Part shown: positions 1 to 64,000 of the stretch, in pieces
How positions within the stretch are numbered: position 1 is the stretch's first letter
How the letters are laid out: the number at the start of each line of letters is the position of its first letter
IMG/VR virus record: IMGVR_UViG_3300042518_001688
Coordinates: 19,409-83,408 of that record
From: a virus
Length of the DNA stretch: 64,000 bases
Direction: 5' to 3' (one strand)
The notes under the pieces: model-generated
Database searches by the model: none
Told to the model about the DNA's origin: nothing
The model's input: the letters and a program-made list of their open reading frames with translations, nothing else
Made by a program: the position numbers and the translations under genes

Positions 1-2
1 GC

Positions 3-233
3 ATCACACTCTCCCTTTCACTGGAACACAAAGCCAAACTTGAACAAAAAGCCTTAGAGTTTGGCTGTTTATGGGGCGATCGCCCTAACATTTCATCGCT
101 ACTAAAAGCGATCGCAGATGGTGAACTACTGCTTTCAAAAGCAGACAAACCCGCAAAGCAAAAGCGGGCATTAATCAAGAATGCGATCGCCAGCATTCAA
201 GACGCACTCACAATTTTACTGGAGTTAATTTAA
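3..233 (+). CDS. 3' end of a small gene resembling the N-terminal domain of cyanobacterial WYL-family proteins
   Basis: The reading frame is open from the window edge and ends in TAA at 231-233, giving 76 visible residues. The start (…ITLSLEHKAKLE) and the pattern LWGDRPNISSLLKAIADGEL resemble the DNA-binding N-terminal segment of cyanobacterial WYL-type regulators, but the protein ends soon afterwards, so no WYL effector domain is present. Two HIP1 octamers lie in the frame. The next gene starts one base after the stop, so the two are probably co-transcribed. The family link is from memory of the motif and is moderate; the coding call is firmer. Confidence 0.5.
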   Translation: MTLSLSLEHKAKLEQKALEFGCLWGDRPNISSLLKAIADGELLLSKADKPAKQKRALIKNAIASIQDALTILLELI

Positions 234-234
234 A

Positions 235-501
235 ATGATTGAAAATTTAAGAACGCTTGATCATACATACAGCGAACCCAATGTATTGACAAATTTAAAC
301 CGGTCAATAGACCGCGATAATTTAACTTATCAATTCTTTGATAGTTACTCTGAAGATGTCAAGAGACTAATAAGTGACAGTCAAGGATATTACATAGATT
401 GTCCTTACTTCAATTCACAAGAAGAACAAGAGAAATTTGAAAATGACTGGATTATTATTTCTCGTTCAGAAGGACAGGTTAGATTAAGTAAAAAGAATTA
501 G
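235..501 (+). CDS. hypothetical protein, 88 aa
   Basis: ATG at 235 lies one base after the preceding stop, so translation is probably coupled. The product is small, acidic and soluble, with many Tyr, Asp and Ser residues and no recognisable motif. I do not recognise the family. It sits in the flank left of the disrupted hsdR gene and so is probably host chromosomal. Confidence 0.5.
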   Translation: MIENLRTLDHTYSEPNVLTNLNRSIDRDNLTYQFFDSYSEDVKRLISDSQGYYIDCPYFNSQEEQEKFENDWIIISRSEGQVRLSKKN

Positions 502-590
502 CGATCGCCACAACCAGCCCTCGCTTTCCTTTCCCCTTCACCAAATACCAAGCGATCGCACTAGCAATAAATAGGCGATCGCTTAATTAT

Positions 591-995
591 TTATTTTTTC
601 TTCTGATAAGCTTGTCTCTCTGGCGCGTGATTTTTGTGGACTTCGCAATATGGATAAATTGCGTCGCTTCTTAAATTAGAATTGCACACAAGGCAGTTCA
701 TACTAGCTGCTATTTCACTAGCTATGGGCGTATCCGGATCAAATGATGTTGTGACAATAGCTATAGGTTTACCCGCTTCTTTAATGGCTTGCCATTTACA
801 TCTATTCCTGTAGTGGCTAACTATGGGTGCTGCTAACCAGTAGGGTATTCTCCCACAGGATATAATTAGTCCCTTTGTTCCATTAATTTCCGGGAATGTC
901 ATCTGTAGTAAGTCTAGTCTATCTGCTTTTCCCCTGACTTGAATAAATATCCAAGTCTCCAAGTCTTTTTCTACGGTGGTAATTTTTGTAGTCAT
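591..995 (-). CDS. Csx3/Crn3-like protein with zinc-binding tail
   Basis: The central stretch GLIISCGRIPYWLAAPIVSH followed by an A-I-V segment resembles the Csx3 (Crn3) core, where a GR/GPxPxxL helix packs against a beta sheet. Crn3 proteins are metal-dependent ring nucleases that degrade cyclic tetra-adenylate made by type III CRISPR systems. The C-terminus carries C-x2-C and C-x2-H pairs (CLVCN and YCEVHK), a likely zinc site not found in minimal Csx3. The start is taken at ATG 995 (MTTKITT), with ATG 1004 as alternative; neither has a strong ribosome-binding site. It is divergent from a clearer csx3 gene at 1108. No cas genes are visible, so a role in cyclic oligoadenylate signalling is inferred. 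Confidence 0.5.
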   Translation of the reverse strand: MTTKITTVEKDLETWIFIQVRGKADRLDLLQMTFPEINGTKGLIISCGRIPYWLAAPIVSHYRNRCKWQAIKEAGKPIAIVTTSFDPDTPIASEIAASMNCLVCNSNLRSDAIYPYCEVHKNHAPERQAYQKKK

Positions 996-1107
996 AATCA
1001 ACATTTTAGCTAATTTTAAAGTAATTATAGTAGGATGCTTGACAACTTACTATAATCTTTGCTATTGTAGTTTACATAAGAAAAAGCCAGCCAAGGAGCT
1101 ACTACGT

Positions 1108-1410
1108 ATGTCCACTTACAATATTGACTTAGTTGATGGCATTGTAAAAGTTGGCTTTGGTGAGCCAGCGCAAAATGACCAAATCGTTAAAGATGCAAAA
1201 GCCCTAGCTGATGCCTTAGTATCTTCCGGCGAATTAAATGGTCAATTGGTTAAGATTAGCGGACCCGCTTCTCTTCCTGTTGCTTTTGTTTTAGCTAAAT
1301 CTTTTTCTGCGGTTGCTGCGGCGATCGCTTGCTATGATCCCAAATTGCAAAAATATGTGGTTGCTATCAGCCACAATCCTAAATATCAAATTGGTGATTT
1401 AGTTGATTAA
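1108..1410 (+). CDS. csx3: CRISPR-associated ring nuclease Csx3 (Crn3) family protein
   Basis: The 100-residue product matches the Csx3 pattern across its length: an N-terminal strand pair, then GPASLPVAFVLAKSF, then ACYDPKLQKYVVAISHNP and the ending YQIGDLVD. Csx3/Crn3 enzymes cleave cyclic tetra-adenylate and switch off type III CRISPR ancillary effectors. The start at 1108 is set by AAGGAG at 1093-1098; the longer upstream frame is not needed. Many cyanobacterial Csx3 proteins are fused to an AAA domain, but here the protein stands alone. A strong terminator follows at once. Whether it serves the host or acts as an anti-CRISPR cannot be told from the sequence. Confidence 0.75.
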   Translation: MSTYNIDLVDGIVKVGFGEPAQNDQIVKDAKALADALVSSGELNGQLVKISGPASLPVAFVLAKSFSAVAAAIACYDPKLQKYVVAISHNPKYQIGDLVD

Positions 1411-1416
1411 TTAGTT

Positions 1417-1464
1417 AAAAGCGATTTGATTTGCTCGTTGCAAAATATCAAGTCGCTTTTTTTT
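1417..1464 (+). terminator. rho-independent terminator after csx3
   Basis: Arms at 1417-1430 (AAAAGCGATTTGAT) and 1447-1460 pair with one mismatch around a 16-base loop, and the second arm runs into eight or more T residues. It lies between csx3 and the cupin gene, so the cupin probably has its own promoter or depends on read-through. Confidence 0.75.
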
Positions 1465-1475
1465 ATGAGGATTTT

Positions 1476-1922
1476 ATGCAACAAAAATGCTTAGAAAAAT
1501 GGAATAGCAATTTATTTTGGGAGTTAGTTGATCCTCCTAAAATAAATATCCCCAGCCATCTTGGTTGGGTTGAATATGAGGAATACATGAAAGCCATTCT
1601 GGTTAATTGTGTTCCTGGAGAACTCGGTAGATTATTGGTAGACTTCCCTGCTAACTCTACTGAAGATAATAAACTACACACGCATCCAGCAAGCGATCGC
1701 TGTGTAACAGTCATCAAAGGTAGTGGAGATTTTATCTGCTATCGTGACAAAAAAGTTCAAACTTTTCCTTTAGTTCCTGGCGTTCGTGTCTGGATGCCCA
1801 GGGGGATTTTACACACTTTTAAGAGTGGAAATGAAGGGTTGTTAGTTGAGAGCCTACACAATCCCTTTATTCCACTAGATCATCCCAAATGCTTGATTTA
1901 TCCAAAGTTAGCAATTGAGTAA
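1476..1922 (+). CDS. cupin-domain protein
   Basis: The 148-residue product carries a single cupin barrel. The first cupin motif appears as LHTHPASDRCVTVIKGSG and the second as PGVRVWMPRGILHTF, with His residues placed for metal binding (HxH and a late H). Small single-cupin proteins act as enzymes or small-molecule sensors and the substrate cannot be told here. ATG 1476 is preferred because ATGAGG lies six bases upstream; an in-frame TTG at 1431 falls inside the terminator. Probably host chromosomal. Confidence 0.7.
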   Translation: MQQKCLEKWNSNLFWELVDPPKINIPSHLGWVEYEEYMKAILVNCVPGELGRLLVDFPANSTEDNKLHTHPASDRCVTVIKGSGDFICYRDKKVQTFPLVPGVRVWMPRGILHTFKSGNEGLLVESLHNPFIPLDHPKCLIYPKLAIE

Positions 1923-1929
1923 TTTAATT

Positions 1930-2226
1930 ATGCGTCAAGAGTGGCTAGGTTTGTTAAGAGATTTGCCAGTCTCTATAAATAATTTGGCTGATCCTAGTAT
2001 TCTGCGGCTTTCCACAGAGGCAAAGCTAAACCAGTTGGTGAGCGATCGCCATACTGGGCCAGTTGCCATCATCAAATCAGGCTTACTTCGTGCGCCCGTT
2101 ATCCCTCATAATTTTAATTTAAAATCTGTCAGTCTCCTACAAAGACGTACTAGATATTTGGGATGTTTAAAATCCTGGTTGAACTTGTTACATAACCAAG
2201 GAATTACAGGAAATTTCATGCTATGA
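1930..2226 (+). CDS. hypothetical protein, about 98 aa
   Basis: The frame follows the cupin stop closely. ATG 1930 is used here; a TTG at 1915 would overlap the cupin stop. The product ends in a basic stretch (LQRRTRYLGCLKSWL). No family is recognised and no good ribosome-binding site precedes either start, so the call is tentative. Confidence 0.35.
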   Translation: MRQEWLGLLRDLPVSINNLADPSILRLSTEAKLNQLVSDRHTGPVAIIKSGLLRAPVIPHNFNLKSVSLLQRRTRYLGCLKSWLNLLHNQGITGNFML

Positions 2227-2243
2227 GAGATGGAATGTATTTT

Positions 2244-2930
2244 CTAATTAAATAGTTTTATTATGCCTCTAATCAATTGAAAATGCGGGATATTATCAAG
2301 TCTAAGTTGATTTTGCAAAACCTCCTTGCCAACAATACCACCACAAGTTAATAGGCATACTGCTGATGATTGAGCAAGGATTTTATCCGTTGATAGCAGA
2401 AATGAACCGATTGTTTCAAGTAAATGGTGGTTATTAATTTGAGTTTCTGTATCAGCTAAAACTGACACAATTTTATGTCTAGCTGGTGATGACATATTCT
2501 GAAGTTCAATAGCTAGGCTTGCTTGATATTCATCGGATTCGTCTGCTAACCAGTCAACTATTGTTTCTGCAATTTCATAAAGAGCATCTTCATCTTCTAG
2601 CCCTGCGCGTAACTGATTAAGAAATTCCTTAATGTGAATAGGAAAATCATTTAATCCTATGAGACTCAATTGAGGCGCTGTTACTGTAGAATTTAAAAAA
2701 ACTTCATTCCCAGGTCTTTGCAATGGTGTGTCAGGGCTTAATAGAATAGTAGCTTGCCCACTGAGTAACTTAAATAAAGTTTCTTGGTCAATTAAAAGTT
2801 TTTCACTATTATGTTTAATATAATCTCTCAATAGATCCAAATTTACAGATGATGATCGAGTATTTGTTGGTACGTCAGTATTAACATTGGTAAATACACT
2901 TCCTATGGTTTCATCTTGCCTAACCTTCAA
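2244..2930 (-). CDS. hypothetical protein downstream of a TIGR04255 gene
   Basis: A 228-residue frame begins at TTG 2930 and overlaps the stop of the TIGR04255 gene by 11 bases, the usual arrangement for a translationally coupled partner. An ATG at 3029 with GGAG nine bases upstream would add 33 residues but would overlap conserved TIGR04255 coding sequence by 110 bases. The middle of the product contains an acidic helical segment (LADESDEYQASLAIELQ). TIGR04255 genes often have a small downstream partner of unknown function and this may be one. Confidence 0.5.
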   Translation of the reverse strand: MKVRQDETIGSVFTNVNTDVPTNTRSSSVNLDLLRDYIKHNSEKLLIDQETLFKLLSGQATILLSPDTPLQRPGNEVFLNSTVTAPQLSLIGLNDFPIHIKEFLNQLRAGLEDEDALYEIAETIVDWLADESDEYQASLAIELQNMSSPARHKIVSVLADTETQINNHHLLETIGSFLLSTDKILAQSSAVCLLTCGGIVGKEVLQNQLRLDNIPHFQLIRGIIKLFN

Positions 2931-3705
2931 TTGGTTCTGGTTGTAAGCATTGATGTAATTCCTGGGTAATACACCACTGGAAAAAGTTTCTGGCTTCTTG
3001 ATTAAATTTGTTGAGGTTTCCATTAACATCTTTTATCTCCGTTATATTTTCAGTGTGAAAATCAGCATCTATAAAATAACCCAGTTCAGTAGATTCTTTT
3101 TTCCGTGCAAGTCCATACCGAACACTCATTATTGCATCTGCATAACCCAGACGGCACATGAAAAACGAGAATGCGTCAGGAAAATTATCTTCTGGCAAGT
3201 CCTCAGCCGCAAATATACCTAACATTGGTGGTTTAAGTAGGTCTCGCCAGTGCCTATTCTCTAAACCCAGTTCAGAGCGCATAATAAAGTCCTGGTATCG
3301 CAGTCCAATTCTGGTAAAGTATGACGGTTGATAGTGTTTGACCACTAATTCAATAGCAGTAGATAGTCGCTTACTGAAATCCTCCCAACTGGTATATTTC
3401 AAAGTAGAAAGGGCTATAAAGTCACTTGATAAAACAAGTTTCCATACTCCTTCTTTGTCAGCAAACTCGTAAGAAAAGCCTTGTCCTAACAGCAACGGAG
3501 GTGAATTAGGTTGTGGGTTGGACGATATAGACATTTCAATGGATTGAGGTTGACTGAATAGTGGATAATCAGACCTCACCGCTTCCTGAAAGTCTACAGG
3601 AGCTTCTTTCTCAATTTTTAATATTTTTGGAAACCTAAGTTGACAAATTACTTCCACAAGAGGATTGCGGGAATATCTAACGCGAGGAGATTCAGGAAAT
3701 TTCAT
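2920..3705 (-). CDS. TIGR04255 family protein
   Basis: The 261-residue product has the hallmarks of TIGR04255: an N-terminal PLVEVICQLRFP strand, a central FTRIGLRYQDFI segment, and a C-terminal helix ending QWCITQELHQCLQPEP. The family is scattered among bacteria, often near defence or mobile genes, and has no established reaction. It is divergent from the hsdR remnant across a 310-base AT-rich spacer, which fits a defence locus on the host side of the junction. Confidence 0.75.
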   Translation of the reverse strand: MKFPESPRVRYSRNPLVEVICQLRFPKILKIEKEAPVDFQEAVRSDYPLFSQPQSIEMSISSNPQPNSPPLLLGQGFSYEFADKEGVWKLVLSSDFIALSTLKYTSWEDFSKRLSTAIELVVKHYQPSYFTRIGLRYQDFIMRSELGLENRHWRDLLKPPMLGIFAAEDLPEDNFPDAFSFFMCRLGYADAIMSVRYGLARKKESTELGYFIDADFHTENITEIKDVNGNLNKFNQEARNFFQWCITQELHQCLQPEPIEG

Positions 3706-3952
3706 AGACTTGTTTAACTTAGCTAATCGGCAACCAAATTAAGGTTCTGTTTAAGACATAGATAAAGGTATACCTAAAAAACTCAGGTTGAAGTAAATAA
3801 TAAAACTCTGTATAGAGATTTATAGAAATTTTGAGTTTGGTTAACCCAAAATTAACCTTCTCACTTTTATATGATTTTAATTCTAAAACACTATATATTT
3901 CCTGTCTTCCGCACTCCTAAATAGACATTTTACAATCTCTTTACACAAAAAA

Positions 3953-3982
3953 TTGATAGTCAAGTTATGATTTCAGTATTAT
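3953..3982 (+). promoter_or_regulatory. candidate sigma-70 promoter of hsdR
   Basis: TTGATA (3953-3958) and TATTAT (3977-3982) are separated by 18 bases and lie 34 bases before the hsdR start. The rest of the 310-base spacer 3706-4015 is AT-rich; I saw no gene or strong hairpin in it. Confidence 0.4.
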
Positions 3983-4015
3983 GACCATGAATCAGTAGTA
4001 TAGCTTATCACGAGC

Positions 4016-4321
4016 ATGAGTGCCGAATATTCCGAAGATATCCTAGTTCAACAAACCACAGCAGACTTCTTTGAACATACCCTGAAATGGCATTGCGTTT
4101 ACGCCTATAATCAGGAAACCTTCGGTATTGACGGTACACTGGGACGCAAAGACAAAAAAGAAATAGTCCTCAAACGCTATCTCCGGGAAGCACTAGCAAA
4201 AATAAACCCTGGTCATCCCCAGCAAGTATTACGACTACTAAGGCATCTTCAGCAGTCAAACTACGAATGCGGTCTTTCATTTGCCGTGCCGCAGCAATTG
4301 TTGGAACTCTTATATAAGTAG
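4016..4321 (+). pseudogene. hsdR: N-terminal remnant of type I restriction enzyme subunit R (HsdR)
   Basis: The frame opens with MSAEYSEDILVQQTTADFF and continues through YAYNQETFGIDGTLGR and VVLxRYLREAL-type sequence to INPGHP, the standard N-terminus of HsdR. HsdR is normally about 1000 residues and carries nuclease and translocase domains. Here homology stops near base 4215, after about 65 codons, and the frame then runs antisense through a phage helicase until a chance stop at 4321. The nuclease and motor are lost. The start and promoter spacing look intact, so this was a working gene cut by the neighbouring element. Confidence 0.8.
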
Positions 4322-5195
4322 CGCACTCAGGAAGTCCCTTGGCTCGGTCTAGTTTCATCCGACCATGCGCCCACAAAATTGCTTTTTCAACCCAACCGCC
4401 TTGAACATCAATGGCTGTATTTAAAGAATCAGTTAACTGTTGTTCATTAGTTGCGTTAGTAAAAGTTTTACCGTTGTAGACAGCACGACCTCTACGATAG
4501 GAAAATTCCCCTTCCATTGTCACAAACGAAAAAGCAGGAATTATGCCATCACGCAAGGCATCTTCCAATCTATACTGGAAGTCAGGAACGCATTGGTAAG
4601 CATTCTCTTCCACAGGGGTATAAGTTAGCCAGTTACCCAAAATCCTCTTGTTATCGGAACGGAACGGTGTACCGGAAGTCATTAATCGGTGGGATACAAT
4701 CGCATCTGGAAACGCTTGTTCACAAGCTTGGCCAAAAGCTAAATCGGAACTAACATGATGAACTTCGTCCAGAATCACCAATAATTTGCGTGCTACAGTT
4801 CTGGATAAATGATCTAGAAGCGAGTCAGAGTTACCTGAATAACTGAGCCATTGATAACTGACAACCAAACCGTGATAAGATTGTGATAATAACTCTTCTG
4901 GTGTGGGCAACCTGCCTAAGCTTTTCACAGTCCCTGAGTAAAAAAGATTAAGGTTAAAAAGATTGAAAGCATCCTGGGCATATTGCCGTTTCAAGTGTTC
5001 TGCCGGAACAACAACAACCAGAAATTTCCAGTCAAAACCATTTTTGAGAGAATTGAAAGCGTGTAATGCTCCAGCCGTTTTTCCTGCTGATGTACAAGCT
5101 TCAACTAGGAAGTTCTTTTTGGGGTTGGTTTGATATGCTCTGACAAATCTTTCTTGCCTCCATCTTCTGACTTTGCCTTTGGACAGTAAATTCAT
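4170..5195 (-). CDS. DEAD/DEAH-box helicase, truncated at its 3' end
   Basis: The product shows helicase motif I as SAGKT (residues 36-40), motif II as DEVHH (143-147) and motif III as SGTP (174-177), so the first RecA domain is complete. Residue 300 onward should enter the second RecA domain, but after TAEDALVVV the frame runs into antisense hsdR sequence and stops at 4170. The ATPase would therefore be inactive as a helicase. The start at 5195 lies 12 bases after the methyltransferase gene. It is the last gene of the minus-strand replication operon. Confidence 0.75.
   Translation of the reverse strand: MNLLSKGKVRRWRQERFVRAYQTNPKKNFLVEACTSAGKTAGALHAFNSLKNGFDWKFLVVVVPAEHLKRQYAQDAFNLFNLNLFYSGTVKSLGRLPTPEELLSQSYHGLVVSYQWLSYSGNSDSLLDHLSRTVARKLLVILDEVHHVSSDLAFGQACEQAFPDAIVSHRLMTSGTPFRSDNKRILGNWLTYTPVEENAYQCVPDFQYRLEDALRDGIIPAFSFVTMEGEFSYRRGRAVYNGKTFTNATNEQQLTDSLNTAIDVQGGWVEKAILWAHGRMKLDRAKGLPECATYIRVPTIAAARQMKDRIRSLTAEDALVVVILAGDDQGLFLLVLPGDSV
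4205..4235. other. junction between host hsdR and the phage-like element
   Basis: Two truncated genes meet here: hsdR from the left and, from the right on the other strand, a helicase lacking its second RecA domain. Both end without their own stop codon. The exact crossover cannot be fixed without an intact homologue of either gene. I saw no direct repeat of att type. Confidence 0.6.
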
Positions 5196-5207
5196 ATTTT
5201 ATTTCTC

Positions 5208-5885
5208 CTAGATCAAAAATGTTGTTGATGAGTTTTCTTTACCTAATCTAATGTCAAACACAGCGTCATAGCATTGCCTACCACTGTTTTTAATCGGCTT
5301 ACCATTTTTAAATTGTGGTATGCCATTAATAGTTTTTTGGCATTTACTCATGGGTTCACCGTCTTTCAAGTAATCAATTCGCTTGGGGATTAAGTGAGTG
5401 TGGTGAATATGTGCTTCTAAGTTTTTTAAGCTTTCACTTCTTGCCTGGCTTGAAAAGGTATCCAGTGGAATTAGGAACAATAATCTCGCAGTTGGATTAT
5501 CGGGATTTAATAGCTTAAGAGAATGGCTAATTGCCTCCATGCACAAACTAAATGGTGGATTGGTGATAATTAAGTCGTAGTAACCACCATGCTGAAATTC
5601 AAAAAAGCTACCATGATATGCAAAACAATGGTTTTTTAGTTGAATAAGTTGCAGGTAGCGAGAATACTTTATTTCTAGAACATCAATTATGCGATCGCTC
5701 GGTAAATACTTCACGATTTGACCACTTCCTGCGAAGGGTTCTAGTATTTTCATATCTGTTGGTAATACTAAGCTTGCGATCGCTTGTGCTTCTTTATCGG
5801 GAGTCTCATAGTCATCATTCGTAAACTCCTCAACCGATCTAATTGATAATAGCTGATTCATGTTATTTTGTTCAGTAGTTTTCAT
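5208..5885 (-). CDS. adenine-specific DNA methyltransferase
   Basis: S-adenosylmethionine motif I appears as EPFAGSGQ (about residues 49-56) and the catalytic motif IV as NPPF (109-112), typical of N6-adenine methyltransferases. The protein is 225 residues when started at ATG 5885; a longer frame to 5990 would overlap the upstream gene and has no clear ribosome-binding site. No cognate endonuclease is present, so it is an orphan enzyme of the kind phages use to protect or time replication of their DNA. Recognition sequence unknown. Confidence 0.8.
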   Translation of the reverse strand: MKTTEQNNMNQLLSIRSVEEFTNDDYETPDKEAQAIASLVLPTDMKILEPFAGSGQIVKYLPSDRIIDVLEIKYSRYLQLIQLKNHCFAYHGSFFEFQHGGYYDLIITNPPFSLCMEAISHSLKLLNPDNPTARLLFLIPLDTFSSQARSESLKNLEAHIHHTHLIPKRIDYLKDGEPMSKCQKTINGIPQFKNGKPIKNSGRQCYDAVFDIRLGKENSSTTFLI

Positions 5886-5916
5886 TGTTATTCTTCTAGT
5901 TTTGGGGAGAAATAGA

Positions 5917-6162
5917 TCATAAAGTTTTAAATCCATACAAATTCCAAATCCAAGTTTTACCGTTTCTGGTAATTTCCTGGGGTCTGTCAATTACCACGTC
6001 AAAATTTCTGCCGCGACAATTTTTATTACTTGACCAAGTTTGTAACATTCTTTGTTCTGAACACTCTCTATCGAGAGATTTCATCCGCATCCAACGACCA
6101 TCAGAATCCTTAAAGTAGTTACCGCAAATGCCTACTTTTTCTCCATTTTTTAATGTTATCAT
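5917..6162 (-). CDS. hypothetical protein, 81 aa
   Basis: Starts at ATG 6162 behind AGGGAAAA. It begins with MITLKNGEKVGICGNYFKDS and contains several Trp and Arg residues; no known domain is recognised. It lies between dnaB and the methyltransferase in the replication operon. Confidence 0.6.
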   Translation of the reverse strand: MITLKNGEKVGICGNYFKDSDGRWMRMKSLDRECSEQRMLQTWSSNKNCRGRNFDVVIDRPQEITRNGKTWIWNLYGFKTL

Positions 6163-6217
6163 TTTTCCCTACCATCAAAAGAAATTTTGTTAGCGATCTG
6201 CTTGATTATGTACCGCA

Positions 6218-7558
6218 TTAATAACCACCTGTGGCTAAATTTCTGAACTTGGTATATTGCGGATCAAACAGAAGTTTAACTGTTCCTGTTGGTCCATTCC
6301 GATGCTTGGCAATAATTATCTCGGCAATCCCTCTGTCTGGAGTATCGGGATTGTAGTATTCATCCCGATACAACATCATCACGATATCTGCATCCTGTTC
6401 TATAGATCCGCTTTGACGTAAATCAGACAACATAGGGCGTTTATTGGTTCTTGCCTCAACCCCACGATTTAACTGAGATAAGGCAATAATTGGTACATTC
6501 AATTCCCTGGCTAACTTCTTTAGTCCGCGAGTGATTCTGGATATTTCCTTAACATCATCATCACCAGAACCACCCATCAGTTGCAAATAATCAATCACCA
6601 CTAAGCCCAAATCACCCTTTGCTTTTTGGAGTCTCCGACATTGCGATCGCACATGATTGACTGTAATATCTGCGGTGTCGTCAATGTAAATTTCTGACTC
6701 GCTTAACGAGTTGATGGCGCGAAACAAAGAATCCCATTGAGTGCTAGAAACCTTACCAGTTCGCAAGGATGACGACTCAATTCCTGTCTCACTGGACAAT
6801 AGCCTTTGAACTAATTGATCCTTGCTCATTTCTAAGCTAAAGAATGCGATCGGCATCTTGGCTGCACCTATGTAATGCGCCATATTCAAAGCAAATGCTG
6901 TTTTGCCGAGCGATGGCCTAGCTGCCACGATAATTAAATCGGAGCGTTGAAAGCCACTGGTCATTGCATCTAAATCATAAAACCCGCAAGGTATTCCCGG
7001 TGACGCAGTGCCATTAGACCTGGTTTCAATATCTTGATAGGTAGTAATTAGCGTTTCTGATATATGAACTAATCCCGACTCTTTCTTCTCTTCGGCAATG
7101 GTACTGATTCGCTGGTCTATCCTGTCCCGAATCTCAGGTAGTTCAGTTTCGGTTTGGTATCCCAACTCAATTAGGTCATTACCTGCCTTGATGATGTTTC
7201 GGCGCTCATACAACTCCATCAGCCTTTTAGCTTGGAAATCAATATTTACGGCGGAAACAACACTATCGGCTAAACTAGCAATCTTATTTCTGCCACCTAC
7301 CGTTTTCAAGAATCCCTTGTCTGTCAACCAACCAGTAATCGGACCCAATGATACAAGAGGCAATCCCTTGGAGTGAAGATCCAAAAACCCCTTGTAGATG
7401 GTCACATGAGATGAATCAGAGAATGCTTCAAACTTGAGGATGTCAATAACTCTACCCATTGCTTCGGGGTCAAGCATTATCCCCCCTAGAATTGCCTCCT
7501 CGCATTCGATATCGGTAGGGGGCAATCCGTGATTACTACGGAAGTTTAAATCTGTCAT
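6218..7558 (-). CDS. dnaB: replicative DNA helicase DnaB
   Basis: The 446-residue protein has the DnaB N-terminal domain (residues 15-120) and a RecA-type motor with Walker A PSLGKT (215-220), SLEMS (241-245), Walker B VVIDYLQLM near 315, and the QSGSIEQDAD segment. It lacks an intein. DnaB unwinds DNA ahead of the replisome. The start overlaps the stop of the preceding gene as ATGA (7555-7558), so the two are coupled. A dedicated DnaB beside a loader-like and an initiator-like gene makes this a self-contained replication module. Confidence 0.95.
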   Translation of the reverse strand: MTDLNFRSNHGLPPTDIECEEAILGGIMLDPEAMGRVIDILKFEAFSDSSHVTIYKGFLDLHSKGLPLVSLGPITGWLTDKGFLKTVGGRNKIASLADSVVSAVNIDFQAKRLMELYERRNIIKAGNDLIELGYQTETELPEIRDRIDQRISTIAEEKKESGLVHISETLITTYQDIETRSNGTASPGIPCGFYDLDAMTSGFQRSDLIIVAARPSLGKTAFALNMAHYIGAAKMPIAFFSLEMSKDQLVQRLLSSETGIESSSLRTGKVSSTQWDSLFRAINSLSESEIYIDDTADITVNHVRSQCRRLQKAKGDLGLVVIDYLQLMGGSGDDDVKEISRITRGLKKLARELNVPIIALSQLNRGVEARTNKRPMLSDLRQSGSIEQDADIVMMLYRDEYYNPDTPDRGIAEIIIAKHRNGPTGTVKLLFDPQYTKFRNLATGGY

Positions 7559-8331
7559 GGTTTTATCGCCCCGATCGCTTTCAATTTCTCACTTAACTCA
7601 ATTCGCTGTTCTTCTGTAATGGGTACGCCTTCCTGCACGGGCTTCTTAGAAGAACCGGGGGTTTCGTTATACTTGGTCTTGAATGATTTCCACAGTTCAC
7701 CGGATATCAGAGAGGATATGGTTAATTCCATGCCAACTGACTCAAGGCACAACCGACCTTTTTCTGATAGTTGAGAGAGGTGGTATTCTTTCTCGCCTCG
7801 GCAAGCTCTCTCAACATGATCCCAATCGTAGGCGATATCTACAATTACTTCCTGGATTTCCAATACCGCAGCCTGGGGTAAGCACAAAACGGATTTATCA
7901 ATTGGTTGGGTGTGGACGGAAATAAACTGCTTTTCCAGTTTTGGTAATTCCTTGGGGTCAGCAAACTTAACCGAACCCAGACCACCGATCGCTTGCAATG
8001 CAGTCCTAGCTTGCGGATTGAGTTGCAATAGTTTCTCCCTAGCTTCTGGGATTGGCAGGGGAACTATCTGAGCGATCGCTCCCCAATCCTGAAGTGCTTG
8101 GGCTTCTTTATTGGGTTTGACAAACTCAATGATTTTCTCAACCGGTGGCATAAACTCACAACGGGCGATCGCTGTTTCGACAGCTTGAAGCCATTCTTGG
8201 TCGTTCAGGTGTTGGGATGCAGTATTTAACCAAACACCCTGAATTAATGGGTTGCTTAATTTACCAGCTTCTCTTGGCCATTGTGCAGCGATCGCCTCTA
8301 AGCCAATTTGAAAGGACTCAGGAGTTATCAT
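7555..8331 (-). CDS. putative DnaB loader-like replication protein
   Basis: The 258-residue product is encoded directly upstream of dnaB with a 4-base overlap. The N-terminal ~75 residues form a helical unit (GVWLNTASQHLNDQEWLQA then FMPPVEKIIEF) that resembles the helicase-loader domain of G39P/gpP-type proteins. No AAA ATPase motif is visible, so it would be an ATP-independent loader. Assignment rests mostly on position and is moderate. Confidence 0.55.
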   Translation of the reverse strand: MITPESFQIGLEAIAAQWPREAGKLSNPLIQGVWLNTASQHLNDQEWLQAVETAIARCEFMPPVEKIIEFVKPNKEAQALQDWGAIAQIVPLPIPEAREKLLQLNPQARTALQAIGGLGSVKFADPKELPKLEKQFISVHTQPIDKSVLCLPQAAVLEIQEVIVDIAYDWDHVERACRGEKEYHLSQLSEKGRLCLESVGMELTISSLISGELWKSFKTKYNETPGSSKKPVQEGVPITEEQRIELSEKLKAIGAIKP

Positions 8332-9241
8332 TTTTGTTCTCCCATAGGTGTGCGTGGAATACTATTTTGGGTGCTGATTCTTGTTGCTTGGTGTAAGAAT
8401 TTAAAGCTTTTTGTCCTTGGGCGATTTGTGATTTATCTACTCCTGGTACAGCCCGTCCAATATCCTTTGAATTACCGCCTTCAACCCTTGCTTTATATTC
8501 TGGGTTATTTTCCATTGCTGTAGCGTGAGCGTCGGAATATTTAAAGAGTTTCTCGTTGGTGCAAAGGTTGTCTAAATCCCACTGTCCACTTCTGCACCAA
8601 TCAGTAGATTTATCCCCTTCCCTAGCCCAAGTCAAGGCATCAATAAACTTTTGAGGGGCATCATCAGGATACATCTCAATCAACCTTTTAATAGCCTTCA
8701 TTGAATTACTGGGAATCCATTGGTGCTTTGTCCAGGTTGTTAATTTATACTCCATGTAGATAGGCAGGAATATTCTATCTATCTCTAAATCCTGTGCTGA
8801 TCTTGGTTTGGTGGTTTTCTTTTTGGTTACTGTTTTTGGTTCTGCGACAACTATCTGACTAGATTCTTGTGGGATAGCTACAGGTAAAGGTAGTTGCTCT
8901 ACTACCTCTTCTTTCTTTTCTGGTTCTACTACCTCACCAATCCCCGCCAGCTTTGCATCAACAACTTTATGATTAACCCGAAATCTGATTATTTCTGGGT
9001 CATCTTCCTGTGTTTCCATTAGTCCCCGTTCTACAGCGATCGCTAATGCTGCATCAATCTCTTCCTTGGTCATCCCTGTGTCCTTTTGCCATTGGACATA
9101 GGTTCTGGGAACAAAACGCCCACCGGAATTTGCTACGAGTTCATAATTGACGGCTTGAGTCAGCAATAAACCGCCTAGTACACCCGCGATCGCGCAAAAA
9201 GGACGTTGCAAAATAATCGGTTTGAAAAAAGTAGACAACAT
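8318..9241 (-). CDS. putative replication initiator-like protein with winged-helix domain
   Basis: Residues 25-100 look like a winged-helix unit (RTYVQWQKDTGMTKEEIDAA then AVERGLMET). A Lys/Glu/Pro-rich linker (about 105-145) joins it to a C-terminal region rich in Trp (WTKHQWIPSNSMKA, DWCRSGQWDLDNLC). This two-part layout, directly upstream of a loader-like gene and dnaB, is typical of phage O-like or DnaD-like initiators. The gene overlaps the next by 14 bases. Confidence 0.5.
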   Translation of the reverse strand: MLSTFFKPIILQRPFCAIAGVLGGLLLTQAVNYELVANSGGRFVPRTYVQWQKDTGMTKEEIDAALAIAVERGLMETQEDDPEIIRFRVNHKVVDAKLAGIGEVVEPEKKEEVVEQLPLPVAIPQESSQIVVAEPKTVTKKKTTKPRSAQDLEIDRIFLPIYMEYKLTTWTKHQWIPSNSMKAIKRLIEMYPDDAPQKFIDALTWAREGDKSTDWCRSGQWDLDNLCTNEKLFKYSDAHATAMENNPEYKARVEGGNSKDIGRAVPGVDKSQIAQGQKALNSYTKQQESAPKIVFHAHLWENKNDNS

Positions 9242-9279
9242 AGGTTATAAAAGGGAGATACATTAAATCTATTTTTCCT

Positions 9280-9314
9280 TAGCACGACACTGGTTGGTAT
9301 CCAATATCGTGCTA
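9280..9314. repeat. inverted repeat between 9321 gene and the initiator-like gene
   Basis: Perfect 8-base arms TAGCACGA (9280-9287) and TCGTGCTA (9307-9314) enclose 19 bases. On the minus strand, the direction of transcription, it is not followed by a T-run, so it is more likely an operator or RNA-processing hairpin than a terminator. Confidence 0.45.
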
Positions 9315-9320
9315 TTTTTC

Positions 9321-9515
9321 TTAGGATACAGTATTGGATTGCCTATTTAAAATGAAAATAGCAGAAGGGCATTCATTACCATTTATATCTTTACTGTCTG
9401 TGCGACACGCATATCCATCAGACATCCCATAGACTTTTCTCTCGATAGTCCATGCAATGCCATACGAATCAACAAACTTCATCCCTGGTTTAATTTCTGT
9501 ATTCGAGTCGAACAT
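9321..9515 (-). CDS. hypothetical protein, 64 aa
   Basis: Starts at ATG 9515 with AAGGA about ten bases upstream. The start codon and next four codons lie in the palindromic TTCGACTCGAA motif that recurs in the window. The product contains a YGIAWTIERKVYG segment; family not recognised. Confidence 0.55.
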   Translation of the reverse strand: MFDSNTEIKPGMKFVDSYGIAWTIERKVYGMSDGYACRTDSKDINGNECPSAIFILNRQSNTVS

Positions 9516-9519
9516 CGCG

Positions 9520-9723
9520 TTATTTTCCTTTTACTTCCTTAACTGTGATATCTTGTTCATCCTCTCTACCAGAGGACATTATTCTTTTTTTAGCGTTATT
9601 AGCGATCGCTTCTGACTTATACTTTTTAGCCTTTGATTCTAAGTCATCCCACTGTCTTTTTGTCGTCCAATACTGGGTTAGCGTAAGACCCATTAACCGA
9701 TATTTTCTTGCCAAAATGTACAT
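9520..9723 (-). CDS. hypothetical basic protein, 67 aa
   Basis: ATG 9723 has AAGGAG five bases upstream. The product is strongly charged (KSEAIANNAKKRIMSSGRED) and probably helical. It lies four bases from the next gene in the operon. Function unknown. Confidence 0.55.
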   Translation of the reverse strand: MYILARKYRLMGLTLTQYWTTKRQWDDLESKAKKYKSEAIANNAKKRIMSSGREDEQDITVKEVKGK

Positions 9724-9745
9724 TTATTCTCCTTGGGTGCGATCG

Positions 9746-9943
9746 CTAAACTATTTTGACGTGAGCCAAGACATCATTCATATCTTGTCCATAATATTGA
9801 ACCTCAGCCGTTCTCCGAGCAAACTTGATATCTTTGTCTCCGCCGAAGGTTCTGACTTTACCTGCTGACAACTTGACGTAAACCTCGCCGTCAAGAAAAA
9901 AATATCCGCAAACTGGCACATCTTTAAATTGTCTAGATTCCAT
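9746..9943 (-). CDS. hypothetical protein, 65 aa
   Basis: The start at ATG 9943 (MESRQFKDVPVC) is set by AAGGAG seven bases upstream; a longer frame to 10012 is mostly the repeated leader described at 9951-10007. The product looks like a small beta-rich domain (FFLDGEVYVKLSAGKVRTFG). Function unknown. Confidence 0.6.
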   Translation of the reverse strand: MESRQFKDVPVCGYFFLDGEVYVKLSAGKVRTFGGDKDIKFARRTAEVQYYGQDMNDVLAHVKIV

Positions 9944-9950
9944 TGTTATT

Positions 9951-10007
9951 CTCCTTGTTTCCTTGGTTTTTTCGAGGCTCTCTGTTCCCATACCAACCCC
10001 TTGCGAT
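9951..10007 (-). repeat. copy 1 of a 57-base duplicated leader
   Basis: This stretch is nearly identical to 10462-10518, with one mismatch seen. It carries the AAGGAG ribosome-binding site of the gene at 9943. The duplication suggests that the small gene cassettes of this operon arose by copying leader plus start. Confidence 0.75.
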
Positions 10008-10008
10008 C

Positions 10009-10455
10009 TCACTCAACGTATTTTAGTTGTTTAATAGTGAAATCTTGTTCAGTCCCCCCGTGATGGTAAATTATGGAATTTATGGCTTGAGTAGCCCAAA
10101 ATTCAGAGGCATAGGTTTGCGCCTCACACGCGCCACTCCAGTTATCATTCTCTGACCAAAAATGTCCATTCTTGGCTAAGACATACAAAGTCTGCCTAGC
10201 TTGTTCTTGCATTTCATGGAAGACATCTAGTAACGCTGGATTGTGCATTATCCTAGAGGATTCAGGTTCGTCCCCGTATTCATGCCATGTTTGCACAAGA
10301 ATTGAATTATCAACAGGGTAAACAATTAAGTAATGATACATACCCTCCTGTGAATCCCATCTAGCATCCTCAATAGAATAACCAAATCCTCCGTTTTCGT
10401 GTAATCCCGATGGTTTACAGTATTCCAATAACATTCTTAATTCATTTTCAGTCAC
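10009..10455 (-). CDS. hypothetical protein, 148 aa
   Basis: GTG 10455 is chosen because AAGGAGAGTAAG precedes it immediately; upstream in-frame ATGs fall in the repeated leader or in the XRE gene. The product is aromatic-rich and acidic, with a helical middle (MQEQARQTLYVLAKNGHFW). No family recognised. Confidence 0.55.
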   Translation of the reverse strand: MTENELRMLLEYCKPSGLHENGGFGYSIEDARWDSQEGMYHYLIVYPVDNSILVQTWHEYGDEPESSRIMHNPALLDVFHEMQEQARQTLYVLAKNGHFWSENDNWSGACEAQTYASEFWATQAINSIIYHHGGTEQDFTIKQLKYVE

Positions 10456-10456
10456 C

Positions 10457-10729
10457 TTACTCTCCTTGTTTCCTTGGTTTTTTCGAGGCTCTCTGTTCCC
10501 ATACCAACCCTTTGCGATCGCCTTTCCCACTTTCTCTAATAGCCAAAGCTAAATCATCGAGAGAGCATTTGTAGAGGTTCGCTAACTGAATGAACTTGTC
10601 GAGGGACATTGTTGGAGTAGAACTACCTTTTTCCCAGTTAATAAGGGTTCGTTCTGTTACCCCAATCACCTCCTTTGCATCACTCAGTCTTATGTCGTGA
10701 GCTAACCTTAACGACCTTAAATCAATCAT
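10457..10729 (-). CDS. XRE-family transcriptional regulator
   Basis: The 90-residue product has a helix-turn-helix of the Cro/CI type: SLRLAHDIRLSDAKEVIGVT then ERTLINWEKGSSTP and LANLYKCSLDDL. It is the first gene of the minus-strand replication operon and probably controls it. Its last 16 codons overlap the repeated leader at 10462-10518, so the C-terminus may have been added when the leader was duplicated. The best upstream promoter has its -10 box over the start codon, which raises the possibility of a leaderless transcript or a later start. Confidence 0.8.
   Translation of the reverse strand: MIDLRSLRLAHDIRLSDAKEVIGVTERTLINWEKGSSTPTMSLDKFIQLANLYKCSLDDLALAIRESGKGDRKGLVWEQRASKKPRKQGE
10462..10518 (-). 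repeat. copy 2 of a 57-base duplicated leader
   Basis: Near-identical to 9951-10007. Here it overlaps the end of the XRE gene and supplies the ribosome-binding site of the gene starting at 10455. Confidence 0.75.
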
Positions 10730-10754
10730 ACACGAAATATAATTCAGGTGTCAA
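10725..10754 (-). promoter_or_regulatory. candidate promoter of the XRE-replication operon
   Basis: On the minus strand TTGACA (10754-10749) and TATGAT (10730-10725) are 18 bases apart. The -10 box overlaps the ATG of the XRE gene. Confidence 0.4.
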
Positions 10755-10953
10755 CCAAATATAGCAACTATTTTTGGAAAGTGCAAGTTTTCCAATGTTC
10801 GACTCGATTATTTGATTTAATCGAAATTTTCCCAACAGGAAGCCCGACCCAAATCAAAACCTTGATTTAAGTGGATTCTTATTTTTGCTCTAGTTCTTCT
10901 GCTTTTATTGACTTCCTGAATCTTAAAAAAAGAAGAGAGAAATCAAGGGGAAA

Positions 10954-11928
10954 TCAAGGGGAAATCCCTATTTTGCCATTTTCGGCTCGTTTAAGCAGTG
11001 CCTTATACTTTGAGCGTGTGTACCGCATTGACTCCAGGTGGAAATCAATCTGATACAAGTTGCATCGTCTCAAAAATACCTGACCCGAATAATCCGTAAA
11101 GAACCTACCTTTCTCAATACGATGACCACCTGGCTTTGAAGCAGACGATCGCCCATTCTTCTCATATAAAGTTATGGTTTTGTCGTCAACCTCAAAATAG
11201 GTCACTTCACCGGATTCACAATAACTGGCATTGTGGTTTATGGCTGATAGGATGTGTTGGTATTCGGGTTTGGTTTGAACTATCTGAAGGCGAATAATAT
11301 CCTTCAGGTAAGAGCGTAGTGTAGTTGGATGACAACCTAGAATCGCGCTGATGCTGTCTTGACTAGCACCATACGGAACAAAAGTTTCATCCACTTTGAT
11401 TTGACCACCGCCGACACTTATAACTCCGGCTGCTGAAAAATCCCCTCTGGGCAGTTGTGGAGAGGCATCAGAAGACAAAGCTAAAATATCGTCAACAGTC
11501 GGAGGAGTAAAATGTTTCCGTTCCCTGGACTTCATACTGTTTTTAGCAGCATAGCGAGAACGGTTTTGTGCATCTAGGGTAGCGATCGCTGCTGCAATCT
11601 GTTTGTGACGTTCCAATATGTCGGTAATCTCAACAGTTGCAACAGCACCCCAACCATCTAGCTCATTGACTAGACAGGCATGGAGAAGACCACCTAAGCG
11701 GATGGTAAATACTCCATTTTCCGATCTATAACTCCTGAAGAATCCAAGTCTCACGCCCTCTTTAAGCCATCTATATATAGTTGACATTGATTCTTTGAGT
11801 GAGCTAAGTTCCGCATAACCAACTACCACCCTTCCGCTACCTGACTCGTCAAGGGATCTAAACAAGTACCAGGCTTTAACGCAAGGATGGAGTAATAGTA
11901 GGTTTTGATGGACGCGGACTTGGCTCAT
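10954..11928 (-). CDS. putative DNA-binding replication or regulatory protein, paralogue of its neighbour
   Basis: The start at ATG 11928 (MSQVRVHQNLL) overlaps the preceding stop as ATGA. Residues 1-110 align by eye with the 117-residue neighbour (…PCxxxWYL…LDESGSGRVVVGYAEL…GFFRSYR), suggesting a duplicated winged-helix domain. A second helix-turn-helix is likely around residues 185-215 (DSISAILGCHPTTLRSYLKD). The end has a basic segment (RYTRSKYKALLKRAE). I know similar proteins only as conserved hypotheticals in cyanobacterial plasmids and prophages. Confidence 0.55.
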   Translation of the reverse strand: MSQVRVHQNLLLLHPCVKAWYLFRSLDESGSGRVVVGYAELSSLKESMSTIYRWLKEGVRLGFFRSYRSENGVFTIRLGGLLHACLVNELDGWGAVATVEITDILERHKQIAAAIATLDAQNRSRYAAKNSMKSRERKHFTPPTVDDILALSSDASPQLPRGDFSAAGVISVGGGQIKVDETFVPYGASQDSISAILGCHPTTLRSYLKDIIRLQIVQTKPEYQHILSAINHNASYCESGEVTYFEVDDKTITLYEKNGRSSASKPGGHRIEKGRFFTDYSGQVFLRRCNLYQIDFHLESMRYTRSKYKALLKRAENGKIGISP

Positions 11929-12278
11929 GGATTCTCTACAGGGTTGCAATAGTTAGCTAACTCTGCAACATCAATGAAAGCAGGTGAAGCCCAGTATTCA
12001 ATATCGTTTTCCCAATGAATCTTTGTGAAATTACGTAAATAGACAACGAGTGTTTTAGTTTCGTCGTCTACTCTCCAATTGCGAAAGAAACCAAGGGACT
12101 GCCCGATAATGAGCCACTGAATAATATCCTCTGCTGATGCCTTGAGTAAACGAAGTTCATTGACACCAAGCCTTACTATCCCTTGACGTTTTTCGTCAAA
12201 GAACTGTGCCAAATACCAAAGTGCGCCGCACGGGTATTCTTTTAGTAATTTTCGGTCAACTCTGATCTCGCTGCTCAT
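11925..12278 (-). CDS. single-domain paralogue of the downstream DNA-binding protein
   Basis: The 117-residue product matches the N-terminal domain of the next gene in order and spacing (RVDRKLLKEYPCGALWYLA…RLGVNELRLLKAS…LGFFRNWR). The start at 12278 (MSSEIRV) is chosen to match the paralogue; ATGs at 12290 and 12284 are alternatives. Overlap as ATGA with the downstream start implies coupled translation and perhaps a heteromer. Confidence 0.55.
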   Translation of the reverse strand: MSSEIRVDRKLLKEYPCGALWYLAQFFDEKRQGIVRLGVNELRLLKASAEDIIQWLIIGQSLGFFRNWRVDDETKTLVVYLRNFTKIHWENDIEYWASPAFIDVAELANYCNPVENP

Positions 12279-12295
12279 GCACATTACCAAAGATG

Positions 12296-12324
12296 TTGTC
12301 AGTTAACCGAAACCGTGATACAAT
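12296..12324 (+). promoter_or_regulatory. strong sigma-70 promoter of a small RNA candidate
   Basis: TTGTCA (12296-12301), exactly 17 bases, TACAAT (12319-12324). It reads away from the minus-strand gene at 12278 and no coding frame of convincing character begins downstream before the terminator at 12389. Confidence 0.6.
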
Positions 12325-12330
12325 AGAATG

Positions 12331-12417
12331 AAACCAATATTTAAAAAGCGGTTGAATCACATTAGATGATTCGTTTTTTGTATCACGGAGAACTCCTTGC
12401 AGGGAGTTCTTTTTTTT
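12331..12417 (+). ncRNA. candidate small RNA, about 87 nt
   Basis: Predicted transcript between the promoter at 12296-12324 and the terminator at 12389-12417. It contains a first hairpin GAATCA/TGATTC (12354-12359 and 12367-12372) followed by a T-run, and then the terminator hairpin. The segment TTGTATCACGG near 12379-12388 is the reverse complement of CCGTGATACAA at 12313-12323 over the promoter. No Rfam family is recognised. Confidence 0.45.
12389..12417 (+). terminator. rho-independent terminator
   Basis: Arms AGAACTCC (12389-12396) and GGAGTTCT (12403-12410) with a 6-base loop, followed by seven T residues. Confidence 0.8.
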
Positions 12418-12516
12418 CGGTTATTCTCATTCTATACCAGATTTCGGCATTTGCGGTAACAATTTTGGAATACCCAAATGTTCGACTCGATTATTGCGAT
12501 CGCATACCACATTGCT

Positions 12517-13029
12517 TCATGCAACCTGATCCTGTTCTTCAGGGTGATGAATACAATATATTGCCAATGAGAATACAAATAACATAGTTTTTACATCCTT
12601 TTCTGAATTTACATTACATTCTTTGAAATTTATTACAGTGCATCTTTCTGCATTAAACATCTCAGCGATACAAGCAAGAGCAATAGATACTCGTTTCACT
12701 ATGTCACCTATTGAAATAAGTTCATCTTCTTTAAGCGATCGCTCGAAGTCTTCGCTATTGAATCTTTCCCACCATTTATCTATTTCTTTTAAGATAACTT
12801 CGACCTTCTTTTCTTTAACCGATATCTTGTTTAGCCCAGAAAGAAACCCGTGATTCCAGTTCTCTATGACAAACATCCATATAATTGGAGTCCATTGCCC
12901 ACATTGTGGATTTTTCATCATATCGCTAGTTAATTTATCTTTAGTAAATTTCTTGTATTTCTTGTTGCTATATTCTGGATCACCATATTTATCTCCTAGT
13001 AATCTCTTTCTTCTTTTTGCTTCTCCCAT
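12517..13029 (-). CDS. hypothetical protein with MGEAKRRK start, 170 aa
   Basis: AAAGGAG lies seven bases before ATG 13029, which sets the start as MGEAKRRKRLLGDKYG; the ATG two codons earlier is too close to it. This basic start occurs in many otherwise unrelated small proteins. The rest is helical with Trp-rich segments (IWMFVIENWNHGF) and no identified domain. Confidence 0.6.
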   Translation of the reverse strand: MGEAKRRKRLLGDKYGDPEYSNKKYKKFTKDKLTSDMMKNPQCGQWTPIIWMFVIENWNHGFLSGLNKISVKEKKVEVILKEIDKWWERFNSEDFERSLKEDELISIGDIVKRVSIALACIAEMFNAERCTVINFKECNVNSEKDVKTMLFVFSLAIYCIHHPEEQDQVA

Positions 13030-13409
13030 TGCCATGCTCCTTTGTATTCTTTTTGAGGAAATATAGTTAATATTTTACCATGTTTTGTAAGTTGTTAAGC
13101 CAATGCTTTTATAGTGTAAACTTGTTGTGATCGCACCACTAATAAAAACTGATGAAATAAGTAATCCATCCATATTATTTAGGTTAGCCAAAGAGAATGT
13201 TATTGTCGCCCATCATCTTAAACTGTGGGAAGCAGGGCTACGGTGCGCTCGGTCGGTACAAAACGACACTTAGTTGGTTCAACTCCATCCCTCGACTCTA
13301 AAATCAAATGTTCGACTCGATTATTCCGATCGCTCCCAAACCTGCTCAACAACCGCTACACAAGTGGCGGTTTTGTTGCTACAATGGCGATTTTATTTTG
13401 CGATCGCAC
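13030..13409. other. non-coding stretch with tRNA-like fragments and a TTCGACTCGA motif
   Basis: About 380 bases without a convincing gene. At 13240-13300 a D-arm-like TGCGCTCGGTCGGTA and a T-arm-like GTTCAACTCC occur, but the anticodon region is too short and there is no acceptor stem, so it is at most a tRNA fossil. At 13308 an ATG with the recurring TTCGACTCGA sequence could give an N-terminal extension (MFDSIIPIA) to the next gene. Confidence 0.4.
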
Positions 13410-14036
13410 ATGACCTTTAGCATTGACATCCCCCACTTCAAATGCTTCATTAACAAATCCTTCCTTTTTGACTGGGATTTACAGCAGACAGGGTATGTAC
13501 CAGTACGAGTATTTGGCATGACCTCTATTCCTGGTCGGTCAGTTGGATTTAACTTGATGACCGACCAGGGAGCGCAATTTGCTAGAGTTCCGGTTCATGC
13601 TCTAGCTTGGAAGGAAGACTGTGAACAATTACCTTTAGATTGGTTGCAGTTGTGGGATTGCCTAAGTTATGAACCCTGCGCGATCGCCTATTCCTATCTT
13701 TCTGAATTACGCTGTAAGACTATTCTCAAAGACGGAAAATGGTACGGTGGCGAATATGTATTCACGATTGATTGGGCTGGTGGTGACTGGGCAGAAGACC
13801 CAAGTGAACACAAATGCGGTCATGTTTTAAAATTAGATAACGGTTGCTTTACCATACAACCAAATAACAGGATAATTTGGTTTGATCCTAGTTTCATTAC
13901 TGAACCACTAACAAAAAATCCTGGATATAAAATCCACACTCACAGATATAAAAGCGAATCTTCTGGTAAGTGGGTATCGGAAGATAGTGATAAGTTTTTC
14001 TATGATATTCATGAATCTACCTTACCAATCACATGA
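13410..14036 (+). CDS. conserved phage-type hypothetical protein, 208 aa
   Basis: ATG 13410 (MTFSIDIPHFKCF) is preferred; an in-frame ATG at 13308 would add 34 residues of low complexity. The middle holds VRVFGMTSIPGRSVGFNLMT and QFARVPVHALAW, and a Trp/Gly/Asp segment WAGGDWAEDPSEHKCGH follows. I associate this pattern with hypothetical proteins of phages but know no function. The 3' end overlaps the convergent gene at 14009 by 28 bases. Confidence 0.55.
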   Translation: MTFSIDIPHFKCFINKSFLFDWDLQQTGYVPVRVFGMTSIPGRSVGFNLMTDQGAQFARVPVHALAWKEDCEQLPLDWLQLWDCLSYEPCAIAYSYLSELRCKTILKDGKWYGGEYVFTIDWAGGDWAEDPSEHKCGHVLKLDNGCFTIQPNNRIIWFDPSFITEPLTKNPGYKIHTHRYKSESSGKWVSEDSDKFFYDIHESTLPIT

Positions 14037-14257
14037 TATCCTCCGTCATTCCCAGCATTGTCTATTTCCTTTTTGAGTAATTCTCTTAATTTTACCAAGT
14101 CATCATAATATCCTTGGCAAATTAACCAAGCACTAAAAGCTAAGACTTCTGGCTGTGATTCATCTGCTGATTGTATCTGCTCTAAGATAGCCTCAATGTG
14201 TTCGGCATCTGTACAGTCTATCTTAACTGTAATTTCATCTGTGGATGGATTAAACAC
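14009..14257 (-). CDS. hypothetical acidic protein, 82 aa
   Basis: GTG 14257 is supported by AAGGAGG six bases upstream. The product is acidic and helical (DAEHIEAILEQIQSADESQP). Family not recognised. Confidence 0.55.
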   Translation of the reverse strand: MFNPSTDEITVKIDCTDAEHIEAILEQIQSADESQPEVLAFSAWLICQGYYDDLVKLRELLKKEIDNAGNDGGYHVIGKVDS

Positions 14258-14369
14258 AATTCCTCCTTAAATACATAGATAAACAGGCGCGATCGCATTT
14301 CCATCGTACATCGTTTTTAACTAATGTTATTATCTCTATTTAATTTGTAATATACAATAAAACAGGATT

Positions 14370-14702
14370 ATGCAACTAGAAAGAATGCCGCAGCTTGGTC
14401 AAGTCTGGCAAGATTTTAAGAATAATAAATACAAAATACTTTTTGTCACTGGTAGTCCAATTAAATTGCTGGAGGATTTATATAATGTTAATGAAGACAT
14501 TAAACATCATGAAACAGGATATAAATGTCTTCTAGCCTATAAGAACAATAAGACTGCTTTGATTTACGAACATGATGTGTGTACTGGCAATTGTTTAGAA
14601 GGTGATTATGTGATTTATCGGCGCATGAATCCTAAGTATCCACAAATATGGGCGTGTTCATTAGATGAGTTTTTAGAAATAATTAGTTCACCAGTAAGTT
14701 GA
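14370..14702 (+). CDS. DUF1653-like protein, 110 aa
   Basis: The order LGQVWQDFKNNKYKILFVTG, then VIYRRMNPKYPQIWACSLDE, FLE follows the DUF1653 layout (G-x-Y/W-x-HFK-x-YxV … VYR … FW-RP-x-x-F). These small beta domains are common in phages and have no known reaction. The gene stands alone on the plus strand behind an AT-rich 110-base spacer. Confidence 0.5.
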   Translation: MQLERMPQLGQVWQDFKNNKYKILFVTGSPIKLLEDLYNVNEDIKHHETGYKCLLAYKNNKTALIYEHDVCTGNCLEGDYVIYRRMNPKYPQIWACSLDEFLEIISSPVS

Positions 14703-14733
14703 TAGCTTACTATTTTAGCGATGCGATCACAAA

Positions 14734-14997
14734 TCATTGACTACAAAGAATATCCCAAAACATTGAGTCATCTATCAGTGAACTTGGTCTAGGGTCTATA
14801 TGCAATCGCCACCATCTGAAGTTTTTCCAGATATATCTAAACCCTCTAAGAAATTTGTTGTCAGAATATTTATCCGTTTTAGAAACAACTAAGTATTCAA
14901 TGCTGCGATGATTTACGCTCTCTAATAAATTGATAATTTCATCTTCTGAGAGATCATCATCAGCTTCGATTTTGACTTCTATTCTCCAGATTTTCAT
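14734..14997 (-). CDS. hypothetical protein, 87 aa
   Basis: Begins MKIWRIEVKIEADDDLSEDE and ends in a Trp/Arg-rich region (YIWKNFRWWRLHIDPRP). No family recognised. A HIP1 octamer and TTCCTTGG lie upstream; the ribosome-binding site is weak. Confidence 0.5.
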   Translation of the reverse strand: MKIWRIEVKIEADDDLSEDEIINLLESVNHRSIEYLVVSKTDKYSDNKFLRGFRYIWKNFRWWRLHIDPRPSSLIDDSMFWDILCSQ

Positions 14998-15021
14998 GAT
15001 TTTCCTTGGTTATGCGATCGC

Positions 15022-15435
15022 TTATTTATTTCCTCTCCAAATCATATCACTGAAAAATCCCCAACCGTCAATTCTAGAATCAACATTGCTGTAGGTAGAT
15101 AAACCATCTTTAGTCAATTCAAGAAAGCATTTACCATGCTTTTCTTCTGTGTAGTTTTCAATGAAAACACCATCCAATCCATCGGATGAAGGACAAAACC
15201 GAACATGAGGAGGAGATATGATGATTGCCAATTTAGTATTTTTTGGAGGATAAATACACTTGTAGGCGATCGCACCATACTCAGCTAATATAGCGATCGC
15301 TGCTTTTCCTTTGATTGGATTTCTGCTCTCGTCGCTGGCATACTTATCAAGATTTTCTACTGCTTTTAAAGCGTATTCCCAATCAATTATGACTGGTTTG
15401 TTGATTTCTTTGAATGGTTCTAATTGAATTTCCAT
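15022..15435 (-). CDS. hypothetical protein, 137 aa
   Basis: ATG 15435 (MEIQLEPFKEINKP) is chosen; the alternative at 15483 has its purine-rich stretch directly against the start. The N-terminal half is helical and the middle is a beta-rich core (KLAIIISPPHVRFCPSSDG). Upstream the sequence has several TGTATA boxes facing the divergent nrdJ operon. Confidence 0.5.
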   Translation of the reverse strand: MEIQLEPFKEINKPVIIDWEYALKAVENLDKYASDESRNPIKGKAAIAILAEYGAIAYKCIYPPKNTKLAIIISPPHVRFCPSSDGLDGVFIENYTEEKHGKCFLELTKDGLSTYSNVDSRIDGWGFFSDMIWRGNK

Positions 15436-15449
15436 GTTACCCCCGGATA

Positions 15450-15867
15450 CTAGCTGTATATTAAATTGTATAACATTACTCATTCCTTTGTATACATGAC
15501 TTCTAGAGGTCAAATGCAAGGTGCATCTAACCCCCAATTATTTAAAATCTATAATTATAATTGTTTATGCTGTATATACATTATTTGTATATCAAATTGT
15601 GTATCATTTTAGTTTTATTATTAATGTTTGTTTATGGCAATAGCGATCGCTGCACTATTTTTCTCTCACTTTTTTGTGAACAAGTGCAATAGTCCGTCAC
15701 GAAGTCAACGGCTTCCCACTTGCTATGTGTAGCATGAAGCTCTCCAAGCAATTTGATAGGGCGGAGTGTCGCCACTGGAGCGATCGCACTCTAACTTTAA
15801 CATATTTTTATAGCATTTGAAGTAATAATCAATTACAATTATTGCTTCGTTTCTATCTATTCAAGAT
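15450..15867. promoter_or_regulatory. divergent control region before nrdJ, with TGTATA boxes and a structured segment
   Basis: The stretch 15450-15610 repeats TGTATA or its complement at least five times between the divergent genes, as for operator sites. At 15690-15790 nested hairpins can form: GCTTC (…) GAAGC enclosing TGCTA-TGTG-TAGCA, then GGCG-GAGTGT-CGCC followed by ACTGG. The GCCACTGG box recalls the 3' part of cobalamin riboswitches, which would suit a B12-dependent reductase, but the AGGGAA/GGTGxAAxxCC core is missing. An IS605-type RNA remnant is another option. Confidence 0.35.
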
Positions 15868-18204
15868 ATGTTTTCAGATAATGCTCCTTCTGCTAATCCG
15901 GTGTTTTTTAGAACCTACAGCAGACGCACGAAATTGGGCTATAGAGAAACATGGGGTCAGGTTTGCGATCGCACGGCAAAAGCAACTTCTGTAATTGGCA
16001 GATTCACAGAAGAAGAATGGGCGTTAATTGATAAATACCAACGTGAATTAAAAACCCTGTCTAGTGGTAGATGGTTGTGGGTTGGTGGTACAAAATGGAT
16101 TGGAGATCCACTTAATGTTTATGGTGGGTACAATTGCTCTGGTACTGCTGTTGTTGATTGGGCAGCATTTGGATTGATCATGAATCTTGCTATGACTGGC
16201 TGTGGAACAGGGGCAGGTTTAGAAGAGAAATTTATTAGTCAATTACCAGTTATTAGAAATAAATTAACTGTTGAGATTAAACAGGAGATTGGCGCGATTG
16301 AGCCGCGCTTCAGGGAAGAAGAAACAGAGATATTTTACTACGAGGGCGATCGCACTGTAGATATAAATGTTGGTGATAGTCGGAAGGGTTGGGTTGATGC
16401 TTATAGAGGATTTTTAGAATTATCCTCAGACGAAAGAATTGTTGATGATTTAAAAGTCAATATTTATTTAGGTCATGTCCGCAAATCTGGGGAAAAACTA
16501 AAATCTTTTGGTGGCACTGCTAACCCTGCAAAATTAACTGATTTGTGGGAGAAGTTAGCACGGGTTCTTAATGGGGCGATTGGTAGAAAACTTAATTATG
16601 AAGAATGCTGTTTGTTGATAGATGAAGCAGCTATTGTGATCGTTGCCGGAAATATTAGGAGGAGTGCTGGGATTCGTCAATTTGATGTATCGGCAAAGCT
16701 TTTAAAATCTGATTTATGGCAACAAGATGAACAAGGTAATTGGTTTATTGACCCTGCCAGGGATGCTTTAAGAATTGCTAATCATACCCGTGTTTACCAC
16801 CAAAAACCAACCAAGGAAGAATGTATTGATGCCGTGAGAAGTCAGTATTATTCTGGTGAGGGTGCTATCCAATGGGCAGGGGAGGCGATCGCACGAAGTA
16901 ATGCAGATTTGTTAAATAATCCTAATCTTAAAAAAGAGTTCTTGGCTTCATATCAGGAATGCCCTGATGATGCTAAATTCATTCTTGGTTATATTGCCTA
17001 CAAGAAAAATAATGGTGTTAGTTTAGGTGAAAAAGAATTAAATCACCGTATAAACCGTTGTCTGCTCAACCCATGCGGAGAAATAACGGGTTTTGACTTC
17101 ATGTGTGATTTATCAGAAGTGCATCTAAACAATGTTGATCCGCTTAACTTTGAGGAACAGAAAAGCGCGTTCGAGGCAGGTGCATTAAATGTTGTTGCTT
17201 TACTTCATCAAAAATTCCCAGATGAGAGATATCAATACAGTCGGGAAATAGATCCCATTGTTGCAGTATGCCCAACAGGAGTATTTGACTTCTTTGTTAA
17301 ATTATTCGGTGTTGATTGGCTGAAGTGGTGGGAAGCTGGTAGACCTGAAGAGTGGAAAGCTGAAGATAATATTAAATTGTGGTACGCGACTGGCTGCTTC
17401 CCGGAAGAGTCTGAAGGTAATATTTATAAGCGAATTGAGAAAAAGATTCTTTCTTGGTGGTCTGATATTGTTCATAAAAAAGCATGGGAATATTGCGATC
17501 GCCACAACCTCCGTCGCCCCAATAGATGTACCGCCGTGCAACCTAGCGGTTCAAAAAGTTTGTTAACGGGCGCAAGTTCTGGTTGGCATCCTCCAAAGGC
17601 GCAAAGATTTATCCGTCGTATCACCTTTCGTAAAAATGATCCAGTGGCATTAGCTTGTATTGACTATGGCTACAACGTCATCCCCTCCCAGTCTGACAAG
17701 GATGAGAATGGTAATTTACTCAATGATCCACATAGCCCTTTTTGTACAGAATGGTTGGTAGAAATTCCTACAGAAGTACCTTGGGCTAATCTGCCCGGTG
17801 CTGACCAAATTGATATATCCAAGTTTTCAGCATTAGCCCAGTTTGATTTTTGGATGCAAGTTCAGAAGCACTATGTAACTCATAACGCAAGTTCAACTAT
17901 TGAATTGAGAGAAGGGGAAATAGAAGAATTAGGCGATCGCATTTACCGAGCAATTCAAAATGATGAGGGATATATCTCAACAGCATTATTAGCTCGGTTT
18001 GACGACCTGCAATCATTCCCCCGGCTGCCATTTGAACCAATAGACAAAGAAACCTACGATCGCTTATCCCAAGAAGTAAAAGCCCGACGCAAAACCGATG
18101 ATTTTTGCGAGGCATTAGCCCATTATGACTTGGGAGAAATAGACCAAGCTGGTCCGGCTGGATGTGACTCTGATAAATGTATGTTTCCAATGGAGAAACC
18201 ATGA
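15868..18204 (+). CDS. nrdJ: class II (adenosylcobalamin-dependent) ribonucleoside-triphosphate reductase
   Basis: The 778-residue protein is of the monomeric RtpR type. It shows NCSGTAVVDWAAF near residue 91, the active-site loop NPCGE near 400, VAVCPTGVFDFF near 470, CTAVQPSGSKSLLTG near 555 and a C-terminal CDSDKC pair that recycles the active-site disulfide. It converts ribonucleoside triphosphates to deoxy forms with B12 as radical source. Length is near the roughly 740 residues of the Lactobacillus enzyme. It leads a tight operon with nblA, dcd and thyX (overlaps as ATGA), so the operon raises dNTP supply during replication. No strong ribosome-binding site precedes ATG 15868. Confidence 0.92.
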   Translation: MFSDNAPSANPVFFRTYSRRTKLGYRETWGQVCDRTAKATSVIGRFTEEEWALIDKYQRELKTLSSGRWLWVGGTKWIGDPLNVYGGYNCSGTAVVDWAAFGLIMNLAMTGCGTGAGLEEKFISQLPVIRNKLTVEIKQEIGAIEPRFREEETEIFYYEGDRTVDINVGDSRKGWVDAYRGFLELSSDERIVDDLKVNIYLGHVRKSGEKLKSFGGTANPAKLTDLWEKLARVLNGAIGRKLNYEECCLLIDEAAIVIVAGNIRRSAGIRQFDVSAKLLKSDLWQQDEQGNWFIDPARDALRIANHTRVYHQKPTKEECIDAVRSQYYSGEGAIQWAGEAIARSNADLLNNPNLKKEFLASYQECPDDAKFILGYIAYKKNNGVSLGEKELNHRINRCLLNPCGEITGFDFMCDLSEVHLNNVDPLNFEEQKSAFEAGALNVVALLHQKFPDERYQYSREIDPIVAVCPTGVFDFFVKLFGVDWLKWWEAGRPEEWKAEDNIKLWYATGCFPEESEGNIYKRIEKKILSWWSDIVHKKAWEYCDRHNLRRPNRCTAVQPSGSKSLLTGASSGWHPPKAQRFIRRITFRKNDPVALACIDYGYNVIPSQSDKDENGNLLNDPHSPFCTEWLVEIPTEVPWANLPGADQIDISKFSALAQFDFWMQVQKHYVTHNASSTIELREGEIEELGDRIYRAIQNDEGYISTALLARFDDLQSFPRLPFEPIDKETYDRLSQEVKARRKTDDFCEALAHYDLGEIDQAGPAGCDSDKCMFPMEKP

Positions 18205-18389
18205 CTCAATTGACAACAGAACAACAATTCTCTATTCACTCATTTGCTCATCAGGTAAAACAAATGAGTGAGGCACAAGCGAAAGAGCTTTTGATAAAGC
18301 TGCATGAGCAAATGATTGTCCGTGAAGCGACTTATCAGGAATTACTCAAACATCAATGGGGTATTAGTAGCGTAGAGGAATTAGGATGA
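18201..18389 (+). CDS. nblA: phycobilisome degradation protein NblA
   Basis: The 62-residue product follows the NblA pattern: LTTEQQFSIHSFAHQVKQMS, then EAQAKELLIKLHEQM and YQELLKHQWG. NblA forms a helical hairpin dimer that delivers phycobilisomes to Clp protease, releasing amino acids and lowering light harvesting. GGAGAAACC precedes ATG 18201, which overlaps the nrdJ stop as ATGA; an ATG 24 bases upstream lies inside nrdJ. Cyanophages such as Ma-LMM01 carry nblA, and its place inside the nucleotide operon points to use during infection. Confidence 0.88.
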   Translation: MTQLTTEQQFSIHSFAHQVKQMSEAQAKELLIKLHEQMIVREATYQELLKHQWGISSVEELG

Positions 18390-18994
18390 TATTAAACGAT
18401 AAGCAGATAACAGAATTAGCTCAAAAAGGGATGATTCAACCATTTGAATCTTCACTGGTTCGGGAAGTTGAGATATCTGGATATCCTGGTATGACCCAAC
18501 GGATTCCGGTTGTTAGTTATGGTTTAGGCTCTTTTGGTTATGATATTCGTCTTAGTTCCAAGGAATTTAGGATTTTTAAGCATATTCCAGGCACGGTTAT
18601 AGATCCTAAAAACTTTAATCCCGACAACCTTGAATCTGTCCAACTGCATCACGATCCTAATGGTAGTTTCTTTATTCTTCCAGGTCATTCCTATGGACTT
18701 GGTGTAGCGGTTGAAAAGATAGAAATGCCAGCAGACTTAACCGCAATCTGTTTAACCAAGAGTACGTATGCTAGGGTTGCGATCATTGCAAACCTTACGC
18801 CAATAGAAAGTCAGTGGCGAGGACATTTAACTATCGAGATATCTAATAATTGTAGTGCTGATTGCAGAGTTTATGCCAACGAAGGAATAGCGCAATTGTT
18901 GTTTTTAAAAGGTGAACCTTGCTCTGTTTCCTACCAAGACAGAAAAGGTAAATACCAAGACCAGCCAGAACAGATTGTATTCGCAAAGGTTTAA
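18386..18994 (+). CDS. dcd: dCTP deaminase
   Basis: The 202-residue protein has SFGYDIRL (49-56), KSTYAR (125-130), TPIESQWRGHLTIEISNN (138-155) and YANEGIAQLLF (163-173), the signature of the Dcd/dUTPase superfamily in its deaminase form. It makes dUTP (or dUMP in bifunctional forms) from dCTP, feeding thymidylate synthesis by the adjacent ThyX. Overlap with nblA is ATGA. The residue after the first KSTYAR segment is V-A-I rather than the usual LG, a minor departure. Confidence 0.88.
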   Translation: MILNDKQITELAQKGMIQPFESSLVREVEISGYPGMTQRIPVVSYGLGSFGYDIRLSSKEFRIFKHIPGTVIDPKNFNPDNLESVQLHHDPNGSFFILPGHSYGLGVAVEKIEMPADLTAICLTKSTYARVAIIANLTPIESQWRGHLTIEISNNCSADCRVYANEGIAQLLFLKGEPCSVSYQDRKGKYQDQPEQIVFAKV

Positions 18995-18995
18995 T

Positions 18996-19730
18996 ATGCA
19001 GTTAATTAAAGATTCCCGTTTTTTGGTTGCAATTGATAAAGATGCTAGTTCACCTAATCCACAGGTTGCTATCTGGAAGGGACAGCATCGTTGTGTTGCT
19101 GAAAAGTTTTTACCTGATGATCCAACGCCTTCCCCGGAAAAGTGTGCAGAAACAATTATTAAACATCAGTTAGCCGGAGATAGAGGTCATTACTCTGTTC
19201 TTAGAAACGCATTTGTTAAGTTTCATTGCTTGGGTTTTCCCCATAGTGCCGTTTCTCAAATCACAAGGCATCAGGATTCGGCTTTTCTGGTTCAATCAAT
19301 GCGATATACAGGGAGACGGATTGTTGATTGTGCAGAATATGAATTACCTTTTGAAGATGTTTTTTATTTCCGACCAGTCGGCAGTTATTGCGATCGCCAG
19401 GGTAATAAGTACGATTACACTGCTGCTGATTTACTGGATGATAGAGCAGCTTCTTATAGATCAGCAGTTTTGTATAGTGAAAAGATTAGGGATGGACACT
19501 CTGAAGAACACGCTAGGGATTTTTTAACATATAACTTCCGTCAAGACTTCGATTTGAGTGGAGACTTACAAGCTATCTGGCATTTATTGGATCAGCGAAC
19601 CAAAGCTGATTCTCAAGCGGAGGTCAGGACACTAGCTTGGATGATGCTGGATTGCCTCAAAGAGTTTACCCCTGAACTCACCCAGTGGTATTTAGAGAAT
19701 AGAGCAGGGAAAGCTAGGTTAGCTCCATGA
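18996..19730 (+). CDS. thyX: flavin-dependent thymidylate synthase ThyX
   Basis: The ThyX signature RHRx7S appears as RHQ-DSAFLVQ-S (residues 91-101), with Gln replacing the third residue as seen in some families, followed by MRYTGRR. The protein is 244 residues, normal for the family. ThyX methylates dUMP using folate and FAD. ATG 18996 follows the dcd stop by one base. It completes the route from ribonucleotides through dCTP and dUMP to dTMP. Confidence 0.9.
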   Translation: MQLIKDSRFLVAIDKDASSPNPQVAIWKGQHRCVAEKFLPDDPTPSPEKCAETIIKHQLAGDRGHYSVLRNAFVKFHCLGFPHSAVSQITRHQDSAFLVQSMRYTGRRIVDCAEYELPFEDVFYFRPVGSYCDRQGNKYDYTAADLLDDRAASYRSAVLYSEKIRDGHSEEHARDFLTYNFRQDFDLSGDLQAIWHLLDQRTKADSQAEVRTLAWMMLDCLKEFTPELTQWYLENRAGKARLAP

Positions 19731-19739
19731 TATTGGGAT

Positions 19740-20135
19740 ATGCCAAGACAGAAAGGTAATAAGGATTGGAGTGAAAAAGAGCAGGAAATATTAGATGAAA
19801 ACCTTGGTTTTGTACCTCCGAGTCAAATAGTTGAAATCTTGGCTAGGCATGGTTTTAACCGCACAGAACAGGCTATTAAAAACCGATGCACTTTCTCTAA
19901 TATTTCCTTTGCTTGCCATTATGATAATTTCTCCTTACGGAAGATTGCCGAATTGTTAAAAGTAAGTGCCTCTACCACAGGAAATTGGTACAGGTCTGGT
20001 CAACTTCCAGGTGAGAAGAATAATAAATATCAAGTGATGGTGCGATACGATGATATTAGGAAATTCCTGAAGAGTCGTAAGTTTAAAACTAAATTCGACC
20101 CTGACGGATTGAACTTTTTTTTGGGAGACAAATAA
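19740..20135 (+). CDS. DNA-binding protein with Myb-like and MerR/excisionase-like helix-turn-helix domains
   Basis: Residues 8-55 look like a SANT/Myb-type unit (WSEKEQEILDENLG … NRTEQAIKNRC). Residues 63-115 form a winged helix of the MerR/excisionase type (LRKIAELLKVSASTTGNWYR … VRYDDIRKFLKSRKF). The second part resembles the gene at 23095 and the first part the gene at 26041, so the element carries a small family of these mixed regulators. The stop overlaps the next start as TAATG. Confidence 0.6.
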   Translation: MPRQKGNKDWSEKEQEILDENLGFVPPSQIVEILARHGFNRTEQAIKNRCTFSNISFACHYDNFSLRKIAELLKVSASTTGNWYRSGQLPGEKNNKYQVMVRYDDIRKFLKSRKFKTKFDPDGLNFFLGDK

Positions 20136-20734
20136 TGGATATTGCTGTCAAGAAGATGCCCAGGGTGGCATTGTCTAAAAGGGATGAATTGCCTGAATCA
20201 TCAGGGCTTTATTTTTTGGTTGATAATGCTGGTCGAGTTTATTATCTCGCTGCTTGCGATCGCATTAAATCAGATGTATTAGACAATCCGTTGCTAAAAG
20301 ATTTTCTAGCGAGTAAAGCAGAATTTATTCATTACTTTCTGTGGCAAGACATAGAAGATTTATCTGACTGGGAAAATGAGTATTTGGTGAAATTAGATCC
20401 ACCTCTAAACAGGGGTAGTGATGAATTACCTGTAACTAATCTCGGCTATTCAGAATCCCAGTTTATTGAACGGTATAAAGAAATTAATTTAACGATCGCT
20501 GAATTAGAAAAAGAGCGAGATGAACTTAGACCCAATATTGTCTCCTTAATAGAAAATAACGGTGACACCATCAAGTCCAATGGCATCACCGCATATCTAA
20601 ATAGACGCACTACTTTTGAGTATTCTACAAGGGTGTCAATTCTCAACCAACAGATCAAAGAACTGAAAAAGGAAGAGGAGAAAACAGGTGTGGCCATTCC
20701 TAAGTCGGTCGTTGTTTTCCCTGTAGTTCGATGA
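20135..20734 (+). CDS. GIY-YIG-like protein with C-terminal coiled coil
   Basis: The N-terminus (SGLYFLVDNAGRVYYLA, then a D-R/WENEYLVKLDPPLN segment) resembles a GIY-YIG nuclease fold of cyanobacterial type, though the second tyrosine block is YYLAA rather than YVG, so catalysis is uncertain. Residues 105-185 form a coiled coil (LTIAELEKERDELRPNIV … LNQQIKELKKEEEK). It may be an endonuclease or a structural derivative. Last gene of the nrdJ operon, overlapping the convergent gene by 35 bases. Confidence 0.5.
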   Translation: MDIAVKKMPRVALSKRDELPESSGLYFLVDNAGRVYYLAACDRIKSDVLDNPLLKDFLASKAEFIHYFLWQDIEDLSDWENEYLVKLDPPLNRGSDELPVTNLGYSESQFIERYKEINLTIAELEKERDELRPNIVSLIENNGDTIKSNGITAYLNRRTTFEYSTRVSILNQQIKELKKEEEKTGVAIPKSVVVFPVVR

Positions 20735-21005
20735 TTTTTCTTCCAGAGGAACAGCTACGACATATTTCGAGACTTCCCGGCGAAGGACACAAGCAACTTA
20801 GTTTGTAGAGGTTCCGAGGTTTAGTTGTTGCGTCCTCTTCTTGATTAACTGATACTATGCCTAGTTGATTGAGTTCTCTTAGATAGCATTGCAGGGTTTT
20901 TCTTTCGATATTGACTTCTTCTGCGATGTCTTGAGATACAGACACCCCTCTTGTAAACAAAACATCTATTACTATCAATAGATTGGTATATTTACATCTT
21001 GGCAT
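20700..21005 (-). CDS. winged helix-turn-helix regulator with Cys-rich tail
   Basis: The segment VSQDIAEEVNIERKTLQCYL with RELNQLGIVSV is a clear winged helix-turn-helix. The tail has Cys pairs (CLC and CRSC), possibly zinc-binding. It lies four bases after dnaN in the minus-strand operon and may sense or tune that operon. Confidence 0.6.
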   Translation of the reverse strand: MPRCKYTNLLIVIDVLFTRGVSVSQDIAEEVNIERKTLQCYLRELNQLGIVSVNQEEDATTKPRNLYKLSCLCPSPGSLEICRSCSSGRKIIELQGKQRPT

Positions 21006-21009
21006 GGGA

Positions 21010-22161
21010 TTAACTTCTTAATTGTACGGGCATGGCTAAATAAGTCATTTTCAATCCACCCACAGGTGTAAAAATAACTGGGGTTAAACTCTGATTTAAG
21101 TGCATTTGAATTTCTGAAGATGGTAATTCTTTTAACCCTTCCATGAGATATTTGACATTTAAAGCAATGTCTATATTTCCTCCAGATATTTGGGCTGGCA
21201 TTGATTCTGTGCCACTACCAACATCTTGAGCTTCACAAGATAGGGTTATTTCTTGATTTCCGTTATCAATGCTGAGTTTGACAATATTATTTTTCTGGTC
21301 TGCTAACACTGCAATTCGTTCTAAGGTGCTGATAAATCGCTTTTTTTCTAATGTAACTTGGCGTTCAAATTGGCGAGGAATTAATTGCCGATAGGCGGGA
21401 TATTGTTCTTCTAAGGTGCGGCTGGTTAACCGTTGATTTTGCCAAGCAAATGCTACTTGTCCTTGATCTAAATATACGGCTACCGTTTCTTCTGAATTGG
21501 CGTGTTGGACTAACATCCGTTGTAGTTCTCGTAATGCTTTGGCTGGTACTGTGACTTCTAACTGTTCGCTACCCTTTACAGGACGTTCATTTGTGGTTTC
21601 TAACACTGCTAAACGGTGTCCGTCGGTGGCCGCAAATTCTAAGGTGTCTTGTTTGAGGGTTAAATGTACACCGGTGAGGACTTGCTTGGTTTCATCGGAA
21701 CTGGTGGCAAATAAAGAACCTTTTAAACCCTCAATTAGTGCCGCAGTTGTGAGGTGAATTGCTTCGGCATTTTCCATAATTGGTAATTCGGGAAATTCTT
21801 CTGCACCCATAGCCCGAACTTGATACTTGCCGCTTCTAGGTTTGAGGGTAACAATTATACCTTCTCCTCCTGCATCGCCAGAGGCATCATCAAGGGTAAT
21901 TTCCCCTTCTGGTAAGCGTGAGGTGATGTCTACCAGGAGTTTGGCAGGGAGGGCAATTTCTCCACCTTCTAATACTTCGGCTGTAAAACTGGTACAGATA
22001 CCTAAACTGAGGTCAAAGGCGGACAAACTAACTTGGCTAGTATTAGCGTCTGCCTTTAATAAGATGTTAGCCAGGACTGGGTGAGTTGGTCTAGATGGGA
22101 CTGCACGACTGACTAGGGAAAGGTTACTGCTGAGATCCGATTGAGAACAGGTTATTTTCAT
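21010..22161 (-). CDS. dnaN: DNA polymerase III beta sliding clamp
   Basis: The 383-residue protein has full beta-clamp length and pattern: MKITCSQSDLSSNLSLVSRA at the start, LPAKLLVDITSRLPEG, LTGVHLTLKQDTLEFAATDG followed by HRLAVLET, and a C-terminus ending YLAMPVQLR, the hydrophobic pocket region that binds polymerases. The clamp tethers the replicative polymerase. A clamp gene inside a phage element is unusual and was probably captured from a cyanobacterial host. It is paired with ssb. Confidence 0.95.
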   Translation of the reverse strand: MKITCSQSDLSSNLSLVSRAVPSRPTHPVLANILLKADANTSQVSLSAFDLSLGICTSFTAEVLEGGEIALPAKLLVDITSRLPEGEITLDDASGDAGGEGIIVTLKPRSGKYQVRAMGAEEFPELPIMENAEAIHLTTAALIEGLKGSLFATSSDETKQVLTGVHLTLKQDTLEFAATDGHRLAVLETTNERPVKGSEQLEVTVPAKALRELQRMLVQHANSEETVAVYLDQGQVAFAWQNQRLTSRTLEEQYPAYRQLIPRQFERQVTLEKKRFISTLERIAVLADQKNNIVKLSIDNGNQEITLSCEAQDVGSGTESMPAQISGGNIDIALNVKYLMEGLKELPSSEIQMHLNQSLTPVIFTPVGGLKMTYLAMPVQLRS

Positions 22162-22203
22162 GGTTGTTTTTGGATAGAGTAGTTGATGTTCGAGTCGAAT
22201 ATT

Positions 22204-22587
22204 TTAGAATGGGATGTCGTCTGGTTCTGATGTATCTTGATTAGTTGGATTAGTTGGATTTACTGGTGCAGGTGCAGCCATTGGGCTTGATGCTCCACTA
22301 TTAACCTTTTCAAATTTCTGAACCACTAATTCCACTCTTTTTTCTTTGAATCCTTCTGGGCGGTCAACTGTATTAATTTGAAGACTTCCTTCAAATATAA
22401 CTACATCACCCTGCCGTAATTCCTGATGAAAAGAGGTTGCTGTTTTCCCCCAGGCGATCGCTCTCAGGGTATAAGTAGTTTCTTTCCCTTCAAATGAAAC
22501 TACTGTTTCTGAGACTTCTTTGCTGTCAATTGTGTGTCTAAGCTCTGGGGAATATTCGAGTGTTGCTAATAGGACTGTGTTATTCAT
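22204..22587 (-). CDS. ssb: single-stranded DNA-binding protein
   Basis: The 127-residue protein has the OB-fold core (VLLATLEYSPELRHT … AIAWGKTATSF … GDVVIFEGSLQI) and the acidic C-terminal peptide ending DDIPF used to recruit replication partners. It overlaps the upstream gene by eight bases and precedes dnaN. Confidence 0.9.
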   Translation of the reverse strand: MNNTVLLATLEYSPELRHTIDSKEVSETVVSFEGKETTYTLRAIAWGKTATSFHQELRQGDVVIFEGSLQINTVDRPEGFKEKRVELVVQKFEKVNSGASSPMAAPAPVNPTNPTNQDTSEPDDIPF

Positions 22588-22834
22588 GGGTTAATTCTTT
22601 GATGAGGTTAAGTCTATCTTCTGCTGGAAGTTCTTCAAGCTTTTTTAGTGTTCCAACTAATTCACCCGTGCGAACAGCCCCTTTAGCTTCTTGGCAGAGT
22701 TGGTATCCCAATCTTTTGATTAGGAAGCGTTTTTCTCTGGTATTTAGATTTTCAAAATAAACACCATATTCTTGCTTGAACTTTTCAATGCTATAAGCTT
22801 TCTCTGTTGTGTCGGGGTAATCTAGTTGAGCCAT
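22580..22834 (-). CDS. hypothetical helical protein, 84 aa
   Basis: All-helical product (FKQEYGVYFENLNTREKRFL … LKKLEELPAEDRLNLIKEL). Its end overlaps ssb by eight bases. No family recognised; the setting suggests a replication accessory role. Confidence 0.55.
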   Translation of the reverse strand: MAQLDYPDTTEKAYSIEKFKQEYGVYFENLNTREKRFLIKRLGYQLCQEAKGAVRTGELVGTLKKLEELPAEDRLNLIKELTHE

Positions 22835-23102
22835 ATTGCTCCTCGGTGTTTTTTAGAAGTAACCATTCTAATTTCCATATTCTAACTCTTTTTATGACCT
22901 GAATTTTATGGAAAATAGAAAGTCTTTTGTTGAAATGTTCATCTGATTTTCTCCATTCTCCTCTTTGGTGAAAATCATTCGCCATGTCACCTTCTAAGTT
23001 GTAAAAAACCTTTTCTGTTTCCAGTTCTTGCCCCAACACAGAAATTGGCATTAGGAGATATTTGCAGAGGAACTTTACCTCTTCTATCCAATAGTTAATC
23101 AT
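22791..23102 (-). CDS. hypothetical basic protein, 103 aa
   Basis: The frame overlaps its upstream neighbour by eight bases and its downstream neighbour by 44. The product is basic and rich in Trp and Arg near the end (VIKRVRIWKLEWLLLKNT). The long downstream overlap lowers confidence in its C-terminal part. Confidence 0.4.
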   Translation of the reverse strand: MINYWIEEVKFLCKYLLMPISVLGQELETEKVFYNLEGDMANDFHQRGEWRKSDEHFNKRLSIFHKIQVIKRVRIWKLEWLLLKNTEEQYGSTRLPRHNRESL

Positions 23103-23754
23103 TATCTTCGCTGGATAAAATAAGGGGTTTTACTTCTGTTTCTGCTAAACGTAATCTATTGCTTGGTTTACTGGCGTTTGGTAGAACTCTGGTAATGTAG
23201 TCTGAACGCAAGAAGTCCTGTAAACTTTCTACTGAAACCATGTGGTTCTTTGCTTGCAACCCTCTCTCGCTTACCCACTTTAAAACAGTGCTGTGGTGTA
23301 CACCCAATAGTGATGCGGTGTAGTCGTAGTTGAATGATTTGAGGACTAGATCCTCTCCAATTAACTTTTTAATTTCCTTGGGATCTGCCTTCACGATCGC
23401 GTTGAAAACCGTGTTAGGGGGATTTTCCAGGAATGCCCTTAAATCCTCTTTATTTATTATGTAAGTCCAACTCTCTTGATAAGCAGGTAACAACCCCTTC
23501 CGCACCCAGTTGCTTACCGTTAGGTAGTTTATTTTCAGAACTTCAGCTATCTGTCTGATAGCAATACCCACTTCTTTTTTCTCTTTAGGTACTCTAATCT
23601 TTTTCCGCCTAGTGGGTTTAGGTAGTCTTACCTCTTGTTGGGTAGTTTTGGGTGTTTCTACCCTGGGTAAGGGTGTGTGAATGTCAATCCCTGCCAACTT
23701 TGCTAGTCGCAATTCTTTCTTTAGCTCAATATCATCTCTTGTAGCCATAGTCAT
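23095..23754 (-). CDS. DNA-binding protein with two helix-turn-helix domains
   Basis: A basic linker (PTRRKKIRVPKEKKE) precedes a first MerR/excisionase-like unit (IRQIAEVLKINYLTVSNWVR … INKEDLRAFL, about residues 63-110) and a second one (YDYTASLLGVHHSTVLKWVS … VSVESLQDFL, about 140-185). The start may be ATG 23754 or 23748. The upstream leader has the AAAAGGGCTGGCAGG motif shared with 28160. It resembles the C-terminal half of the gene at 19740. Confidence 0.65.
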   Translation of the reverse strand: MTMATRDDIELKKELRLAKLAGIDIHTPLPRVETPKTTQQEVRLPKPTRRKKIRVPKEKKEVGIAIRQIAEVLKINYLTVSNWVRKGLLPAYQESWTYIINKEDLRAFLENPPNTVFNAIVKADPKEIKKLIGEDLVLKSFNYDYTASLLGVHHSTVLKWVSERGLQAKNHMVSVESLQDFLRSDYITRVLPNASKPSNRLRLAETEVKPLILSSEDND

Positions 23755-23777
23755 AGCCTGCCAGCCCTTTTATTTGA

Positions 23778-23924
23778 TTAAGCGGTCTTGAGTGACCGGA
23801 TTAGCGATCGCACAACCTCACTGGTAGTAAGGTCTTTCTGTCTGCAATAATTTTCCAGAATTTCCTTGTCTTCTGGTTTAACGAGTGCGTTCACGCGCTC
23901 CGTCAATCCCCTCGATTTACTCAT
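23778..23924 (-). CDS. ribbon-helix-helix (CopG/Arc-type) repressor, 48 aa
   Basis: A short gene that automatic cut-offs would miss. ATG 23924 follows AAAGGAAA. The product has a strand SRGLTERVNALV, a helix PEDKEILENYCRQ and a second helix LTTSEVVRSLIRSL, the ribbon-helix-helix layout. It begins the minus-strand operon toward ssb and dnaN and sits directly beside the large inverted repeat at 23941-23987, its likely operator. Confidence 0.75.
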   Translation of the reverse strand: MSKSRGLTERVNALVKPEDKEILENYCRQKDLTTSEVVRSLIRSLKTA

Positions 23925-23940
23925 ATCTGATTTCCTTTTT

Positions 23941-23987
23941 CTTGCTAAAGAACATAATATAATATATTATATTATTAATTTAGCAAG
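23941..23987. promoter_or_regulatory. large AT-rich inverted repeat, likely operator of the ribbon-helix-helix repressor
   Basis: CTTGCTAAA (23941-23949) and TTTAGCAAG (23979-23987) are perfect arms enclosing the AT palindrome TAATATAATATATTATATTA. It lies between divergent operons beginning at 23924 and 24253. Confidence 0.65.
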
Positions 23988-24077
23988 AAAAACAATACCA
24001 AAAAGTAATACTTTTGGGGGATGACATGAAATACCGAATATCTATGTATGCCGTCTGTAAAAAATACCAATGCAGAG

Positions 24078-24106
24078 CTGACACAAAATTGTATCCCGTG
24101 TATAAT
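24078..24106 (+). promoter_or_regulatory. sigma-70 promoter of the 24253 gene
   Basis: CTGACA (24078-24083), 17 bases, TATAAT (24101-24106), giving a leader of about 140 bases before the gene. Confidence 0.65.
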
Positions 24107-24125
24107 AGTAAAAGTGCAATAGAGA

Positions 24126-24173
24126 ATAACCCTACGACAATCGGGTTGGCAGGCTTTTGTGTCGCAGGGTTAT
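24126..24173 (+). promoter_or_regulatory. hairpin in the 5' leader of the 24253 gene
   Basis: ATAACCCT (24126-24133) pairs with AGGGTTAT (24166-24173), extended by CGACA with TGTCG, around a loop carrying GGGTTGGCAGG. The loop word GGCAGG recurs in other leaders of the element. Confidence 0.5.
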
Positions 24174-24252
24174 CCAGAGAATGTTAGGGCGGTAAACCAA
24201 AAAGGTTTCCCGTCCCATTTTCGTTTCTATTTAATTCTCCAAGGTCATTATA

Positions 24253-25629
24253 ATGCAAATAATCACTACAAGCAATACCCTAGAGATAGGTGTCAAAGCA
24301 TCTGAATTTAAGTTAGAATCTCAGATCGTAAGTTCCAGCAACACGGAAATCGGTAATTTCTCAACTGCACCAACCCAAGAACTGCATCAAAAAGATAAAG
24401 AACCTGCATCAACTAGGGAGGAGGATGCTATGAAGCTCCTGTCCCGGTTAGTATCAGGTCAAGAAATCTGGGTCAAGAATCGCAAGGGTGAGTTTTTGGC
24501 ATTTGATGGTGCGATCGCGGATGTCGAGTTTTGTGATACTGGCAAAATGGAGCAAGTGTGTGGACTTGATATTTCCTTAGTCCCAGAAAGACCAATTAAC
24601 CCCACAGAGTCCGATATCCTGGAATTTATTCAATCTTTTGCAACCTCTGTTTGCGATTCTCAAATAGCTGAAGCATTGGATTTGGTTGAGATTCAGGTGA
24701 GGGGATTCGCTAGAAATCTGATTGGATTTGGTTTAATCTCATCTTTTGTAGATCAAGAAGGTGATACTTGGTATTCTGCTAAGTCTGCTGCGGCTGAAGT
24801 CTGCAAGGATATGGAGGAGATTGCTAAAGTTCGAGTCGAACTTAATGGAAATCCAGTCGTTGATGACGTATTTTTGTCAGCAGGTGATTTGGATATTGAG
24901 ATTGAACTCCAGTCAGTTGACCTACCGTTTACCGATTATGACGATAGCGAAGTACCTTTAACTAAAGACCAAGCAAGATCAATAGTTGATGAAATAAACC
25001 ACGATATTGTCGAGCTAAAAGGAATTGTTGGGCGCACAAGAGATGGAGTTAGAATCAATATTCAAACCCTAGATAGTGGGAAGGGCTATTTAGCTCTGGG
25101 CTTTGAGAATATGTCAGCCTTGTTTGAATCTGATTTATTCGCCGAGTCCCGTTCTACCTGCCAAAAAGAATGGCAGGTAGGTAGGGTAGAGAAAGCTTTA
25201 GGAAAGGATACAGGTACTTTGGTTCTGGAGCATGGCTTAAAACTATTTCCTGTTTTTAAGAAAAAACCTGAGAAACTGGAAGAAGTTTATCAAGCAGCCG
25301 TTGAGGAGGCAGGTACGGAATCTGATTTAAACGCTCGGTGTATTCGGGATGCGATCGCCCAAGTTGCCCCAGAACTTAAGCCTAAATCCAAGGCTAAGAG
25401 TAAAGTTGTTCAAGATGGTGGTTCGCGTCGCTTTGATGTGGTTCTACCTGGGATGAAGATCCAGATACAGAACGACGATACTATTCATGATTTACTGGAA
25501 TTAGACCGACCAGTGGAAGAAGTTATTTGTCAGGGAGCGATTGAGTTGATTATGGAAATGATGGGCTTTACGCTTCGTGAGGATGCGATCGCTCACCTTG
25601 TTGAGAGAGAGAAAAATAAAAACTGCTAA
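24253..25629 (+). CDS. hypothetical protein, 458 aa
   Basis: Monocistronic, with its own promoter, structured leader and terminator. The first 60 residues are Ser/Thr-rich and probably disordered. Residues 115-165 look like a winged helix (ILEFIQSFATSVCDSQIAEA … VRGFARNLIGFGLI). Residues 255-340 may form a separate domain, and a Lys-rich linker (LKPKSKAKSKVV) precedes a C-terminal domain. I do not recognise the family; a partition or transcription role is possible but unproven. Confidence 0.6.
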   Translation: MQIITTSNTLEIGVKASEFKLESQIVSSSNTEIGNFSTAPTQELHQKDKEPASTREEDAMKLLSRLVSGQEIWVKNRKGEFLAFDGAIADVEFCDTGKMEQVCGLDISLVPERPINPTESDILEFIQSFATSVCDSQIAEALDLVEIQVRGFARNLIGFGLISSFVDQEGDTWYSAKSAAAEVCKDMEEIAKVRVELNGNPVVDDVFLSAGDLDIEIELQSVDLPFTDYDDSEVPLTKDQARSIVDEINHDIVELKGIVGRTRDGVRINIQTLDSGKGYLALGFENMSALFESDLFAESRSTCQKEWQVGRVEKALGKDTGTLVLEHGLKLFPVFKKKPEKLEEVYQAAVEEAGTESDLNARCIRDAIAQVAPELKPKSKAKSKVVQDGGSRRFDVVLPGMKIQIQNDDTIHDLLELDRPVEEVICQGAIELIMEMMGFTLREDAIAHLVEREKNKNC

Positions 25630-25633
25630 TGAG

Positions 25634-25663
25634 AAAGCCCCGACCGTTCGGGGCTTATTTTTG
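25634..25663 (+). terminator. rho-independent terminator
   Basis: AAGCCCCGA and TCGGGGCTT pair around CCGT or similar, followed by ATTTTTG. It ends the 24253 gene. Confidence 0.85.
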
Positions 25664-25678
25664 TAAACAATCTGTTAA

Positions 25679-26044
25679 CTACTGTCTTGCTATTAAATAG
25701 CTTTCAAAAAAGCGATGAAGTTGCTCTGTCGTATTTATTTCTGTTTCCCACAAGTAAGGGAATAGTTTGCTCTGATCTCCTGGGTCGAAATCAATACTAA
25801 ATTCTGGATTGTGGCAGACAATTAATTTGTTCTGACGTGGCATCAAAACAATTTCATATCTTTTCCCTTTTTTGTAGCCAACATATTGATCTCTCTGAAT
25901 GAAAACTAACTCTGTGAAATCATCTAAATAGTCTCTTGCGAGAGAATATAGATCGGAAGAATCGCCTATTACCTTGATATCAGTTGACAAGATATTAGGA
26001 ATCCCATCAATAACTTCTACTATTTGATTTATACAGAATTTCAT
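25679..26044 (-). CDS. hypothetical protein, 121 aa
   Basis: ATG 26044 overlaps the preceding stop as ATGA and follows AGAGGAAAG. The product is beta-rich and acidic (KLIVCHNPEFSIDFDPGDQS). No family recognised. Confidence 0.6.
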   Translation of the reverse strand: MKFCINQIVEVIDGIPNILSTDIKVIGDSSDLYSLARDYLDDFTELVFIQRDQYVGYKKGKRYEIVLMPRQNKLIVCHNPEFSIDFDPGDQSKLFPYLWETEINTTEQLHRFFESYLIARQ

Positions 26045-26355
26045 ACTTTCCTCTTTTTCTTTTCTTGGTATCGTTTGCACCTGATTGATTCTACACTTCG
26101 TCCCGTTTCCTGTGCTGCGAAAAATGCCTCTCCTTTTTTGCCAATTCCAGCGATCGCTAACTCCACTTCCTTTTGTGAGTAATGGTTAAATGTTTTCTTG
26201 GGTTTCAACCCCAACTTCCCCATCAACCATTTCATCTGTTGATACCTGCACCCTACTTTGCGACTTAATTCCGCTATTGGGATTATTTGATGATGTGCCT
26301 TGATGTAGGTTATTTCATCTTCAGTCCAGCGACGTACATTTTCCCTGGTTCTCAT
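26041..26355 (-). CDS. Myb/SANT-like DNA-binding protein, 104 aa
   Basis: The start VRRWTEDEITYIKAHHQIIP with IAELSRKVGCRYQQMK is a SANT/Myb-type helix-turn-helix, and a second similar unit follows (YSQKEVELAIAGIG … RSVESIRCKRYQ). The end is basic (KKKRKV). Overlaps both neighbours as ATGA. Probably a regulator of the element. Confidence 0.65.
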   Translation of the reverse strand: MRTRENVRRWTEDEITYIKAHHQIIPIAELSRKVGCRYQQMKWLMGKLGLKPKKTFNHYSQKEVELAIAGIGKKGEAFFAAQETGRSVESIRCKRYQEKKKRKV

Positions 26356-26744
26356 GTCGCCACCTGGATTTTTAGTTGTATGTAATTTACCTCATATCCA
26401 TGCTCTCTTTCTAGCACTTTGAGAGCATCTTTGATGTGGTAGGACATCTGCCCAAACCATTTAGGACAAGGCGATTCTCCCATTAAGTCACAATATGAGT
26501 CATGAGCTTCCATCGCATCCAAAATACTGGTCTTAATATCAAACGCCAATCGGTTCAGTTTCTCCTTGACTCGATTTTTTGTAGTTGTACTAGAATCGTT
26601 CCACCAGATACTATTCTCAATTTCTATGTATGATTTCGATAGCGCGATCGCAGCAGTCAGATGTAATTTGATATCTGCCAATAATTCGTGTTCCACTTTG
26701 AGGTGATTATTGGCAACAACTAAAGCGGCATTTGTTATTACCAT
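26352..26744 (-). CDS. hypothetical helical protein, 130 aa
   Basis: Mostly alpha-helical (DIKLHLTAAIALSKSYIEIE). Its start overlaps the upstream stop as TAATG. No family recognised. Confidence 0.55.
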   Translation of the reverse strand: MVITNAALVVANNHLKVEHELLADIKLHLTAAIALSKSYIEIENSIWWNDSSTTTKNRVKEKLNRLAFDIKTSILDAMEAHDSYCDLMGESPCPKWFGQMSYHIKDALKVLEREHGYEVNYIQLKIQVAT

Positions 26745-27007
26745 TACGCCACCTTTTCCCTGATGCTTGTTAATATCAAATCTTTAACGAACTTTTGGTG
26801 AGCGCACATTCTATATTTGTCCCCCCAATGTGACCACTCGCATTCGCATCTTTCTCTGGGATCTGGAGCGTAAGGTCTTACCGTGTATCGGTTCTCTCTA
26901 GTAACCTTTTCCTCTCCTTGGAAATGTTGACTGAGGACTACAAACTCAGGGTATCCTTGCTCATTTGTGAGCCACCCATCTAACTGTATTTTTCTTTCTT
27001 TTTTCAT
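26744..27007 (-). CDS. SWIM-like zinc-finger protein, 87 aa
   Basis: The C-terminal half has C-x-C … C-x-H spacing (CECEWSHWGDKYRMCAHQKF) resembling a SWIM zinc finger. ATG 27007 is preferred, with AGG of a CTGGCAGGT leader eight bases upstream; GTG 27016 is too close to that leader. First gene of the minus-strand operon divergent from parA. Confidence 0.55.
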   Translation of the reverse strand: MKKERKIQLDGWLTNEQGYPEFVVLSQHFQGEEKVTRENRYTVRPYAPDPRERCECEWSHWGDKYRMCAHQKFVKDLILTSIREKVA

Positions 27008-27044
27008 ATTAAGCACCTGCCAGCACTGAGAACAGTATATATTA

Positions 27045-27064
27045 ATTTACGATAAAATGTAAAT
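27045..27064. promoter_or_regulatory. inverted repeat upstream of parA, candidate partition operator
   Basis: ATTTAC (27045-27050) and GTAAAT (27059-27064) flank eight bases. Related GTAAA/TTTAC words occur at 27075-27090 and around 28126-28155, so these may be centromere-like or operator sites for the ribbon-helix-helix partner of ParA. Confidence 0.4.
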
Positions 27065-27104
27065 ACTTTTTTGCAATTAACGGTAAAAGTGGTATTCTGG
27101 AAGC

Positions 27105-27761
27105 ATGAAAATATCACTACTCTCCCAAAAAGGGGGTGTCGGTAAAACCACGCTGTCAATCCACCTGTGTCACGCTCTGTCGCTCAAAGGGTTTAACCCA
27201 ATTTTGATAGACAGCGATCCTCAAGGATCTTCCTTGGACTGGTCATTAAGGAGGCAAGGGGAAAGATTGTTTCCAGTGGTTGCACTTGACCGCCCCATTA
27301 TCCATAAAGAGTTACCCAGTTTAATGAGGAGTTACAATTTTGCCGTAATTGATGGTGCGCCCAGGTTATCTAGCTTGACTCGCTCGGCAATCATGGCATC
27401 TGACCTGATTGTTATTCCTGTACAGCCCAGTCCCTTGGACGTTTGGGCGATACATGAAGTTATTGAGCTTATCAAGGAAATACCAGAGGATATCCTGAAT
27501 GAAAACCTAAAAACTGTGTTTTTGGTTTCTCGGAAAATCGTGAATACTGCGATCGCTAGAGATTTCCTGGAGGTGTTAGCTACCTACGATATTCCTATCC
27601 TCAACTCACAAATTGCTCAACGGGTTGTGTTTGCCGAAAGCCTTGCTTCAGGTAGCACGGTTTTAGAAGTAGCACCATTCACTCAAGCAGCTAATGAAAT
27701 TAGACAACTTTGTAAGGAGATATTGACGTATGGCGACGAAGAAAGTGCCAATCACGATTAG
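27105..27761 (+). CDS. parA: ParA-family partition ATPase
   Basis: The 218-residue protein has the deviant Walker A KGGVGKT (9-15), the DSDPQGS segment and Walker B VIDGAPR. It lacks an N-terminal helix-turn-helix, so it is a type Ib ParA. These ATPases segregate low-copy plasmids and phage-plasmids with a small centromere-binding protein, here the overlapping gene at 27730. ATG 27105 has only a weak ribosome-binding site. Confidence 0.88.
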   Translation: MKISLLSQKGGVGKTTLSIHLCHALSLKGFNPILIDSDPQGSSLDWSLRRQGERLFPVVALDRPIIHKELPSLMRSYNFAVIDGAPRLSSLTRSAIMASDLIVIPVQPSPLDVWAIHEVIELIKEIPEDILNENLKTVFLVSRKIVNTAIARDFLEVLATYDIPILNSQIAQRVVFAESLASGSTVLEVAPFTQAANEIRQLCKEILTYGDEESANHD

Positions 27762-28116
27762 TCCATCGGTGGCGATGAGAAGTCAACTTAGTCAAGCTGA
27801 TGAATGGGTTAACGAAAAAGATAGTGGGATGAAGAATTTTACTTTCTTTATCCCTGCTGCAATGAAAAAGAGGTTAGATATCTTGGCGGTCAATAAAGAA
27901 GTGCCTATGAAATCGTTGATAGTTGATGCGGTGGCAGGTGATTTATCTTTGTTGGGTGAAATTTCCTCTTATCCACTACCACCAAAAACCAAGAAGATAT
28001 CTATTAACAATATTCCTGCTGATCTTCACTCTAAGCTCAAAACCTTTGCCATTGAAAGGGGTGTGAGTATGCAGGATATTCTTATTCATTTGATTCAGGA
28101 TATTTTGAAAAAATAG
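27730..28116 (+). CDS. ribbon-helix-helix partition partner (ParG-like)
   Basis: The 128-residue protein overlaps parA by 32 bases and starts behind AAGGAG. It has two short regions of ribbon-helix-helix character: NFTFFIPAAMKKRLDILAVN (about 36-55) and ISINNIPADLHSKLKTFAIE (95-114) with a following helix. The combination is expected for a centromere-binding protein that partners a type Ib ParA. Two such domains in tandem are less common than one. Confidence 0.65.
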   Translation: MATKKVPITISPSVAMRSQLSQADEWVNEKDSGMKNFTFFIPAAMKKRLDILAVNKEVPMKSLIVDAVAGDLSLLGEISSYPLPPKTKKISINNIPADLHSKLKTFAIERGVSMQDILIHLIQDILKK

Positions 28117-28145
28117 TTGCAGGTTGCGGTATTTACCGCTATACT
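28117..28145 (+). promoter_or_regulatory. promoter with palindromic operator before the accessory operon
   Basis: TTGCAG (28117-28122), 17 bases, TATACT (28140-28145). The spacer contains the perfect palindrome GCGGTATTTACCGC (28126-28139), well placed for repression. Confidence 0.6.
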
Positions 28146-28175
28146 GTAAATAGTAAACAAAAGGGCTGGCAGGTC

Positions 28176-28229
28176 ATGAATCAAGATTATATTCCGCATC
28201 GTGGTAGTGGCAGAAAGGGGGCTGAATAA
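28176..28229 (+). CDS. leader peptide, 17 aa, coupled to the ASCH gene
   Basis: ATG 28176 follows AAAAGGGCTGGCAGGTC, the motif also found before the gene at 23754. The frame encodes MNQDYIPHRGSGRKGAE and its TAA overlaps the next start as TAATG. It is too short to judge function and could mainly serve translational coupling. Confidence 0.4.
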   Translation: MNQDYIPHRGSGRKGAE

Positions 28230-28777
28230 TGAAGGGAAAGCCAATTTCATTTAGTCCTGCGATGGTGCAAGCTATCCAAGAAAATAGAAAAACACAGACC
28301 AGAAGGATAGCTAACAATCTCGGAAAACCACCTTACGAGAAAAGCGATCGCTTGTGGGTTCAGGAGAACTACCGTCTATCAAAAGACGGAGATAAATACT
28401 GGTGTGAGTATGACGACGGCGCGAAAAAGTTAGTTAATTTAAGCACGGCTGAATTAACTAAATTGAGGAAACGGAAAACGCCACACTTCAAAAAGCAACC
28501 AGGAAGATTCATGTATCGCTCTTGTAGTCGCATCTTATTGGAAGTGACAGACGTTTATAGTGAGCAATTGCAGAATATTTCTGATGAAGATGCGATCGCA
28601 GAGGGGATTGAGAAAATCAGCGAAACACAATACAGGAATTATGTAGAAACGACATATCCTTTAGTGTATCCTTTTGCTTCATTTCATAGTCTATGGCAGT
28701 CAATTTATGGTGCTAAATCTTGGCTAGATAATCCTTTTGTTTGGGTGATTAAGTTTAAGCAGTTGGAGGCGAACTAA
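28229..28777 (+). CDS. ASCH-domain phage protein
   Basis: The pattern PISFSPAMVQAIQENRKTQT with RR, then DRLWVQENYRL, CSRILLEVTDVYSEQLQNIS with DEDAIAEGI and WLDNPFVWVIKF is that of phage ASCH-domain proteins. The fold binds RNA or modified nucleotides. It starts the plus-strand accessory operon ending at the terminator near 30446. Confidence 0.8.
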   Translation: MKGKPISFSPAMVQAIQENRKTQTRRIANNLGKPPYEKSDRLWVQENYRLSKDGDKYWCEYDDGAKKLVNLSTAELTKLRKRKTPHFKKQPGRFMYRSCSRILLEVTDVYSEQLQNISDEDAIAEGIEKISETQYRNYVETTYPLVYPFASFHSLWQSIYGAKSWLDNPFVWVIKFKQLEAN

Positions 28778-29037
28778 TGGAAGATATCGCTTACAAAATC
28801 GCAATGCTTGAAACTGAGGTTTTGTTTTACAAGATGATGACCGGATGCTTGGCTAAAACTTTGGCCACAGATGAAAATGATGTAGTTGACAAAGAGTTGT
28901 ACAGGCAAATTCAAGTTAATGCGTCCAATCATGTGGTTGTCTTGATAAATCAAGATTCTGGTAAGGCTCAAGATTGGGTTAACAGAAATGTTTTTGACTT
29001 TCGGACAAAGATTGATATGGAGATGAAAAATGATTGA
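28777..29037 (+). CDS. hypothetical protein, 86 aa
   Basis: Start overlaps the ASCH stop as TAATG. Helical N-terminus (KIAMLETEVLFYKMMTG). No family recognised. Confidence 0.6.
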   Translation: MEDIAYKIAMLETEVLFYKMMTGCLAKTLATDENDVVDKELYRQIQVNASNHVVVLINQDSGKAQDWVNRNVFDFRTKIDMEMKND

Positions 29038-29341
29038 CAATCAATTAATATCTGACAACTTCCTTTTATCCCCAATGGGTAAACCAGAGACATCTGGATA
29101 TAAAGAATTTGATGACGAGTACAGAGGATGGAGGATTTGGCTTGATTGTCCCAATGGCGGAATATTGGCGGTTGATATTCTTCATTATGAACGGGGTCTG
29201 TGGTTAGGTTGCTCTACTTGTGAAAAGTTTGATTATGATGACGATGAAGGTATTGTTAATTATGCAAAAGAAATAATTGACAAAATAGAATCTTTTCTGG
29301 ATGGACTGTCTGGTCAATTATCGTTGCTTGAGGTGGTGTAA
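29030..29341 (+). CDS. hypothetical acidic protein, 103 aa
   Basis: Overlaps its neighbours by eight bases and one base. Acidic and aromatic-rich (WRIWLDCPNGGILAVDILHY, CEKFDYDDDEG). No family recognised. Confidence 0.6.
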   Translation: MIDNQLISDNFLLSPMGKPETSGYKEFDDEYRGWRIWLDCPNGGILAVDILHYERGLWLGCSTCEKFDYDDDEGIVNYAKEIIDKIESFLDGLSGQLSLLEVV

Positions 29342-29544
29342 TGAAGATTGAAGTTAACGCAAATGGATGGCTAATGATTGATTTTGGTTTCCTAGAAATC
29401 AATTCCAGTGGAAGACAAGAAGGTGAGTACCCATTTGGCTGGTTTGATGTTAATTTCTATTATTTTCATCCCACAACCAAAATAGTAAAAAGGTTGATTT
29501 TTACAAAGCCTGTGTTAAGTGACAACAGTAATCCGCCGTTTTGA
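29341..29544 (+). CDS. hypothetical protein, 67 aa
   Basis: Start overlaps the previous stop as TAATG. Beta-rich with several Phe and Trp (WLMIDFGFLEINSSG, WFDVNFYYFHPTTK). No family recognised. Confidence 0.55.
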   Translation: MKIEVNANGWLMIDFGFLEINSSGRQEGEYPFGWFDVNFYYFHPTTKIVKRLIFTKPVLSDNSNPPF

Positions 29545-29622
29545 TTTTTGGAAAATATGCGATCGCCTTTATTCAGTTAGAGCGATGCAGTTAAAAAGCA
29601 ACGTAATTTAGGAGTGGTTAAA

Positions 29623-29829
29623 ATGCGCGATGAATTGAAAGAAACTGTTGAAACTTTGGTAAATGAAATTCTTGACTACGAAAGTGATACTTTTTCTAGT
29701 GGAGCTAACGTAGTCACCAGAAAAGAAGCTGAACACATGGCGGCACAAGTGATCAGTAATTGCTTTGATAAATACGATGGATATTGTGTACAGGATTTAC
29801 TGGACAATATTAGGGGAGAAGAAGATTAA
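29623..29829 (+). CDS. hypothetical acidic protein, 68 aa
   Basis: ATG 29623 with GGAG nine bases upstream is preferred over GTG 29614. The product is acidic and helical (LKETVETLVNEILDYESD). No family recognised. Confidence 0.55.
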   Translation: MRDELKETVETLVNEILDYESDTFSSGANVVTRKEAEHMAAQVISNCFDKYDGYCVQDLLDNIRGEED

Positions 29830-29854
29830 TCTTGTAGGTTTATCGAAATGAAAT

Positions 29855-29916
29855 AAATATGCGATCGCAATTATTAAAGCGATCGCACATAAGGAGAATT
29901 ATGAAGAAACCAATAG
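29855..29916 (+). repeat. copy 1 of a 62-base duplicated start module
   Basis: Identical to 30167-30228. It contains two HIP1 octamers, the AAGGAG ribosome-binding site, the ATG and the first five codons (MKKPI). Confidence 0.85.
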
Positions 29917-30137
29917 CAATGAGACAGTATAGGTTAACTATCGTACCTTACGACAATAACGCTAGAAAAATCTGTGAGAGATTAAATGATATTTGGGGTC
30001 ATGGCGTTTTCCGTGAGTGCCGTAATGATAATGAGATATCACACCTTGGGTATCTTAAATGGGATGATTGGGAAAGTGATATCGCTAAGATTCAAAAAGA
30101 TTTTCCCGATATCAAAATCCAAGTAGAAATTGATTAG
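29901..30137 (+). CDS. hypothetical protein, 78 aa
   Basis: AAGGAG eight bases before ATG 29901 sets the start. After the shared MKKPI the product reads AMRQYRLTIVPYDNNARKI and continues as a small alpha/beta protein. No family recognised. Confidence 0.55.
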   Translation: MKKPIAMRQYRLTIVPYDNNARKICERLNDIWGHGVFRECRNDNEISHLGYLKWDDWESDIAKIQKDFPDIKIQVEID

Positions 30138-30166
30138 TTTGGCAACAAGATAGTTTCCCATCTAGA

Positions 30167-30228
30167 AAATATGCGATCGCAATTATTAAAGCGATCGCAC
30201 ATAAGGAGAATTATGAAGAAACCAATAG
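30167..30228 (+). repeat. copy 2 of a 62-base duplicated start module
   Basis: Identical to 29855-29916 but joined to a different coding sequence. A degenerate third copy with HIP1 and AAGGAG lies at 30368-30419. Confidence 0.85.
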
Positions 30229-30356
30229 TCATCGTTTGTGAAGTGCCTGGTGAAGACCCAAGGGTAGTTATAAAGTTCGATGATTACCAAGAAGCCGTTA
30301 ATCATCTAGCAATGCTGAATCAAGAAACAAACACCAATCCTTATAGAATTTTCTGA
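30213..30356 (+). CDS. hypothetical protein, 47 aa
   Basis: Starts at ATG 30213 in the duplicated module. The product continues VIVCEVPGEDPRVVIKFDDY and then a short helix. No family recognised. Confidence 0.5.
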   Translation: MKKPIVIVCEVPGEDPRVVIKFDDYQEAVNHLAMLNQETNTNPYRIF

Positions 30357-30367
30357 TTGATGTTGAT

Positions 30368-30434
30368 ATGCGATCGCGCAAATACGATCAAACACAGGAA
30401 TAAGGAGAACAATAAAATGCAATCAGTAACTTGA
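30368..30434 (+). other. degenerate third start module with a 5-codon frame
   Basis: A HIP1-like word, AAGGAG and ATG (30417) are followed by only five codons and TGA. It looks like a start module whose coding part was lost. Confidence 0.45.
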
Positions 30435-30445
30435 TAAGTATAATT

Positions 30446-30474
30446 AAAGGAGTAATTGATTACTCCTTTTTTTA
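30446..30474 (+). terminator. rho-independent terminator of the accessory operon
   Basis: AAAGGAGTAA (30446-30455) and TTACTCCTTT (30460-30469) with a 4-base loop, then a T-run. Confidence 0.85.
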
Positions 30475-30576
30475 TTAATTAACCTTGTAGATCCAATAAT
30501 GGGAAATATTGAAATATGGGATCAGATAAGAAATGACTCGAACTTGGGGAATCACAAGAGAAATTAATTAATATTT

Positions 30577-33279
30577 ATGTGGTTATTGGGAAATGACGAT
30601 CTTCCCCATGTGGCAGTAGAGTCAATTAGCGGACTACCCTTGGCTACATTGGGCGGAGCAAAGAGAGATAATATCGGATTATGCCTTATTGATATACCTG
30701 ATTTAATAACCGGGGGTTTGTCGGCTATCACGATAAATACTGCGGTAGTAACGGTAAGTGACACCCTTGCCGTATTTGAAGTTACCTATGGCAACAATGT
30801 TTTTACTCTCGCCGACACCGACACACCCCAACCCGGACAATTCACTTTTGATCACAGTACCCAACAAATAACCCTGCACACCAGCACGGCGTTACCGATA
30901 GGAATGAATGCAGTAGTTAGAGGTGGGAAGAACCTTACACCAGCGATCGCACATGGTTCTGGCTTACCTCCTGCGGTAAATACTGCTTTACCTTTAGAAA
31001 CAAATTATGTTAGCCCTGGATTGTTTTGGTTGTTTTGGGGATTACCCATAATTGGTACTATCAATTGGGGTTGTTCCTTTGAGCAGCAGCCATCAGGAAG
31101 CATCAATTTATTTGTCCCAAGGTCAAGTATTGGTACGGTGCGATCGCGCTTCGCTAGAGGAGAGGAACTGCAATTTGCTGGTATAGGTTTTAGTGTCAAC
31201 GCCTATAGTGAAAAATTATTGAATACAGAGGAATATCCTGGTGGGTTCTACGAGGTAGGAGTTAGTCTAACTGGTTGGTCTAACCAATATAAATATTTAA
31301 AGCCAGTATTATTGAAAGACCAATTTGATGCGGATTGCTCATTAATTGCTAATGGTGATTCAATTACTTTCGGTTCTGGCACGGCAACCAAAACAAGCGT
31401 TAGCTCTCTATCAAAAAAGAATGGTGTCAGTGTTAACCTTGTTGGGGAGAAGTGGGATGTGAGTATTCCTGCTGGTGCTGCGGCTGACGCTACAACCAGT
31501 TGGCAAGGGGAAATGCAATCTCGACTGAGAGTGAATGGAGCATTTATCAGCTATTGCTCTCCGGGTGTGGTTAAAGCCAAAGGTATTAATTCCGTTTCCC
31601 GGTGGAGTTTTCACGTACCTGAGTTTGAAATCGCCTACCAAGGGGAGATTAAACCTGTTCACTGGAAAGTAGACGGGCAGTTCTCTAAAGAAGCAAACAA
31701 TGAAGACACAGAAGATACTCAAAGCAAGAATGTAGTAACTAGCGCCGAACCCAAGTGGCAGAAGAAAGAACCATTTACTGAGATAGTAACCAATGGTGAT
31801 GAAAATGCAGCTACTTGTCCTGATGTGGGGGGAGAATTAAAAGATCCTAGTTCCAATTTCGATACATCTGGACCAACTAAGAGTTTAGAAATATCTGTGA
31901 TGATAGACGGTTCACCTTTGTCTCGCAGGAATGTAACCTTTGGTTATGCTTACACCGCGTATGACATTTACGAAGGTGAAGACTCCGATACTGAAACGCC
32001 TGTTTTCTCTGGCGCACCTGAGAACTATTGGCAGATTATTAAAGACCAGACAGAAAACTTCTACTATGACGATAAAACTGGGTATTTAACTGGTAGTCAG
32101 ATACATGGTTGGCAGTTGGTAAGGTTTAAAACAGAGTCTTTCAAAGTTGGTGAAGTTGCCAATCCCCCAACCGTAGTAGGTAATGCGGAAGATGCGGATG
32201 TAGAGGATGTCCTGTCACTGGAATATTACAAGTTCCGACAAGCACCTATAAACGGGTTTAGCGAATATTATTTATTGCAACACTCCGATTACTACAAAGA
32301 TGTTGAGCCACCACCAAAAGTACAGTATCCGGTGTGTACTAAAGCGGGAATTAATCAATGGGTGAAAGAGTACAAGGAAGTTGTAGACCCTAACTGGATT
32401 CCTTCAATGTTTGTTAAAAAGGAACAGAGGTTTGTTAATACTTTTTTCTCTATCAAAGATCCATTAAATCGGCTTAAAGAAGAGGATGAGCCAAGAAACC
32501 CAGATTTAACCACAGGGGAAGAATCCTACCAATCCAGACAAATTTATATTTTGGCATCGGCAAATACTACGATGCCGAGATTGGTTTTTGATTTATTCGA
32601 CAAAAGTGATACTGCACCAGATAGATATTTAGAATACAACAAACAATATAGTGCCAGTGGTCCACAATTTAATAGTGTGGCTGAAGAGGTAAAGGCATCC
32701 CAACAGTCGGGTAGACCCGGAATAGCTACAAAACGAAATATTACTTATGACAGGGTTAAACCTGAAGGTGTTGATTTCAGGGTTAGTTCCGGCGGAGGTA
32801 ATAACTCTGGGACAAAATACGAGTTTCATCTATTGTCGGGAAAGGATATTAATGACGTAGTTGACGGGTCTGTGTCTTACCCTTATGCAGAAACAAAAGC
32901 GGATGCTATTAGAAATGCTGAAACTGAATTAACTATTCAACGTATTCAAGAAGTTGGTTCTGCTTCGGCAGTTATACCGTTTAATCCAGATATTCGTGAA
33001 TTTGATAAAGTGACTATTTCCACTGGTTATGACAGTTATAGGTTAAGAGTTTTATCATTTTCCAATAGTGTGGAAATACATGGTCAATTAGATGGATTAC
33101 CGTTTGTTACTTCTGATGGCACTAAATTGTCATTGGGGTTAGATCAGTCCGCTAGTTTTACTATGCAAGAAAAAGCTATTCCTCAGCCAAAAATAACCCC
33201 AGCCGGTGATCCCAGTAAAAAGGGATTAACACTAGGCTGGGTGAGTAATATTGTTCTTAAAAACAGGAGAAGACCATGA
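30577..33279 (+). CDS. putative phage tail hub or baseplate protein, 900 aa
   Basis: A large beta-rich protein preceding fibre-type genes. It has several regions of repeated strand pairs, a middle with VTTAEPKW-type and SLEISVMIDGSPLSRRNVTF segments, and a C-terminal domain (NAETELTIQRIQEVGSASAV … FDKVTISTGYDSYRLRVLSF) that resembles the last barrel of tail-hub proteins. The assignment rests on size, composition and place. ATG 30577 lacks a strong ribosome-binding site. The stop overlaps the next start as ATGA. Confidence 0.5.
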   Translation: MWLLGNDDLPHVAVESISGLPLATLGGAKRDNIGLCLIDIPDLITGGLSAITINTAVVTVSDTLAVFEVTYGNNVFTLADTDTPQPGQFTFDHSTQQITLHTSTALPIGMNAVVRGGKNLTPAIAHGSGLPPAVNTALPLETNYVSPGLFWLFWGLPIIGTINWGCSFEQQPSGSINLFVPRSSIGTVRSRFARGEELQFAGIGFSVNAYSEKLLNTEEYPGGFYEVGVSLTGWSNQYKYLKPVLLKDQFDADCSLIANGDSITFGSGTATKTSVSSLSKKNGVSVNLVGEKWDVSIPAGAAADATTSWQGEMQSRLRVNGAFISYCSPGVVKAKGINSVSRWSFHVPEFEIAYQGEIKPVHWKVDGQFSKEANNEDTEDTQSKNVVTSAEPKWQKKEPFTEIVTNGDENAATCPDVGGELKDPSSNFDTSGPTKSLEISVMIDGSPLSRRNVTFGYAYTAYDIYEGEDSDTETPVFSGAPENYWQIIKDQTENFYYDDKTGYLTGSQIHGWQLVRFKTESFKVGEVANPPTVVGNAEDADVEDVLSLEYYKFRQAPINGFSEYYLLQHSDYYKDVEPPPKVQYPVCTKAGINQWVKEYKEVVDPNWIPSMFVKKEQRFVNTFFSIKDPLNRLKEEDEPRNPDLTTGEESYQSRQIYILASANTTMPRLVFDLFDKSDTAPDRYLEYNKQYSASGPQFNSVAEEVKASQQSGRPGIATKRNITYDRVKPEGVDFRVSSGGGNNSGTKYEFHLLSGKDINDVVDGSVSYPYAETKADAIRNAETELTIQRIQEVGSASAVIPFNPDIREFDKVTISTGYDSYRLRVLSFSNSVEIHGQLDGLPFVTSDGTKLSLGLDQSASFTMQEKAIPQPKITPAGDPSKKGLTLGWVSNIVLKNRRRP

Positions 33280-33443
33280 TAACTAAAATTCAATTAGAAG
33301 ATGCGATCGCTCAAATGTTAAAGTCCAGTCGCCCCACGATTACTTTTTCAGATAATTCAATAACTATTAGTCAAGATGGAAATTCCCAGGTTCTCCGGGG
33401 GATTCAACGGAATAACTCTGGGAATGTAATTAGGTTGAAGTAG
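33276..33443 (+). CDS. small hypothetical protein after the hub gene, 55 aa
   Basis: ATG 33276 follows AGGAGAAGACC and overlaps the stop of the hub gene. The product starts MITKIQLEDAIAQMLKSSRP and has a short beta segment. It fits the size of a tail accessory protein. It is too short for usual cut-offs. Confidence 0.55.
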   Translation: MITKIQLEDAIAQMLKSSRPTITFSDNSITISQDGNSQVLRGIQRNNSGNVIRLK

Positions 33444-33445
33444 TA

Positions 33446-33889
33446 TCAATCCTGCCAATATCTACTAATTTTCTTTGTTAGCTTCCGGGGAGAACTGCTA
33501 AACTGCTTGCCTTCCCGAAATGCTTTTTGCTTGCTACGGTTTAAGGATTTCACTTCACTCTTGGATAAATCCTCCCACGCTGCTGAAGGTAAATATTTTT
33601 TAACTACTGTTCGCCCGCTCTTGGTTTTCCGATAGCTCTTACCTCCATCGGCGGTTCTCCATTTTTGTTTAGTCCACTTAACCATACTGTTGCTGCGGGT
33701 TTTCTTGCCCTTATAACCACCACCTTTATCTTTGTATATCTTGGTGGCTAATTGCATGGCTCTAGCACTATGTTTTCCACCCATTCGAGCAACGGCTGTA
33801 CGCTTGGCTTGTTCCCATAATCCGGGCTTGGTTTTGGTGGCAGTATTGAATTTGGCTGTTTGAATGTATGACTCCAGCAGTCCAGGCAT
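33446..33889 (-). CDS. DUF5872-like basic protein with an AKF tag
   Basis: The middle has GKHSARAMQLATKIYKDKGG, then GYKGKK, KWTKQKWRT and KYLPSAAWEDLSKSEVK, matching my recollection of DUF5872, a family best known from large viruses and algae. The protein is very basic (Lys/Arg throughout). Its first 14 residues end in IQTAKF, similar to the A-x-F tag of the head-cluster modules. It is antisense to the tail genes and convergent with the hub operon. Virion packaging is inference. Confidence 0.6.
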   Translation of the reverse strand: MPGLLESYIQTAKFNTATKTKPGLWEQAKRTAVARMGGKHSARAMQLATKIYKDKGGGYKGKKTRSNSMVKWTKQKWRTADGGKSYRKTKSGRTVVKKYLPSAAWEDLSKSEVKSLNRSKQKAFREGKQFSSSPRKLTKKISRYWQD

Positions 33890-34004
33890 AGGCTTATTGG
33901 TAATTAATGTATTAATTCCCTAAGATGCACTGGAATAGAGTGGCGCGATCGCACTCTTGTTAGTGAGTGCGATCGCCTATCAAAAGTGCGATCGCTGTTA
34001 TTTA

Positions 34005-34850
34005 CTAAATTGCTTCAATTACAGATGGATACCACTTTAACGATGTCACAGATTTATTGTGTCCTTTGGCTGTATCCATGACAGTTTGAGAATATCCTTT
34101 ACCTTCCTCTGTTGGCTTCCAAGCGGGTTCACTTCCATTCGGGTTTTTAAATTGTAAACCTTTATCTACTAGGAGTTTGTTCATCTTTTGCGCTGACAAT
34201 TTAATGCCAGTTTTAGCTTCGTATAGTTCTGCTAGTTTTCCATGTCTAACTAACTCGTCTTCGATGGGGATACTTAACAACTTCTTGGCTTCTTCCATTG
34301 CAGGTGCAAGCTCCGGGTAAATCTTGGAGAAATAATTAGCCTTAACACCAGCAATTAATCTGGAGTCTGTTCCTGTAGGTATCAAAACCAAGTCAATAGC
34401 AGTAGCACTTGCTTGTAAGTAAAGAGGGTTGCTTAGTTCTTGGTTTATTTGCTCCACTTGCTTGGGTTCTTGTCTTTTCCATCCTGTCTGTTGTTGTATC
34501 CAAGACCGGACACCAATACCAGTAAAAGCAGTGTCAACCATTTCCGCTTGTTTCTTGCATCTTTGTCCAGCTTTATAAGCGTAGTATTTGGCTATGATCG
34601 CGATCGCTAAATCAGGAATACCATTTTCAGTCCAAAACAAAATCCCACCAGCATCAAAGCCTTGCTCTGTAAGCAGTGCAACCAATTTACTAGGAGAAAT
34701 CCCACCAGCAGTTTTAAGCGATTCCAGTAAACTTGTATGATCAACATCCATCAACCTAGCAACTGCACGAATTGACGCTTTACCTTTTCCGGTTGCATCA
34801 ACAGAGATTTCATTTTTGATCTGATCAACGATTAATGCTAAATTAGTCAT
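34005..34850 (-). CDS. phage antirepressor-like protein, copy 1
   Basis: The 281-residue product has PDLAIAIIAKYYAYKAGQRC followed by KKQAEMVDTAFTGIGVRSWI, the helical core of phage antirepressor or regulatory proteins. The C-terminal part (KLAELYEAKTGIKLSAQKMN then KLLVDKGLQ) resembles the AntA/KilAC-type DNA-binding tail. It is paralogous over its full length to the gene at 46478. Both are preceded by the same structured leader. Confidence 0.65.
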   Translation of the reverse strand: MTNLALIVDQIKNEISVDATGKGKASIRAVARLMDVDHTSLLESLKTAGGISPSKLVALLTEQGFDAGGILFWTENGIPDLAIAIIAKYYAYKAGQRCKKQAEMVDTAFTGIGVRSWIQQQTGWKRQEPKQVEQINQELSNPLYLQASATAIDLVLIPTGTDSRLIAGVKANYFSKIYPELAPAMEEAKKLLSIPIEDELVRHGKLAELYEAKTGIKLSAQKMNKLLVDKGLQFKNPNGSEPAWKPTEEGKGYSQTVMDTAKGHNKSVTSLKWYPSVIEAI

Positions 34851-34940
34851 AACAGATTAACCCAGCCCTTTTGGGTGAAATGTTTGCCAGCGATATAACC
34901 TCTTTGGTGGTCTTAACCCACCTCTGCGGTGCTGGTATTT
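34851..34940 (-). ncRNA. structured leader of antirepressor copy 1
   Basis: On the minus strand three stems can form: CCAGC (34935-34931) with GCTGG (34891-34887), enclosing GGTGG (34922-34918) with CCACC (34910-34906), and then ACCC (34876-34873) with GGGT (34863-34860) next to the start codon. The homologous leader at 47321 preserves all three with changed base pairs. Confidence 0.6.
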
Positions 34941-34944
34941 TAAT

Positions 34945-34972
34945 ATTATACAACAGCTTTGGTATAAATCAA
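34945..34972 (-). promoter_or_regulatory. promoter of antirepressor copy 1
   Basis: On the minus strand TTGATT (34972-34967), 16 bases, TATAAT (34950-34945). Transcription would start about 88 bases before the gene, just upstream of the structured leader. Confidence 0.55.
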
Positions 34973-35057
34973 GTAAAACATAGACCAATAAATAATTCTG
35001 TTGACAAAATGTAAAATATCTCCATAATGATATTTATAGGAGTTAAGTAATTGTGTT

Positions 35058-35417
35058 ATGAAGAATAAAGTTAAGTCTGTTGCAATGCACGAAGTTAGGA
35101 ACACATTGCCAAAAATCAGAAGACAAGTCCAAATTGGTGGTGCGACAATTCTCCCCACTTATCACAACGGTGTCGTTGGTGTGTTTATTAGCGTCCCTAC
35201 TTCAAAATCATTATTTATCCAAGCGTCAGAAGAAGTGCCAATAACTAAATTCAGGCAATCCGCTACTGAATACTGGGAAAGACTGCAAACTGAAGTTGAG
35301 TGCATCTATCTAACAAACCACTCAAGAAAGGTTGTAGCCTTTGTTTCAACCAAGTTTATTCCTGACTTAAAGATAGAACTGCCCACTATCAAAATACTGG
35401 ATTGCGGACTTTCGTAA
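35058..35417 (+). CDS. orphan Phd/YefM-like protein with two domains
   Basis: The product looks like two successive Phd-type units: SVAMHEVRNTLPKIRRQVQI … VGVFIS (residues 7-49) and VPITKFRQSATEYWERLQTE … RKVVAFVS (60-97). Phd proteins bind DNA and neutralise toxins, but no toxin gene is adjacent. It may regulate the fibre genes downstream. No good ribosome-binding site precedes ATG 35058. Confidence 0.45.
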   Translation: MKNKVKSVAMHEVRNTLPKIRRQVQIGGATILPTYHNGVVGVFISVPTSKSLFIQASEEVPITKFRQSATEYWERLQTEVECIYLTNHSRKVVAFVSTKFIPDLKIELPTIKILDCGLS

Positions 35418-35466
35418 TTTATCACCAAGGGAACTACAGCCATGTTCCCTCAAGTTCGACTCGAAC

Positions 35467-38400
35467 ATGGCAAAAGTCACTTACGCTAACGGCAGGCAAC
35501 AACTACCATTCAATAACTCAAAAGTAGTAGTTTCCACCGGAGGCACAAGCACCCAGGCGCGATCGCTCTACTTTGCAATTCAAGGACAAAACCCCGCAGG
35601 TAAAAACCTGTTGTCCTCGGTTGTCGGTCCAATAGCGATCGCATCAGGTCAACAAGTCACAATCACGATTGACACCAACTGCCGATTAGCAGGTGAGTGG
35701 TGGACTGATTTTGTGATATCTGCAAACACCACTAACGATGTCACCACCTTTGTACAAGTGGCCAAGATTCCTGGGAATTTGACACTACCGCAAACAGTGG
35801 TATTGAACAGCGATGAAGATTTTAAATTAAGCAATATAGTAGCCACCCCAAGTAATTTACCAGCAGCAGCCGATGTCCTTCATGGTGCATTACGTGGTAT
35901 CACTTCATTGGATGCAGTTTATGAATATGATGCTTTCTCGACTAAAACAGCAAATGGTATTAATGTACTTACGGCTACTACAGGTAGATGGCTTCTCAAA
36001 GGTGTTAGTTTTTCTTCTTACGTGGCTTCAGTAACGGGTATTGGTGGTTGCGCTCAAGATGTTAATGATTTAGCACCAGATGAGGTAATTCTGCCTACCT
36101 ACGCAGTAGATGGAACTGTCGGAACAACTCAGAAGTTTTGGCTTGTAAATGACAGTACCGCAAATGAACCCGCAGGACGTAGGGTAGGCGTTACTGTCTT
36201 GGTAAACGATGAACCTAAAACTACATTATTCAATAATCTAATTAAAGTTATATTTCGTGGATATGCCGATACCGAATTAGGAACACTCCGCACTACAGAT
36301 ACATTAAGCAACCCACTTTATTTGCTAGATCAGGAAGTAGGGGTTAAAGCCAGAAAATCTAACTTAATTCTGTCAGATCCTCTTGCCCCTGATGAGGCGA
36401 TGGTGTTGGAGTTTTACCCTAAATTCTCGGCATCTGACCTGAATAAATTAATCCCTAGAGGTAGCGTTATTGCTCTGTTCCCATTCTTCTATGACCAAGC
36501 AGGAGAATATACAGAAGCAGGTGCGCCTCTAGGGAATTTGATTTACAACAGGGGCGATTATCGTTTACTTGTTCCTGGAGTTGGGTTACTGGCTAAAGCC
36601 CTACCCGGTGGTGGGATGGTAGAGTTTATCAGTTTCCTTGATACTCCTGAATCAGTAGTTGCTGGTTTTGCTAATAATAAAAATAATCAAATTGTTGCTG
36701 TCAATGGTAATGGTGTCGTCCTTCAATTAACTGTTCCTTCACCTAATCAAGCTGCGGTTGATGCTGCTATTGGTATGGGATTGGCTTCAACCTTGCGATC
36801 GCTCGGCATTATGGACGAAACAGAGGATGTTAGAGCGATAATAGGGACGGCAAACGGTGAAGGATTTGCAACTGCATGGAGTGGAAATTTTGCTAATACA
36901 GGTAATCAGGTATTCACTATTTCCTCTGCATATCCTTGTAATGCAGATGGTAATGGTACAATTCGGAGTGATTACCCTGATACCAGATTAAGGGGTAGAA
37001 CTGGTTATTTTAATCCAGGTGAAGTTGTAATTTACGTCAAGAGGGTCAGTAATGGTGAAATTCGTAAGTTTACTGGTTCTGTCGTCACCATAGGTACAAG
37101 TCAATCATTCTCTATCCCCAACTGGAGTACAGGGACAGTTACCACTGTTGCCGTCCCCAGCGATGATTCTTTTGGGCTGTATGCCCCTGGTACACCAACT
37201 GCCACTATTACCACAGGAACAAGTGATTACGCTGCTGGTAATTACCAATTTGCGATCGCCTTCAAATACACTAATGTTATTACCAGCATCTCCCATAGTG
37301 AATACGATGGTTGTTTGTTGACGTTAGATGATATTGACATGGCTAAATTGGTACTGCGATCGCGTGACAGTACCCGAATTTTAGCGGGAGAAGGTGTACC
37401 ATCTCCGTCTTTGGATATAGACGGTAGTTTCTATCTTGATAAATTAAATAATGATTTTTATGGACCTAAAACGAGTGGGGTATGGGGAACTCCTGTTTCA
37501 TTGGTTGGGACTCCTGGATATAACGCCTATACAGCCACTACCGCAAGCTTTTCAATTCCCAATATCGGCAACACTGTAACTATTTCAGTTGCTAGGTCTG
37601 ATTGGATGGTTGTAGGTCAATTAATTTATATTGAAACTGCGGGTAGTTTTACTATTACTGCAAAACCTAGCTCCACGTCGGCAACTATTCAAAATAATGG
37701 TTATCAAGGTAATGCGGCTGCAACTACTACAATTACCACAGCTAAAGGTGTGTCTCCTAGTGGTGCAGTAGGCTTGACTGGCGCACCTGGAGGATACACA
37801 ACTACTACCTCAAGTTTTGTGCAACCGTCGGCAAATAGTAATGTCACAGTCGCGGTAGTTGATAGTACCTGGATGTCGTCTGGGTTGACTATCTACATAG
37901 AAAATGGTGGTTATTATTCAGTGATATCTAAACCTAATGCAACTTCTGTGATTGTTGCCAACTTAGGGTATTCAGAAAATGCTAGTCCTGGTACAACGAT
38001 AGCTACAACTAAAACGGTTTCTAGCAGTGGTGTGAGGGGAGCAACAGGACAAACGGGAGCTACAGGTGCTACAGGAGCGACAGGAGCTACAGGTGCAAAT
38101 GGGACTAATGGTGTATCTAGCTACACTTATATAGCTTATGCTGAAGATACTAATGGTACAGGATTTACCAATACTTTTAGTAGCACTAAGGATTTTATAG
38201 CAGTAAAAACTACAACATCACCAATTGCTTCTCCTATTGCAAGTGACTTTACTGGTTTATGGAAAAATTATAAAGGTGCTACAGGTGCGCCGGGTAGCAT
38301 TACAGCCGCTTCTGAGGTAACACTAACAGAGGTAAATGTTGATGCTACAACAGCAATAGATCAAATAAAAATTTTCAATAAATTAGGGGAACTATTAGCA

Positions 38401-38925
38401 AGAAATGAAAGTGATGGCACGATAATCAAATTAGGTAATTATCAAAATACATTATTTTTACTACCAACCACAGCACCTACAACGCCAGCTACAGCTAGAG
38501 GCTTATTTACGGATACGGCGGATGGATTATTAAAAGTTAGAGATGCAAGTAACGGAACAATTAGGACTTTAGCATCCCTGGAAAGAACACAAGCATTTAC
38601 TCAAGCACAATATGTTACACCCGTTATTAATAATACTGCCACTGGATCATTAATATTAGATGGGAGTGCCAGCAATGTCTTCATACTAACCCTAACTGGA
38701 AATCTTACTTTGAGCATGAATAATATACAAGTTGGTGCGAGCTATGTTATTTACCTAATCGAAGATGCAACAGGTGGTAGAACTGTAACTTTAAATTCGA
38801 TTTTCAAAAGAATAACTGGAGATACAACTACTATTAATACAGCAGCAAACAAAGTTAATATGTTGACTGGGATAGCAAGATCATCTAGTGCGATTACGTT
38901 AGCTCCTATAGCAGTTGAGGTTTAA
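35467..38925 (+). CDS. tail fibre protein with collagen-like repeat, 1152 aa
   Basis: Beta-rich fibre with two tandem ~75-residue modules (FSIPNIGNTVTISVARSDWM and FVQPSANSNVTVAVVDSTWM), then a collagen-like G-A-T repeat (TGATGATGATGATGA, about residue 865), then a C-terminal receptor-type region. Such proteins trimerise and bind the cell surface. The start lies directly behind TTCGACTCGAAC, and CATGTTC/GAACATG arms could form a hairpin over the start. Confidence 0.75.
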   Translation: MAKVTYANGRQQLPFNNSKVVVSTGGTSTQARSLYFAIQGQNPAGKNLLSSVVGPIAIASGQQVTITIDTNCRLAGEWWTDFVISANTTNDVTTFVQVAKIPGNLTLPQTVVLNSDEDFKLSNIVATPSNLPAAADVLHGALRGITSLDAVYEYDAFSTKTANGINVLTATTGRWLLKGVSFSSYVASVTGIGGCAQDVNDLAPDEVILPTYAVDGTVGTTQKFWLVNDSTANEPAGRRVGVTVLVNDEPKTTLFNNLIKVIFRGYADTELGTLRTTDTLSNPLYLLDQEVGVKARKSNLILSDPLAPDEAMVLEFYPKFSASDLNKLIPRGSVIALFPFFYDQAGEYTEAGAPLGNLIYNRGDYRLLVPGVGLLAKALPGGGMVEFISFLDTPESVVAGFANNKNNQIVAVNGNGVVLQLTVPSPNQAAVDAAIGMGLASTLRSLGIMDETEDVRAIIGTANGEGFATAWSGNFANTGNQVFTISSAYPCNADGNGTIRSDYPDTRLRGRTGYFNPGEVVIYVKRVSNGEIRKFTGSVVTIGTSQSFSIPNWSTGTVTTVAVPSDDSFGLYAPGTPTATITTGTSDYAAGNYQFAIAFKYTNVITSISHSEYDGCLLTLDDIDMAKLVLRSRDSTRILAGEGVPSPSLDIDGSFYLDKLNNDFYGPKTSGVWGTPVSLVGTPGYNAYTATTASFSIPNIGNTVTISVARSDWMVVGQLIYIETAGSFTITAKPSSTSATIQNNGYQGNAAATTTITTAKGVSPSGAVGLTGAPGGYTTTTSSFVQPSANSNVTVAVVDSTWMSSGLTIYIENGGYYSVISKPNATSVIVANLGYSENASPGTTIATTKTVSSSGVRGATGQTGATGATGATGATGANGTNGVSSYTYIAYAEDTNGTGFTNTFSSTKDFIAVKTTTSPIASPIASDFTGLWKNYKGATGAPGSITAASEVTLTEVNVDATTAIDQIKIFNKLGELLARNESDGTIIKLGNYQNTLFLLPTTAPTTPATARGLFTDTADGLLKVRDASNGTIRTLASLERTQAFTQAQYVTPVINNTATGSLILDGSASNVFILTLTGNLTLSMNNIQVGASYVIYLIEDATGGRTVTLNSIFKRITGDTTTINTAANKVNMLTGIARSSSAITLAPIAVEV

Positions 38926-38927
38926 TT

Positions 38928-40199
38928 ATGTTTACATTCCCGGTTGGTTTCTTTAATTTCGTAGCATCAGGTGGTGGTGCTACAGATCCTTTTGCAGCTA
39001 ATGTAGTTTTATTCTTGAAAGGTGATGGAACTAATGGCAGTACAAATATTGTTGATAGTTCGCCAAGTCCAAAAACTATTTCGGTTTTTGGTAATGCTCA
39101 AATATCTACAGCGCAAAGTAAATATGGTGGGAGTAGTATTTATCTTAACGGTTCTAGTTGGCTAGAAATAGCGCATGATAGTAGTTTGAATTTCTTCGCG
39201 TCTGATTTCACAATAGAGCTTTGGGTGAGGGTTGCAAATAATAATCAATCTGTAATTATAGAGAAAAGAAGCACTGGTTTTACCACAGGTGATTGGATTT
39301 TTTGGCAAAGAGATGTAGCTTCTTATGATATTGATAATGTTGGCAACGGTATACTAACTGCAACGCCACCAACTATTGACTTATGGGTACATTTTGTATT
39401 GCAACGTAGAGATAATCTGTATTCAAAATACATAGATGGAACTTTAGTAGTATCAGGTAATTTCACTCAAACAATACAGAACAGCACACAACCCATTACT
39501 ATAGGTAGAGATAGAGTAGGTGGAGGTAGATTTTACTTAACTGGGTATATAGATTCGTTAAGAATAACATCTGCGGCTAGATACACGACTAATTTTAATC
39601 CTGAAACAGATACTTATTTAGATATCCAAGATCCGATTAGCAATCTCCAGCTTTTATTAGATGGAGAGCAAGCTAGTATTGTTGATAGTAGTGGCAAAAA
39701 TCGAACCGTAAATAACTTGGGTTCTGGTGTCACATTAGATAGTTCTATAAAATATGCCGGGAATAAGTCTTTAAGATTTAATGGATCTAGCTTTTTGGAT
39801 TGCACAGGATCTTATCTTGATTTTGGATTGTCTGATTATGAGATAGATTTTCAGCTTTATCTTGATAATGGTGCAGCGACTTATCAGATATTAGATATGC
39901 GCCCGCCTTCAACGACGGGTATGTACATGGATTTGTACTGTCAAAATAGAACTTTAGTTTTTGATGAAAATGGTGTAGGAGTAATTACTTCCGGTTCGAT
40001 TTTGTTAGATGCAACTTGGACAAACATCAATATAAAAAGAGTTTCCTCTGTAGTTACCTTAAAAGTGAATAATATAACTATAGGTAGTGTTAACAGTATT
40101 ACTTACGCAAATTCGGCCAGATTGCTAATAGGTGGTAATGCTTTTGTATCTACAGTAAGTCCGGTAGGAAATATTGACGACTTCTCTATTAAATTTTAA
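38928..40199 (+). CDS. LamG-like lectin-domain protein, 423 aa
   Basis: Two concanavalin/LamG-type domains in tandem: about 20-225 (SIYLNGSSWLEIAHDSSLNF … FTIELWVRVANN … DSLRITSAARYT) and 230-420 (SLRFNGSSFLDCTGSYLDFG … IDDFSIKF). These bind sugars and are common tips of phage fibres. Starts two bases after the fibre gene. Confidence 0.7.
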   Translation: MFTFPVGFFNFVASGGGATDPFAANVVLFLKGDGTNGSTNIVDSSPSPKTISVFGNAQISTAQSKYGGSSIYLNGSSWLEIAHDSSLNFFASDFTIELWVRVANNNQSVIIEKRSTGFTTGDWIFWQRDVASYDIDNVGNGILTATPPTIDLWVHFVLQRRDNLYSKYIDGTLVVSGNFTQTIQNSTQPITIGRDRVGGGRFYLTGYIDSLRITSAARYTTNFNPETDTYLDIQDPISNLQLLLDGEQASIVDSSGKNRTVNNLGSGVTLDSSIKYAGNKSLRFNGSSFLDCTGSYLDFGLSDYEIDFQLYLDNGAATYQILDMRPPSTTGMYMDLYCQNRTLVFDENGVGVITSGSILLDATWTNINIKRVSSVVTLKVNNITIGSVNSITYANSARLLIGGNAFVSTVSPVGNIDDFSIKF

Positions 40200-40244
40200 T
40201 TATGCGATCGCATAATTCACATTGCAGGAGCTACAGCTTGACAC

Positions 40245-42329
40245 ATGAACGAATACAACCAAGAACAAATAGCAACCGAAATAGCTGAATTGTTGAACAG
40301 CGATCGCTTCCTAGATGCACTAATAGGTAAAACAGGTGGCGCACAATCCGGCGGTTCACTTGTTGTTAAAAGTAATGGGAGACAAATTAGTGCGATCGCT
40401 GTGGGTGAAGTTCCTCCAGGTGATTGTGTTGCCTTGAAGGACACAAAAACTGGTCAATGGTATGCGGTTTCTAGTTACGGTGAAGGGAAAAGTGATGAGT
40501 ATTTGATTAGGTATAGGAGATGGAGACAACCAGAAGATGACCTCTATCCGGTAATTGTCTCTTATTTAATGACTGAGACAGTAGAGGGAAATAAAGATAA
40601 TTTTGATTGGGTAGGCGGCAACAAACCAAGTAGAAAAGTATTAAACATAAGAGTACCAGATCAAATACCTGAAAATGAGTTATTCCCAATTAGGTATGTA
40701 GTCAATCTAGGAAGAAAATATACTTTGTATGGCACAAACAGAAGAGATGATAATTACTCAAGATTTGATTGGGATAGCGAAGACAAGCCTTATACTCAAG
40801 TTATTTTTGTTGAAAATAATGAAAAAATAGAACTAATTTTTAACGAGTGGGATAATCATTTTACGGGCGATATGTATTTAGGACATGGTGTAGCTGCTAC
40901 ATCTTTGTTACGTAATCCCGTAGAAGAAACTTCTGAGATATTTATTGATTCAGATATTACTTATAATTTTGCAAATATAGATCCAATTGTTAGTTTTGAA
41001 TTTGAAAGAAAAACTTTTACATTTCAATCTATTATTTTAAATAAGGGTGTGCCGGAAACTTACAATATAATTTTTAAGATTGTTGGTAAAAATAGTTCTC
41101 AACAATCAGAAGGAAAAGGGTATTATTTTATTTCAGAAGATTATAATTTTAGGCTACAACAATTTACTATAAATGGTGGAATGGGAGAAGTTGAGTTTAC
41201 TAATAGTTTAGGTAGTTATAAATATACAAAAAAAATAACAGGCATAGATCAAGATTTAACTCCCAACCCAAGTTATCCACTCTTACAAGGTTATTATCTT
41301 TATCCAAGTAACAATTTAATGACTATAGAGGAGTTGATCGATTCCAATTTAAAAATATATATCAATAAAGATGGTTATTTTAAGCAGATACAAAAATATA
41401 AAATAACACAACAAATTGTAGCTCCTGCTGGTGGCATTTTTTCTCCCCCAGAAGAACAAGTAAAAGTACCTTTTAGGTTTAATGCTGATATAACAGAGGA
41501 TAGAATAATTTTTGTTAAAAAGGATGATACTATTATTGATTTTGATTCTTCAGATTTTTTCTGCTATAAAAGTGCTAATTCATTTCAAGGTAAGGGTTTA
41601 GGCACTCATACATTAATCATTAACCCTTGTTATGTTATAGGCGTAAGAAATACTTTAAACATGGCTTACCTGATTGGTAAAAAAGTTTTAATAGGTAAGA
41701 CAGAAACAGTAGATAATAAAGCAAAATATTACAGAATGAGGGGAGTAATAAATGCTGTTGATGTCATCAAGATTCTGTCTGATGAGCATAACGATGTTAC
41801 ACACTTTGAATTAAGAATTAATTACACAATTACAGAAGTCAAAAAAGTTTTAAATGATTATTTTTATAATTTTATGACAGAGGGATCAATTTATAGCTTT
41901 ATTTGTGGTGCAGGAGGGTTGGGATACTCTTATGGCTTTACTCCTCAAACAGCTTTTAATTTATATTATGTTCCTAACGGATTTCCTGTACAATATTCTG
42001 TTTTATTCAAGCAAAACCTTGGAGTTTATAATTTTAGTTACTTGAATCCTGCAAATCAACCTTGGAAAGGTACTTCATATTTGTATAACGGGAAAAGGAT
42101 ATACTCAGCATTTCCCTATACTTTTCATAATTATAACTATGCAAACGGTAAGTTTTATGGAGTTCTTGGTTTTAACCAACAGAAGGGAGAAGCATACATT
42201 GATACATGGAAAAGGAAAAATAATGGTGAAGTTGTTTGGGATAAAATAATAGAAGTTCCCTTTTATAAACTTAAACTCAATAAAGATGAGGTGGTTAGGC
42301 TGCAATCCTATAGTTACTACCCTATTTAA
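40245..42329 (+). CDS. hypothetical large virion-associated protein, 694 aa
   Basis: A Tyr/Asn-rich, beta-rich protein. The start (NEYNQEQIATEIAELLNSDR) is helical and is followed by a small beta unit (VVKSNGRQISAIAVGEVPPG). HIP1 sites are scarce from 40500 on and A+T is higher than in neighbours, which suggests a different source. It is placed with the fibre genes and is probably a host-interaction protein; no domain is recognised. Confidence 0.5.
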   Translation: MNEYNQEQIATEIAELLNSDRFLDALIGKTGGAQSGGSLVVKSNGRQISAIAVGEVPPGDCVALKDTKTGQWYAVSSYGEGKSDEYLIRYRRWRQPEDDLYPVIVSYLMTETVEGNKDNFDWVGGNKPSRKVLNIRVPDQIPENELFPIRYVVNLGRKYTLYGTNRRDDNYSRFDWDSEDKPYTQVIFVENNEKIELIFNEWDNHFTGDMYLGHGVAATSLLRNPVEETSEIFIDSDITYNFANIDPIVSFEFERKTFTFQSIILNKGVPETYNIIFKIVGKNSSQQSEGKGYYFISEDYNFRLQQFTINGGMGEVEFTNSLGSYKYTKKITGIDQDLTPNPSYPLLQGYYLYPSNNLMTIEELIDSNLKIYINKDGYFKQIQKYKITQQIVAPAGGIFSPPEEQVKVPFRFNADITEDRIIFVKKDDTIIDFDSSDFFCYKSANSFQGKGLGTHTLIINPCYVIGVRNTLNMAYLIGKKVLIGKTETVDNKAKYYRMRGVINAVDVIKILSDEHNDVTHFELRINYTITEVKKVLNDYFYNFMTEGSIYSFICGAGGLGYSYGFTPQTAFNLYYVPNGFPVQYSVLFKQNLGVYNFSYLNPANQPWKGTSYLYNGKRIYSAFPYTFHNYNYANGKFYGVLGFNQQKGEAYIDTWKRKNNGEVVWDKIIEVPFYKLKLNKDEVVRLQSYSYYPI

Positions 42330-42364
42330 TAATTGTTTAAAAGCGATCGCCCAACCATAAAAAT

Positions 42365-45300
42365 ATGAAATCCTCTACTCCACTTTTATCCAAATTTGAT
42401 TCCGTCTTTTCTCAATTTGCAAAAGATGATAATTCTCCATTGGATAAATTAGAAAATGAATTTGTCCAACGCATGATTACCCTTGTTCAAGCGGAAAGTA
42501 ATTCATTAATCAAATCTTTAAGGGGGGCAACATCAGAGGAAGATATAGATAAAGCCAAGTGGAATTTAATCCCCAGGATGCAACAATTATTGTGGTATCT
42601 ATGGCGCGATGGTTGGGCATTGGGTAAGGATACTGCTGTTAGAGAATTAGCCCTTGCCAAATTCACCACAAACAATGAACTAGCCGAGTTTGCTTCTGAT
42701 TCAGATAGTACGGGAAGCAGGCGATCGCTCCGCAATAAAACCCGAATCTCTAGCATAAAAACACCATTGGAGGATTCACGGGTTAAGAAAGCGATTGAAG
42801 ATAGAACTTTGGAATTATCTAACGATTACAGCGAAAGCACCAACAAGGAAATTAAAGATGCTTTTCGGGAGTTTAATAATAGCAAGGATAAGAAGGATGC
42901 AAGGGCTAAATTAGAGGAACGGATTGCAAGGGCGATCGGTGCTAATAATGAACAGAGCAACAAGCGAGTTCGAGATACTGCGGCTAGGGCAAAGGTTATT
43001 GCTAGGACTGAATTAACCGGTGCATACAACACAGCTAGGGTAGATTCATTTGCTGCTGCTGGTGTGAAAAGATTCCTATGGGTTGCCAACATAGTTCCAG
43101 GAAGAACTTGTAACCCCTGCTTGGAACGAAATGGGGTAATTTACACACTGGAAGAAATAAGGACTAATTTTCCTCCTTTACACCCCCACTGTAGGTGTAC
43201 CCTTAAACCCTTGCAAGAGGATGACGACAGGGTTAAAAACCAGAAGAAAGGTATTAAGGATGCGATCGCTCCTATAGCTGCTGGGTGGTTATTTGGTAAA
43301 GCCGCAGAGAAAGTTAGTGCAGCAGCGATGGCGGAAATAGATAAAATCCCTGACAAAGAGGAAAAGAAAAATGATATTGGCACTAAGTTGTTTATCGGCA
43401 TTAGTGCTGCATTAGGATTGGCTGGTATTTACTATTTAGTTACCAGAAACCCAACTGTTAAACAAGCCACACAAAGAGCAACCAAGGAAACTGTAGAAGA
43501 GCTTGGCGATCAGGTAGAAGCTTATCGTCAGAGGAAACAAGCCCAAGAGGGATTAACAGAAGATAAACAACCATCGGCATTAGGACAAGGGGCTGTTACA
43601 GCCGCATCTTTACCTCCATCGGTTCAGCAAAATTTACCTTCAGAGTTGGTTAATTCTAATGCCGACATTCGGAATATATCACCCCAGGAAATTAGTCGGT
43701 TAACTGGAATGTCGATCAGAGATGCAACTAGATTGAGATTGCAACTTGATGAGGAGTTAGCTAAAAATCCTGTCAAGCCTGAAAAGACTGTTGACAAGAT
43801 GAACAATAAGCAATTGAAAGCACTGGGTTTAACAAATAAACAAATTAATCAATTAAGGAGAATGAAGCGACAAGGACAATCTTTTGCTACCATTGATGAC
43901 TTGAAGAAAATCAAGGGGGTGAGCGATCGCAAGATTCAAGAGATAAAACGCAGGGTAGAAGAAGAAAGAGATCCTTCTTTAGTCTTGGGTGGCAAAAAGA
44001 TTGAGGAATTATCAACCAAAGAATTAAAAGAGTATTTGCGATTAAGCCAAAATCAAGCTGTAGCTGTTAGGGAATATTTGAGGAAAAACCGAATTACTAA
44101 AATTGAGGATTTAAGAAATGTCCCAGGTATAGGTAAAGAGACTGTGGCTAGGGCTGCTTATGGGGTGATGAGAACTACCCCCCGTGCTAATATCAATAAC
44201 TTTGGAAACGAGGGTGGAGTAAGTAACGTAAACCTACTTTCGGAACGGACTGGAATAAGTAGAAACCTTGCTCAGATAATTGCGGATGAAAGACAACAAA
44301 ATGGAAACTTTGCTGATATGGATGATTTTAGAAAACGAGTGAACAAGCGACTAAAAGATAGTGGTAGCAAGGTAAGGCTGGGTAAGTCAGTGATTAAAAA
44401 GATTAATGATAATGTGACGTTCCTGCCTAGTGGTGAGGAGGAAAAACCACTTATCATCCCTCCTAAAATAAACCCATCAAAACCACTACCCCAAAAACAG
44501 ACACGAATGGGTGATCCGAGAACACCGCAGGTAGAACCAGAGAGAATGGTAGCACCATCACCTCAGAAAAAAGTATTACCAGGATCTACAAGAATCAAAG
44601 GAAGACGGGTATCTCCAGAGGAACGAGTAAATGCAGCCAAACTGGAAGACGAAAGACAGTACAGGGAATTAGCCAAAGAAGTAGAGGCGTATCACCTCAT
44701 CCCTGGTACGAAAGGGAAAATCAGAGGACAAGTTAAACGACGGATTAGTGAGAATACAGCGATCGCTAGACAACAAGAAAATGCCTATGTAGCTGCGAAC
44801 AGTAGCGCGAATAGAGCTACTAGAGTTATAGATAGCCTTGAGGAAGATGTTAAGGCTCTAGAGGATGCTTACAGATCGGGTAACACTGAAAAAATAGGAG
44901 ATGCTAAAGAAGCGTATTTGAATCAAATAAAAAGGGTCGAAAGCCGATTAGATGAAATTACAGTACCATCATCTGATGATATAGATGCGGCTATTGAACA
45001 AACCAAAGTGGCGCGGAGTGCTGCTGAAAGATCAATCGCTAGTAACGCTCAACGCAATACCAGAAGAAAAGCTATTGAGGCTAGAATGAAAGCATCAAGG
45101 GCTGATACTTCTGAGTTAGAAAATGAGTTGCAACGTAATTACACATTAGAAAGGATAGATGACCAGATTGATAGTCTCGATAGGTTGTCAGCGAGTCTAC
45201 AGAATGATCCAAATAACGTCCGTGCAACTATTCAAAGAAATAAAGCAAGGTTGCAAGAATTAAAGGAGAGAGTAGCTAATGCTTCTGCTTTAGAAACTCC

Positions 45301-45694
45301 AACGGTAAAACCACAACCACAGCCCAGTAGATTTACATTGTTGCAACAAGAAATTAATGATATCGAGAGGCAGATACCCTTTGCTGAGTCCAAGCTAAAC
45401 GTTACTAACAGGGAGAAGGAAAAAAATGTAAATAGATTAGCTGGTATTGAAATAAGAATCAGGTCTAATGATGCTGGTCCTAATGCAGAAGTATTGAAAA
45501 AAGAAAAGGCAAAACTAGAGCGCGAGATTAGTAGATTAACAGCACAAGCGCGATCGCTATCTAGTGAATTAAGAGGATTGAAGTCTCAGTTATCTACTCT
45601 CAAGAAGCGAAGGAAAAGCAATAAGGATAACAGAGGATTTTCAAGAGGTGGAAAATTAGCAATGTTCGTATCGAACTTGAGAAATGGAATATGA
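42365..45694 (+). CDS. MuF-type minor head protein fused to helix-hairpin-helix repeats and a coiled coil, 1109 aa
   Basis: Residues 200-285 are a Mu gpF/SPP1 gp7 head-morphogenesis domain: RTELTGAYNTARVDSFAAAG, then a C-x2-C pair (RTCNPCLERNG) and HPHCRCTLKPL. A hydrophobic segment (LFIGISAALGLAGIYYLV) lies near 340-360. Three ComEA-like helix-hairpin-helix units follow near 475-530, 545-600 and 620-690 (FATIDDLKKIKGVSD; IEDLRNVPGIGKETVARA; FADMDDFRKRVN). The last 300 residues are coiled coil. The C-terminus RGGKLAMFVSNLRNGI carries an A-x-F tag. The standard MuF protein is far shorter; the DNA-binding extension suggests contact with packaged DNA. Confidence 0.8.
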   Translation: MKSSTPLLSKFDSVFSQFAKDDNSPLDKLENEFVQRMITLVQAESNSLIKSLRGATSEEDIDKAKWNLIPRMQQLLWYLWRDGWALGKDTAVRELALAKFTTNNELAEFASDSDSTGSRRSLRNKTRISSIKTPLEDSRVKKAIEDRTLELSNDYSESTNKEIKDAFREFNNSKDKKDARAKLEERIARAIGANNEQSNKRVRDTAARAKVIARTELTGAYNTARVDSFAAAGVKRFLWVANIVPGRTCNPCLERNGVIYTLEEIRTNFPPLHPHCRCTLKPLQEDDDRVKNQKKGIKDAIAPIAAGWLFGKAAEKVSAAAMAEIDKIPDKEEKKNDIGTKLFIGISAALGLAGIYYLVTRNPTVKQATQRATKETVEELGDQVEAYRQRKQAQEGLTEDKQPSALGQGAVTAASLPPSVQQNLPSELVNSNADIRNISPQEISRLTGMSIRDATRLRLQLDEELAKNPVKPEKTVDKMNNKQLKALGLTNKQINQLRRMKRQGQSFATIDDLKKIKGVSDRKIQEIKRRVEEERDPSLVLGGKKIEELSTKELKEYLRLSQNQAVAVREYLRKNRITKIEDLRNVPGIGKETVARAAYGVMRTTPRANINNFGNEGGVSNVNLLSERTGISRNLAQIIADERQQNGNFADMDDFRKRVNKRLKDSGSKVRLGKSVIKKINDNVTFLPSGEEEKPLIIPPKINPSKPLPQKQTRMGDPRTPQVEPERMVAPSPQKKVLPGSTRIKGRRVSPEERVNAAKLEDERQYRELAKEVEAYHLIPGTKGKIRGQVKRRISENTAIARQQENAYVAANSSANRATRVIDSLEEDVKALEDAYRSGNTEKIGDAKEAYLNQIKRVESRLDEITVPSSDDIDAAIEQTKVARSAAERSIASNAQRNTRRKAIEARMKASRADTSELENELQRNYTLERIDDQIDSLDRLSASLQNDPNNVRATIQRNKARLQELKERVANASALETPTVKPQPQPSRFTLLQQEINDIERQIPFAESKLNVTNREKEKNVNRLAGIEIRIRSNDAGPNAEVLKKEKAKLEREISRLTAQARSLSSELRGLKSQLSTLKKRRKSNKDNRGFSRGGKLAMFVSNLRNGI

Positions 45695-45963
45695 TTATTG
45701 AAAAGTTTGGACAAAAAATAGAGGTTGATCTTGGCTCAACTACTGGGTGTCCAGGAGCAGAACCAAACCCACCGGATATCAAAACTTGGATTCGTATAGG
45801 GGAGGGGAAATGGATAAAAGTAGACTCTGAAGAATATCCCACCTCTTTTAAATTAGAATTATTCATCAAGTCAATGGTTCAACCTGCGGAACTAAAGATG
45901 CTGATGGACAAAATGCAGGAGTGGGATAAAACCGATAATGGAGGATGGGACGATGATTATTAG
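45691..45963 (+). CDS. hypothetical protein, 90 aa
   Basis: Start overlaps the MuF stop as ATGA. Acidic C-terminus (MQEWDKTDNGGWDDDY). No family recognised; probably a head accessory protein. Confidence 0.55.
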   Translation: MIIEKFGQKIEVDLGSTTGCPGAEPNPPDIKTWIRIGEGKWIKVDSEEYPTSFKLELFIKSMVQPAELKMLMDKMQEWDKTDNGGWDDDY

Positions 45964-46035
45964 CTTGATTTTGTGATTTGGTTGTTAGTGCCAATTACTC
46001 CAAAGACTACGACATAAACCCACGCACCTTTGGTA

Positions 46036-46072
46036 GTGCGATCGCTTTTCTTAATGATAGGCGATCGCTGTT
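46036..46072. repeat. copy 1 of a 37-base direct repeat with HIP1 sites
   Basis: Identical to 46439-46475; it contains two HIP1 octamers separated by TTTTCTTAATGATAG. The two copies bracket the small gene at 46092-46430. Confidence 0.8.
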
Positions 46073-46091
46073 GGTGGGCGATCGCATTTAA

Positions 46092-46430
46092 TTAAGCGGT
46101 TATCCAGTTATCATCATTGGTGACAATTACTTCGTTGTAATAACCCCGCACAAGGCAATCTCTTATTTCTATCTTGAATTGAGTATTAACTGGCAACCAT
46201 TTAACTAACAACCCTTCTGTGTCACCACTGAAGTCATAAATCCCCATCCCAGTTAGCAGATTGTGAACTGCCTCGTATTTTGTATATTCATTGCTTTCTA
46301 CTAAGTTAACTAATTCAGGGAGAAAAAGTAATTGCAAGTTTTTGTGTGCGGTATACCAACCTTCTATATCAAAACTCTTGGCTAAGACAACGCCAACTTT
46401 ACCATCTTTTATTAGTTTTCTGATTTCCAT
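46092..46430 (-). CDS. hypothetical protein bracketed by 37-base repeats, 112 aa
   Basis: ATG 46430 (MEIRKLIKDGKVG) is chosen since upstream in-frame sequence falls in the HIP1 repeat. The product has VGVVLAKSFDIEGWYTAHKN and an acidic end. No family recognised. The flanking direct repeats suggest that it was inserted or can be deleted as a unit. Confidence 0.5.
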   Translation of the reverse strand: MEIRKLIKDGKVGVVLAKSFDIEGWYTAHKNLQLLFLPELVNLVESNEYTKYEAVHNLLTGMGIYDFSGDTEGLLVKWLPVNTQFKIEIRDCLVRGYYNEVIVTNDDNWITA

Positions 46431-46438
46431 TTGTTTTT

Positions 46439-46475
46439 GTGCGATCGCTTTTCTTAATGATAGGCGATCGCTGTT
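46439..46475. repeat. copy 2 of a 37-base direct repeat with HIP1 sites
   Basis: Identical to 46036-46072, three bases before the end of antirepressor copy 2. Confidence 0.8.
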
Positions 46476-46477
46476 AT

Positions 46478-47320
46478 TTACCAAATTACATCAATCACAG
46501 ATGGATGCCACTGCAAAGATTGAACGGTTTTATTGTGTCCTTTAGCAGTATCTAAGACAAGTTCGGAGTATTGCTTACCTTCCTCTGTTGGCAACCACGA
46601 AGGATTACCAGTAGCGTTTTTGATCTGCAATCCCTTGTCTGCTAATAATTTATTCACTTTCTGAGCAGATAGCTTGATGCCAGCTTTAGCTTCGTATAGT
46701 TCCGCTAATTTCCCAGGTCTTACAAGATTCTCCTCAACGGGAATACTTAACAGCTTTTTAGCTTCTTCCATCGCGGGTGCAAGTTCAGGACGAATCTTAG
46801 AAAAATGATTAGCTTTAACACCAGCAATTAATCTGCTGTCTATTCCCGTAGGTGCTAAAACTAAATCAATAGCAATAGCATCTGCTTGTAGATCAAAGGA
46901 GTTATTTTGTCCTTGGCTTGTTTGCTCTGTTGGTTTGGTTTCTTGCCTTTTCCATCCCAATTGTTGCTGCAACCAAGACCGGACACCAATACCAGTAAAA
47001 GCAGTGTCAACGAGTTCAGCTTGCTTCTTGCAGTATCTACCAGCTTTGTATGCGTAATATTTGGCTATGACTGCGATCGCTAAATCAGGTATTCCTGTCT
47101 GTGACCACAAGATTTGTTCCGCATACTGAAACCCATTCTCCATAAGGAACTCAGCTAGTTTAGAGGGATTTTGTTCCGCACCCTCAAAAGTTACTCTTAA
47201 TGCCTTTTCGTCAACATCTATTAATCTGGCGGTAGCGCGAACCGACGCTCTACCTTTTCCTGTTGCATCAACAGAAATTTCATTTTTGATCTGGTTAACG
47301 ATTAATGCTAAATTAGTCAT
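46478..47320 (-). CDS. phage antirepressor-like protein, copy 2
   Basis: Full-length paralogue of the gene at 34005 (same MTNLALIVxQIKNEISVDAT start, KYYAYKAG core and KGHNK end), with most divergence in residues 40-75 and 125-145. It breaks the plus-strand head operon on the opposite strand, so it was probably inserted or duplicated there together with its leader. Confidence 0.65.
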   Translation of the reverse strand: MTNLALIVNQIKNEISVDATGKGRASVRATARLIDVDEKALRVTFEGAEQNPSKLAEFLMENGFQYAEQILWSQTGIPDLAIAVIAKYYAYKAGRYCKKQAELVDTAFTGIGVRSWLQQQLGWKRQETKPTEQTSQGQNNSFDLQADAIAIDLVLAPTGIDSRLIAGVKANHFSKIRPELAPAMEEAKKLLSIPVEENLVRPGKLAELYEAKAGIKLSAQKVNKLLADKGLQIKNATGNPSWLPTEEGKQYSELVLDTAKGHNKTVQSLQWHPSVIDVIW

Positions 47321-47411
47321 AACAAAGTAACCCGCTCCTACGGGTGAAATGCCGCCAGCGATAAAACCGTTCTGAGTGTTGATACCACTCTTTGCGGTGC
47401 TGGTTTTAAAT
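47321..47411 (-). ncRNA. structured leader of antirepressor copy 2
   Basis: On the minus strand CCAGC (47403-47399) pairs with GCTGG (47359-47355), enclosing GAGTG (47390-47386) with CACTC (47378-47374); next to the start, ACCCG (47345-47341) pairs with CGGGT (47334-47330). The inner stem differs from copy 1 at three positions with matching changes on the other side. A TATAAT box lies at 47417-47412. Confidence 0.6.
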
Positions 47412-47488
47412 ATTATACCACACCAAATATCAAATATTCGATCCGAACAGGGAAAAACAGGAGTTGAGAATCACTATTTGAAACCCCT

Positions 47489-48871
47489 ATGCCTAAACGT
47501 CGCTCTTATAAAGAGCAGGTTGAACATTTTAGCTCACCCTATTTTGGACTCTGCACATTTGCTGACGGCGATGAACAGGTGTCCGATGACAAGATAGTAA
47601 AATCTGCACTGGTTATGGTTGAGGGTCATCACCGTGACTCTAATAATCGAGATCATGTATTCAGTGCAGCCCGTGTTAAGCGGATTGCCGATAGAACAAA
47701 CGAATGGTTAATGAATGGTGGTCGTGTTCCTTGGCAACGTGACCACAAAAAAGATCAGTTAAATAACATCGGTGATTTGGAAGGAACTTTAGAAGTTCGC
47801 CGAATCACCGAAGCTGATTTACCTAATCCCAGGCTGACAGGTTTGGTAGGTAAAATTGGTGCATTCACAACTTCATTAGTGGCCAAGGGTAAAGATGTTG
47901 TTGCTGAAGTATTAGCTGGCAGAATCAAAACCCTTAGTCCTGGTATTGATATTGAGAACGACGTTATCAAAGAAATATCAGCTACTCCTACTCCTGCCAT
48001 AGTTGGATTGTCTACCTTCAAAAAAGCAGAAGCTAAGTTTGCATTAACTTTAGCTGATGCCAAGGCAGAAGAGGAGCAGGAAGGGCAACTTGAGGAAACA
48101 CTGAAAGAATTAGCGGAAATGATTGCTGAAACCGCTAGTTCAATCATGTCTGCTACAGAGGAAGATTTGCAAGGTGCGTCACCTGAAGATTTGCTTTATC
48201 AGTTGGTTCAAGATGCTGCTAACGAAATAGCTATCACACTGGGATTAGGTGATGCTAACTCACCACCTTACGCAGATCCTAGTCAACAATACAACCCATA
48301 CCAACCACCAGGAATGATGGGGCAAACTGGTATGCCTCCTGCTGCACCTGTGCCTGGATATTTACAAAAACAACAAGGTTTTAGTCGTGGTGATAAATAC
48401 GCCAGCTTTACCCTTGCAGGTATAGAACGGGCTGAATTTTTCAGTAATCCATTTAACCGTCGTCGTCAACCTACTCTTGGCGAAAGAATAGGTGGTGCTG
48501 TTGGTACTGCTGTTAAAGGTGCTGCTTTGATTGGTGGTGGTGCGGCTGCTATTAGGTATGGTGGTGCTGGATTAAAAGGTGCAATGAGAGGCGGACGCAC
48601 TGCACTTAAAATGGTTAACAAATCCGGTGCTACTGGCGTTCAAAAAGGCATGGCAGGAGCAACTGGAGCAGGTAAAGGCTTTCTTAGCAATGCCAGAGGG
48701 CAACTATCTTCTGACTTAAAACGAGTTGGAAGTGCGATCGCTGGTACTGGTTCACAGGGAGGAATAAAACAGAGGATTGGACAAGCTGTTTCTAGGGCTG
48801 GTAAGACTGTTGGTGGCTCAACTCAAAATCGCGTCAAGAAGCGGAGAAGTGGAATAATTGACATTGAATAG
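47489..48871 (+). CDS. prohead protease (Mu gpI-like) fused to a module-type tail
   Basis: Residues 30-180 resemble Mu gpI-type serine proteases: VKSALVMVEGHHRDSNNRDH, RVPWQRDH, then a beta core and RIKTLSPGIDI … SATPTPAIVGL. A helical, acidic scaffold-like region follows (about 195-260). The C-terminal third has FSRGDKYASFTLAGIERAEF and then a Gly/Ala-rich basic segment, the same architecture as the small head-cluster proteins. Gene order after MuF is the Mu order. Candidate self-processing sites are EAKF (near 182), YASF (near 311) and RAEF (near 320). Confidence 0.65.
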   Translation: MPKRRSYKEQVEHFSSPYFGLCTFADGDEQVSDDKIVKSALVMVEGHHRDSNNRDHVFSAARVKRIADRTNEWLMNGGRVPWQRDHKKDQLNNIGDLEGTLEVRRITEADLPNPRLTGLVGKIGAFTTSLVAKGKDVVAEVLAGRIKTLSPGIDIENDVIKEISATPTPAIVGLSTFKKAEAKFALTLADAKAEEEQEGQLEETLKELAEMIAETASSIMSATEEDLQGASPEDLLYQLVQDAANEIAITLGLGDANSPPYADPSQQYNPYQPPGMMGQTGMPPAAPVPGYLQKQQGFSRGDKYASFTLAGIERAEFFSNPFNRRRQPTLGERIGGAVGTAVKGAALIGGGAAAIRYGGAGLKGAMRGGRTALKMVNKSGATGVQKGMAGATGAGKGFLSNARGQLSSDLKRVGSAIAGTGSQGGIKQRIGQAVSRAGKTVGGSTQNRVKKRRSGIIDIE

Positions 48872-48897
48872 GAAAAGGAGTTGTAGGTAAAACTACA

Positions 48898-48954
48898 ATG
48901 ACTGCCGCTTCTGGTGCTAGGTCTGGAGCAAAAGGAGTTAGTCGCGCCTTCTAG
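48898..48954 (+). CDS. possible 18-residue remnant of a module gene
   Basis: In the 166-base gap after the protease gene a frame reads MTAASGARSGAKGVSRAF. Its Gly/Ala/Ser composition matches the neighbouring modules. It may be debris rather than a working gene. Confidence 0.25.
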   Translation: MTAASGARSGAKGVSRAF

Positions 48955-49037
48955 TTCAATTAGAAAAAATATTGGTACTAGACTGGGTAATCGAATGATG
49001 TAAGGGAAAAACTGAGATAGTTTTAAGGTTAAAAAAA

Positions 49038-49481
49038 ATGGGCAAATTAAGCAATTACACATTAGCCGGAATTGAGGCGCAACTTTACCCAACTCGTGCT
49101 GCTGAATTTCGCCGGGGCAAGGACAAGAAAAAGAGAAAAACCAGATCACTTAGAGACAACATCATGGGTACGACCACTGCTGGCAGAATTGCTAGAGGTA
49201 TTGGTGCTGCTGGTGCATTGGCTTTAGCTGGTGGTGCAGCTAGATATGGCCGTGTAGCTATGCGGGGTATAAATAGGGGTGCTGGTGCATCTGGAGTAAA
49301 CAAAGGTTTCCGTGATTCTGCAATGGGTGGAGCTAAAGAGGTTCGCGATGCTGTTGCTCGTGACGTTCAAGCTATACGAAGTCGTGCCGGAAACGCTGCT
49401 CAAACTGTCCGCGATCGCGCCGGAAGTGCTGCAACAGGATTTAGAGATCGGATGAGCAATAGATTCAAGAAACAAAAATAA
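49038..49481 (+). CDS. head-cluster module protein 1, 147 aa
   Basis: The N-terminus (NYTLAGIEAQLYPTRAAEF) ends in the A-x-F tag, followed by RRGKDKKKRKTRSLRDN, GTTTAGRIARG and a Gly/Ala-rich hydrophobic stretch. The TLAGIE segment also occurs at the protease C-terminus. The second half is basic with an R-x-R-A-G-N pattern. Very high Lys, Arg, Gly and Ala content fits a DNA-contacting internal head protein; function is inferred. Confidence 0.65.
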   Translation: MGKLSNYTLAGIEAQLYPTRAAEFRRGKDKKKRKTRSLRDNIMGTTTAGRIARGIGAAGALALAGGAARYGRVAMRGINRGAGASGVNKGFRDSAMGGAKEVRDAVARDVQAIRSRAGNAAQTVRDRAGSAATGFRDRMSNRFKKQK

Positions 49482-49486
49482 AACTT

Positions 49487-49882
49487 ATGCAATTATACCC
49501 CTCTCGATCCGGTATCCTAGCTGAGTTTGCCCGCAAGAAAGGCAGTAAAGACAAGAAAAAAAGGAAGCGATCGCTCACAGACAATCTTTTCGGTACGACC
49601 ACTGCCGGCAAATTAGTTAGAGGTGGGTTGCTGACGGGAGGGGCGTTAGTTGCGGGCAAGTTCCGCCCTAAAAAAGTACCTGTCGCTAAACCCCGAATGA
49701 TTGCTGGACGTGGAGAAACAAGCGCACCTTTACAGGTAAACGACTACATAGGAGTTAAGCCTAGAACCTATAAGGACGGTATTGTGGATGGACTGAGAGA
49801 TATGAAACCAAGCGTAACTCCTGCTTTGCCTCCAGGTAAAAAAAGAGGCAGAGGCAGACCCAAAAAGAATTTTAATGTTTAG
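49487..49882 (+). CDS. head-cluster module protein 2 with AT-hook, 131 aa
   Basis: Tag ILAEF (residues 10-14), then ARKKGSKDKKKRKRSLTDNL, FGTTTAGKLVRGG and a short hydrophobic part. The C-terminus KKRGRGRPKKNFNV contains the GRP core of an AT-hook, which binds the minor groove of AT-rich DNA. Five bases separate it from the previous gene. Confidence 0.65.
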   Translation: MQLYPSRSGILAEFARKKGSKDKKKRKRSLTDNLFGTTTAGKLVRGGLLTGGALVAGKFRPKKVPVAKPRMIAGRGETSAPLQVNDYIGVKPRTYKDGIVDGLRDMKPSVTPALPPGKKRGRGRPKKNFNV

Positions 49883-49898
49883 TCGAGAGGAGAAAATA

Positions 49899-50852
49899 AT
49901 GCGACTAATTTCTTCTCGCAATAGAGATTTAGCTACATTTGCCCGTAAAAAAGGCAGCAGGGATAGAAAAAAACGTAAGAAGCGATCGCTCCGAGACAAC
50001 TTATTTGGTACAACCACCACTGGCAGAGTCGCTAGGGGTGCGGGTGCTTTATTGGCAACTGGAGCAACATTGAAGTATGGCAAGCCTAAAGTTTTGGCTA
50101 AAGCCGCATCTGTTAAGCGACAAGCCGAGAAAGTTGTTAACTCAACTCAACAGATAGGCAATGCTGCCCAAGATATAGGACAGGCTGCTCAAAAGATTGG
50201 CAATGTCGTCGAGAAAGTCGGAAACGTGGTTGACGACATTAGAAATATTCCAGTCAATGTTAAACAAAAATTCCAGTCAATGTTAGCACCAACTCGTAAA
50301 GCTATAAAACAACTTAGTCCATCTCCTGTTGTTCCAGATCCTCCCAATTCATCACCCGTATATAACGGATACGACAGCCTAGAAGATTATGTGAAAAACA
50401 GAAAACGCAGACGTTTTAATAACGGAAATCCTATTGCTAAGTTTGCTCGTAAAAAAGGTAGCAAAGATAAAAAGAAAAGAAAGCGATCGCTCACTGACAA
50501 CTTATTTGGTACGACAGCTACGGGTCGAGTAGTGCGTGTGGCTGGATTGGCTGCTGGATTAGGTGGACTTCGTTATGGAGGTGCTGCATTAGGAGAAATT
50601 GGAAAAGCCAGAGAGATGTTGAAAAAAGCTGGTAAATCTGCGCCTTTGGTTAAGGATGGGCAAAGAGCATATATGAAAGATGCCTTAAAATTAGACGCTC
50701 CTGCTGCTGCTAGAGAAAGATTTGCTATGGATGTGGCTAAATTAACCAGAAATAGAGGTAAATACGCTGTCGCTAAAATATCCAGGGATATACGTAGACT
50801 CGGTATGGATCTTAGAGCAAGAGATATTTCTATGAAGACAAGGAGAGAATGA
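49899..50852 (+). CDS. head-cluster module protein 3, two modules, 317 aa
   Basis: ATG 49899 with GAGAGGAG upstream is chosen over ATG 49875. Module one: DLATF then ARKKGSRDRKKRKKRSLRDN and GTTTTGRVARG. A coiled segment with NAAQDIGQAAQKIGN repeats follows. Module two begins near residue 185 with PIAKF, ARKKGSKDKKKRKRSLTDN and GTTATGRVVR. Two modules in one frame look like two fused genes that a protease could separate. Confidence 0.65.
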   Translation: MRLISSRNRDLATFARKKGSRDRKKRKKRSLRDNLFGTTTTGRVARGAGALLATGATLKYGKPKVLAKAASVKRQAEKVVNSTQQIGNAAQDIGQAAQKIGNVVEKVGNVVDDIRNIPVNVKQKFQSMLAPTRKAIKQLSPSPVVPDPPNSSPVYNGYDSLEDYVKNRKRRRFNNGNPIAKFARKKGSKDKKKRKRSLTDNLFGTTATGRVVRVAGLAAGLGGLRYGGAALGEIGKAREMLKKAGKSAPLVKDGQRAYMKDALKLDAPAAARERFAMDVAKLTRNRGKYAVAKISRDIRRLGMDLRARDISMKTRRE

Positions 50853-51282
50853 TGAAATCACTAAATAGAATGATGGCTAAATTTGGCAGGGGTAAGGACA
50901 AGAAACCCCGTAAAAAAAAAGAAACCTAGCTGATGTGGTTGGTTGGGATACATACAACAAGAACCCCAGTAAGTTCACGCCGTTAGATTTGGGATTAAGT
51001 GTAGTCCCTATAGCTGCTCTTGGAGCAAGTGTTGGAACAGATAGAGCGCAAGCAAAACTGATTAAAATTCGCAAAGATTTAGATGCTACAGACATACCAG
51101 CTATTCGAGAGGCAATTAAGTCAGATCCAGATAGGGCTGTTAAAGTTGCAAGAAAAATTGCCGCACCAGGGAAGACCATTGGTAAGTACGCATTAGGTGG
51201 TGCAGCCATAGGGGCTGGTATATATGGGGGTGAATTATTGGCTAGACGTGCATGGAAGAGATTTAAAAACAGGAATAAGTGA
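50852..51282 (+). CDS. head-cluster module protein 4, split by a -1 frameshift at A9
   Basis: ATG 50852 (overlapping the prior stop as TGATG) encodes MKSLNRMMAKFGRGKDKKPR and then reaches nine A residues at 50912-50920 and a stop at 50927. A -1 shift in the A-run yields KKKRNLADVVG, which continues into the frame ending at 51282, and this join restores the usual module pattern. Either a programmed frameshift or a homopolymer length change in the assembly explains it. The second part is a basic helical protein with a Gly-rich segment (ALGGAAIGAGIYGGELLA). Confidence 0.6.
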
Positions 51283-52598
51283 TGAAACTAGGTGGTCGTG
51301 GTCGAGACAAGAAACCAAGAAAACGCAAGCTGCTGGCAAACGCTGGCAGTGTTGCGCTTAACGCTGGTAACACTGGATTAGCTACTGCTGGGACATTAGG
51401 TGTAGCCGGATTAATAGCCAGTCCTCAAAATGCAGCACTCCAAGGTCGCCTAGCTAGAGCCGGATTATTAGCAGGTGCGGGGTATGGAGTTTATCAGGGA
51501 ATAAAGAAATTGAAGTCTAAGAAAAATATCAATTATTCTCAATCAATAAATAAAATGGGAAACATTGCCAAATTTAGAAATACAGAAGTCAATACTGTTG
51601 AACCTGCTGAATACCACAAACATTTATTTGACGCAGCTAGAGCGCAAATTGAAGAAGCGTTTAATGCAGGTGAATTAACTGAACAAGAAGCGATCGCATT
51701 AGAAATTAATGCCATTGGAGAACTGAGAGATCGGCTATCCGATGAAAACATTGATTACCTCTGTGAAGAATTGGGTTATAACCCCGAAGAAGTCGCTAAT
51801 TACTTGGATGCCCAAGAATACGAAGACGACGAAGAAGACGATGAAGAAGACGAAGAGGCTAATTACTCCAGAGGGACTAAATTAGCCGAGTTCCAATCTG
51901 GGAATGCCTTTGGGTACAATCTCCAAACTCTACTTTTAGAAGATGGATACGAGGATGTTACATCTGGTGCTGCTGCTTTAAGTAATGCGCTAGGTGTAAC
52001 AGGTGAAGAAGCTGCTGGTTTGTTGACTGGCGATTATGTTCCCACAAAAGAAACGATCGCACTCTTGGAAGAAATCTTTGAGTTAGATGAAGACCAAGCT
52101 GAAGCTTTAGCTAGTTCTGCTTACGAAGCATGGGAAGAGTCAGGACTCCTTGAGGAAGACGAAGAAGATGGTGATGAGGATAACGAAGCTAATTATCGCT
52201 TACACCAAGCAGAATCACAAATAGCTAAGTTTGAAACTCGTGAACTATTGCGTGATTCCTTAGCTGAATTGGAAATAGTTGCCCAACAAGGTTTACAAGA
52301 GTGGTGGCTACCTCCTGCTGCTTATCGGGCAATTATGGGCAATGATTCCACTGAACAACAACGAATTGCATCCTTTTCTGCTGCTTGTAAAGAAGACGGT
52401 GTGGAATTAGGCGATCGCCTTTATGCCATGCAGTTTGCGATCGCTTGTTTCAAAGAAGCTGGTCCATTATACGGCAACCAGATTATTGAAGAACAGCTAT
52501 CTAAGACCCCTGATGAAGCAAAGTTTGAGGCTTCTGTGGAAACTCAAGCACAACGTAATCACCGTCGTCGGATGCAAAACAATCCTTTACCCCAGTAG
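51282..52598 (+). CDS. acidic scaffold-like polyprotein with several A-x-F tags, 438 aa
   Basis: The N-terminus is a module without tag (GGRGRDKKPRKRKLLANAG plus a hydrophobic part). The rest is acidic and helical, with runs such as EYEDDEEDDEEDEEANYSRG. Tags occur at NIAKF (near residue 94), KLAEF (near 204), QIAKF (near 315) and EAKF (near 416), dividing it into segments that each resemble a small domain. Position between protease and capsid genes fits a scaffold degraded at maturation. Confidence 0.55.
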   Translation: MKLGGRGRDKKPRKRKLLANAGSVALNAGNTGLATAGTLGVAGLIASPQNAALQGRLARAGLLAGAGYGVYQGIKKLKSKKNINYSQSINKMGNIAKFRNTEVNTVEPAEYHKHLFDAARAQIEEAFNAGELTEQEAIALEINAIGELRDRLSDENIDYLCEELGYNPEEVANYLDAQEYEDDEEDDEEDEEANYSRGTKLAEFQSGNAFGYNLQTLLLEDGYEDVTSGAAALSNALGVTGEEAAGLLTGDYVPTKETIALLEEIFELDEDQAEALASSAYEAWEESGLLEEDEEDGDEDNEANYRLHQAESQIAKFETRELLRDSLAELEIVAQQGLQEWWLPPAAYRAIMGNDSTEQQRIASFSAACKEDGVELGDRLYAMQFAIACFKEAGPLYGNQIIEEQLSKTPDEAKFEASVETQAQRNHRRRMQNNPLPQ

Positions 52599-52604
52599 GA
52601 ACTC

Positions 52605-53465
52605 ATGACTTGGAATAGACGTTCAAATATTGAATTAGGGAAGGCGGTTGTCGCTGCTGTAGAAGGCATTGAGACAATCAGTGTCCTTCTTGTCAGAGAC
52701 AGATTAGGTTCTGACGACGATAACAAAAAATCCTTCCCCGCAGGTGCGGTTATCTGCCGAATTGGTACTGCTTATCACATCCACCCTGGCAGTAAAGTAA
52801 CTGCTGCTTTCTCCACTGGTGCTGCAACTGGAACTGTAGAATTACCCCGTGTGTTTAAAGCAGGTGACGTTCTAACCGTTCCTGATGGACACCACGTTAT
52901 TACTATCACTGGTACTTGGACTACAGGTGGTGATGTTCGTGTTACCCTTCCCAATGGATTCGTTAAGGTGATCGCAACTGGTGCGGGTGGTTCTACCTCC
53001 ATGACTACCACTCAGGTTGCAGCTAAGGTTGCGCTTGAATTAAATAATGACCCCGTTGCCTCTGATTTGTTGTTTGCCACCAACATAGCGAACGTGGTTT
53101 ATGCGTTCAATAAGCGGGAAATGAACTCAGCTTCATTTGCTGTTGCGTCCACATCCAACGCATCTGATTTAGCACTTGTTACCAGACCTCCGGGTACTGT
53201 TGTTGGCACTATCCTGTCCTACACCAACGCTGGGGTAATTACTTTAACTGGTAACGCCGCGATCGCTGTTCCTATTGGTGCAAATGTCGCTGTAGCTGTT
53301 AATGAAATTGTGGGCATTTATCCTCAACCTATTGATTTAACATACCAACCCAATCAAGCGATCGCTCCTATTATCACTGGTCGAATTTACGAAAACGCAT
53401 TACCTTATTTTGATGATGCGGTGCGTCGGGCATTACCAAAAATCAAGTTTACTGAAAAGTTCTAA
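52605..53465 (+). CDS. putative head decoration protein, 286 aa
   Basis: Beta-rich, Ala/Val/Thr-rich protein. It begins MTWNRRSNIELGKAVVAAVE and has FPAGAVICRIGTAYHIHPGS near the start, typical of capsid decoration folds. Lies between scaffold-like gene and major capsid gene. AGGAACTC precedes ATG 52605. Role assigned from location and composition. Confidence 0.5.
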   Translation: MTWNRRSNIELGKAVVAAVEGIETISVLLVRDRLGSDDDNKKSFPAGAVICRIGTAYHIHPGSKVTAAFSTGAATGTVELPRVFKAGDVLTVPDGHHVITITGTWTTGGDVRVTLPNGFVKVIATGAGGSTSMTTTQVAAKVALELNNDPVASDLLFATNIANVVYAFNKREMNSASFAVASTSNASDLALVTRPPGTVVGTILSYTNAGVITLTGNAAIAVPIGANVAVAVNEIVGIYPQPIDLTYQPNQAIAPIITGRIYENALPYFDDAVRRALPKIKFTEKF

Positions 53466-53486
53466 TTGTTGTTTTTGGTATTTGTG

Positions 53487-53525
53487 GCCATGTTCGATTC
53501 GATTTTCGAGCATGGCTATTTTTTT
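53487..53525 (+). terminator. rho-independent terminator built on a TTCGATTCGA motif
   Basis: GCCATGTTCGA (53487-53497) pairs with TCGAGCATGGC (53506-53516) with one mismatch, then TATTTTTTT. The left arm and loop contain the recurring TTCGATTCGA sequence. Confidence 0.75.
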
Positions 53526-53542
53526 AGGAATGGTGAATTATT

Positions 53543-54094
53543 ATGTCAAAACTAGCCAGATTCGCAAGACCTAAAGGTGCGAAGGATAAGAAAAAACGTA
53601 AGTCTAATCTATTACGTAATATTGCTATTGGTGCAGGTGGCACTGCGTTGCTTAGCAGTGCGGCTTATCTCGGTAGAGGTAAAATTGCTGGATTGATGAG
53701 CAAAGGGAAACCGAAGCCAGGTGTAACTAAAGTTCCTTACTCGCAGTTATCGAAAGAAGAATTGTTGTCAATGGGTGGCAAAGGTCGCATAAACGCAAGA
53801 AAAGCTGTTGTGTCAAGAACGAGTCAGAAGGACGATTTAAAGTATGGAGTGACACCAAATAGTGTTGATGATTTTGAAAACATTAATGCTATTAATAACG
53901 CTATCAATACCAATCGCCCTGGTTTTACTAAAGAGATGCTGAGGAAAATGAAAAAAGAAAAAGCGGTAAGAATAAAGGCTTACGCTGATCGGCTTAGAAA
54001 AGAAGGTGCTTATTATTCTTCATCTTCGCAGACTACCAATTTCCATGAATCAACAATGATGTCTCTAGCTAGTTTTAACCGCAAATGGAAATAA
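53543..54094 (+). CDS. head-cluster module protein 5, 183 aa
   Basis: MSKLARFARPKGAKDKKKRK opens the protein, then a hydrophobic segment (IAIGAGGTALLSSAAYLG) and a long charged helical part. The C-terminus MMSLASFNRKWK is a second tag, very like the start of the next gene (MLTLASF). Confidence 0.65.
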   Translation: MSKLARFARPKGAKDKKKRKSNLLRNIAIGAGGTALLSSAAYLGRGKIAGLMSKGKPKPGVTKVPYSQLSKEELLSMGGKGRINARKAVVSRTSQKDDLKYGVTPNSVDDFENINAINNAINTNRPGFTKEMLRKMKKEKAVRIKAYADRLRKEGAYYSSSSQTTNFHESTMMSLASFNRKWK

Positions 54095-54114
54095 TTATTT
54101 AAAAGGTAAATTTT

Positions 54115-54564
54115 ATGCTAACTTTGGCTTCTTTCCGTAGAGGAAAAGACAGGAAGAAAAGAAAATCTCGTAAACGTAAATATTTAGAATCTGCTGCTCA
54201 AGGTGCAGGTATTGGTGTTGTCGCAGTACCTACCGCAGTTGGCATCAGGGAAACGTTTAGGGCTGAAAATGTAGGTAAACCACTAGGTCAAAGCGTCGCA
54301 CGAAACGTATATGCTGGTGTGGCTCGTGGTGCTGCGCGGGGTACAGTTCGCGGTATTTATAGAGGTGCTTTAGCTGGGATGATTGGTGACAGCCTAGAAA
54401 AAGGAGTATCAACACTTTCATCTAAAGGTATTCTGGGTAAGGTACTATTAGGTAGTGCTGCTGCTGGTGCTGCTGGTGGCGTAATAGCCAGAAGGATGAG
54501 AGAAAAAGACCGCGAACGTAAATCTATCCCCGGTAAACTTAAAAGATTCCTGGGAGGTAGGTAA
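54115..54564 (+). CDS. head-cluster module protein 6, 149 aa
   Basis: MLTLASFRRGKDRKKRKSRK is the tag plus basic stretch. The rest has Gly/Ala zipper-like segments (GVARGAARGTVRGIYRGALA and LLGSAAAGAAGGVIA) that could enter membranes. Basic C-terminus. Its stop overlaps the next start as TAATG. Confidence 0.65.
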   Translation: MLTLASFRRGKDRKKRKSRKRKYLESAAQGAGIGVVAVPTAVGIRETFRAENVGKPLGQSVARNVYAGVARGAARGTVRGIYRGALAGMIGDSLEKGVSTLSSKGILGKVLLGSAAAGAAGGVIARRMREKDRERKSIPGKLKRFLGGR

Positions 54565-55304
54565 TGCTTGACAATATTAATCCTTTCTACCGCAAGAGAA
54601 AAGGCAAGTTGCAACTCGTTAGAGGTTTTCTCCGCAAGAAGAGAAAGTCTTTGTCAGCGATTAAAAAGAGAGTAATTCAATCTATCCCTGATAAAAAAGA
54701 TTTATCTAATATTAAGAAAAAAGTAATTAAAGTTCTCCCCAAGAAAAAGAAGAAAGATCCTAACTTATTGGGAGAAGGTAAAAACGGTAGAGTTATTGCC
54801 AAGGGTCCATTTACAATCCGCAAGGAATATAAAAAACGTCGGTTCTTAGATCCTGCAAGGAAATTGTTGGATGGACAAACTGCATGGGATAGGGAATACG
54901 GCATACAAAAAGTATTAGCCGATAGGGGTCTAGCTCCCAAAGTGAAACGTAAAGGTGAAAGATTTATTGAAATGGAACGAGTTTATGGTGAAACCATTGA
55001 CTCGAAAATGAAAAACGGTGAAGCGAGCGATCGCACTCAAAGAAAGTACGGCAAGAAATTAGCTAGGGAAGTGAAGCGGATGCACGATGCTGGTGTTTCC
55101 CATAATGATTTACATGGCGAGAATGTTATGGTTGGTCCATTCGGTGGCATGAAAGTAATTGATTATGGCTGGGCAAATGATAAAGGCAGACCCCTGAAGA
55201 TGAGGGAACGCAGGAAAGACTATGATAAGGTTCTCTCTAGGCATAAGGGTAAAAAGTACAAGGCGTTTAGGGATAGCTTTGAAAAGTCTTATTATGATTA
55301 TTAA
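54564..55304 (+). CDS. protein-kinase-like protein with basic N-terminus, 246 aa
   Basis: The first 65 residues are Lys/Arg-rich (FLRKKRKSLSAIKKRVIQSI) and resemble the module cargo. A kinase-like fold follows: Gly-rich loop GEGKNGRV, IRKEY with a candidate ATP lysine, catalytic loop HNDLHGENVM and metal loop IDYGWA (a DFG variant). It is closest in style to RIO or small phage and archaeal kinases. It is co-translated with a module gene inside the head operon, so it may be packaged and delivered. Substrate unknown. Confidence 0.7.
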   Translation: MLDNINPFYRKRKGKLQLVRGFLRKKRKSLSAIKKRVIQSIPDKKDLSNIKKKVIKVLPKKKKKDPNLLGEGKNGRVIAKGPFTIRKEYKKRRFLDPARKLLDGQTAWDREYGIQKVLADRGLAPKVKRKGERFIEMERVYGETIDSKMKNGEASDRTQRKYGKKLAREVKRMHDAGVSHNDLHGENVMVGPFGGMKVIDYGWANDKGRPLKMRERRKDYDKVLSRHKGKKYKAFRDSFEKSYYDY

Positions 55305-55309
55305 GACAA

Positions 55310-55342
55310 CAGTCATGCTCGATTTGAACATGACTGATATTT
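55310..55342 (+). terminator. hairpin and T-run before the capsid gene
   Basis: CAGTCATG (55310-55317) and CATGACTG (55329-55336) pair perfectly around an 11-base loop, followed by ATATTTTTA. It could trim read-through so that the capsid gene is separately expressed. Confidence 0.55.
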
Positions 55343-55461
55343 TTAAACTTGTGGGTGAGAAACTTGCCAACGAAACCACCTGGAATATTGCAAGTGTTCC
55401 TGCGTGGGTTGGCAATACAAATATTATCCATAGCCATAATCGAATCGAACACAGGGAATAA
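55330..55461 (+). CDS. possible 43-residue gene before the capsid gene
   Basis: From ATG 55330 a frame encodes MTDIFKLVGEKLANETTWNI and continues to 55461. The composition looks protein-like but the start lies inside the hairpin above and no ribosome-binding site is evident. The rest of 55305-55492 has a TCGAATCGAA motif at 55440-55449. Confidence 0.3.
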   Translation: MTDIFKLVGEKLANETTWNIASVPAWVGNTNIIHSHNRIEHRE

Positions 55462-55492
55462 CAGCAACGAACATTAACTGTGTATAGAAAAA

Positions 55493-56638
55493 ATGGCTTA
55501 TATTGCATCCTGGCTGAATGAACATCAGCAAACAAAGGAAGCTGATTTAGTTATAGATGAAACTCTAACTTGGCTTAAACAACGGTCTGGTTTGTTGGAT
55601 AAGTATGTCCCGTTAAAGACATATTCAAGCCGCAATTTCTTGATGTATGTTGTCAACAAAATCCGTACCGTTGCTTCTATTATTTCTTATGGAGCAGAGC
55701 CTCCGGTAGTTCGTTTGGGCAACTTCAACACCATTGACGCAAAAATGTTCAAGGTGGGTTTAAGTGTCTATTACGATGAAGATCAACAGTGGCAAATGAA
55801 GGAAGCAATGGAATTAGCGAGACTAAAAAATGTCTCTGTTCAAGACCAGGTTCTTCCTGATGGTTCAATTTTAAAAGGGTCAAACGAAGACCTTGCTAAT
55901 TTAATTCTTGGCAGCAATGGGACAATCGCAGACATTACTAGGTCTATTGGTGAATTATTAAATTATTTAACTTGGCAAGCACTTCAGAACGGTTCTGTGA
56001 ACTATACAGATCCTCGTACTAATGCCACTCCATTGGTACTGGATTACAAAAATCCTTCTGGCGGTTATAACCATTTCCCTGCGGCTTTAACTGGTAATGA
56101 TAGCTGGGATCGTCCCAACACAGCGAATGCTCTGGCTGTGCTTGAGGAAGATGTTGAAACTTTCACTACCACCAATGGTTTCAAGCCTGATTTAATTGTC
56201 ATGCCGTTAAAAGTGCGTCGGGCGATGCTGAACCAGGAATCTACTCGTCAAGCGGTTGCCAGCATGAGCAACAACTCTGCGATGTTGGTCGCCAATGCTG
56301 TTGGTTCTGTTGGTCCAGAAATGTTAATGGGTGTACTGGAACGCCGGGAACTTCCCCCAATCATCACATTTGATGAACAGTTTGAAATGGAAGACTCTAA
56401 CAAGAACCAGAACAAAATGCGGTTCTTAAACAACAACCGTTATGTATTCTTGACCAAGAATATGGGCGAACGGGCAATGGGTCCCACTTTGGAAGGTGAT
56501 GGAAGAGAAGGTGCTTATGTTGTTACCCGTGAAGTTCAGAAATTCCCCCCTGTAGATGCTACCCAAGGTGTGGCCACTGCGTTACCTGCCTTTGGTAATC
56601 CCAAATTGTTCTTCTCCCGTCAAGTAATCACTGAATAG
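55493..56638 (+). CDS. major capsid protein
   Basis: The 381-residue product fits the E-type/HK97-fold capsid proteins: an N-terminal arm, YVPLKTYSSRNFLMYVVNKI, FKVGLSVYYDEDQQWQMKEA, a central domain with NGSVNYTDPRTNATP and FTTTNGFKPDLIVMPLKVRR, and a C-terminal RFLNNNRYVFLTKN strand. It follows protease, scaffold and decoration genes in standard order. No A-x-F tag is visible at its start, so it may not be cleaved. Confidence 0.8.
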   Translation: MAYIASWLNEHQQTKEADLVIDETLTWLKQRSGLLDKYVPLKTYSSRNFLMYVVNKIRTVASIISYGAEPPVVRLGNFNTIDAKMFKVGLSVYYDEDQQWQMKEAMELARLKNVSVQDQVLPDGSILKGSNEDLANLILGSNGTIADITRSIGELLNYLTWQALQNGSVNYTDPRTNATPLVLDYKNPSGGYNHFPAALTGNDSWDRPNTANALAVLEEDVETFTTTNGFKPDLIVMPLKVRRAMLNQESTRQAVASMSNNSAMLVANAVGSVGPEMLMGVLERRELPPIITFDEQFEMEDSNKNQNKMRFLNNNRYVFLTKNMGERAMGPTLEGDGREGAYVVTREVQKFPPVDATQGVATALPAFGNPKLFFSRQVITE

Positions 56639-56640
56639 CC

Positions 56641-56955
56641 ATGATTGATCCAACAAAGCCTGTCCACTTAAAAACTATGATTCGGGATATCAAAACAGGA
56701 AATGTTTATATTCCCTTGAACCGTGCCTATCAACCTGGCGAAATTCCTTTTCGGTTGTTGACTGATGCTAACGCATACCAAGATGAAAGCACCGCAGAAG
56801 TTGTTGTGCCTACTCAGTCCACTGTCACCCAGATAGCACCCCCGCTAGAACTATCTTCTAGTCAAATCCCAAGCACCAAACTAGAACCTGCACAACCTAG
56901 AACAACCAGAATAGCCAAGGTACAGCCTGAAGCAAGTGAACTTAAAACGGAGTAA
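56641..56955 (+). CDS. hypothetical Pro/Thr-rich protein after the capsid gene, 104 aa
   Basis: The N-terminal half is compact (PVHLKTMIRDIKTGNVYIPL) and the C-terminal half is Pro/Ser/Thr-rich and likely flexible. It starts two bases after the capsid stop. Possibly a head accessory protein. Confidence 0.5.
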   Translation: MIDPTKPVHLKTMIRDIKTGNVYIPLNRAYQPGEIPFRLLTDANAYQDESTAEVVVPTQSTVTQIAPPLELSSSQIPSTKLEPAQPRTTRIAKVQPEASELKTE

Positions 56956-56958
56956 TCT

Positions 56959-57624
56959 ATGCCCCGCTATTCAAAGCTGGCTAATTTTGCCAGAACTAGA
57001 GGGGCGAAAGACAAACGCCCCCGTAAAAAACGTAGTGATTTATTGGATAGAGAGTACAAGGGTGCGCGGACTATAGAGATGCGTACCCGTTCTATAGCTA
57101 ATTTAGGCAGAACATTAAACTCTATAGGTAGTTCAGTCAGAGAAGCTCGATTAACTGCTAAATGGCTGGGTATCAACCCATCTAGAAAACGCAGTGATCC
57201 GATGTCAATTATTAGAAATGCCCGTTCTGTGTCAGATACGGGGAATAGTATACTTCGATTAGGTAGAGGGTTGTTTGGTATGCGATCGCTCAGTTCAATG
57301 ATGGCTGAGTTCCGCAGGGGTAAGGATAAGAAAAAGAGGAAAATTAGGAAATCCACAATTTTACAAAATGCACTTTATGGTGCAGCTTTAACAGGTGCGC
57401 CTGGTGCGATTAGTGGAGCAACAGAAGAAATGCTTTCAACTAGAGTCCCTATTGGCAAGCTTCGCAATGGACAAACCATTGATGTCTTTAGCACCAAACC
57501 ATCTGTGATCCTGAAGGGTGCGCTAAAAGGTGCTATTAGAACCGCACCAATAGGAGCAGCACTAGGGGCTGGCAGTTTAATTGCGGCTCGTGGATTACGG
57601 AAATTAATGGAAAGGGAGATATAA
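56959..57624 (+). CDS. head-cluster module protein 7, two modules, 221 aa
   Basis: Module one: KLANFARTRGAKDKRPRKKR. Module two starts near residue 110 with MRSLSSMMAEFRRGKDKKKR, including an internal Met that mirrors the starts of separate module genes, so this looks like an in-frame fusion. A hydrophobic Gly/Ala segment (APIGAALGAGSLIAARGLRK) ends the protein. Confidence 0.65.
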   Translation: MPRYSKLANFARTRGAKDKRPRKKRSDLLDREYKGARTIEMRTRSIANLGRTLNSIGSSVREARLTAKWLGINPSRKRSDPMSIIRNARSVSDTGNSILRLGRGLFGMRSLSSMMAEFRRGKDKKKRKIRKSTILQNALYGAALTGAPGAISGATEEMLSTRVPIGKLRNGQTIDVFSTKPSVILKGALKGAIRTAPIGAALGAGSLIAARGLRKLMEREI

Positions 57625-57626
57625 TT

Positions 57627-58007
57627 ATGCGATCGCTCAATTCAATGATGGCTGAATTTGCTAGAGGCAAAGACAAGAAAAAGAGAAGAAAGCGAACCTT
57701 AGCGGGTTCTGCTGGTAAAGGTGCTGCTATTGGCATGGGAGTACCTTTAGCTCTTGGCACTTTAGCTGGTGCTACTGGTGCTGGTATATATGCAGCAAAA
57801 GCAGGAATGAAACCAGGAATGGTTGGGCTTTCTATACCTGCTGGTGGACTTGGTGGACTAGCGGCTACCGCAAATAAAGCCCCTGGTAAAGTATTAGCTG
57901 CTGGTGCTTTAGGTGGTGGAATCGGTGCTGGCTTGTATGGTGCAGATAGATTAAAAGAGCGTAACGGTAATCGCTCACCTTTAAATAGAATCGCAGGGAA
58001 AAGGTAG
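57627..58007 (+). CDS. head-cluster module protein 8, 126 aa
   Basis: MRSLNSMMAEFARGKDKKKR then KRTLAGSAGKGAAIGMG and an extended Gly/Ala-rich hydrophobic region with zipper spacing (AGALGGGIGAGLYGADRLKE). Starts two bases after the previous stop. Confidence 0.65.
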   Translation: MRSLNSMMAEFARGKDKKKRRKRTLAGSAGKGAAIGMGVPLALGTLAGATGAGIYAAKAGMKPGMVGLSIPAGGLGGLAATANKAPGKVLAAGALGGGIGAGLYGADRLKERNGNRSPLNRIAGKR

Positions 58008-58009
58008 TT

Positions 58010-58384
58010 ATGAAATTAATATCTTCTCGATATGATTTAGCTGAGTTTCGCAGGGGTAAAGACAAGAGGCAGAGGAAGAAAAAGTCTTTACTAGGTGCTA
58101 TTGGTAAAGGTGCTTTAATTGGTGCTGTTATCCCAGTAGGTGTAGGCGCATTGGGAATGGCAGGACTTGGGGCATCATCAACAGCTAAATCTATACCCCA
58201 AAGGATTTTTAATACTGGCGTAAGCTCATCTATAGGAGGTGCGATGGGAGGCGCACTTGCTCCTGCTACTGCTTTAGCTGGTGGTGCTACTGCTGCTACT
58301 GCTTACGGTATTAACAAGCTGAGAAATAAAGACAAAAAGCCAACAGTGCGATCGCGGTTAAACAACTTAATTCCTGGTAGGTAA
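58010..58384 (+). CDS. head-cluster module protein 9, 124 aa
   Basis: Tag RYDLAEF, basic RRGKDKRQRKKKSLLGAIGK and a long hydrophobic Gly/Ala region (GALIGAVIPVGVGALGMAGL). Two bases from its neighbour. Confidence 0.65.
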   Translation: MKLISSRYDLAEFRRGKDKRQRKKKSLLGAIGKGALIGAVIPVGVGALGMAGLGASSTAKSIPQRIFNTGVSSSIGGAMGGALAPATALAGGATAATAYGINKLRNKDKKPTVRSRLNNLIPGR

Positions 58385-58386
58385 CT

Positions 58387-58992
58387 ATGTCAACTTACAC
58401 CACAGTAGAAGCGATCGCGCGGAGACTACAGGGTAGATTAAAGGTAATTTCTACCCTGTCCCCTACCACTACCCCCAACTACAATACTCAGCAAGTAGTT
58501 GACCCGTTATTAATACAAGATGTTTTGGAGCAAGTCGAGAACGATCTTGATTTGACTTTGGCTCAGATATATGAAATGCCGTTACAAAATAAACATCCTT
58601 TACTGGCAGGGATTGTAGAGAAATTAGTAACAGTAGAAATATTGCAGACATATTATCAAAGTACCCAATCTCCTGAAATGGGGGGAGATCCGGGTTATGG
58701 TAGATTGCTTTATCAACAGGCACAACAGGCGATCGCTAAATTAACTGCGGGTCATAACATCATGGTGTTTGGGGTTCAACCCCCTGCACAAATGCCAGGA
58801 GTAGTTACACCACAACCAATAGTTTTACCTGGAGAAAGATTAGCGTTAAAGCCACCCGATACCCTATCAACTAACGTTACTGTTGTCACCTCTACCAAGT
58901 GGAGAAAGTTGTCAGATGGCGATCGCAAGGATTGGGGGATTAATTGGGATAACCAAGATAGAGCTAGAGGTGCTGATGAATTATGGAATTAA
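58387..58992 (+). CDS. head-tail connector (gp36/DUF1320-like), 201 aa
   Basis: Helical N-terminal domain (VEAIARRLQGRLKVI … QDVLEQVENDLDLTLAQIYE … LAGIVEKLVTVEILQTYYQ) with the size and helix order of head-tail connectors that follow capsid genes. The C-terminal 70 residues are extended and Pro-rich. Confidence 0.55.
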   Translation: MSTYTTVEAIARRLQGRLKVISTLSPTTTPNYNTQQVVDPLLIQDVLEQVENDLDLTLAQIYEMPLQNKHPLLAGIVEKLVTVEILQTYYQSTQSPEMGGDPGYGRLLYQQAQQAIAKLTAGHNIMVFGVQPPAQMPGVVTPQPIVLPGERLALKPPDTLSTNVTVVTSTKWRKLSDGDRKDWGINWDNQDRARGADELWN

Positions 58993-59066
58993 TTTACTCC
59001 CGACATAGTTTAGCTACATTTGCCAAACCCCGCACCCCACAAAATACAGAACCAGTAGGCGTGTAA
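58983..59066 (+). CDS. 27-residue tag-only module
   Basis: A frame overlapping the connector stop encodes MELIYSRHSLATFAKPRTPQ and stops. It has a tag like modules 3 and 9 (SSRxDLATF) but lost or never had the basic and hydrophobic parts. A 42-base gap follows. Confidence 0.4.
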   Translation: MELIYSRHSLATFAKPRTPQNTEPVGV

Positions 59067-59108
59067 AAAGTCCAAAATAAAATTTACAACAATATCCATT
59101 GTTTTATC

Positions 59109-59831
59109 ATGAAATCACTAAATACTATGGTAGCTGAATTTGGCAGAGGTAAGGATAAAGCCCCAAGAAAGAAAAGGGCTAACCTCAGAAATCATGTTCT
59201 CGGTGGGACGATAGTTGGCGGTATTGCTGGCAATGCACTCACAAAACCTATTACTGTTCCCATTGAGTTAGTTGGTGGTTTAGCTGGTAGTGCGATCGGC
59301 GCGGGTGCAGGTGCAGCTACTTATGGAGCAAGAAGGGCATGGCGTGGAGGAAAAGCATTAGTAGCGAAACTTAGAGGAAAAGAACCGGAGAAGTACGATT
59401 ATATGAAAAGTTTAAGTAGAATGACGGCTGAATTTGCTCGTACTAGAGGCGCAACAGATAAAAAACCCAGGAAGAGAGGAACATTAGCAGGATACATAGG
59501 CAAAGGTGCTGCGATTGGTGCGCTAGGCATGGTGGGAGGAAGTGCTTTGTTGGGCGGAGTTCATGGTGCGGCTGTAGCCAAACAGGCAGCCAAAGGTTTA
59601 GGCATTCCTTTTAAACCAATACGCACTCGACTTCAAGTAGGTGCTGGAGGTGCAATGCTTGAAGGTATGAAAGGTGCTATGGTAGCCCCTGGTGCTGCGA
59701 TCGCGGGCGGAGGAATTGGTGCTGGTGCTTATGGGATCAATAAACTTCGTAATCGGAACAAAGAGGAAAAACCCACATCACGACTACAATCAGCAAGAAA
59801 GAAACTCGGTGGCATGATTGGCGGAAACTAA
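59109..59831 (+). CDS. head-cluster module protein 10, two modules, 240 aa
   Basis: Module one: MKSLNTMVAEFGRGKDKAPR then RKKRANLRNHVLGG. Module two begins near residue 98 with MKSLSRMTAEFARTRGATDK and KPRKRGTLAGYIG. Both have Gly/Ala hydrophobic tails. A fusion of two module genes, with the second Met preserved. Confidence 0.65.
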   Translation: MKSLNTMVAEFGRGKDKAPRKKRANLRNHVLGGTIVGGIAGNALTKPITVPIELVGGLAGSAIGAGAGAATYGARRAWRGGKALVAKLRGKEPEKYDYMKSLSRMTAEFARTRGATDKKPRKRGTLAGYIGKGAAIGALGMVGGSALLGGVHGAAVAKQAAKGLGIPFKPIRTRLQVGAGGAMLEGMKGAMVAPGAAIAGGGIGAGAYGINKLRNRNKEEKPTSRLQSARKKLGGMIGGN

Positions 59832-60274
59832 TGGAACTAAGAATCACTGGACTCCAACAAGTTAACAGCCTATTAGCGGAAGCCCAGAAAAAATCCAAGG
59901 ACTTCTCTCCACTAGAAGCAACCCTGAGAGATATATTCTATGCAGATGCTTCTAAAAGGTTTGAATCATCTCCTTCCGTAGATACAGGTGGTATGGTCTA
60001 TGGGGATGAATATTGGCGAAAACTTAAAAAAGTACCACCTCATCGTCGGGGAGGTCAGGTATTAATTGACAGTGAGACAATGATGCAATCTGTAACCGTT
60101 GAGGGAGATGGTAACGGCATCTTTGAAATCAACGGCACAGAAGTCATCTTCGGTTCAAGAGTTCCCTATGCCAATAAGCAGAATGTAGACCGTCCTTTTC
60201 TGTTTTGGCATCCATTGTTATTGGAGCAGGTGACAAAGGCGATATCTGAATGGTTGGCAGATATTACTCCTTAA
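59831..60274 (+). CDS. phage virion morphogenesis / tail completion protein, 147 aa
   Basis: The product begins MELRITGLQQVNSLLAEAQK and contains RDIFYADASKRFESSPSVDT and a late FGSRVPYANKQNVDRPFLFW, resembling Mu gpG / HK97 gp10-type neck proteins. Start overlaps the prior stop as TAATG. Position after the connector supports this. Confidence 0.65.
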   Translation: MELRITGLQQVNSLLAEAQKKSKDFSPLEATLRDIFYADASKRFESSPSVDTGGMVYGDEYWRKLKKVPPHRRGGQVLIDSETMMQSVTVEGDGNGIFEINGTEVIFGSRVPYANKQNVDRPFLFWHPLLLEQVTKAISEWLADITP

Positions 60275-60428
60275 CATCGTTCTGGATATCTTTTAAAAGA
60301 GTATCAATATTTTGAATCTGCTTCTTTGCATTCTTCAAATGTGCTTCCGCGATCGCCACTTGTTCCTTGTAGAACTCTCTCAATTCAAGCAGTCCTTCAA
60401 GTGCGCTTTTTGGTGGCTGTGGAAGCAT
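60264..60428 (-). CDS. small coiled-coil protein, 54 aa
   Basis: ATG 60428 ([12 protein letters not shown]) opens a coiled coil ([20 protein letters not shown]). It overlaps the end of the neck gene by 11 bases on the other strand and its upstream neighbour by 32. It belongs to a small antisense pair inside the late operon. Confidence 0.45.
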
Positions 60429-60606
60429 TTTTCTTGGTTCTATTAAAAGGTGGATGGCAAAATTCGCAGTAGGTTGGACGTGGACCAAATGTTTCTCTTT
60501 GGGTTGGCTGACTACACTTTTTACAAATGAAATTGAATATCCGAGATTGGATAGTACGGTAATGCTCTCGGACGGTATAAGCCCGGACTCTAACTAGCTT
60601 TTCCAT
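60397..60606 (-). CDS. zinc-ribbon protein, 69 aa
   Basis: Two CxxC pairs (ICKKC and YCEFC) about 20 residues apart form a likely zinc ribbon, with basic ends. It is antisense to the late operon. On the opposite strand 60618-60625 carries CTGGCAGG. Confidence 0.5.
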
Positions 60607-60677
60607 GATTATTTTGACTGGCAGGTCGATCCTAATTATCGGATATGGGAACTAAAAAAGCAAAGAGGGTAATTAAC

Positions 60678-61091
60678 ATGAAGTCACTTAATAGGATGAT
60701 GGCTGAGTTTGGCAGGGGTAAGGATAAAAAGAAGAGGAAGAAGAAGTTTCTGGGAACTGTAGGAAGTAATGCCGTTCTTGGTGCAATTGGAGGAGCATTA
60801 TATCCTACAGCATCCATGCTTGCAATATCTCGTATGATGCCAAAAGGCATGACACCACCATTGAATTACCGAAATATACCTATAATGATGGCTCGAAATG
60901 CGGTTATCGGAGCTACACTTGGTGGCGTTGGTAGCGGTATTAATTACGGAGCAGGGAAGATCGTAGAGTCGAGTGGCAACTTAATTGAAAAAAAATTCGG
61001 TAAACCACCTACTCCTCGGCAAAAAGTGGGAAGAGGTGTAAAACGGACAGGAGAAAGGTTGGGTAACTATATTTCTGGTGACAAAAAATGA
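60678..61091 (+). CDS. head-cluster module protein 11, 137 aa
   Basis: ATG 60678 behind AGAGGGT gives MKSLNRMMAEFGRGKDKKKR, nearly the same start as module 4 at 50852. Hydrophobic and Gly-rich middle (AVIGATLGGVGSGINYGAGK) and basic C-terminus. Stop overlaps the next start as ATGA. Confidence 0.65.
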   Translation: MKSLNRMMAEFGRGKDKKKRKKKFLGTVGSNAVLGAIGGALYPTASMLAISRMMPKGMTPPLNYRNIPIMMARNAVIGATLGGVGSGINYGAGKIVESSGNLIEKKFGKPPTPRQKVGRGVKRTGERLGNYISGDKK

Positions 61092-61672
61092 TACCTAATA
61101 TTCCCCACCCTGTAGAAACTGACCCAGCACCAGATATTGACTGGACTTGTCAGGCGATCGCAGAATATCTAAGAGATGGATTAAATGCAGCTTACGTACC
61201 AGCTAAAATCAAATCTCTCCAGAGGCAGAAAGAACGGCATTTAGAGTATATCCAACAGGGATTGGCAGAACCTACAACTATTTTTGATAACCAGATATAT
61301 GAATTAACTCATACACAAACACCACCAAAAGTAGTTAATGGTATTCGTGCCTATGATGCTTTTAACCTGCCATTACATGAATTTCCTTACCTCAAGGTTT
61401 ACCGTTCTCAAGATATTTATAGTGCAGGCAAAACTGTCTCTCAGTCTTCATTAATGTCCACATATTGCCTAAGTCTACCCAACCAAGAGGAATTACAAGG
61501 GAGCATGAGATGGGTGTCCTGGACAATTAACAATTTGCTACTCAATCCCCAAGTCAACTTGTGTCTAAAAATTCAAGATGGTAGTGTCCGGGCTGAATAC
61601 CGTACTATGTTGAATGAGATGGTTATACCTGTTTACGCTTTTCTAAGAATGTACTTCACTATCAAGTCGTAG
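61088..61672 (+). CDS. putative neck/tail terminator protein, 194 aa
   Basis: Situated between the last module gene and the tail tube gene, where tail terminators lie. The product has an N-terminal helix (QAIAEYLRDGLNAAYVPAKI) and a C-terminal alpha/beta part (WVSWTINNLLLNPQVNLCLK). Assignment is mainly by position. Confidence 0.45.
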   Translation: MIPNIPHPVETDPAPDIDWTCQAIAEYLRDGLNAAYVPAKIKSLQRQKERHLEYIQQGLAEPTTIFDNQIYELTHTQTPPKVVNGIRAYDAFNLPLHEFPYLKVYRSQDIYSAGKTVSQSSLMSTYCLSLPNQEELQGSMRWVSWTINNLLLNPQVNLCLKIQDGSVRAEYRTMLNEMVIPVYAFLRMYFTIKS

Positions 61673-61707
61673 GGAATAACACAGCCACAGAGTATTATTT
61701 AGAAAAT

Positions 61708-62496
61708 ATGACCGTCGCTATATTTAACGAAACTTTTGTTGGTATCAGTGAGCTAAAGCTCCAACGAATCTCCGACGGGTTTGTTTATAACCTCCCCATC
61801 CCTGCTACTTTTGCTGTTCAAGATAATAAACAGCAGATTATTCAGCGTACCAAGAGTTCACAGGGTCGTACAGTAAGATCCGGTGCATTCATTAAAGGTG
61901 AAGAACCCATCTTAACCGTTGACTACAACTATATGCAGCCTGAACTCATCGCTATGAGAGCAGGTAATACCTTTGAAGAAGCTACCTACAACATCCAAAT
62001 CGCTCGAACCGTCAATGTAACTCAGTTAACCTACGCTGGTGCTGCTAATGGTTATCTAGGGTACGGGATGCCAGCAGATCAAGCTAATTCTCGCGGTGCT
62101 ATCAGAGAAGCTGGTGGCTTGTCTATTCAGTTAACCCAAGCTGATTATGCTGACGATCTTTCAGCATTGACTAATACCTTTGCTCAGGGTCAGCATGGAG
62201 CGTTGAAGTTCTCACCTGATTTGATGGGTGAAGTTGTTTCCCTGATTATGCCCCATTCTGTAACAGGATTGGGTTTAGGTGATGGATTGATTGGTGAACA
62301 TAAATTAGTTGCTCATCTCTCTGATACTCAAAACATGGTGTGGGTATTTGTGGCCAGCAACATTACTATTAGTTCCGATGGTTCTGGTTTTACCCCTGAT
62401 GCTGAAACTTTACAGTTACCATTCTTTTTGAATATTCTTCCTGGTGGTTGCCGTACCTGGAATTTGTATTCAACCAACCAAAAGGTTAAATGCTAA
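61708..62496 (+). CDS. tail tube protein, 262 aa
   Basis: Beta-rich protein with two similar strand blocks (NLPIPATFAVQDNKQQIIQR and LVAHLSDTQNMVWVFVASNI) as in major tail proteins. It is followed directly by two chaperone frames joined by a frameshift signal, the usual order. Confidence 0.6.
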   Translation: MTVAIFNETFVGISELKLQRISDGFVYNLPIPATFAVQDNKQQIIQRTKSSQGRTVRSGAFIKGEEPILTVDYNYMQPELIAMRAGNTFEEATYNIQIARTVNVTQLTYAGAANGYLGYGMPADQANSRGAIREAGGLSIQLTQADYADDLSALTNTFAQGQHGALKFSPDLMGEVVSLIMPHSVTGLGLGDGLIGEHKLVAHLSDTQNMVWVFVASNITISSDGSGFTPDAETLQLPFFLNILPGGCRTWNLYSTNQKVKC

Positions 62497-63005
62497 TGCC
62501 TAAAACTGAAAAACCCACAACTAAAAGCTTTGTTGTTACTTATCCAGATGGTACTGAGGTTGTGGTATTGCGACTACCACCTACTCAACTTGAAGAGGCG
62601 ACGGCGATCGCTGAAAAAATCTTCGAGCGTTTTTTTACCTACTGGGAATACTCCCGTGATTGCTTGGGTGATGTGATGATTGACCCAGCCGCACGGGGAT
62701 ACATCAAGCAATTGGCTAGTATGTTCCGAGTTGCGGGTCAAAAAGAGTTAGGTATTAATGTTACTCCGCTAGAGGATGAATGTGACTATGAACAGATTGG
62801 GCAAATATTTATTACCCAGTCTGTTGATATGGAAACTGGCACAATTAACACCGTTCCAGGTGAGGGTATCAAACCTTCTAAATTTGCGGAGTTGCACAAG
62901 CTAAATTTTTTCAAAGTCCGGGCAGTGGAGAAGATCAAGCAACAGGAGAAACCAGAAGCGACGACACCATCCCCAGTAGTGGAGACGGAATCGCCGATAT
63001 CTTAG
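62496..63005 (+). CDS. tail assembly chaperone, short form, 169 aa
   Basis: ATG 62496 overlaps the tail tube stop as TAATG. The product is acidic and helical (LPPTQLEEATAIAEKIFERF). At 62903-62909 the in-frame A-AAT-TTT heptamer lies about 100 bases before the stop, the position expected for the G/GT-type frameshift. Reading on in frame gives a Glu/Pro/Thr-rich tail. Confidence 0.65.
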   Translation: MPKTEKPTTKSFVVTYPDGTEVVVLRLPPTQLEEATAIAEKIFERFFTYWEYSRDCLGDVMIDPAARGYIKQLASMFRVAGQKELGINVTPLEDECDYEQIGQIFITQSVDMETGTINTVPGEGIKPSKFAELHKLNFFKVRAVEKIKQQEKPEATTPSPVVETESPIS

Positions 63006-63274
63006 CCCTGTTGATTGAATATTATGGGGGTGACACAGCTTTAACCTTGTTAAATACTTTTGATATTGACAGGTTAAATAAACTCCTTGCTCAGACCAGG
63101 GAAATGAGAAGAACATCCCAAGACCGTAAAGAGGAACGACGAGCTAAAGCCAGCAAGGAATTGTCTGATTACCTCAAACAGACTGATTTATCTACTGTTC
63201 AGGTAGATCATGTTGATGCCGATGGTAAACACCAATCTCTGACCTTGGAGCAGATCAACAATTTTGAATTTTGA
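62496..63274 (+). CDS. tail assembly chaperone, -1 frameshift extended form
   Basis: A -1 shift at A-AAT-TTT (62903-62909) enters a frame open from 62882 to 63274. The extension runs through a hydrophilic linker (DDTIPSSGDG) into a helical domain (IADILALLIEYYGGDTALTL … RLNKLLAQTREMRRT). The only start near the second part is a TTG at 63011 without ribosome-binding site, so it is more likely made by frameshift. In lambda-type phages the GT extension recruits the tape measure protein. Confidence 0.6.
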
Positions 63275-63738
63275 TGTTCGATTCGATTATGGAAATTAAC
63301 CAGATAAGTCATAAATTCTATAGACCCATCAGCAGGGTCAAGATAGGTGAGGCTGAAGTTGACTACCTAGAAATGGGCGCGTGTCAAACAGGATTACTCC
63401 TACAAGCATTTATTGAGGCACAGCGATCGCTCACAAGAGAAAATCAATCTGACAGCGAAGTATTTGAAACGGTAATTAATATCCTCTCTGGTATTGATGG
63501 TACTCAACAAACAAGACGTGATGCTTTGGTTGGGCAATTGTTCATCAAACCCCAGGCTTACGCATTTATTCAACAAGTTCTTGAAGAATCGTTCCCTAAA
63601 ATACCAAATATCAGTGATTTAAGGGATGAGTTCAAAGGTGAATTGGTTGTGTATTTACTGGATATTTTTGCGAAAAGGATGATTGAACAATCAGCGCAAT
63701 TAATGAAGGTTAGGACTTACGCACAAGTCACGGAATAA
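63274..63738 (+). CDS. hypothetical tail-associated protein with repeat-derived C-terminus, 154 aa
   Basis: ATG 63274 overlaps the chaperone stop as TGATG and begins with the recurring ATGTTCGATTCGATT motif (MFDSI). The product is helical (ETVINILSGIDGTQQTRRDA … LVVYLLDIFAKRMIEQ). The last eight codons (RTYAQVTE) come from the terminal repeat at 63713, so the natural C-terminus was replaced when that repeat inserted. A tape measure gene would be expected next and is missing. Confidence 0.6.
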   Translation: MFDSIMEINQISHKFYRPISRVKIGEAEVDYLEMGACQTGLLLQAFIEAQRSLTRENQSDSEVFETVINILSGIDGTQQTRRDALVGQLFIKPQAYAFIQQVLEESFPKIPNISDLRDEFKGELVVYLLDIFAKRMIEQSAQLMKVRTYAQVTE

Positions 63739-63857
63739 TGAACCACGTTCGCGAAGCGTGCCGAAGGCATAGGAACGAAGAGAACGAAGAAAAGAGGGTT
63801 TGAGAGATATTTTGCGTAAGTCCTGGACAGTATTTGAAGTAGGTTTTGCGTAAGTCC
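63713..63857. mobile_element. small non-autonomous repeat with inverted ends
   Basis: GGACTTACGCA (63713-63723) is matched by TGCGTAAGTCC at 63813-63823 and again at 63847-63857. Inside, GAACCACGTTCGCGAAGCGT followed by GCCGAAGGCA is a cyanobacterial interspersed repeat. No transposase is encoded, so it resembles a MITE. It marks the right edge of the phage structural genes. Confidence 0.55.
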
Positions 63858-63926
63858 AGATAGATATGGAAGTTAATACATTACATAATGATAAAACTTT
63901 TCTCCATGACTATATTCAACCCTTGA

Positions 63927-64000
63927 TCATTCCACTAAATTATGCTTAATTGCAAATCTAACTAATTCAGCGCGGTTGCTGGTTTCAGTCTTTCTCAATA
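63927..64000 (-). CDS. 3' end of a LuxR/NarL-type transcriptional regulator
   Basis: On the minus strand the last 24 codons read LRKTETSNRAELVRFAIKHN and end LVE-stop, the end of a GerE/LuxR helix-turn-helix (recognition and fourth helix). The rest lies beyond the window. Probably host chromosomal or cargo next to the element. Confidence 0.65.
   Translation of the reverse strand, partial: LRKTETSNRAELVRFAIKHNLVE

Follow-up and report, generated by a model that had tools for sequence, protein, structure and literature searches.

Tagged module genes in the head region

The window (the whole 64,000-nucleotide stretch of viral DNA analysed) carries, between 49.0 and 61.1 kb, 14 motifs made up of a tag followed by a basic stretch, spread over 11 genes. 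An ORF check found all 11 module genes of the earlier note, in the same orientation, except that the gene placed at 49899 has an ORF that actually opens at 49875. That these genes share a tag ending in A-x-F ahead of a basic stretch was confirmed: with the motifs located via the residues after the Phe, Ala stood at −2 in 14/14, and in every motif this Ala is the third residue from the end of the tag and the Phe the last, the middle residue being E in eight, K in two and T, N, S or R in one each. The presence of two modules in each of three genes (ORFs 49875, 56959 and 59109) was likewise borne out. The features are as follows, with colons marking the point after the Phe.

42365..45694 (+), minor head protein of SPP1 gp7/Mu gpF type; A-x-F at 98, at 107 and close to the C-terminus (KLAMF:VSNLRNGI)
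47489..48871 (+), prohead protease; ordered domain at about residues 24-167, joined by a linker to a basic, Gly/Ala-rich module at the C-terminus; sites anchored on F are CTF(22-24), AKF(182-184), ASF(305-307) and AEF(315-317)
49038..49481 (+), tagged module protein, AAEF:RRGKDKKKRK; 147 aa; net +23
49487..49882 (+), tagged module protein, LAEF:ARKKGSKDKKKRK; C-terminus RGRGRPKK (AT-hook-like)
49875..50852 (+), two-module protein, DLATF:ARKKGSRDRKK, junction PIAKF:ARKKGSKDKKK; net +51
50852..50929 (+), tag followed by the basic motif, MKSLNRMMAKF:GRGKDKKPRKKKET; reading frame interrupted at an A9 run and resumed in ORF 50935-51282
50935..51282 (+), Gly/Ala-rich body, probably the rest of the gene begun at 50852
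51279..52598 (+), module-scaffold fusion; residues 1-92 module, then an acidic scaffold-like part; six A-x-F sites
53543..54094 (+), tagged module protein, KLARF:ARPKGAKDKKKRK; another A-x-F (LASF) close to the C-terminus
54115..54564 (+), tagged module protein, TLASF:RRGKDRKKRK
54564..55304 (+), protein-kinase-like protein inside the array; strongly basic at the N-terminus (net +41)
55493..56638 (+), major capsid protein (landmark; phrog_29)
56959..57624 (+), two-module protein, KLANF:ARTRGAKDKRPRKK and MRSLSSMMAEF:RRGKDKKKRK
57627..58007 (+), tagged module protein, MRSLNSMMAEF:ARGKDKKKRR
58010..58384 (+), tagged module protein, MKLISSRYDLAEF:RRGKDKRQRKK
58983..59066 (+), tag-only mini-ORF, MELIYSRHSLATF:AKPRTPQNTEPVGV; 27 aa; same mini-ORF in a near-identical contig
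59109..59831 (+), two-module protein, MKSLNTMVAEF:GRGKDKAPRKK and MKSLSRMTAEF:ARTRGATDKKPRK
60678..61091 (+), tagged module protein, MKSLNRMMAEF:GRGKDKKKRKKK; ORF open from 60645 too

Two additional modules are fused, one to the C-terminus of the protease and one to the N-terminus of the scaffold, and A-x-F also occurs outside modules, on the flanks of the prohead protease, in the interior of the acidic scaffold and in the large minor head protein. The fused modules, the tag-only ORF at 58983-59066 and the A-x-F sites of non-module head proteins had been missed earlier. In the gene at 50852 the A9 run carries a frameshift; this run lies outside the span of the near-identical contig (L001), which starts at 51727. 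Whether the kinase-like ORF at 54564 belongs to the array is uncertain; it has no clear A-x-F (N-terminus MLDNINPF:YRKRKGK). Inspection of the neighbours upheld the interleaving of module genes with protease, scaffold, capsid, connector and neck genes, the major capsid protein matching phrog_29 at 1.8e-25, the connector weakly (phrog_195, 0.006; Mu Gp36, 0.003) and the neck protein very weakly (phrog_26, 0.1). The host of the virus is probably a cyanobacterium.

The basic character claimed for the module proteins was confirmed (median net charge of +0.15 per residue versus −0.01), as was their richness in Gly and Ala (0.30 versus 0.12). Those module proteins that were scanned had no meaningful hit in the PHROGs or Pfam libraries. 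A two-module protein used as a tblastn query matched none of 50,697 phage records, and an AlphaFold (AF2) model of one module protein had no confident fold (pLDDT 51). A collection of bacterial genomes searched with the capsid and module alignments yielded no relatives, and thus no host or prophage link. DNA binding or condensation by the module proteins is plausible from their very basic stretches and the AT-hook-like end of one of them. The Gly/Ala part, a hypothetical membrane-active element in the earlier note, is moderately hydrophobic (19-residue segments with KD 1.0-2.0), and runs of small-xxx-small exceed the shuffled expectation in most module proteins, often about twofold, but not in every one. 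Both properties would suit small cell membrane proteins of the holin or superinfection-exclusion kind, absent from the virion; we regard this as extremely unlikely, as the modules are confined to the head operon, carry a strong positive net charge throughout and are fused to the protease and the scaffold, whose site they share.

Enrichment of A-x-F among head proteins

In regions picked with the finding already known, A-x-F was present within the first 35 residues of 11/24 ORFs of the head region and of 9/108 ORFs elsewhere in the record (Fisher, 4.6e-5), where shuffles predict 1.8 rather than the 11 observed. When an R at +2 was included, the counts became 10/24 and 0/108 (6e-9), and none of eight control pairs (A-x-A, I, L, V, Y, W, M or S) was enriched in the head region. 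A blind statistic over a-x-b pairs ranked A-x-F first in the head region (30 versus 13.5 expected) and showed no enrichment in the rest of the record (28 versus 35 expected). With modules excluded, the enrichment in the window was modest (10 versus 4.3; rank 4 of 246). As positive controls, the same statistic placed I-x-E first and L-x-E third of 263 for the T4 head proteins, and gave a weak A-x-E signal for SPN3US (rank 22 of 298).

The Phe might instead be the first residue of an AT-hook-like nucleic-acid-binding motif, F-A-R-x-x-G-[SA]-x-D-K-x-x-R-K, in DNA binders that have no special packaging. The sequence F:ARKKGSKDKKKRK hardly varies from phage to phage and the proteins are strongly basic, one ending in RGRGRPKK, as this would predict. 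However, A-x-F is found without the basic motif in the protease, the scaffold and the minor head protein, and the tag upstream of the Phe sits on bodies that lack the motif (below), making this explanation very unlikely.

Conserved sites and tag swapping in relatives

The product of 47489 is a Caudoviricetes prohead protease by homology and fold, with conserved His and Ser. All 11 aligned members of its family matched phrog_976, the best at 5.6e-5 and the window member at only 0.07; the BFVD fold match was to a capsid maturation protease (E 6.6e-7), and the homologue in PA-SR01 is annotated as Mu-like gpI. PDB fold and sequence searches of the protease and capsid protein gave no matches. D85-H86, S150-x-G152 and E162 are invariant across the 11 divergent members, and the conserved His and Ser are presumably the catalytic residues. 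F24, ahead of the domain, is invariant in divergent lineages, and an A-x-F follows the domain (AKFAL, ATFALS and AAFALS in the window and the related genomes G001 and G002; TANF in the Pam2 clade); the ordered domain of the protease model falls between the two flanking sites.

The scaffold-like ORF 51279 is acidic (net −42), and its A-x-F sites align across relatives (KLAEF/GVANF/NVAEF, QIAKF/RIAEF and RIASF/RVAAF/RVAQF). In both protease and scaffold, A-x-F occupies corresponding positions of the alignment even though the relatives have diverged strongly elsewhere. Module and scaffold, fused in the window, are two separate genes in G001 and G002, and one of the six scaffold sites, NIAKF, sits at the junction.

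In relatives the tag takes the form M-x-x-LFISDI..xxF or MYYLSDI..xxF. G001 and G002 have 8-9 tagged proteins each, with differing bodies, among them DUF6496 (on the opposite strand), DUF5754 and one that weakly resembles a lipase (Lipase_3, E 0.02). Two tagged bodies lack the basic motif, namely DUF6496 (IEF:KASKGFSRK) and G002 66520 (AQF:RVGMSG). Some tags of G001 and G002 have I, S, T or V rather than Ala at P3, and in the G003/L076 lineage P3 is I, L, V or Y in modules, protease and scaffold alike, a concerted shift that would be expected if one protease reads all the sites.

The isolated Pseudanabaena phages Pam2 and PA-SR01 have homologous protease, scaffold and capsid proteins (about 23-40% identity over the aligned parts), and Pam2 gp15-gp17 are Gly-rich proteins with an A-x-F tag. 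Unlike those of the window, the module proteins of these phages are fewer, longer and multi-module, and A-x-F also occurs near the C-terminus of the capsid protein, an extension that the window capsid protein lacks. We found no description of the tag motif in the parts of the Pam2 and PA-SR01 literature available to us.

A candidate system for loading the capsid

The earlier note had proposed capsid-internal cargo with the tag as a targeting or cleavage signal, and the comparison supports this through the conserved A-x-F of protease and scaffold and the tag on unrelated bodies in relatives. From sequence, the array probably encodes T4-type capsid-internal cargo with capsid-targeting propeptides, processed at A-x-F by the prohead protease. 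Each cargo protein would be made with an N-terminal propeptide of 7-24 residues, the upstream part of which (MKSLNxMM- or MxLISSR-type here, LFISDI- or YYLSDI-type in relatives) would direct it to the scaffold core of the head, and the end of which, [hydrophobic]-Ala-x-Phe, would be the cleavage site, cut most likely after the Phe. The protease would cleave itself on both sides of its own domain and cut the acidic scaffold at several A-x-F sites, so that scaffold and propeptides could leave the head. Two-module proteins and modules fused to protease or scaffold would be separated at the junction sites, and the basic Gly/Ala-rich bodies would remain with the DNA and be ejected at infection.

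An uncleaved tag could also serve as a docking peptide for the scaffold or the inner capsid surface, with the modules as permanent minor head components. Conservation of the upstream tag (MKSLNxMM, LFISDI) within each phage, beyond the needs of a protease site, does suggest binding; however, A-x-F also borders the protease domain and reappears within the scaffold, and internal junctions often keep A-x-F alone with the upstream tag gone (PIAKF, VAQF, LLAEF, VAEF), as a protease site would. We consider docking without cleavage unlikely.

Processing by the prohead protease would bring the array close to T4, in which IPI-III and Alt, differing and mostly basic head proteins, share a short N-terminal propeptide (CTS; 10-19 aa) processed by gp21, and the scaffold is acidic with several sites (PMC9026906). 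The T4 propeptide ends in a P3-x-P1 protease site, as the window tags would if A-x-F is cleaved, and in T4 too the protease has sites at its own termini. The gp21 site is I/L-x-E rather than A-x-F, and the window has a larger set of cargo genes (11 as well as fusions), dispersed along the head operon, whose Gly/Ala-rich modules frequently occur in pairs or joined to protease or scaffold; T4 is a myovirus, whereas Pam2, the closest of the isolated relatives, is a siphovirus. In the SPN3US/phiKZ type, many internal ejection proteins are cut by gp245 at A-x-E, with P3 Ala and a free P2 as in the window, and some mature SPN3US products have transmembrane segments (PMC10052503, PMC5694885); P1 is Glu rather than Phe, and the SPN3US propeptides are mostly 111-254 aa rather than 7-24. 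We found no homology of the module proteins to either T4 IPI-III or these ejection proteins. In the Dar system of phage P1, a set of internal defence proteins, an N-terminal peptide of DarB suffices for a reporter to be packaged in the head (PMC9024508), but Dar N-termini have no consensus whereas window-type tags are nearly identical within one phage. Compared with the pore-forming ejection proteins T7 gp14-16 and P22 gp7/16/20, the modules show moderate hydrophobic segments and the low pLDDT given above.

The suggestion that no described phage has such an array does not hold as to kind, given the several basic CTS-tagged internal proteins of T4-type phages (PMC9026906) and the many processed ejection proteins of SPN3US (PMC5694885). 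What seems new is the number of genes, the fusion of modules and the rule based on Phe, and no description of an A-x-F rule for a prohead protease was found in the literature examined.

The array predicts such a rule, and the prediction is directly testable in the isolated relatives Pam2 and PA-SR01. The tag offers a sequence-only route to reading which proteins a phage packs in its head, flagging cargo in phages whose head genes are nearly all hypothetical, and a loading tag this short would be useful for bringing proteins into the heads of cyanophages. A broader reading, on which we are evenly divided, is that a (cyano)phage lineage has evolved a general capsid-loading peptide that can be moved between proteins, together with a prohead protease specific for Phe, and uses the peptide to pack at least a dozen different basic or enzymatic proteins (DUF6496, DUF5754, lipase-like, perhaps a kinase), the substrates shifting together with the specificity (P3 Ala to Ile, Leu or Val in the G003 lineage). 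Such a concerted change of site across all substrates would be a natural example of protease-substrate co-evolution.

The A-x-F site of the module array

The earlier note had described about eleven small module genes, three of them with two modules, and re-reading of the sequence bore this out, with 11 + strand genes between 49038 and 61091 (the window covers bases 19409-83408 of a source virus record of 83,408 bases). When six frames were searched with only the basic stretch that follows the Phe, leaving out the residues before it, 14 sites were recovered and A-x-F was present in 14/14, with a variable middle residue. A-x-F fell inside the first 35 residues of 11 of 24 head-region ORFs versus 9 of 108 other ORFs of the record (Fisher 4.6e-5). 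No bias appeared for eight control residue pairs in the same comparison. Additional modules, absent from the earlier list, were joined to the protease at its C-terminus and to the scaffold-like ORF at its N-terminus. The tagged module gene at 50852 has its frame broken by a nine-A run within 50905-50935, probably resuming in 50935-51282, through a sequencing error, a mutation or a slippage site.

Features of the window
47489-48871, +: prohead protease
51279-52598, +: acidic scaffold-like protein
58983-59066: tag-only ORF, 27 aa, missing from the earlier list
54564-55304, +: protein-kinase-like (Pkinase 7e-9), N-terminal third very basic; within the head array, adjoining the gene for the capsid protein; perhaps a kinase that is ejected
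34005-34850, - and 46478-47320, -: a pair of antirepressor-like genes, one on either side of the tail/head region and both on the other strand, with KilAC-domain matches that narrowly miss the cut-off

A-x-F beyond the modules

What alters the picture is that A-x-F is not limited to the modules. The protease has it as AKF, ASF and AEF, the scaffold-like protein has six copies, and the minor head protein, 1109 residues long, has three. In regions picked with the finding already known, it was the most over-represented of all residue pairs one apart in head-region proteins (30 vs 13.5 expected), and was not over-represented outside the head region (28 vs 35 expected). For the window substrates minus modules the enrichment was modest (10 vs 4.3, rank 4 of 246), and there was none in the pooled capsid, decoration, connector, neck and following proteins (4 vs 4.7 expected). 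The Pam2 grouping in this analysis was made post hoc. As a positive control, T4 gp67, 68, 21, 22, 23 and 24 gave I-x-E at rank 1 and L-x-E at rank 3 of 263, in agreement with the I/L-x-E cleavage rule of gp21; in a second control, A-x-E of SPN3US was weakly recovered (rank 22 of 298).

Relatives were identified via the capsid protein and protease, and comprised a nearer group, G001-G004 (capsid identity 47-53%), and, at ~30% identity, the isolated Pseudanabaena phages Pam2 and PA-SR01 with many IMG/VR contigs. Since these two are the nearest named phages (~31% capsid identity), we infer a cyanobacterial host. Every protease member matched phrog_976, the best at 5.6e-5 and that of the window at no better than 0.07. 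The homologue in PA-SR01 carries the annotation Mu-like gpI, and an AlphaFold model, confident only for residues ~24 to 167, matched predicted capsid maturation proteases in a viral structure library (E 6.6e-7). These residues fall between the first two sites. All 11 members have Phe24 immediately ahead of the domain, where the window reads CTF and others SAEF, SANF/SRANF or IKF; the second site directly follows the domain (AKFAL in the window, ATFALS in G001, AAFALS in G002, TANF in the Pam2 clade), and the third is close to the C-terminus (KLAQF/YASF). The G002 protease gene (L061:13592-14320, -) is frameshifted soon after the catalytic domain, and the remainder, in the other frame, has VAAF and KLANF.

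Scaffold sites also aligned between lineages (KLAEF/GVANF/NVAEF; QIAKF/RIAEF; RIASF/RVAAF/RVAQF). Pam2-type phages have L-A-D/E-F close to the capsid C-terminus (A replaced by Q in two contigs), an extension that the window capsid protein lacks. The near-identical contig L001 (1-120) differs from the window (~51830) by an in-frame indel of 12 bases in the scaffold-like protein's acidic repeat; over 12.3 kb the overlap is otherwise free of mismatches.

Tag exchange and site shift in relatives

G001 and G002 each have eight to nine proteins with the tag M-x-x-LFISDI..x-x-F or MYYLSDI..x-x-F, on bodies as varied as Gly-rich modules, DUF5754 (E 2e-8), DUF6496 and lipase-like proteins. The DUF6496 body follows MYYLSDI..EF in G002 (L060:8573-8767, -; E 9e-7), on the opposite strand and outside the head block. 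The G001 lipase-like protein (L054:2991-4196; corresponding tagged gene in G002, L061:14628-15863) has GHSSG after a hydrophobic segment (Lipase_3 E 0.02, below cut-off) and is possibly an ejected hydrolase. G001, like the window, has a tag-only ORF, MYYFISDYRAVDFQANLI. The tag is swapped from body to body.

Second modules within fused proteins often keep A-x-F alone, the upstream tag being lost (PIAKF, VAQF, LLAEF, VAEF). This apparent split into upstream targeting and terminal processing parts parallels the T4 capsid-targeting sequence, in which mutational dissection assigned targeting chiefly to residues 4 and 7 and processing to residues 8 and 10, in a paper that treats the gp21 motif (PMC9026906). 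Members of the G003/L076 lineage have Ile, Leu, Val or Tyr where Ala would stand, alike in modules (LIEF, LLEF, FVNF, SYEF), protease flank (MLIKF, LLNF) and scaffold (LVTF, LIEF), a concerted change expected if a single protease reads every site; the sites are few. A second recurring basic motif, V-K-S-x-I-R-K-G-K-x-V-K-x-Y-x-R, is found close to one or other terminus in many head-operon proteins of G001-G003 (L054, L061, L066-L067).

A proposed maturation scheme

From these sites and their conservation we infer cleavage, the side of the cut, packaging and ejection. Most likely, cargo proteins would be brought into the scaffold core via the propeptide; the protease would cut after the Phe of A-x-F in itself, scaffold and cargo; and the cleaved fragments would exit, the basic bodies staying with the DNA to be ejected. 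Scaffold and cargo are oppositely charged (-42 against +18 to +51), which is consistent with co-assembly. DNA binding by the cargo is plausible from its charge and one AT-hook-like end, and a membrane role is only a possibility, the hydrophobic segments being moderate; structure prediction gave no fold for the module.

In its working, rather than by sequence membership, the array may be likened to T4 internal proteins with their targeting sequence, although A-x-F departs from the T4 cleavage rule, to the processed ejection proteins of SPN3US, whose site is A-x-E (PMC10052503), and to P1 DarB with its N-terminal packaging signal (PMC9024508). Among the papers searched, none gave an A-x-F or Phe-specific prohead protease, and the tag goes unmentioned in the passages retrieved on PA-SR01 and Pam2. 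The tagged protein of G002 makes DUF6496, a domain of unknown function, a candidate for packaged cargo.

Follow-up and report, generated by a model that had tools for sequence, protein, structure and literature searches.

A short A-x-F tag as a predicted processing site of the head maturation protease in a group of phages

The window, which is the whole 64,000-nucleotide stretch of DNA analysed here, covers part of a virus record of 83,408 bases. It contains a head gene cluster on the plus strand. The cluster runs from a MuF protein (42365) to a protease (47489), a set of basic modules, an acidic scaffold (51279), the major capsid protein (MCP, 55493) and more modules up to 60645. The order protease, modules, scaffold and MCP, tags included, is found in the window and in the lineages that have a sufficiently complete cluster. 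A relative that is 99.9% identical (L002) overlaps with the downstream part. In the window the tag is A-x-F. It is looser in relatives, where A is preferred over S and S over V or I at P3, and F over Y at P1. The genes that concern us are listed below.

42365-45694, plus strand: MuF (minor head) protein with helix-hairpin-helix (HHH) motifs; tags ELA107EF and, C-terminal, KLA1099MF.
47489-48871, plus strand: putative head maturation protease polyprotein; catalytic domain at about aa 30-170 (H86, S150), EAKF, acidic linker (185-307), YASF, RAEF and basic Gly-zipper module (318-460).
49038-49481, plus strand: module; leader, AAEF tag, then a RRGKDKKKRK basic Gly-zipper body.
49487-49882, plus strand: module; leader MQLYPSRSGILAEF, then ARKKGSKDKKKRK.
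49875-50852, plus strand: two fused modules; tags LATF (aa 20) and IAKF (aa 188).
50852-51282, plus strand: module with a broken frame; leader MKSLNRMMAKF, break at an A9 run (50912) ahead of the body (ORF 50935-51282).
51279-52598, plus strand: scaffold polyprotein; basic module (aa 1-99), then acidic scaffold; six A-x-F.
53543-54094, plus strand: module; leader MSKLARF, SLASF near the C-terminus.
54115-54564, plus strand: module; MLTLASF, then RRGKDRKKRK.
55493-56638, plus strand: MCP (phrog_29, E 2e-25), without the tag.
56959-57624, plus strand: two fused modules; tags LANF (aa 8) and MAEF (aa 116).
57627-58007, plus strand: module; MRSLNSMMAEF, then ARGKDKKKRR.
58010-58384, plus strand: module; MKLISSRYDLAEF, then RRGKDKRQRK.
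59109-59831, plus strand: two fused modules; tags VAEF (aa 9) and TAEF (aa 107).
60645-61091, plus strand: module among tail-completion genes; leader ending in MKSLNRMMAEF, then GRGKDKKKRK.

The modules carry a charge of +13 to +25. Their leaders in the window are 7-24 aa long with the tag at the end, and the leader words are lineage-specific (MFFLSD..., M[KR]SLNxM...). The original prediction placed the tag at the start of most modules; it opens nearly every one (49038, 49487, twice in 49875, 53543, 54115, twice in 56959, 57627, 58010, twice in 59109, and 60645), and it is present as SLASF at the C-terminus of 53543 and as KLAMF near the C-terminus of MuF. The GxxxG-rich hydrophobic stretches of the modules might serve membrane insertion on ejection.

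The window is not alone in carrying this tag. Searches of phage collections with the MCP and the protease led to the Pseudanabaena phages PA-SR01 and Pam2. Scans of viral contigs led to Pam2-type lineages, to two lineages reached via a DNA pattern for the module basic motif, and to further lineages (L066, L067, L088, L099, L103, L104 and L105). No prophage relatives turned up in two scans of genomes from bacteria and archaea. The MCPs of PA-SR01 and Pam2 are about 31% identical to that of the window, and the proteases of the relatives have mostly 30-35% overall identity to that of the window, and 33-51% over the catalytic domain. PA-SR01 and Pam2 share with the window an orthologous protease, scaffold and MCP (27-33% overall identity) and the same tags, but differ in module sequences and in an MCP with a tagged C-terminal tail. 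The tag recurs in both phages and in several uncultured lineages, mostly in unrelated sequence; it is kept across lineages whose proteases and MCPs are 30-40% identical while the flanking sequence differs. The tag is not described in the records of PA-SR01 and Pam2 or in the papers on them that were consulted. Mass spectrometry of Pam2 is mentioned in PMC9382816, and for PA-SR01 the literature consulted gives SDS-PAGE only.

In the 20 head-cluster proteins of the window A-x-F occurs 27 times, compared with 12.9±3.4 in residue shuffles (maximum 26 in 2000), counts that are not independent within a genome because the window modules are paralogues, and paralogy inflates the statistics. The rest of the virus is at chance (42 versus 49 expected), so the equal frequency in non-head proteins that the original prediction had named as evidence against itself was not found. 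Nine of the 20 head proteins have A-x-F within their first 25 aa, where 1.0 is expected. PA-SR01 (head 29 versus 13.9; rest 105 versus 112) and Pam2 (head 29 versus 14.7; rest 119 versus 119) behave alike, although these two phages are closely related and their counts are not fully independent. When the window is pooled with PA-SR01, A.F ranks second of 2082 residue pairs, behind GxxxG. A control came from Nodularia phage kac65v151, the protease of which matches the model fold described below; in the head proteins of this phage A-x-F is at chance (9 versus 9.5). With so short a tag, some copies must have arisen by chance. In the head cluster, chance alone would give one A-x-F in about 400 residues, and a single internal copy (AIACF in the scaffold, or the two in 52605) may therefore mean nothing.

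A second approach located modules by a motif downstream of the tag (GSKDKxxR or GKDKxxR) and then read upstream, which avoids selecting on A-x-F. Among 53 non-redundant modules, 42 have F or Y at a fixed place, and 49 do so if a shift of 1-2 residues is allowed. The remaining 4 are leaderless genes. Three of them have Met exactly there (MARKLGSKDK, MPRTIGSKDK and MGRRIGSKDK), and Met is close in MIKRRGKDK; for MPRTI (L069) and MGRRI (L073) the mechanical ORF call runs further upstream, and the start given is our reading. These leaderless paralogues appear to start at the predicted mature N-terminus. At P3 the anchored modules have A in 22, S in 10, V in 6 and I in 5 of 52, and P1' is mostly A, G or S. 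Because P2 is free while P1 is nearly always F or Y, the pattern suggests the specificity of a protease. Fourteen of the 42 strict-register cases are internal to longer chains. A binomial P computed for this pattern takes no account of homology and should not be read as a probability.

The protease and the scaffold carry tags of their own. The earlier reading of EAKF (aa 181-184), YASF (304-307) and RAEF (314-317) inside the protease holds for all three. NIAKF, KLAEF, QIAKF and EAKF are likewise present in the acidic polyprotein, but their number had been given as four and is six, with RIASF (A364) and AIACF (A389). The start of this ORF also needs correction, from 51282 to a GTG at 51279, with the ATG at 51282 as second codon. 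The tags that concern us are as follows.

48032-48040, plus strand: A182-K-F184, directly behind the catalytic domain; self-cleavage is predicted here.
48401-48409, plus strand: A305-S-F307, protease C-terminal tail; A305 in 9/10, F307 in 9/10 (Y in the tenth).
48431-48439, plus strand: A315-E-F317, ahead of the basic C-terminal module of the protease; A and F in 7/7 where the column is present.
51567-51575, plus strand: IA97KF, joint of basic module and scaffold.
51885-51893, plus strand: LA203EF; AEF in the same column of L052, L105, L058, L099 and L103.
52224-52232, plus strand: IA316KF; A316 in 10/11.
52368-52376, plus strand: RIA364SF; A364 in 10/11 (S in the eleventh), F366 in 11/11.
52518-52526, plus strand: EA414KF; ATANFSAS at the matching place in Pam2-type scaffolds.

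The protease alignment comprised 13 sequences, and column conservation was scored over the 195 columns that follow the catalytic domain. In the protease tail A305 and F307, and in the scaffold A364 and F366, stand out as some of the best-conserved columns in regions that otherwise diverge. The scaffold RxAxF lies within a conserved region and may be structural instead. Most relatives have a tag near the position of A182 (DAKF, RAEF, DAEF, NASY, TANF or EAAF); at alignment position 182-184, L067 has RANL with no aromatic residue, and no tag was seen in L088 and L099. The protease tail reads YASF, QAAF, QAAY, IAAF, LAAF, LAVF, VASF or LAQF, and L104 has LLNF instead of A-x-F. Cuts at all tags, as computed, would leave the protease as a catalytic part close to neutral (aa 1-184), a linker of pI 4.1 and a module of pI 12.0, and would divide the scaffold chain into a module of pI 11.5 and pieces of pI 4.1-4.6.

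MuF of Pam2 and PA-SR01 has ELSAEF at aa 137, in a context similar to that of ELA107EF in the window. Pam2-type MCPs end in a C-terminal tail with LAEF, a tail that is missing from the window MCP, and the tail of the L050 MCP is without the A of the tag. If the tag is cut, the mature MCP of Pam2 and PA-SR01 would be without TTFNNADGLTVIS.

A module encoded by a gene of its own in one phage may be part of a polyprotein in another, and the tag is then usually at the joint. In the window one basic module is fused ahead of the scaffold and another behind the protease. The homologous scaffold gene of L052 (L052:11909) starts at about window residue 106, just past IAKF97-99, and the scaffold genes of other relatives do likewise. 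When gene starts of Pam2-type phages were aligned with internal positions of longer chains, [AS]x[FY] stood at the joint in 32/46 alignments, versus 26% of random windows. The other 14/46 joints are without the tag, which is often explained by an alignment that begins past it. The clearest joint is the PA-SR01 gene start MPPSNYSASF, which is found inside a polyprotein of L051 at aa ~512 with 80% identity.

The enzyme that might act on these sites was sought at 47489. Pfam searches found no protease family for this protein and sequence profile searches found no solved relative. All 11 lineages match phrog_976 (head maturation protease), with a best value of 1.5e-7, while the window protein alone reaches only 0.025. 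AF2 with a shallow alignment gave pLDDT 35 for the full-length protein. An AF2 model of the catalytic domain from an alignment of the 11 lineages has a mean pLDDT of 70.5, with residues ~30-170 mostly above 70 and the tag region (residues 170-187) below 50. Foldseek of this model against the PDB alone returned nothing at E<=0.001, and its BFVD matches are named prohead or capsid maturation protease. With VIA-align the best match is T4 gp21 (5jbl; Z 10.2, 3.1 A over 126 residues), followed by 22 herpesvirus protease chains (Z 8.0-5.2), with unrelated folds from 3.5 down. As modelled, the protease has the T4 gp21/herpesvirus fold. H86, S150 and E162 are invariant in the 11 lineages. By conservation and fold only, S150 and H86 are putative catalytic residues. 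The third catalytic residue is Asp in gp21 and gp245 and His in herpesviruses; no Asp follows S150 at the spacing of gp245 (S153-D178).

Proteases of the gp21 type cut at P3-x-P1 motifs (PMC10052503, PMC9026906). Gp245 of SPN3US cuts at A-X-E in 14 sites and loses its own 64-residue C-terminal propeptide, the site of phiKZ is S/A-X-E, and in T4 the internal proteins are addressed by leaders of about 10 residues that are then cut off (PMC10052503, PMC5694885, PMC9026906). A-x-F would fit the P3-x-P1 form with Phe or Tyr replacing Glu. The P1 of the tag is F or Y, not the Glu of the T4, phiKZ and SPN3US sites. Since the known phage proteases of gp21 fold that were covered here cut after Glu, an aromatic P1 would be new for them. 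With T4 the window shares the fold of the protease and short leaders on basic proteins (internal proteins in T4). Cutting of many head substrates at a short P3-x-P1 motif and destruction of the scaffold are known in T4 and predicted here. The window differs from T4 in its long arrays of paralogues, in polyproteins of modules that are also fused to the protease and the scaffold, and in a siphovirus-type gene order around the MuF protein. With SPN3US gp245 and phiKZ gp175 it shares A-x or S/A-x before P1 with P2 free and, as predicted, a self-cut of the C-terminal propeptide behind the catalytic domain with several sites per propeptide; SPN3US and phiKZ are giant myoviruses with Glu at P1, whereas P1 is aromatic here.

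We consider it likely that the phage's own head maturation protease (47489) recognises and cuts [A>S>V/I]-x-[F/Y], that the bond lies probably right after the aromatic residue, and that the leaders target the modules. The original prediction of a prohead protease site is thus favoured by the enrichment, the relatives, the conserved positions, the joints, the leaderless paralogues and the gp21 fold, all of them read from sequence and model. The main rival is a docking motif, in which the leader with A-x-F binds the scaffold or the capsid interior and stays uncut. The conservation of leaders within lineages is what a binding peptide would lead one to expect, and yet tags also stand behind the catalytic domain of the protease, in its tail and repeatedly in the scaffold. 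They also lie where chains are fused that other phages encode as separate genes, and a free P2 with F or Y nearly always at P1 resembles protease specificity. T4 leaders do both jobs. On balance we regard uncut docking as unlikely.

That a host protease makes the cut is very improbable. The candidate is a Prp-type cysteine protease; substrates that Prp cuts at an F/A bond are ribosomal L27 and, in phage 80alpha, the scaffold and the capsid (PMC9405229). Its known site LQFF/ASKKG (cut at the slash) resembles LAEF/ARKKG, and a predicted cut here would likewise follow Phe and precede A(S/R)KKG at the N-terminus of a head protein. Prp is a host Cys-His enzyme, while the enzyme here is phage-encoded and has the modelled gp21/herpesvirus fold with conserved His and Ser; this phage group encodes its own maturation protease, which itself carries the tag. 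PF04327 is absent from the virus record, which may not be complete, and was found in 3/14 control genomes. Cyanobacteria are not among the Prp users named in that paper (PMC9405229). We give hardly any credence to the view that there is no site at all, only a duplicated leader-bearing gene and chance A-x-F. The window modules are clearly paralogues, but non-homologous proteins have the tag too (protease, scaffold, MuF and the Pam2-type MCP tail), its codons vary across copies (GCT, GCC or GCA for A; TTT or TTC for F), and it persists in relatives with different flanks. Removal of a delta domain of the HK97 type was rejected: the scaffold gene is separate, and the window MCP is without the tag and aligns with relatives from residue 1.

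If the tag is the site of the phage protease, head maturation may proceed as follows. Short N-terminal leaders ending in the tag would direct the basic glycine-zipper proteins to the core of the scaffold, in the manner of the capsid-targeting sequences of T4. Once the shell has formed, the protease would cut itself behind its catalytic domain and chop the acidic scaffold at its tags, and the acidic pieces would leave. It would also remove the leaders and cut between modules fused in polyproteins. The freed modules, with new N-termini like ARKKGSKDKKKRK, would stay with the DNA; their packaging and DNA binding are suggested by their charge and by analogy with T4.

A broader reading is possible, and we advance it tentatively. 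An uncharacterised phage group with an aromatic-P1 protease and a leader-tag address would load the head with arrays of basic membrane-active or DNA-binding modules, some with enzymes. Polyprotein processing would then release these, and the tag alone would predict which unknown proteins are ejected. Candidates that bear enzymes were seen in two lineages, a serine-hydrolase-like module in L103 and a kinase-like protein with the second basic motif in L052. The analysis turns unannotated genes into a testable head-maturation pathway, with substrates, cut sites and ejected proteins predicted from sequence alone, and the cultured relatives PA-SR01 and Pam2 allow checks at the bench. An aromatic P1, if true, widens the known specificity of phage proteases with the gp21/herpesvirus fold. 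The module arrays would be a natural cargo-loading address, comparable with that of T4.

A second basic motif, similar to KVKSYVRKGKVVRSYDR, is found at the beginning or end of many head-cluster proteins, both in the window and in related viral contigs (L handles).

Second basic motif, head-cluster proteins: L052, L058, L099, L103, L105, L002:12331-13302 and window 54564.

The gene at window 54564-55304 is protein kinase-like (Pkinase, E 7e-9) and is situated amid the modules, the small basic Gly-zipper proteins of the head cluster. Its product carries a net charge of +41, lacks the A-x-F tag and has an N-terminus, PFYRKRKGKLQLVRGFLRK, that resembles the second basic motif. L052:6325-7410 is a module-like, kinase-like protein with this motif (PI3_PI4_kinase match 1e-4, under the cut-off). 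In L103:3424-4659, another module-like protein, the leader, tag and basic stretch are followed by a serine-hydrolase-like part containing GHSSGG (Lipase_3 match 6e-4, under the cut-off). Tag-bearing modules are additionally found amid tail genes, outside the head cluster proper, at window 60645-61091 and L002:12331-13302 (L002 is a 99.9% identical relative).

Two reading frames are interrupted. An A9 run at window 50912 truncates the module start MKSLNRMMAKF-GRGKDKKPRKKK (window 50852-51282), and the module body resumes in a different frame (ORF 50935); this break is either an assembly error or slippage. The protease of L103:4967-6258 is split into two overlapping frames, through either a sequencing error or a frameshift.

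The Pam2-type major capsid proteins (MCPs) L003:14813-16063 and L004:14827-16077 end in a C-terminal tail of ~20 residues with NLAEF, which is absent from the window MCP (55493..56638, + strand). This tail is possibly removable.

Follow-up and report, generated by a model that had tools for sequence, protein, structure and literature searches.

A Bud32-Like Kinase Encoded Between Head Genes of a Probable Cyanobacterial Phage, a Candidate Virion Enzyme

What a kinase gene might be doing in the head operon of a virus is the question raised by IMG/VR record IMGVR_UViG_3300042518_001688. The initial annotation had put forward two answers: that the enzyme is packaged and injected, acting on host proteins early, or that it phosphorylates the basic module proteins encoded beside it to control DNA condensation. 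The stretch analyzed, referred to below as the window, comprises 64,000 bases and corresponds to bases 19409-83408 of the 83,408-base record. The host is probably a bloom-forming cyanobacterium of the Nostocales, because the phage-encoded sliding clamp DnaN (window 21010-22161) shares 93% identity with its Cuspidothrix issatschenkoi counterpart, a strong host pointer. A second contig, IMGVR_UViG_3300033979_000663, is identical over window bases 51727-64000 except for one 12-base gap; a search for near-identical DNA in phages returned nothing useful.

The open reading frame at issue encodes a kinase-like protein of 246 residues, P0001, at exactly 54564-55304, and is the sole Pkinase match in the whole record. 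The Gly-rich loop, HNDLHGENVM and DYG motifs first reported for it were all found, as was the Lys/Arg-rich segment of 65 residues said to precede the kinase, 25 of which are K or R; of all 65-residue stretches in 24 structural ORFs, the most basic falls within this segment, and the protein as a whole is very basic (net charge +41). The start codon and the stop codon of the module gene before it overlap (TAATG) and are preceded by GGGAGG, in agreement with the co-translation claimed earlier, and the capsid gene does follow directly, after 188 bases. The protein and its parts are located as follows:

54564-55304, plus strand: kinase-like protein P0001, 246 aa (Pfam, PHROG, AlphaFold model and structure matches)
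54564-54755, plus strand: Lys/Arg-rich N-terminal extension, residues 1-64, of low model confidence
54756-55301, plus strand: predicted kinase domain, residues 65-246, with a Bud32/PRPK-like fold and without an APE motif (Z 19.0 to PRPK)
54771-54794, plus strand: residues 70-77 of the Gly-rich loop LGEGKNGRV (residues 69-77); G75 in 27/27 relatives, G72 in 24/27
54819-54824, plus strand: beta-3 position, Arg86-Lys87; Lys in 27/27 relatives at the R86 column, register uncertain
54894-54896, plus strand: alpha-C glutamate, Glu111, present in 27/27 relatives
55101-55124, plus strand: HNDLHGEN, residues 180-187 of the catalytic loop HNDLHGENVM (180-189); H180, D182 and N187 in 27/27 relatives
55161-55169, plus strand: metal-binding DYG, residues 200-202; D200 in 27/27 relatives, G202 in 25/27

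Pfam Pkinase matches residues 128-209 of P0001 with 35.9 bits (cut-off 31.7) and Kdo matches with 22.8 bits, above its cut-off of 21.3; APH and ABC1 fall below their cut-offs, and RIO1 is absent from the Pfam matches up to E 1. PHROGs 2361, 18305 and 3297, all three of them kinases, also match. Against a profile made from 27 other phage kinases and excluding P0001, the protein scores 70-76 bits, whereas an Aphanizomenon kinase of the host lineage reaches 37 bits and shuffled versions of two other proteins 9.3 bits at most; judged by these scores, its homology to kinases is beyond chance. An AlphaFold2 model, built from an alignment of P0001 with 27 IMG/VR relatives, has a mean pLDDT of 78, with values of about 43-50 for residues 1-60 and of 76-96 in most ten-residue blocks from residue 61 (block 91-100 is at 51). 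Foldseek comparison of this model with the PDB returned kinases throughout, at E about 1e-7, and VIA-align placed it at Z 13-19 to PDB kinases. The top entries were five of human PRPK (Z 18.5-19.0, up to 177 residues, rmsd 2.6-2.8), the best of them with Z 19.0 over 177 aligned residues at rmsd 2.7, followed by other Bud32 structures (Z 16.3-17.2) and, below these, by RIOK3 (Z 15.4), WaaP (14.8) and PknB (14.4). Structure prediction, proposed in the initial annotation as a check on the kinase fold, thus came down in favor of one, with Pfam in agreement, and as modeled P0001 has a kinase fold. In the comparison with RIO and small phage kinases proposed there, Bud32/PRPK was closer in fold than RIO.

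The model indicates that P0001 is built like Bud32. Bud32/PRPK, the KEOPS kinase, is its best fold match and shares a short C-lobe ending in two helices; in P0001, 44 residues forming two helices are C-terminal to DYG, the C-lobe being shortened and still present, and neither an APE motif nor a full canonical C-lobe was found in the sequence or the model. Membership of the Bud32 family is not claimed: unlike Bud32/PRPK, P0001 has a basic arm, scores 31.8 bits against TIGR03724 (Bud32), far under the cut-off of 125, and is encoded in a record, possibly a fragment, in which no TsaD/Kae1 was found. Our search for literature tying Bud32 to bacteriophage virions found none. A host-derived kinase was also considered and rejected; no recent host origin was seen in genome searches of the Cuspidothrix family, where 0/217 genomes matched at E 1e-6 (a search run without a positive control), or of the Nostocales, where 1/7 genomes matched at E 1e-3, at 24%.

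Seven residues (G75, E111, P125, H180, D182, N187, and D200) are identical in P0001 and all 27 relatives, and the one core position in question is the ATP lysine. Loss of this lysine in all homologues, which the initial annotation had named as telling against a kinase, was not seen, since 27/27 relatives keep it; P0001 itself may not, having Arg86 in the beta-3 lysine column, where Arg86 stayed in three of four further MAFFT settings (in the fourth the strand was unaligned). The near-copy contig provides no independent check of Arg86 because it is near-identical to the window over this region. Lys87 adjoins Arg86 and may be the true beta-3 lysine with a turn one residue longer, a register shift that is possible because the linker following the strand is long in P0001. 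Catalytic activity is accordingly graded as likely, and no firmer, because of this uncertain register; Arg86, if it does take the lysine's place, may mean weak or absent catalysis.

The surroundings of the gene are set out below, from the head protein at the left border to the major capsid protein at the right:

52605-53465, plus strand: head protein, left border of the insertion; Pam2 homologue at 5e-18, weak in L129 and L130
53484-53519, plus strand: hairpin followed by a T run, terminator-like by consensus match only; 14-pair stem
53543-54094, plus strand: basic module protein 1 of the cassette, with the LARFARPKGAKDKKKRK module
54115-54564, plus strand: basic module protein 2, with the LASFRRGKDRKKRK module; its stop overlaps the kinase start (TAATG)
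55310-55336, strand not assigned: hairpin 3' of the kinase gene; 11-pair stem
55493-56638, plus strand: major capsid protein at the right border of the insertion; match to PHROG 29 (major head protein) at 1.8e-25, 31% to Pam2/PA-SR01

Within the window, 2,027 bases separate the 52605-53465 gene from the capsid gene, and they contain the two module genes and the kinase gene. The corresponding interval is 40 bases in L129, 5 in L130, 18 in Pam2 and 21 in PA-SR01, L129 and L130 being two genomes, among 388 from the order, in which the capsid protein found a match (8e-38 and 3e-26, respectively, to the window capsid protein; the upstream head protein matches them at about 1e-4). The upstream head gene lies 16-20 nt before the capsid gene in 26 of 27 Pam2-type IMG/VR loci, the exception being L018, in which it was not seen adjoining the capsid gene in the ORF call; L029 was left out because it has no upstream ORF. 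A capsid scan with the single protein returned only the window's near-copy, and a scan of genome contigs with a capsid alignment gave nothing useful. As read from this gene order, the kinase and two module genes are a roughly 2-kb lineage-specific insertion between two head genes.

Several further observations concern this region. An element resembling TGTTCGAYTCGATT is dispersed in the window (8 matches against 0.42 expected), several copies lying in hairpins or at gene starts; its sites include 53491-53504, 55438-55451 and 63275-63288, an inverted pair brackets the kinase cassette, and it was found also in L005. The structural proteins of window 42365-62496 are enriched in an A-x-F motif whose middle residue is polar, charged or Met (27 against 7.3 shuffled, 0/500), as are the head proteins of Pam2 (31 against 8.9 shuffled) and L129 (12 against 5.1), whereas L130 (4 against 4.9) and the early genes of the window (12 against 13.9) are not; this residue class was picked after looking, and the modules are repeats. 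We regard A-x-F as a candidate prohead-protease or targeting site. The acidic protein of window 51279-52598, which has several A-x-F sites between acidic linkers and homologues at the corresponding place in L129, L130 and Pam2, resembles a processed scaffold. Runs of small genes at L139 3844-6651, L140 6463-9215 and L129 548-4079, in which a Cys or A-x-F leader precedes basic and Gly/Ala-rich stretches, resemble that of the window with other leaders. As a tag on the kinase A-x-F was rejected, since it occurs 0 times in P0001; for the modules it is retained as an observation. Rejected likewise was the idea that the kinase is a degenerate copy of a basic module: a module HMM trained on 12 module stretches retrieved 10 module ORFs plus an acidic one (14.7 bits) and missed the kinase at E 10; a shuffled version of the kinase's basic arm scored 9.3 bits. 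A further module protein is encoded at 57627-58007. A search for module proteins in phages produced nothing useful.

Scanning IMG/VR with an alignment of the kinase core gave 39 loci, one of them the window's near-copy. The search motif was present in a plus-strand ORF in 37 of the other 38 and absent in one, and the resulting 40 ORFs were reduced to 27 distinct relatives at 85% similarity by dropping 13 near-duplicates. N-terminal tags of three types occur in 24 of these 27 relatives: a Cys tag, CGxxCIxxxxxC or CGxGxIxxxxKC, in 16, the tag CxRxDGxxYG..CRKG in six, and a T4-like leader in two, leaving three without. The tag patterns match 7 of 1350 shuffled pre-catalytic parts; by tag type, they match 39, 28 and 5 of 615 non-kinase ORFs of the kinase loci, and 1, 0 and 0 of 160 ORFs pooled from Pam2, PA-SR01 and the record that holds the window. 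Because these patterns, like a DUF2213-like protease pattern, were written after viewing the sequences, the tag counts are descriptions and no tests; 'MuF motif', 'DUF2213' and 'T4-like capsid leader' serve as working labels in them. Tags common to kinases and to neighboring non-kinase genes would fit a targeting leader. P0001 is without the Cys tags of its relatives and has the Lys/Arg-rich arm instead.

The initial annotation considered a kinase between head genes to be rare, a view that does not survive comparison with these loci. PF04233 (MuF) was found in seven of 37 kinase-locus records, in a search that left out the S-CBWM1 copy and the second locus of one contig; the window's near-copy has no MuF because its contig begins after that gene. 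In six of the seven (L139, L140, L141, L143, L145, and L146), the start of a MuF gene is 1.2-5.2 kb away from the kinase gene. In the remaining one, L150, MuF (189-296) and matches to the kinase family (578-658) fall in a single ORF of 748 aa (8147-10393). The S-CBWM1 kinase lies between peptidase and capsid genes on the opposite strand, and in L172 the kinase just precedes ORFs named by resemblance as protease-like and capsid-like. Pam2 (L133 12802-13770) and PA-SR01 (L135 4964-5920) have, near the terminase gene, a short kinase-like protein whose N-lobe is much reduced and which is joined to a Gly-rich module; against the family profile these reach 20.1 and 10.7 bits, respectively, and only the Pam2 copy is convincing as a kinase because the PA-SR01 copy is near the best shuffle (9.3). 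A 1722-aa ORF of L143 (1069-6237), next to the MuF gene, matches the kinase family at 516-600 and again at about 1416-1586, and also contains DUF5872 (744-844) and several Cys tags; DUF5872 in window 33446-33889 was dropped, there being no Pfam match up to E 0.1. A separate MuF-domain scan gave nothing useful. With the L150 fusion counted as placed, 19 of 27 relatives are not beside MuF or a head protease, and several are in tail-fiber regions, a position for which other reasons are possible. Across these loci, the kinase family as seen in sequence is repeatedly tagged or fused to head proteins.

Kinases have been detected in the virions of cyanophages S-CRM01, S-TIM5, S-CBWM1 (APH, ChoK, and Rio2) and S-CREM2 and suggested to enter the host, strong expression in the course of infection being offered as another way to account for finding them, according to a published report (PMC10665884); these phages are other than the present one. 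They include the nearest viral kinases to P0001 by structure and are among the nearest by sequence: the ChoK-, APH- and RIO-like kinases of S-CBWM1 take BFVD ranks 1-3, the S-TIM5 kinase rank 8, and rank 5, a protein of 821 aa, is probably the S-CRM01 kinase, whose length it matches; tblastn matched P0001 to S-CBWM1 gp161 and to S-CRM01. They too come from cyanophages, and their genes are tagged or virion-linked. Unlike them, P0001 is encoded inside a head operon between two head genes, has Arg86, and carries its basic arm rather than a Cys tag or T4-like leader. MuF minor-head proteins with effector domains provide a second likeness, in that L150 joins MuF through a Lys/Pro/Ala-rich linker, which recalls the basic arm of P0001, to a kinase in one chain, whereas the MuF (42365-45694) and kinase genes of the window are separate and 8.9 kb apart. 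The published account of polyvalent proteins (PMC5512222) predicts that their kinases are delivered with phage DNA and describes loss of the C-terminal subdomain, where P0001 has a shortened C-lobe, together with an insert between the catalytic His and Asp, whereas HND is contiguous in P0001; zeta-toxin-like kinases fused to MuF are also mentioned there (PMC5512222). T7 gp0.7 is an early kinase; the P0001 gene lies in the late head operon.

On balance we lean toward P0001 being a variant of the virion-associated kinases already known from cyanophages, one that is packaged and delivered, and rate this as somewhat better than an even chance. By analogy with the reported cyanophage virion kinases (PMC10665884), packaging and delivery would be the better of the two original proposals. 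The minimal Bud32/PRPK-like kinase on its basic N-terminal arm, last gene of a lineage-specific cassette with two basic Gly-rich module proteins, would be expressed late alongside the head proteins and taken into the capsid with the modules, the arm anchoring it to DNA or to the capsid interior; it would then enter the next host with the DNA and phosphorylate host proteins early. Kinase fold, most catalytic residues, translational coupling, the insertion and membership of a tagged or fused phage kinase family were computed here, and the occurrence of kinases in virions is taken from the literature; packaging, delivery, activity and target we infer. Entry into the head would need the basic arm or partner proteins, because P0001 has neither its relatives' tags nor A-x-F.

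A kinase that acts in the producing cell at assembly, phosphorylating head or module proteins to time DNA condensation or capsid maturation, with no delivery, would also fit the head-operon location of the gene and its co-translation with a module gene. Ser/Thr sites follow basic tracts in the modules, and basophilic sites of the form [KR][KR].?[ST][LI] occur 15 times in 11 module/kinase proteins, one of them in the kinase's own arm, against 2.8 shuffled (0/500), an excess that is inflated because the modules are copies of each other and the sites are not independent. Module phosphorylation by P0001 is possible; however, relatives without this type of basic module still have the kinase, and L129, L130, Pam2 and PA-SR01 have module-like proteins with no kinase at this place, so that an assembly role without delivery seems to us unlikely. 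Another use of the same sites would make the kinase, packed together with the module proteins and the DNA, the switch of a capsid chromatin, neutralizing the basic tracts of the modules in the head or on entry and so releasing the genome, an action comparable to the loosening of DNA by phosphorylated histones or protamines; this we offer as a speculation with little probability. Arg86, where 27/27 relatives have Lys, and the strongly basic character of the protein (+41) would suit a pseudokinase whose fold is kept as a structural or nucleotide/DNA-binding head component, but the other core residues are all kept and Lys87 may be the real beta-3 lysine, which leaves that outcome rather improbable. 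Least probable of all, and in our view very doubtful, is an accessory (moron) kinase, serving for example superinfection exclusion or defense, that came to lie in the late region by chance: although hairpins flank the lineage-specific insertion on both sides and PADLOC PD-T4-6 kinase models match the catalytic core at 41.9 bits, the match is limited to residues 129-209, a part common to kinases, the gene is coupled to a late structural gene, a plus-strand scan of 52500-57000 revealed no sigma-70-like site, and relatives are tagged or fused to virion proteins.

The wider pattern of tags, MuF neighborhood and MuF fusion is the more interesting result than P0001 alone, in that the kinase family would tie virion kinases to head genes through common N-terminal tags, location in the head operon and, in one case, direct fusion to MuF. 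Were the capsid-chromatin reading true, head-linked kinases elsewhere would be variants of one packaged system for genome release or host take-over. If packaging of the kinase is confirmed, the family would provide testable rules for the loading of phage enzymes into capsids, and P0001 would be a candidate means by which bloom-forming cyanobacteria are attacked through early phosphorylation.
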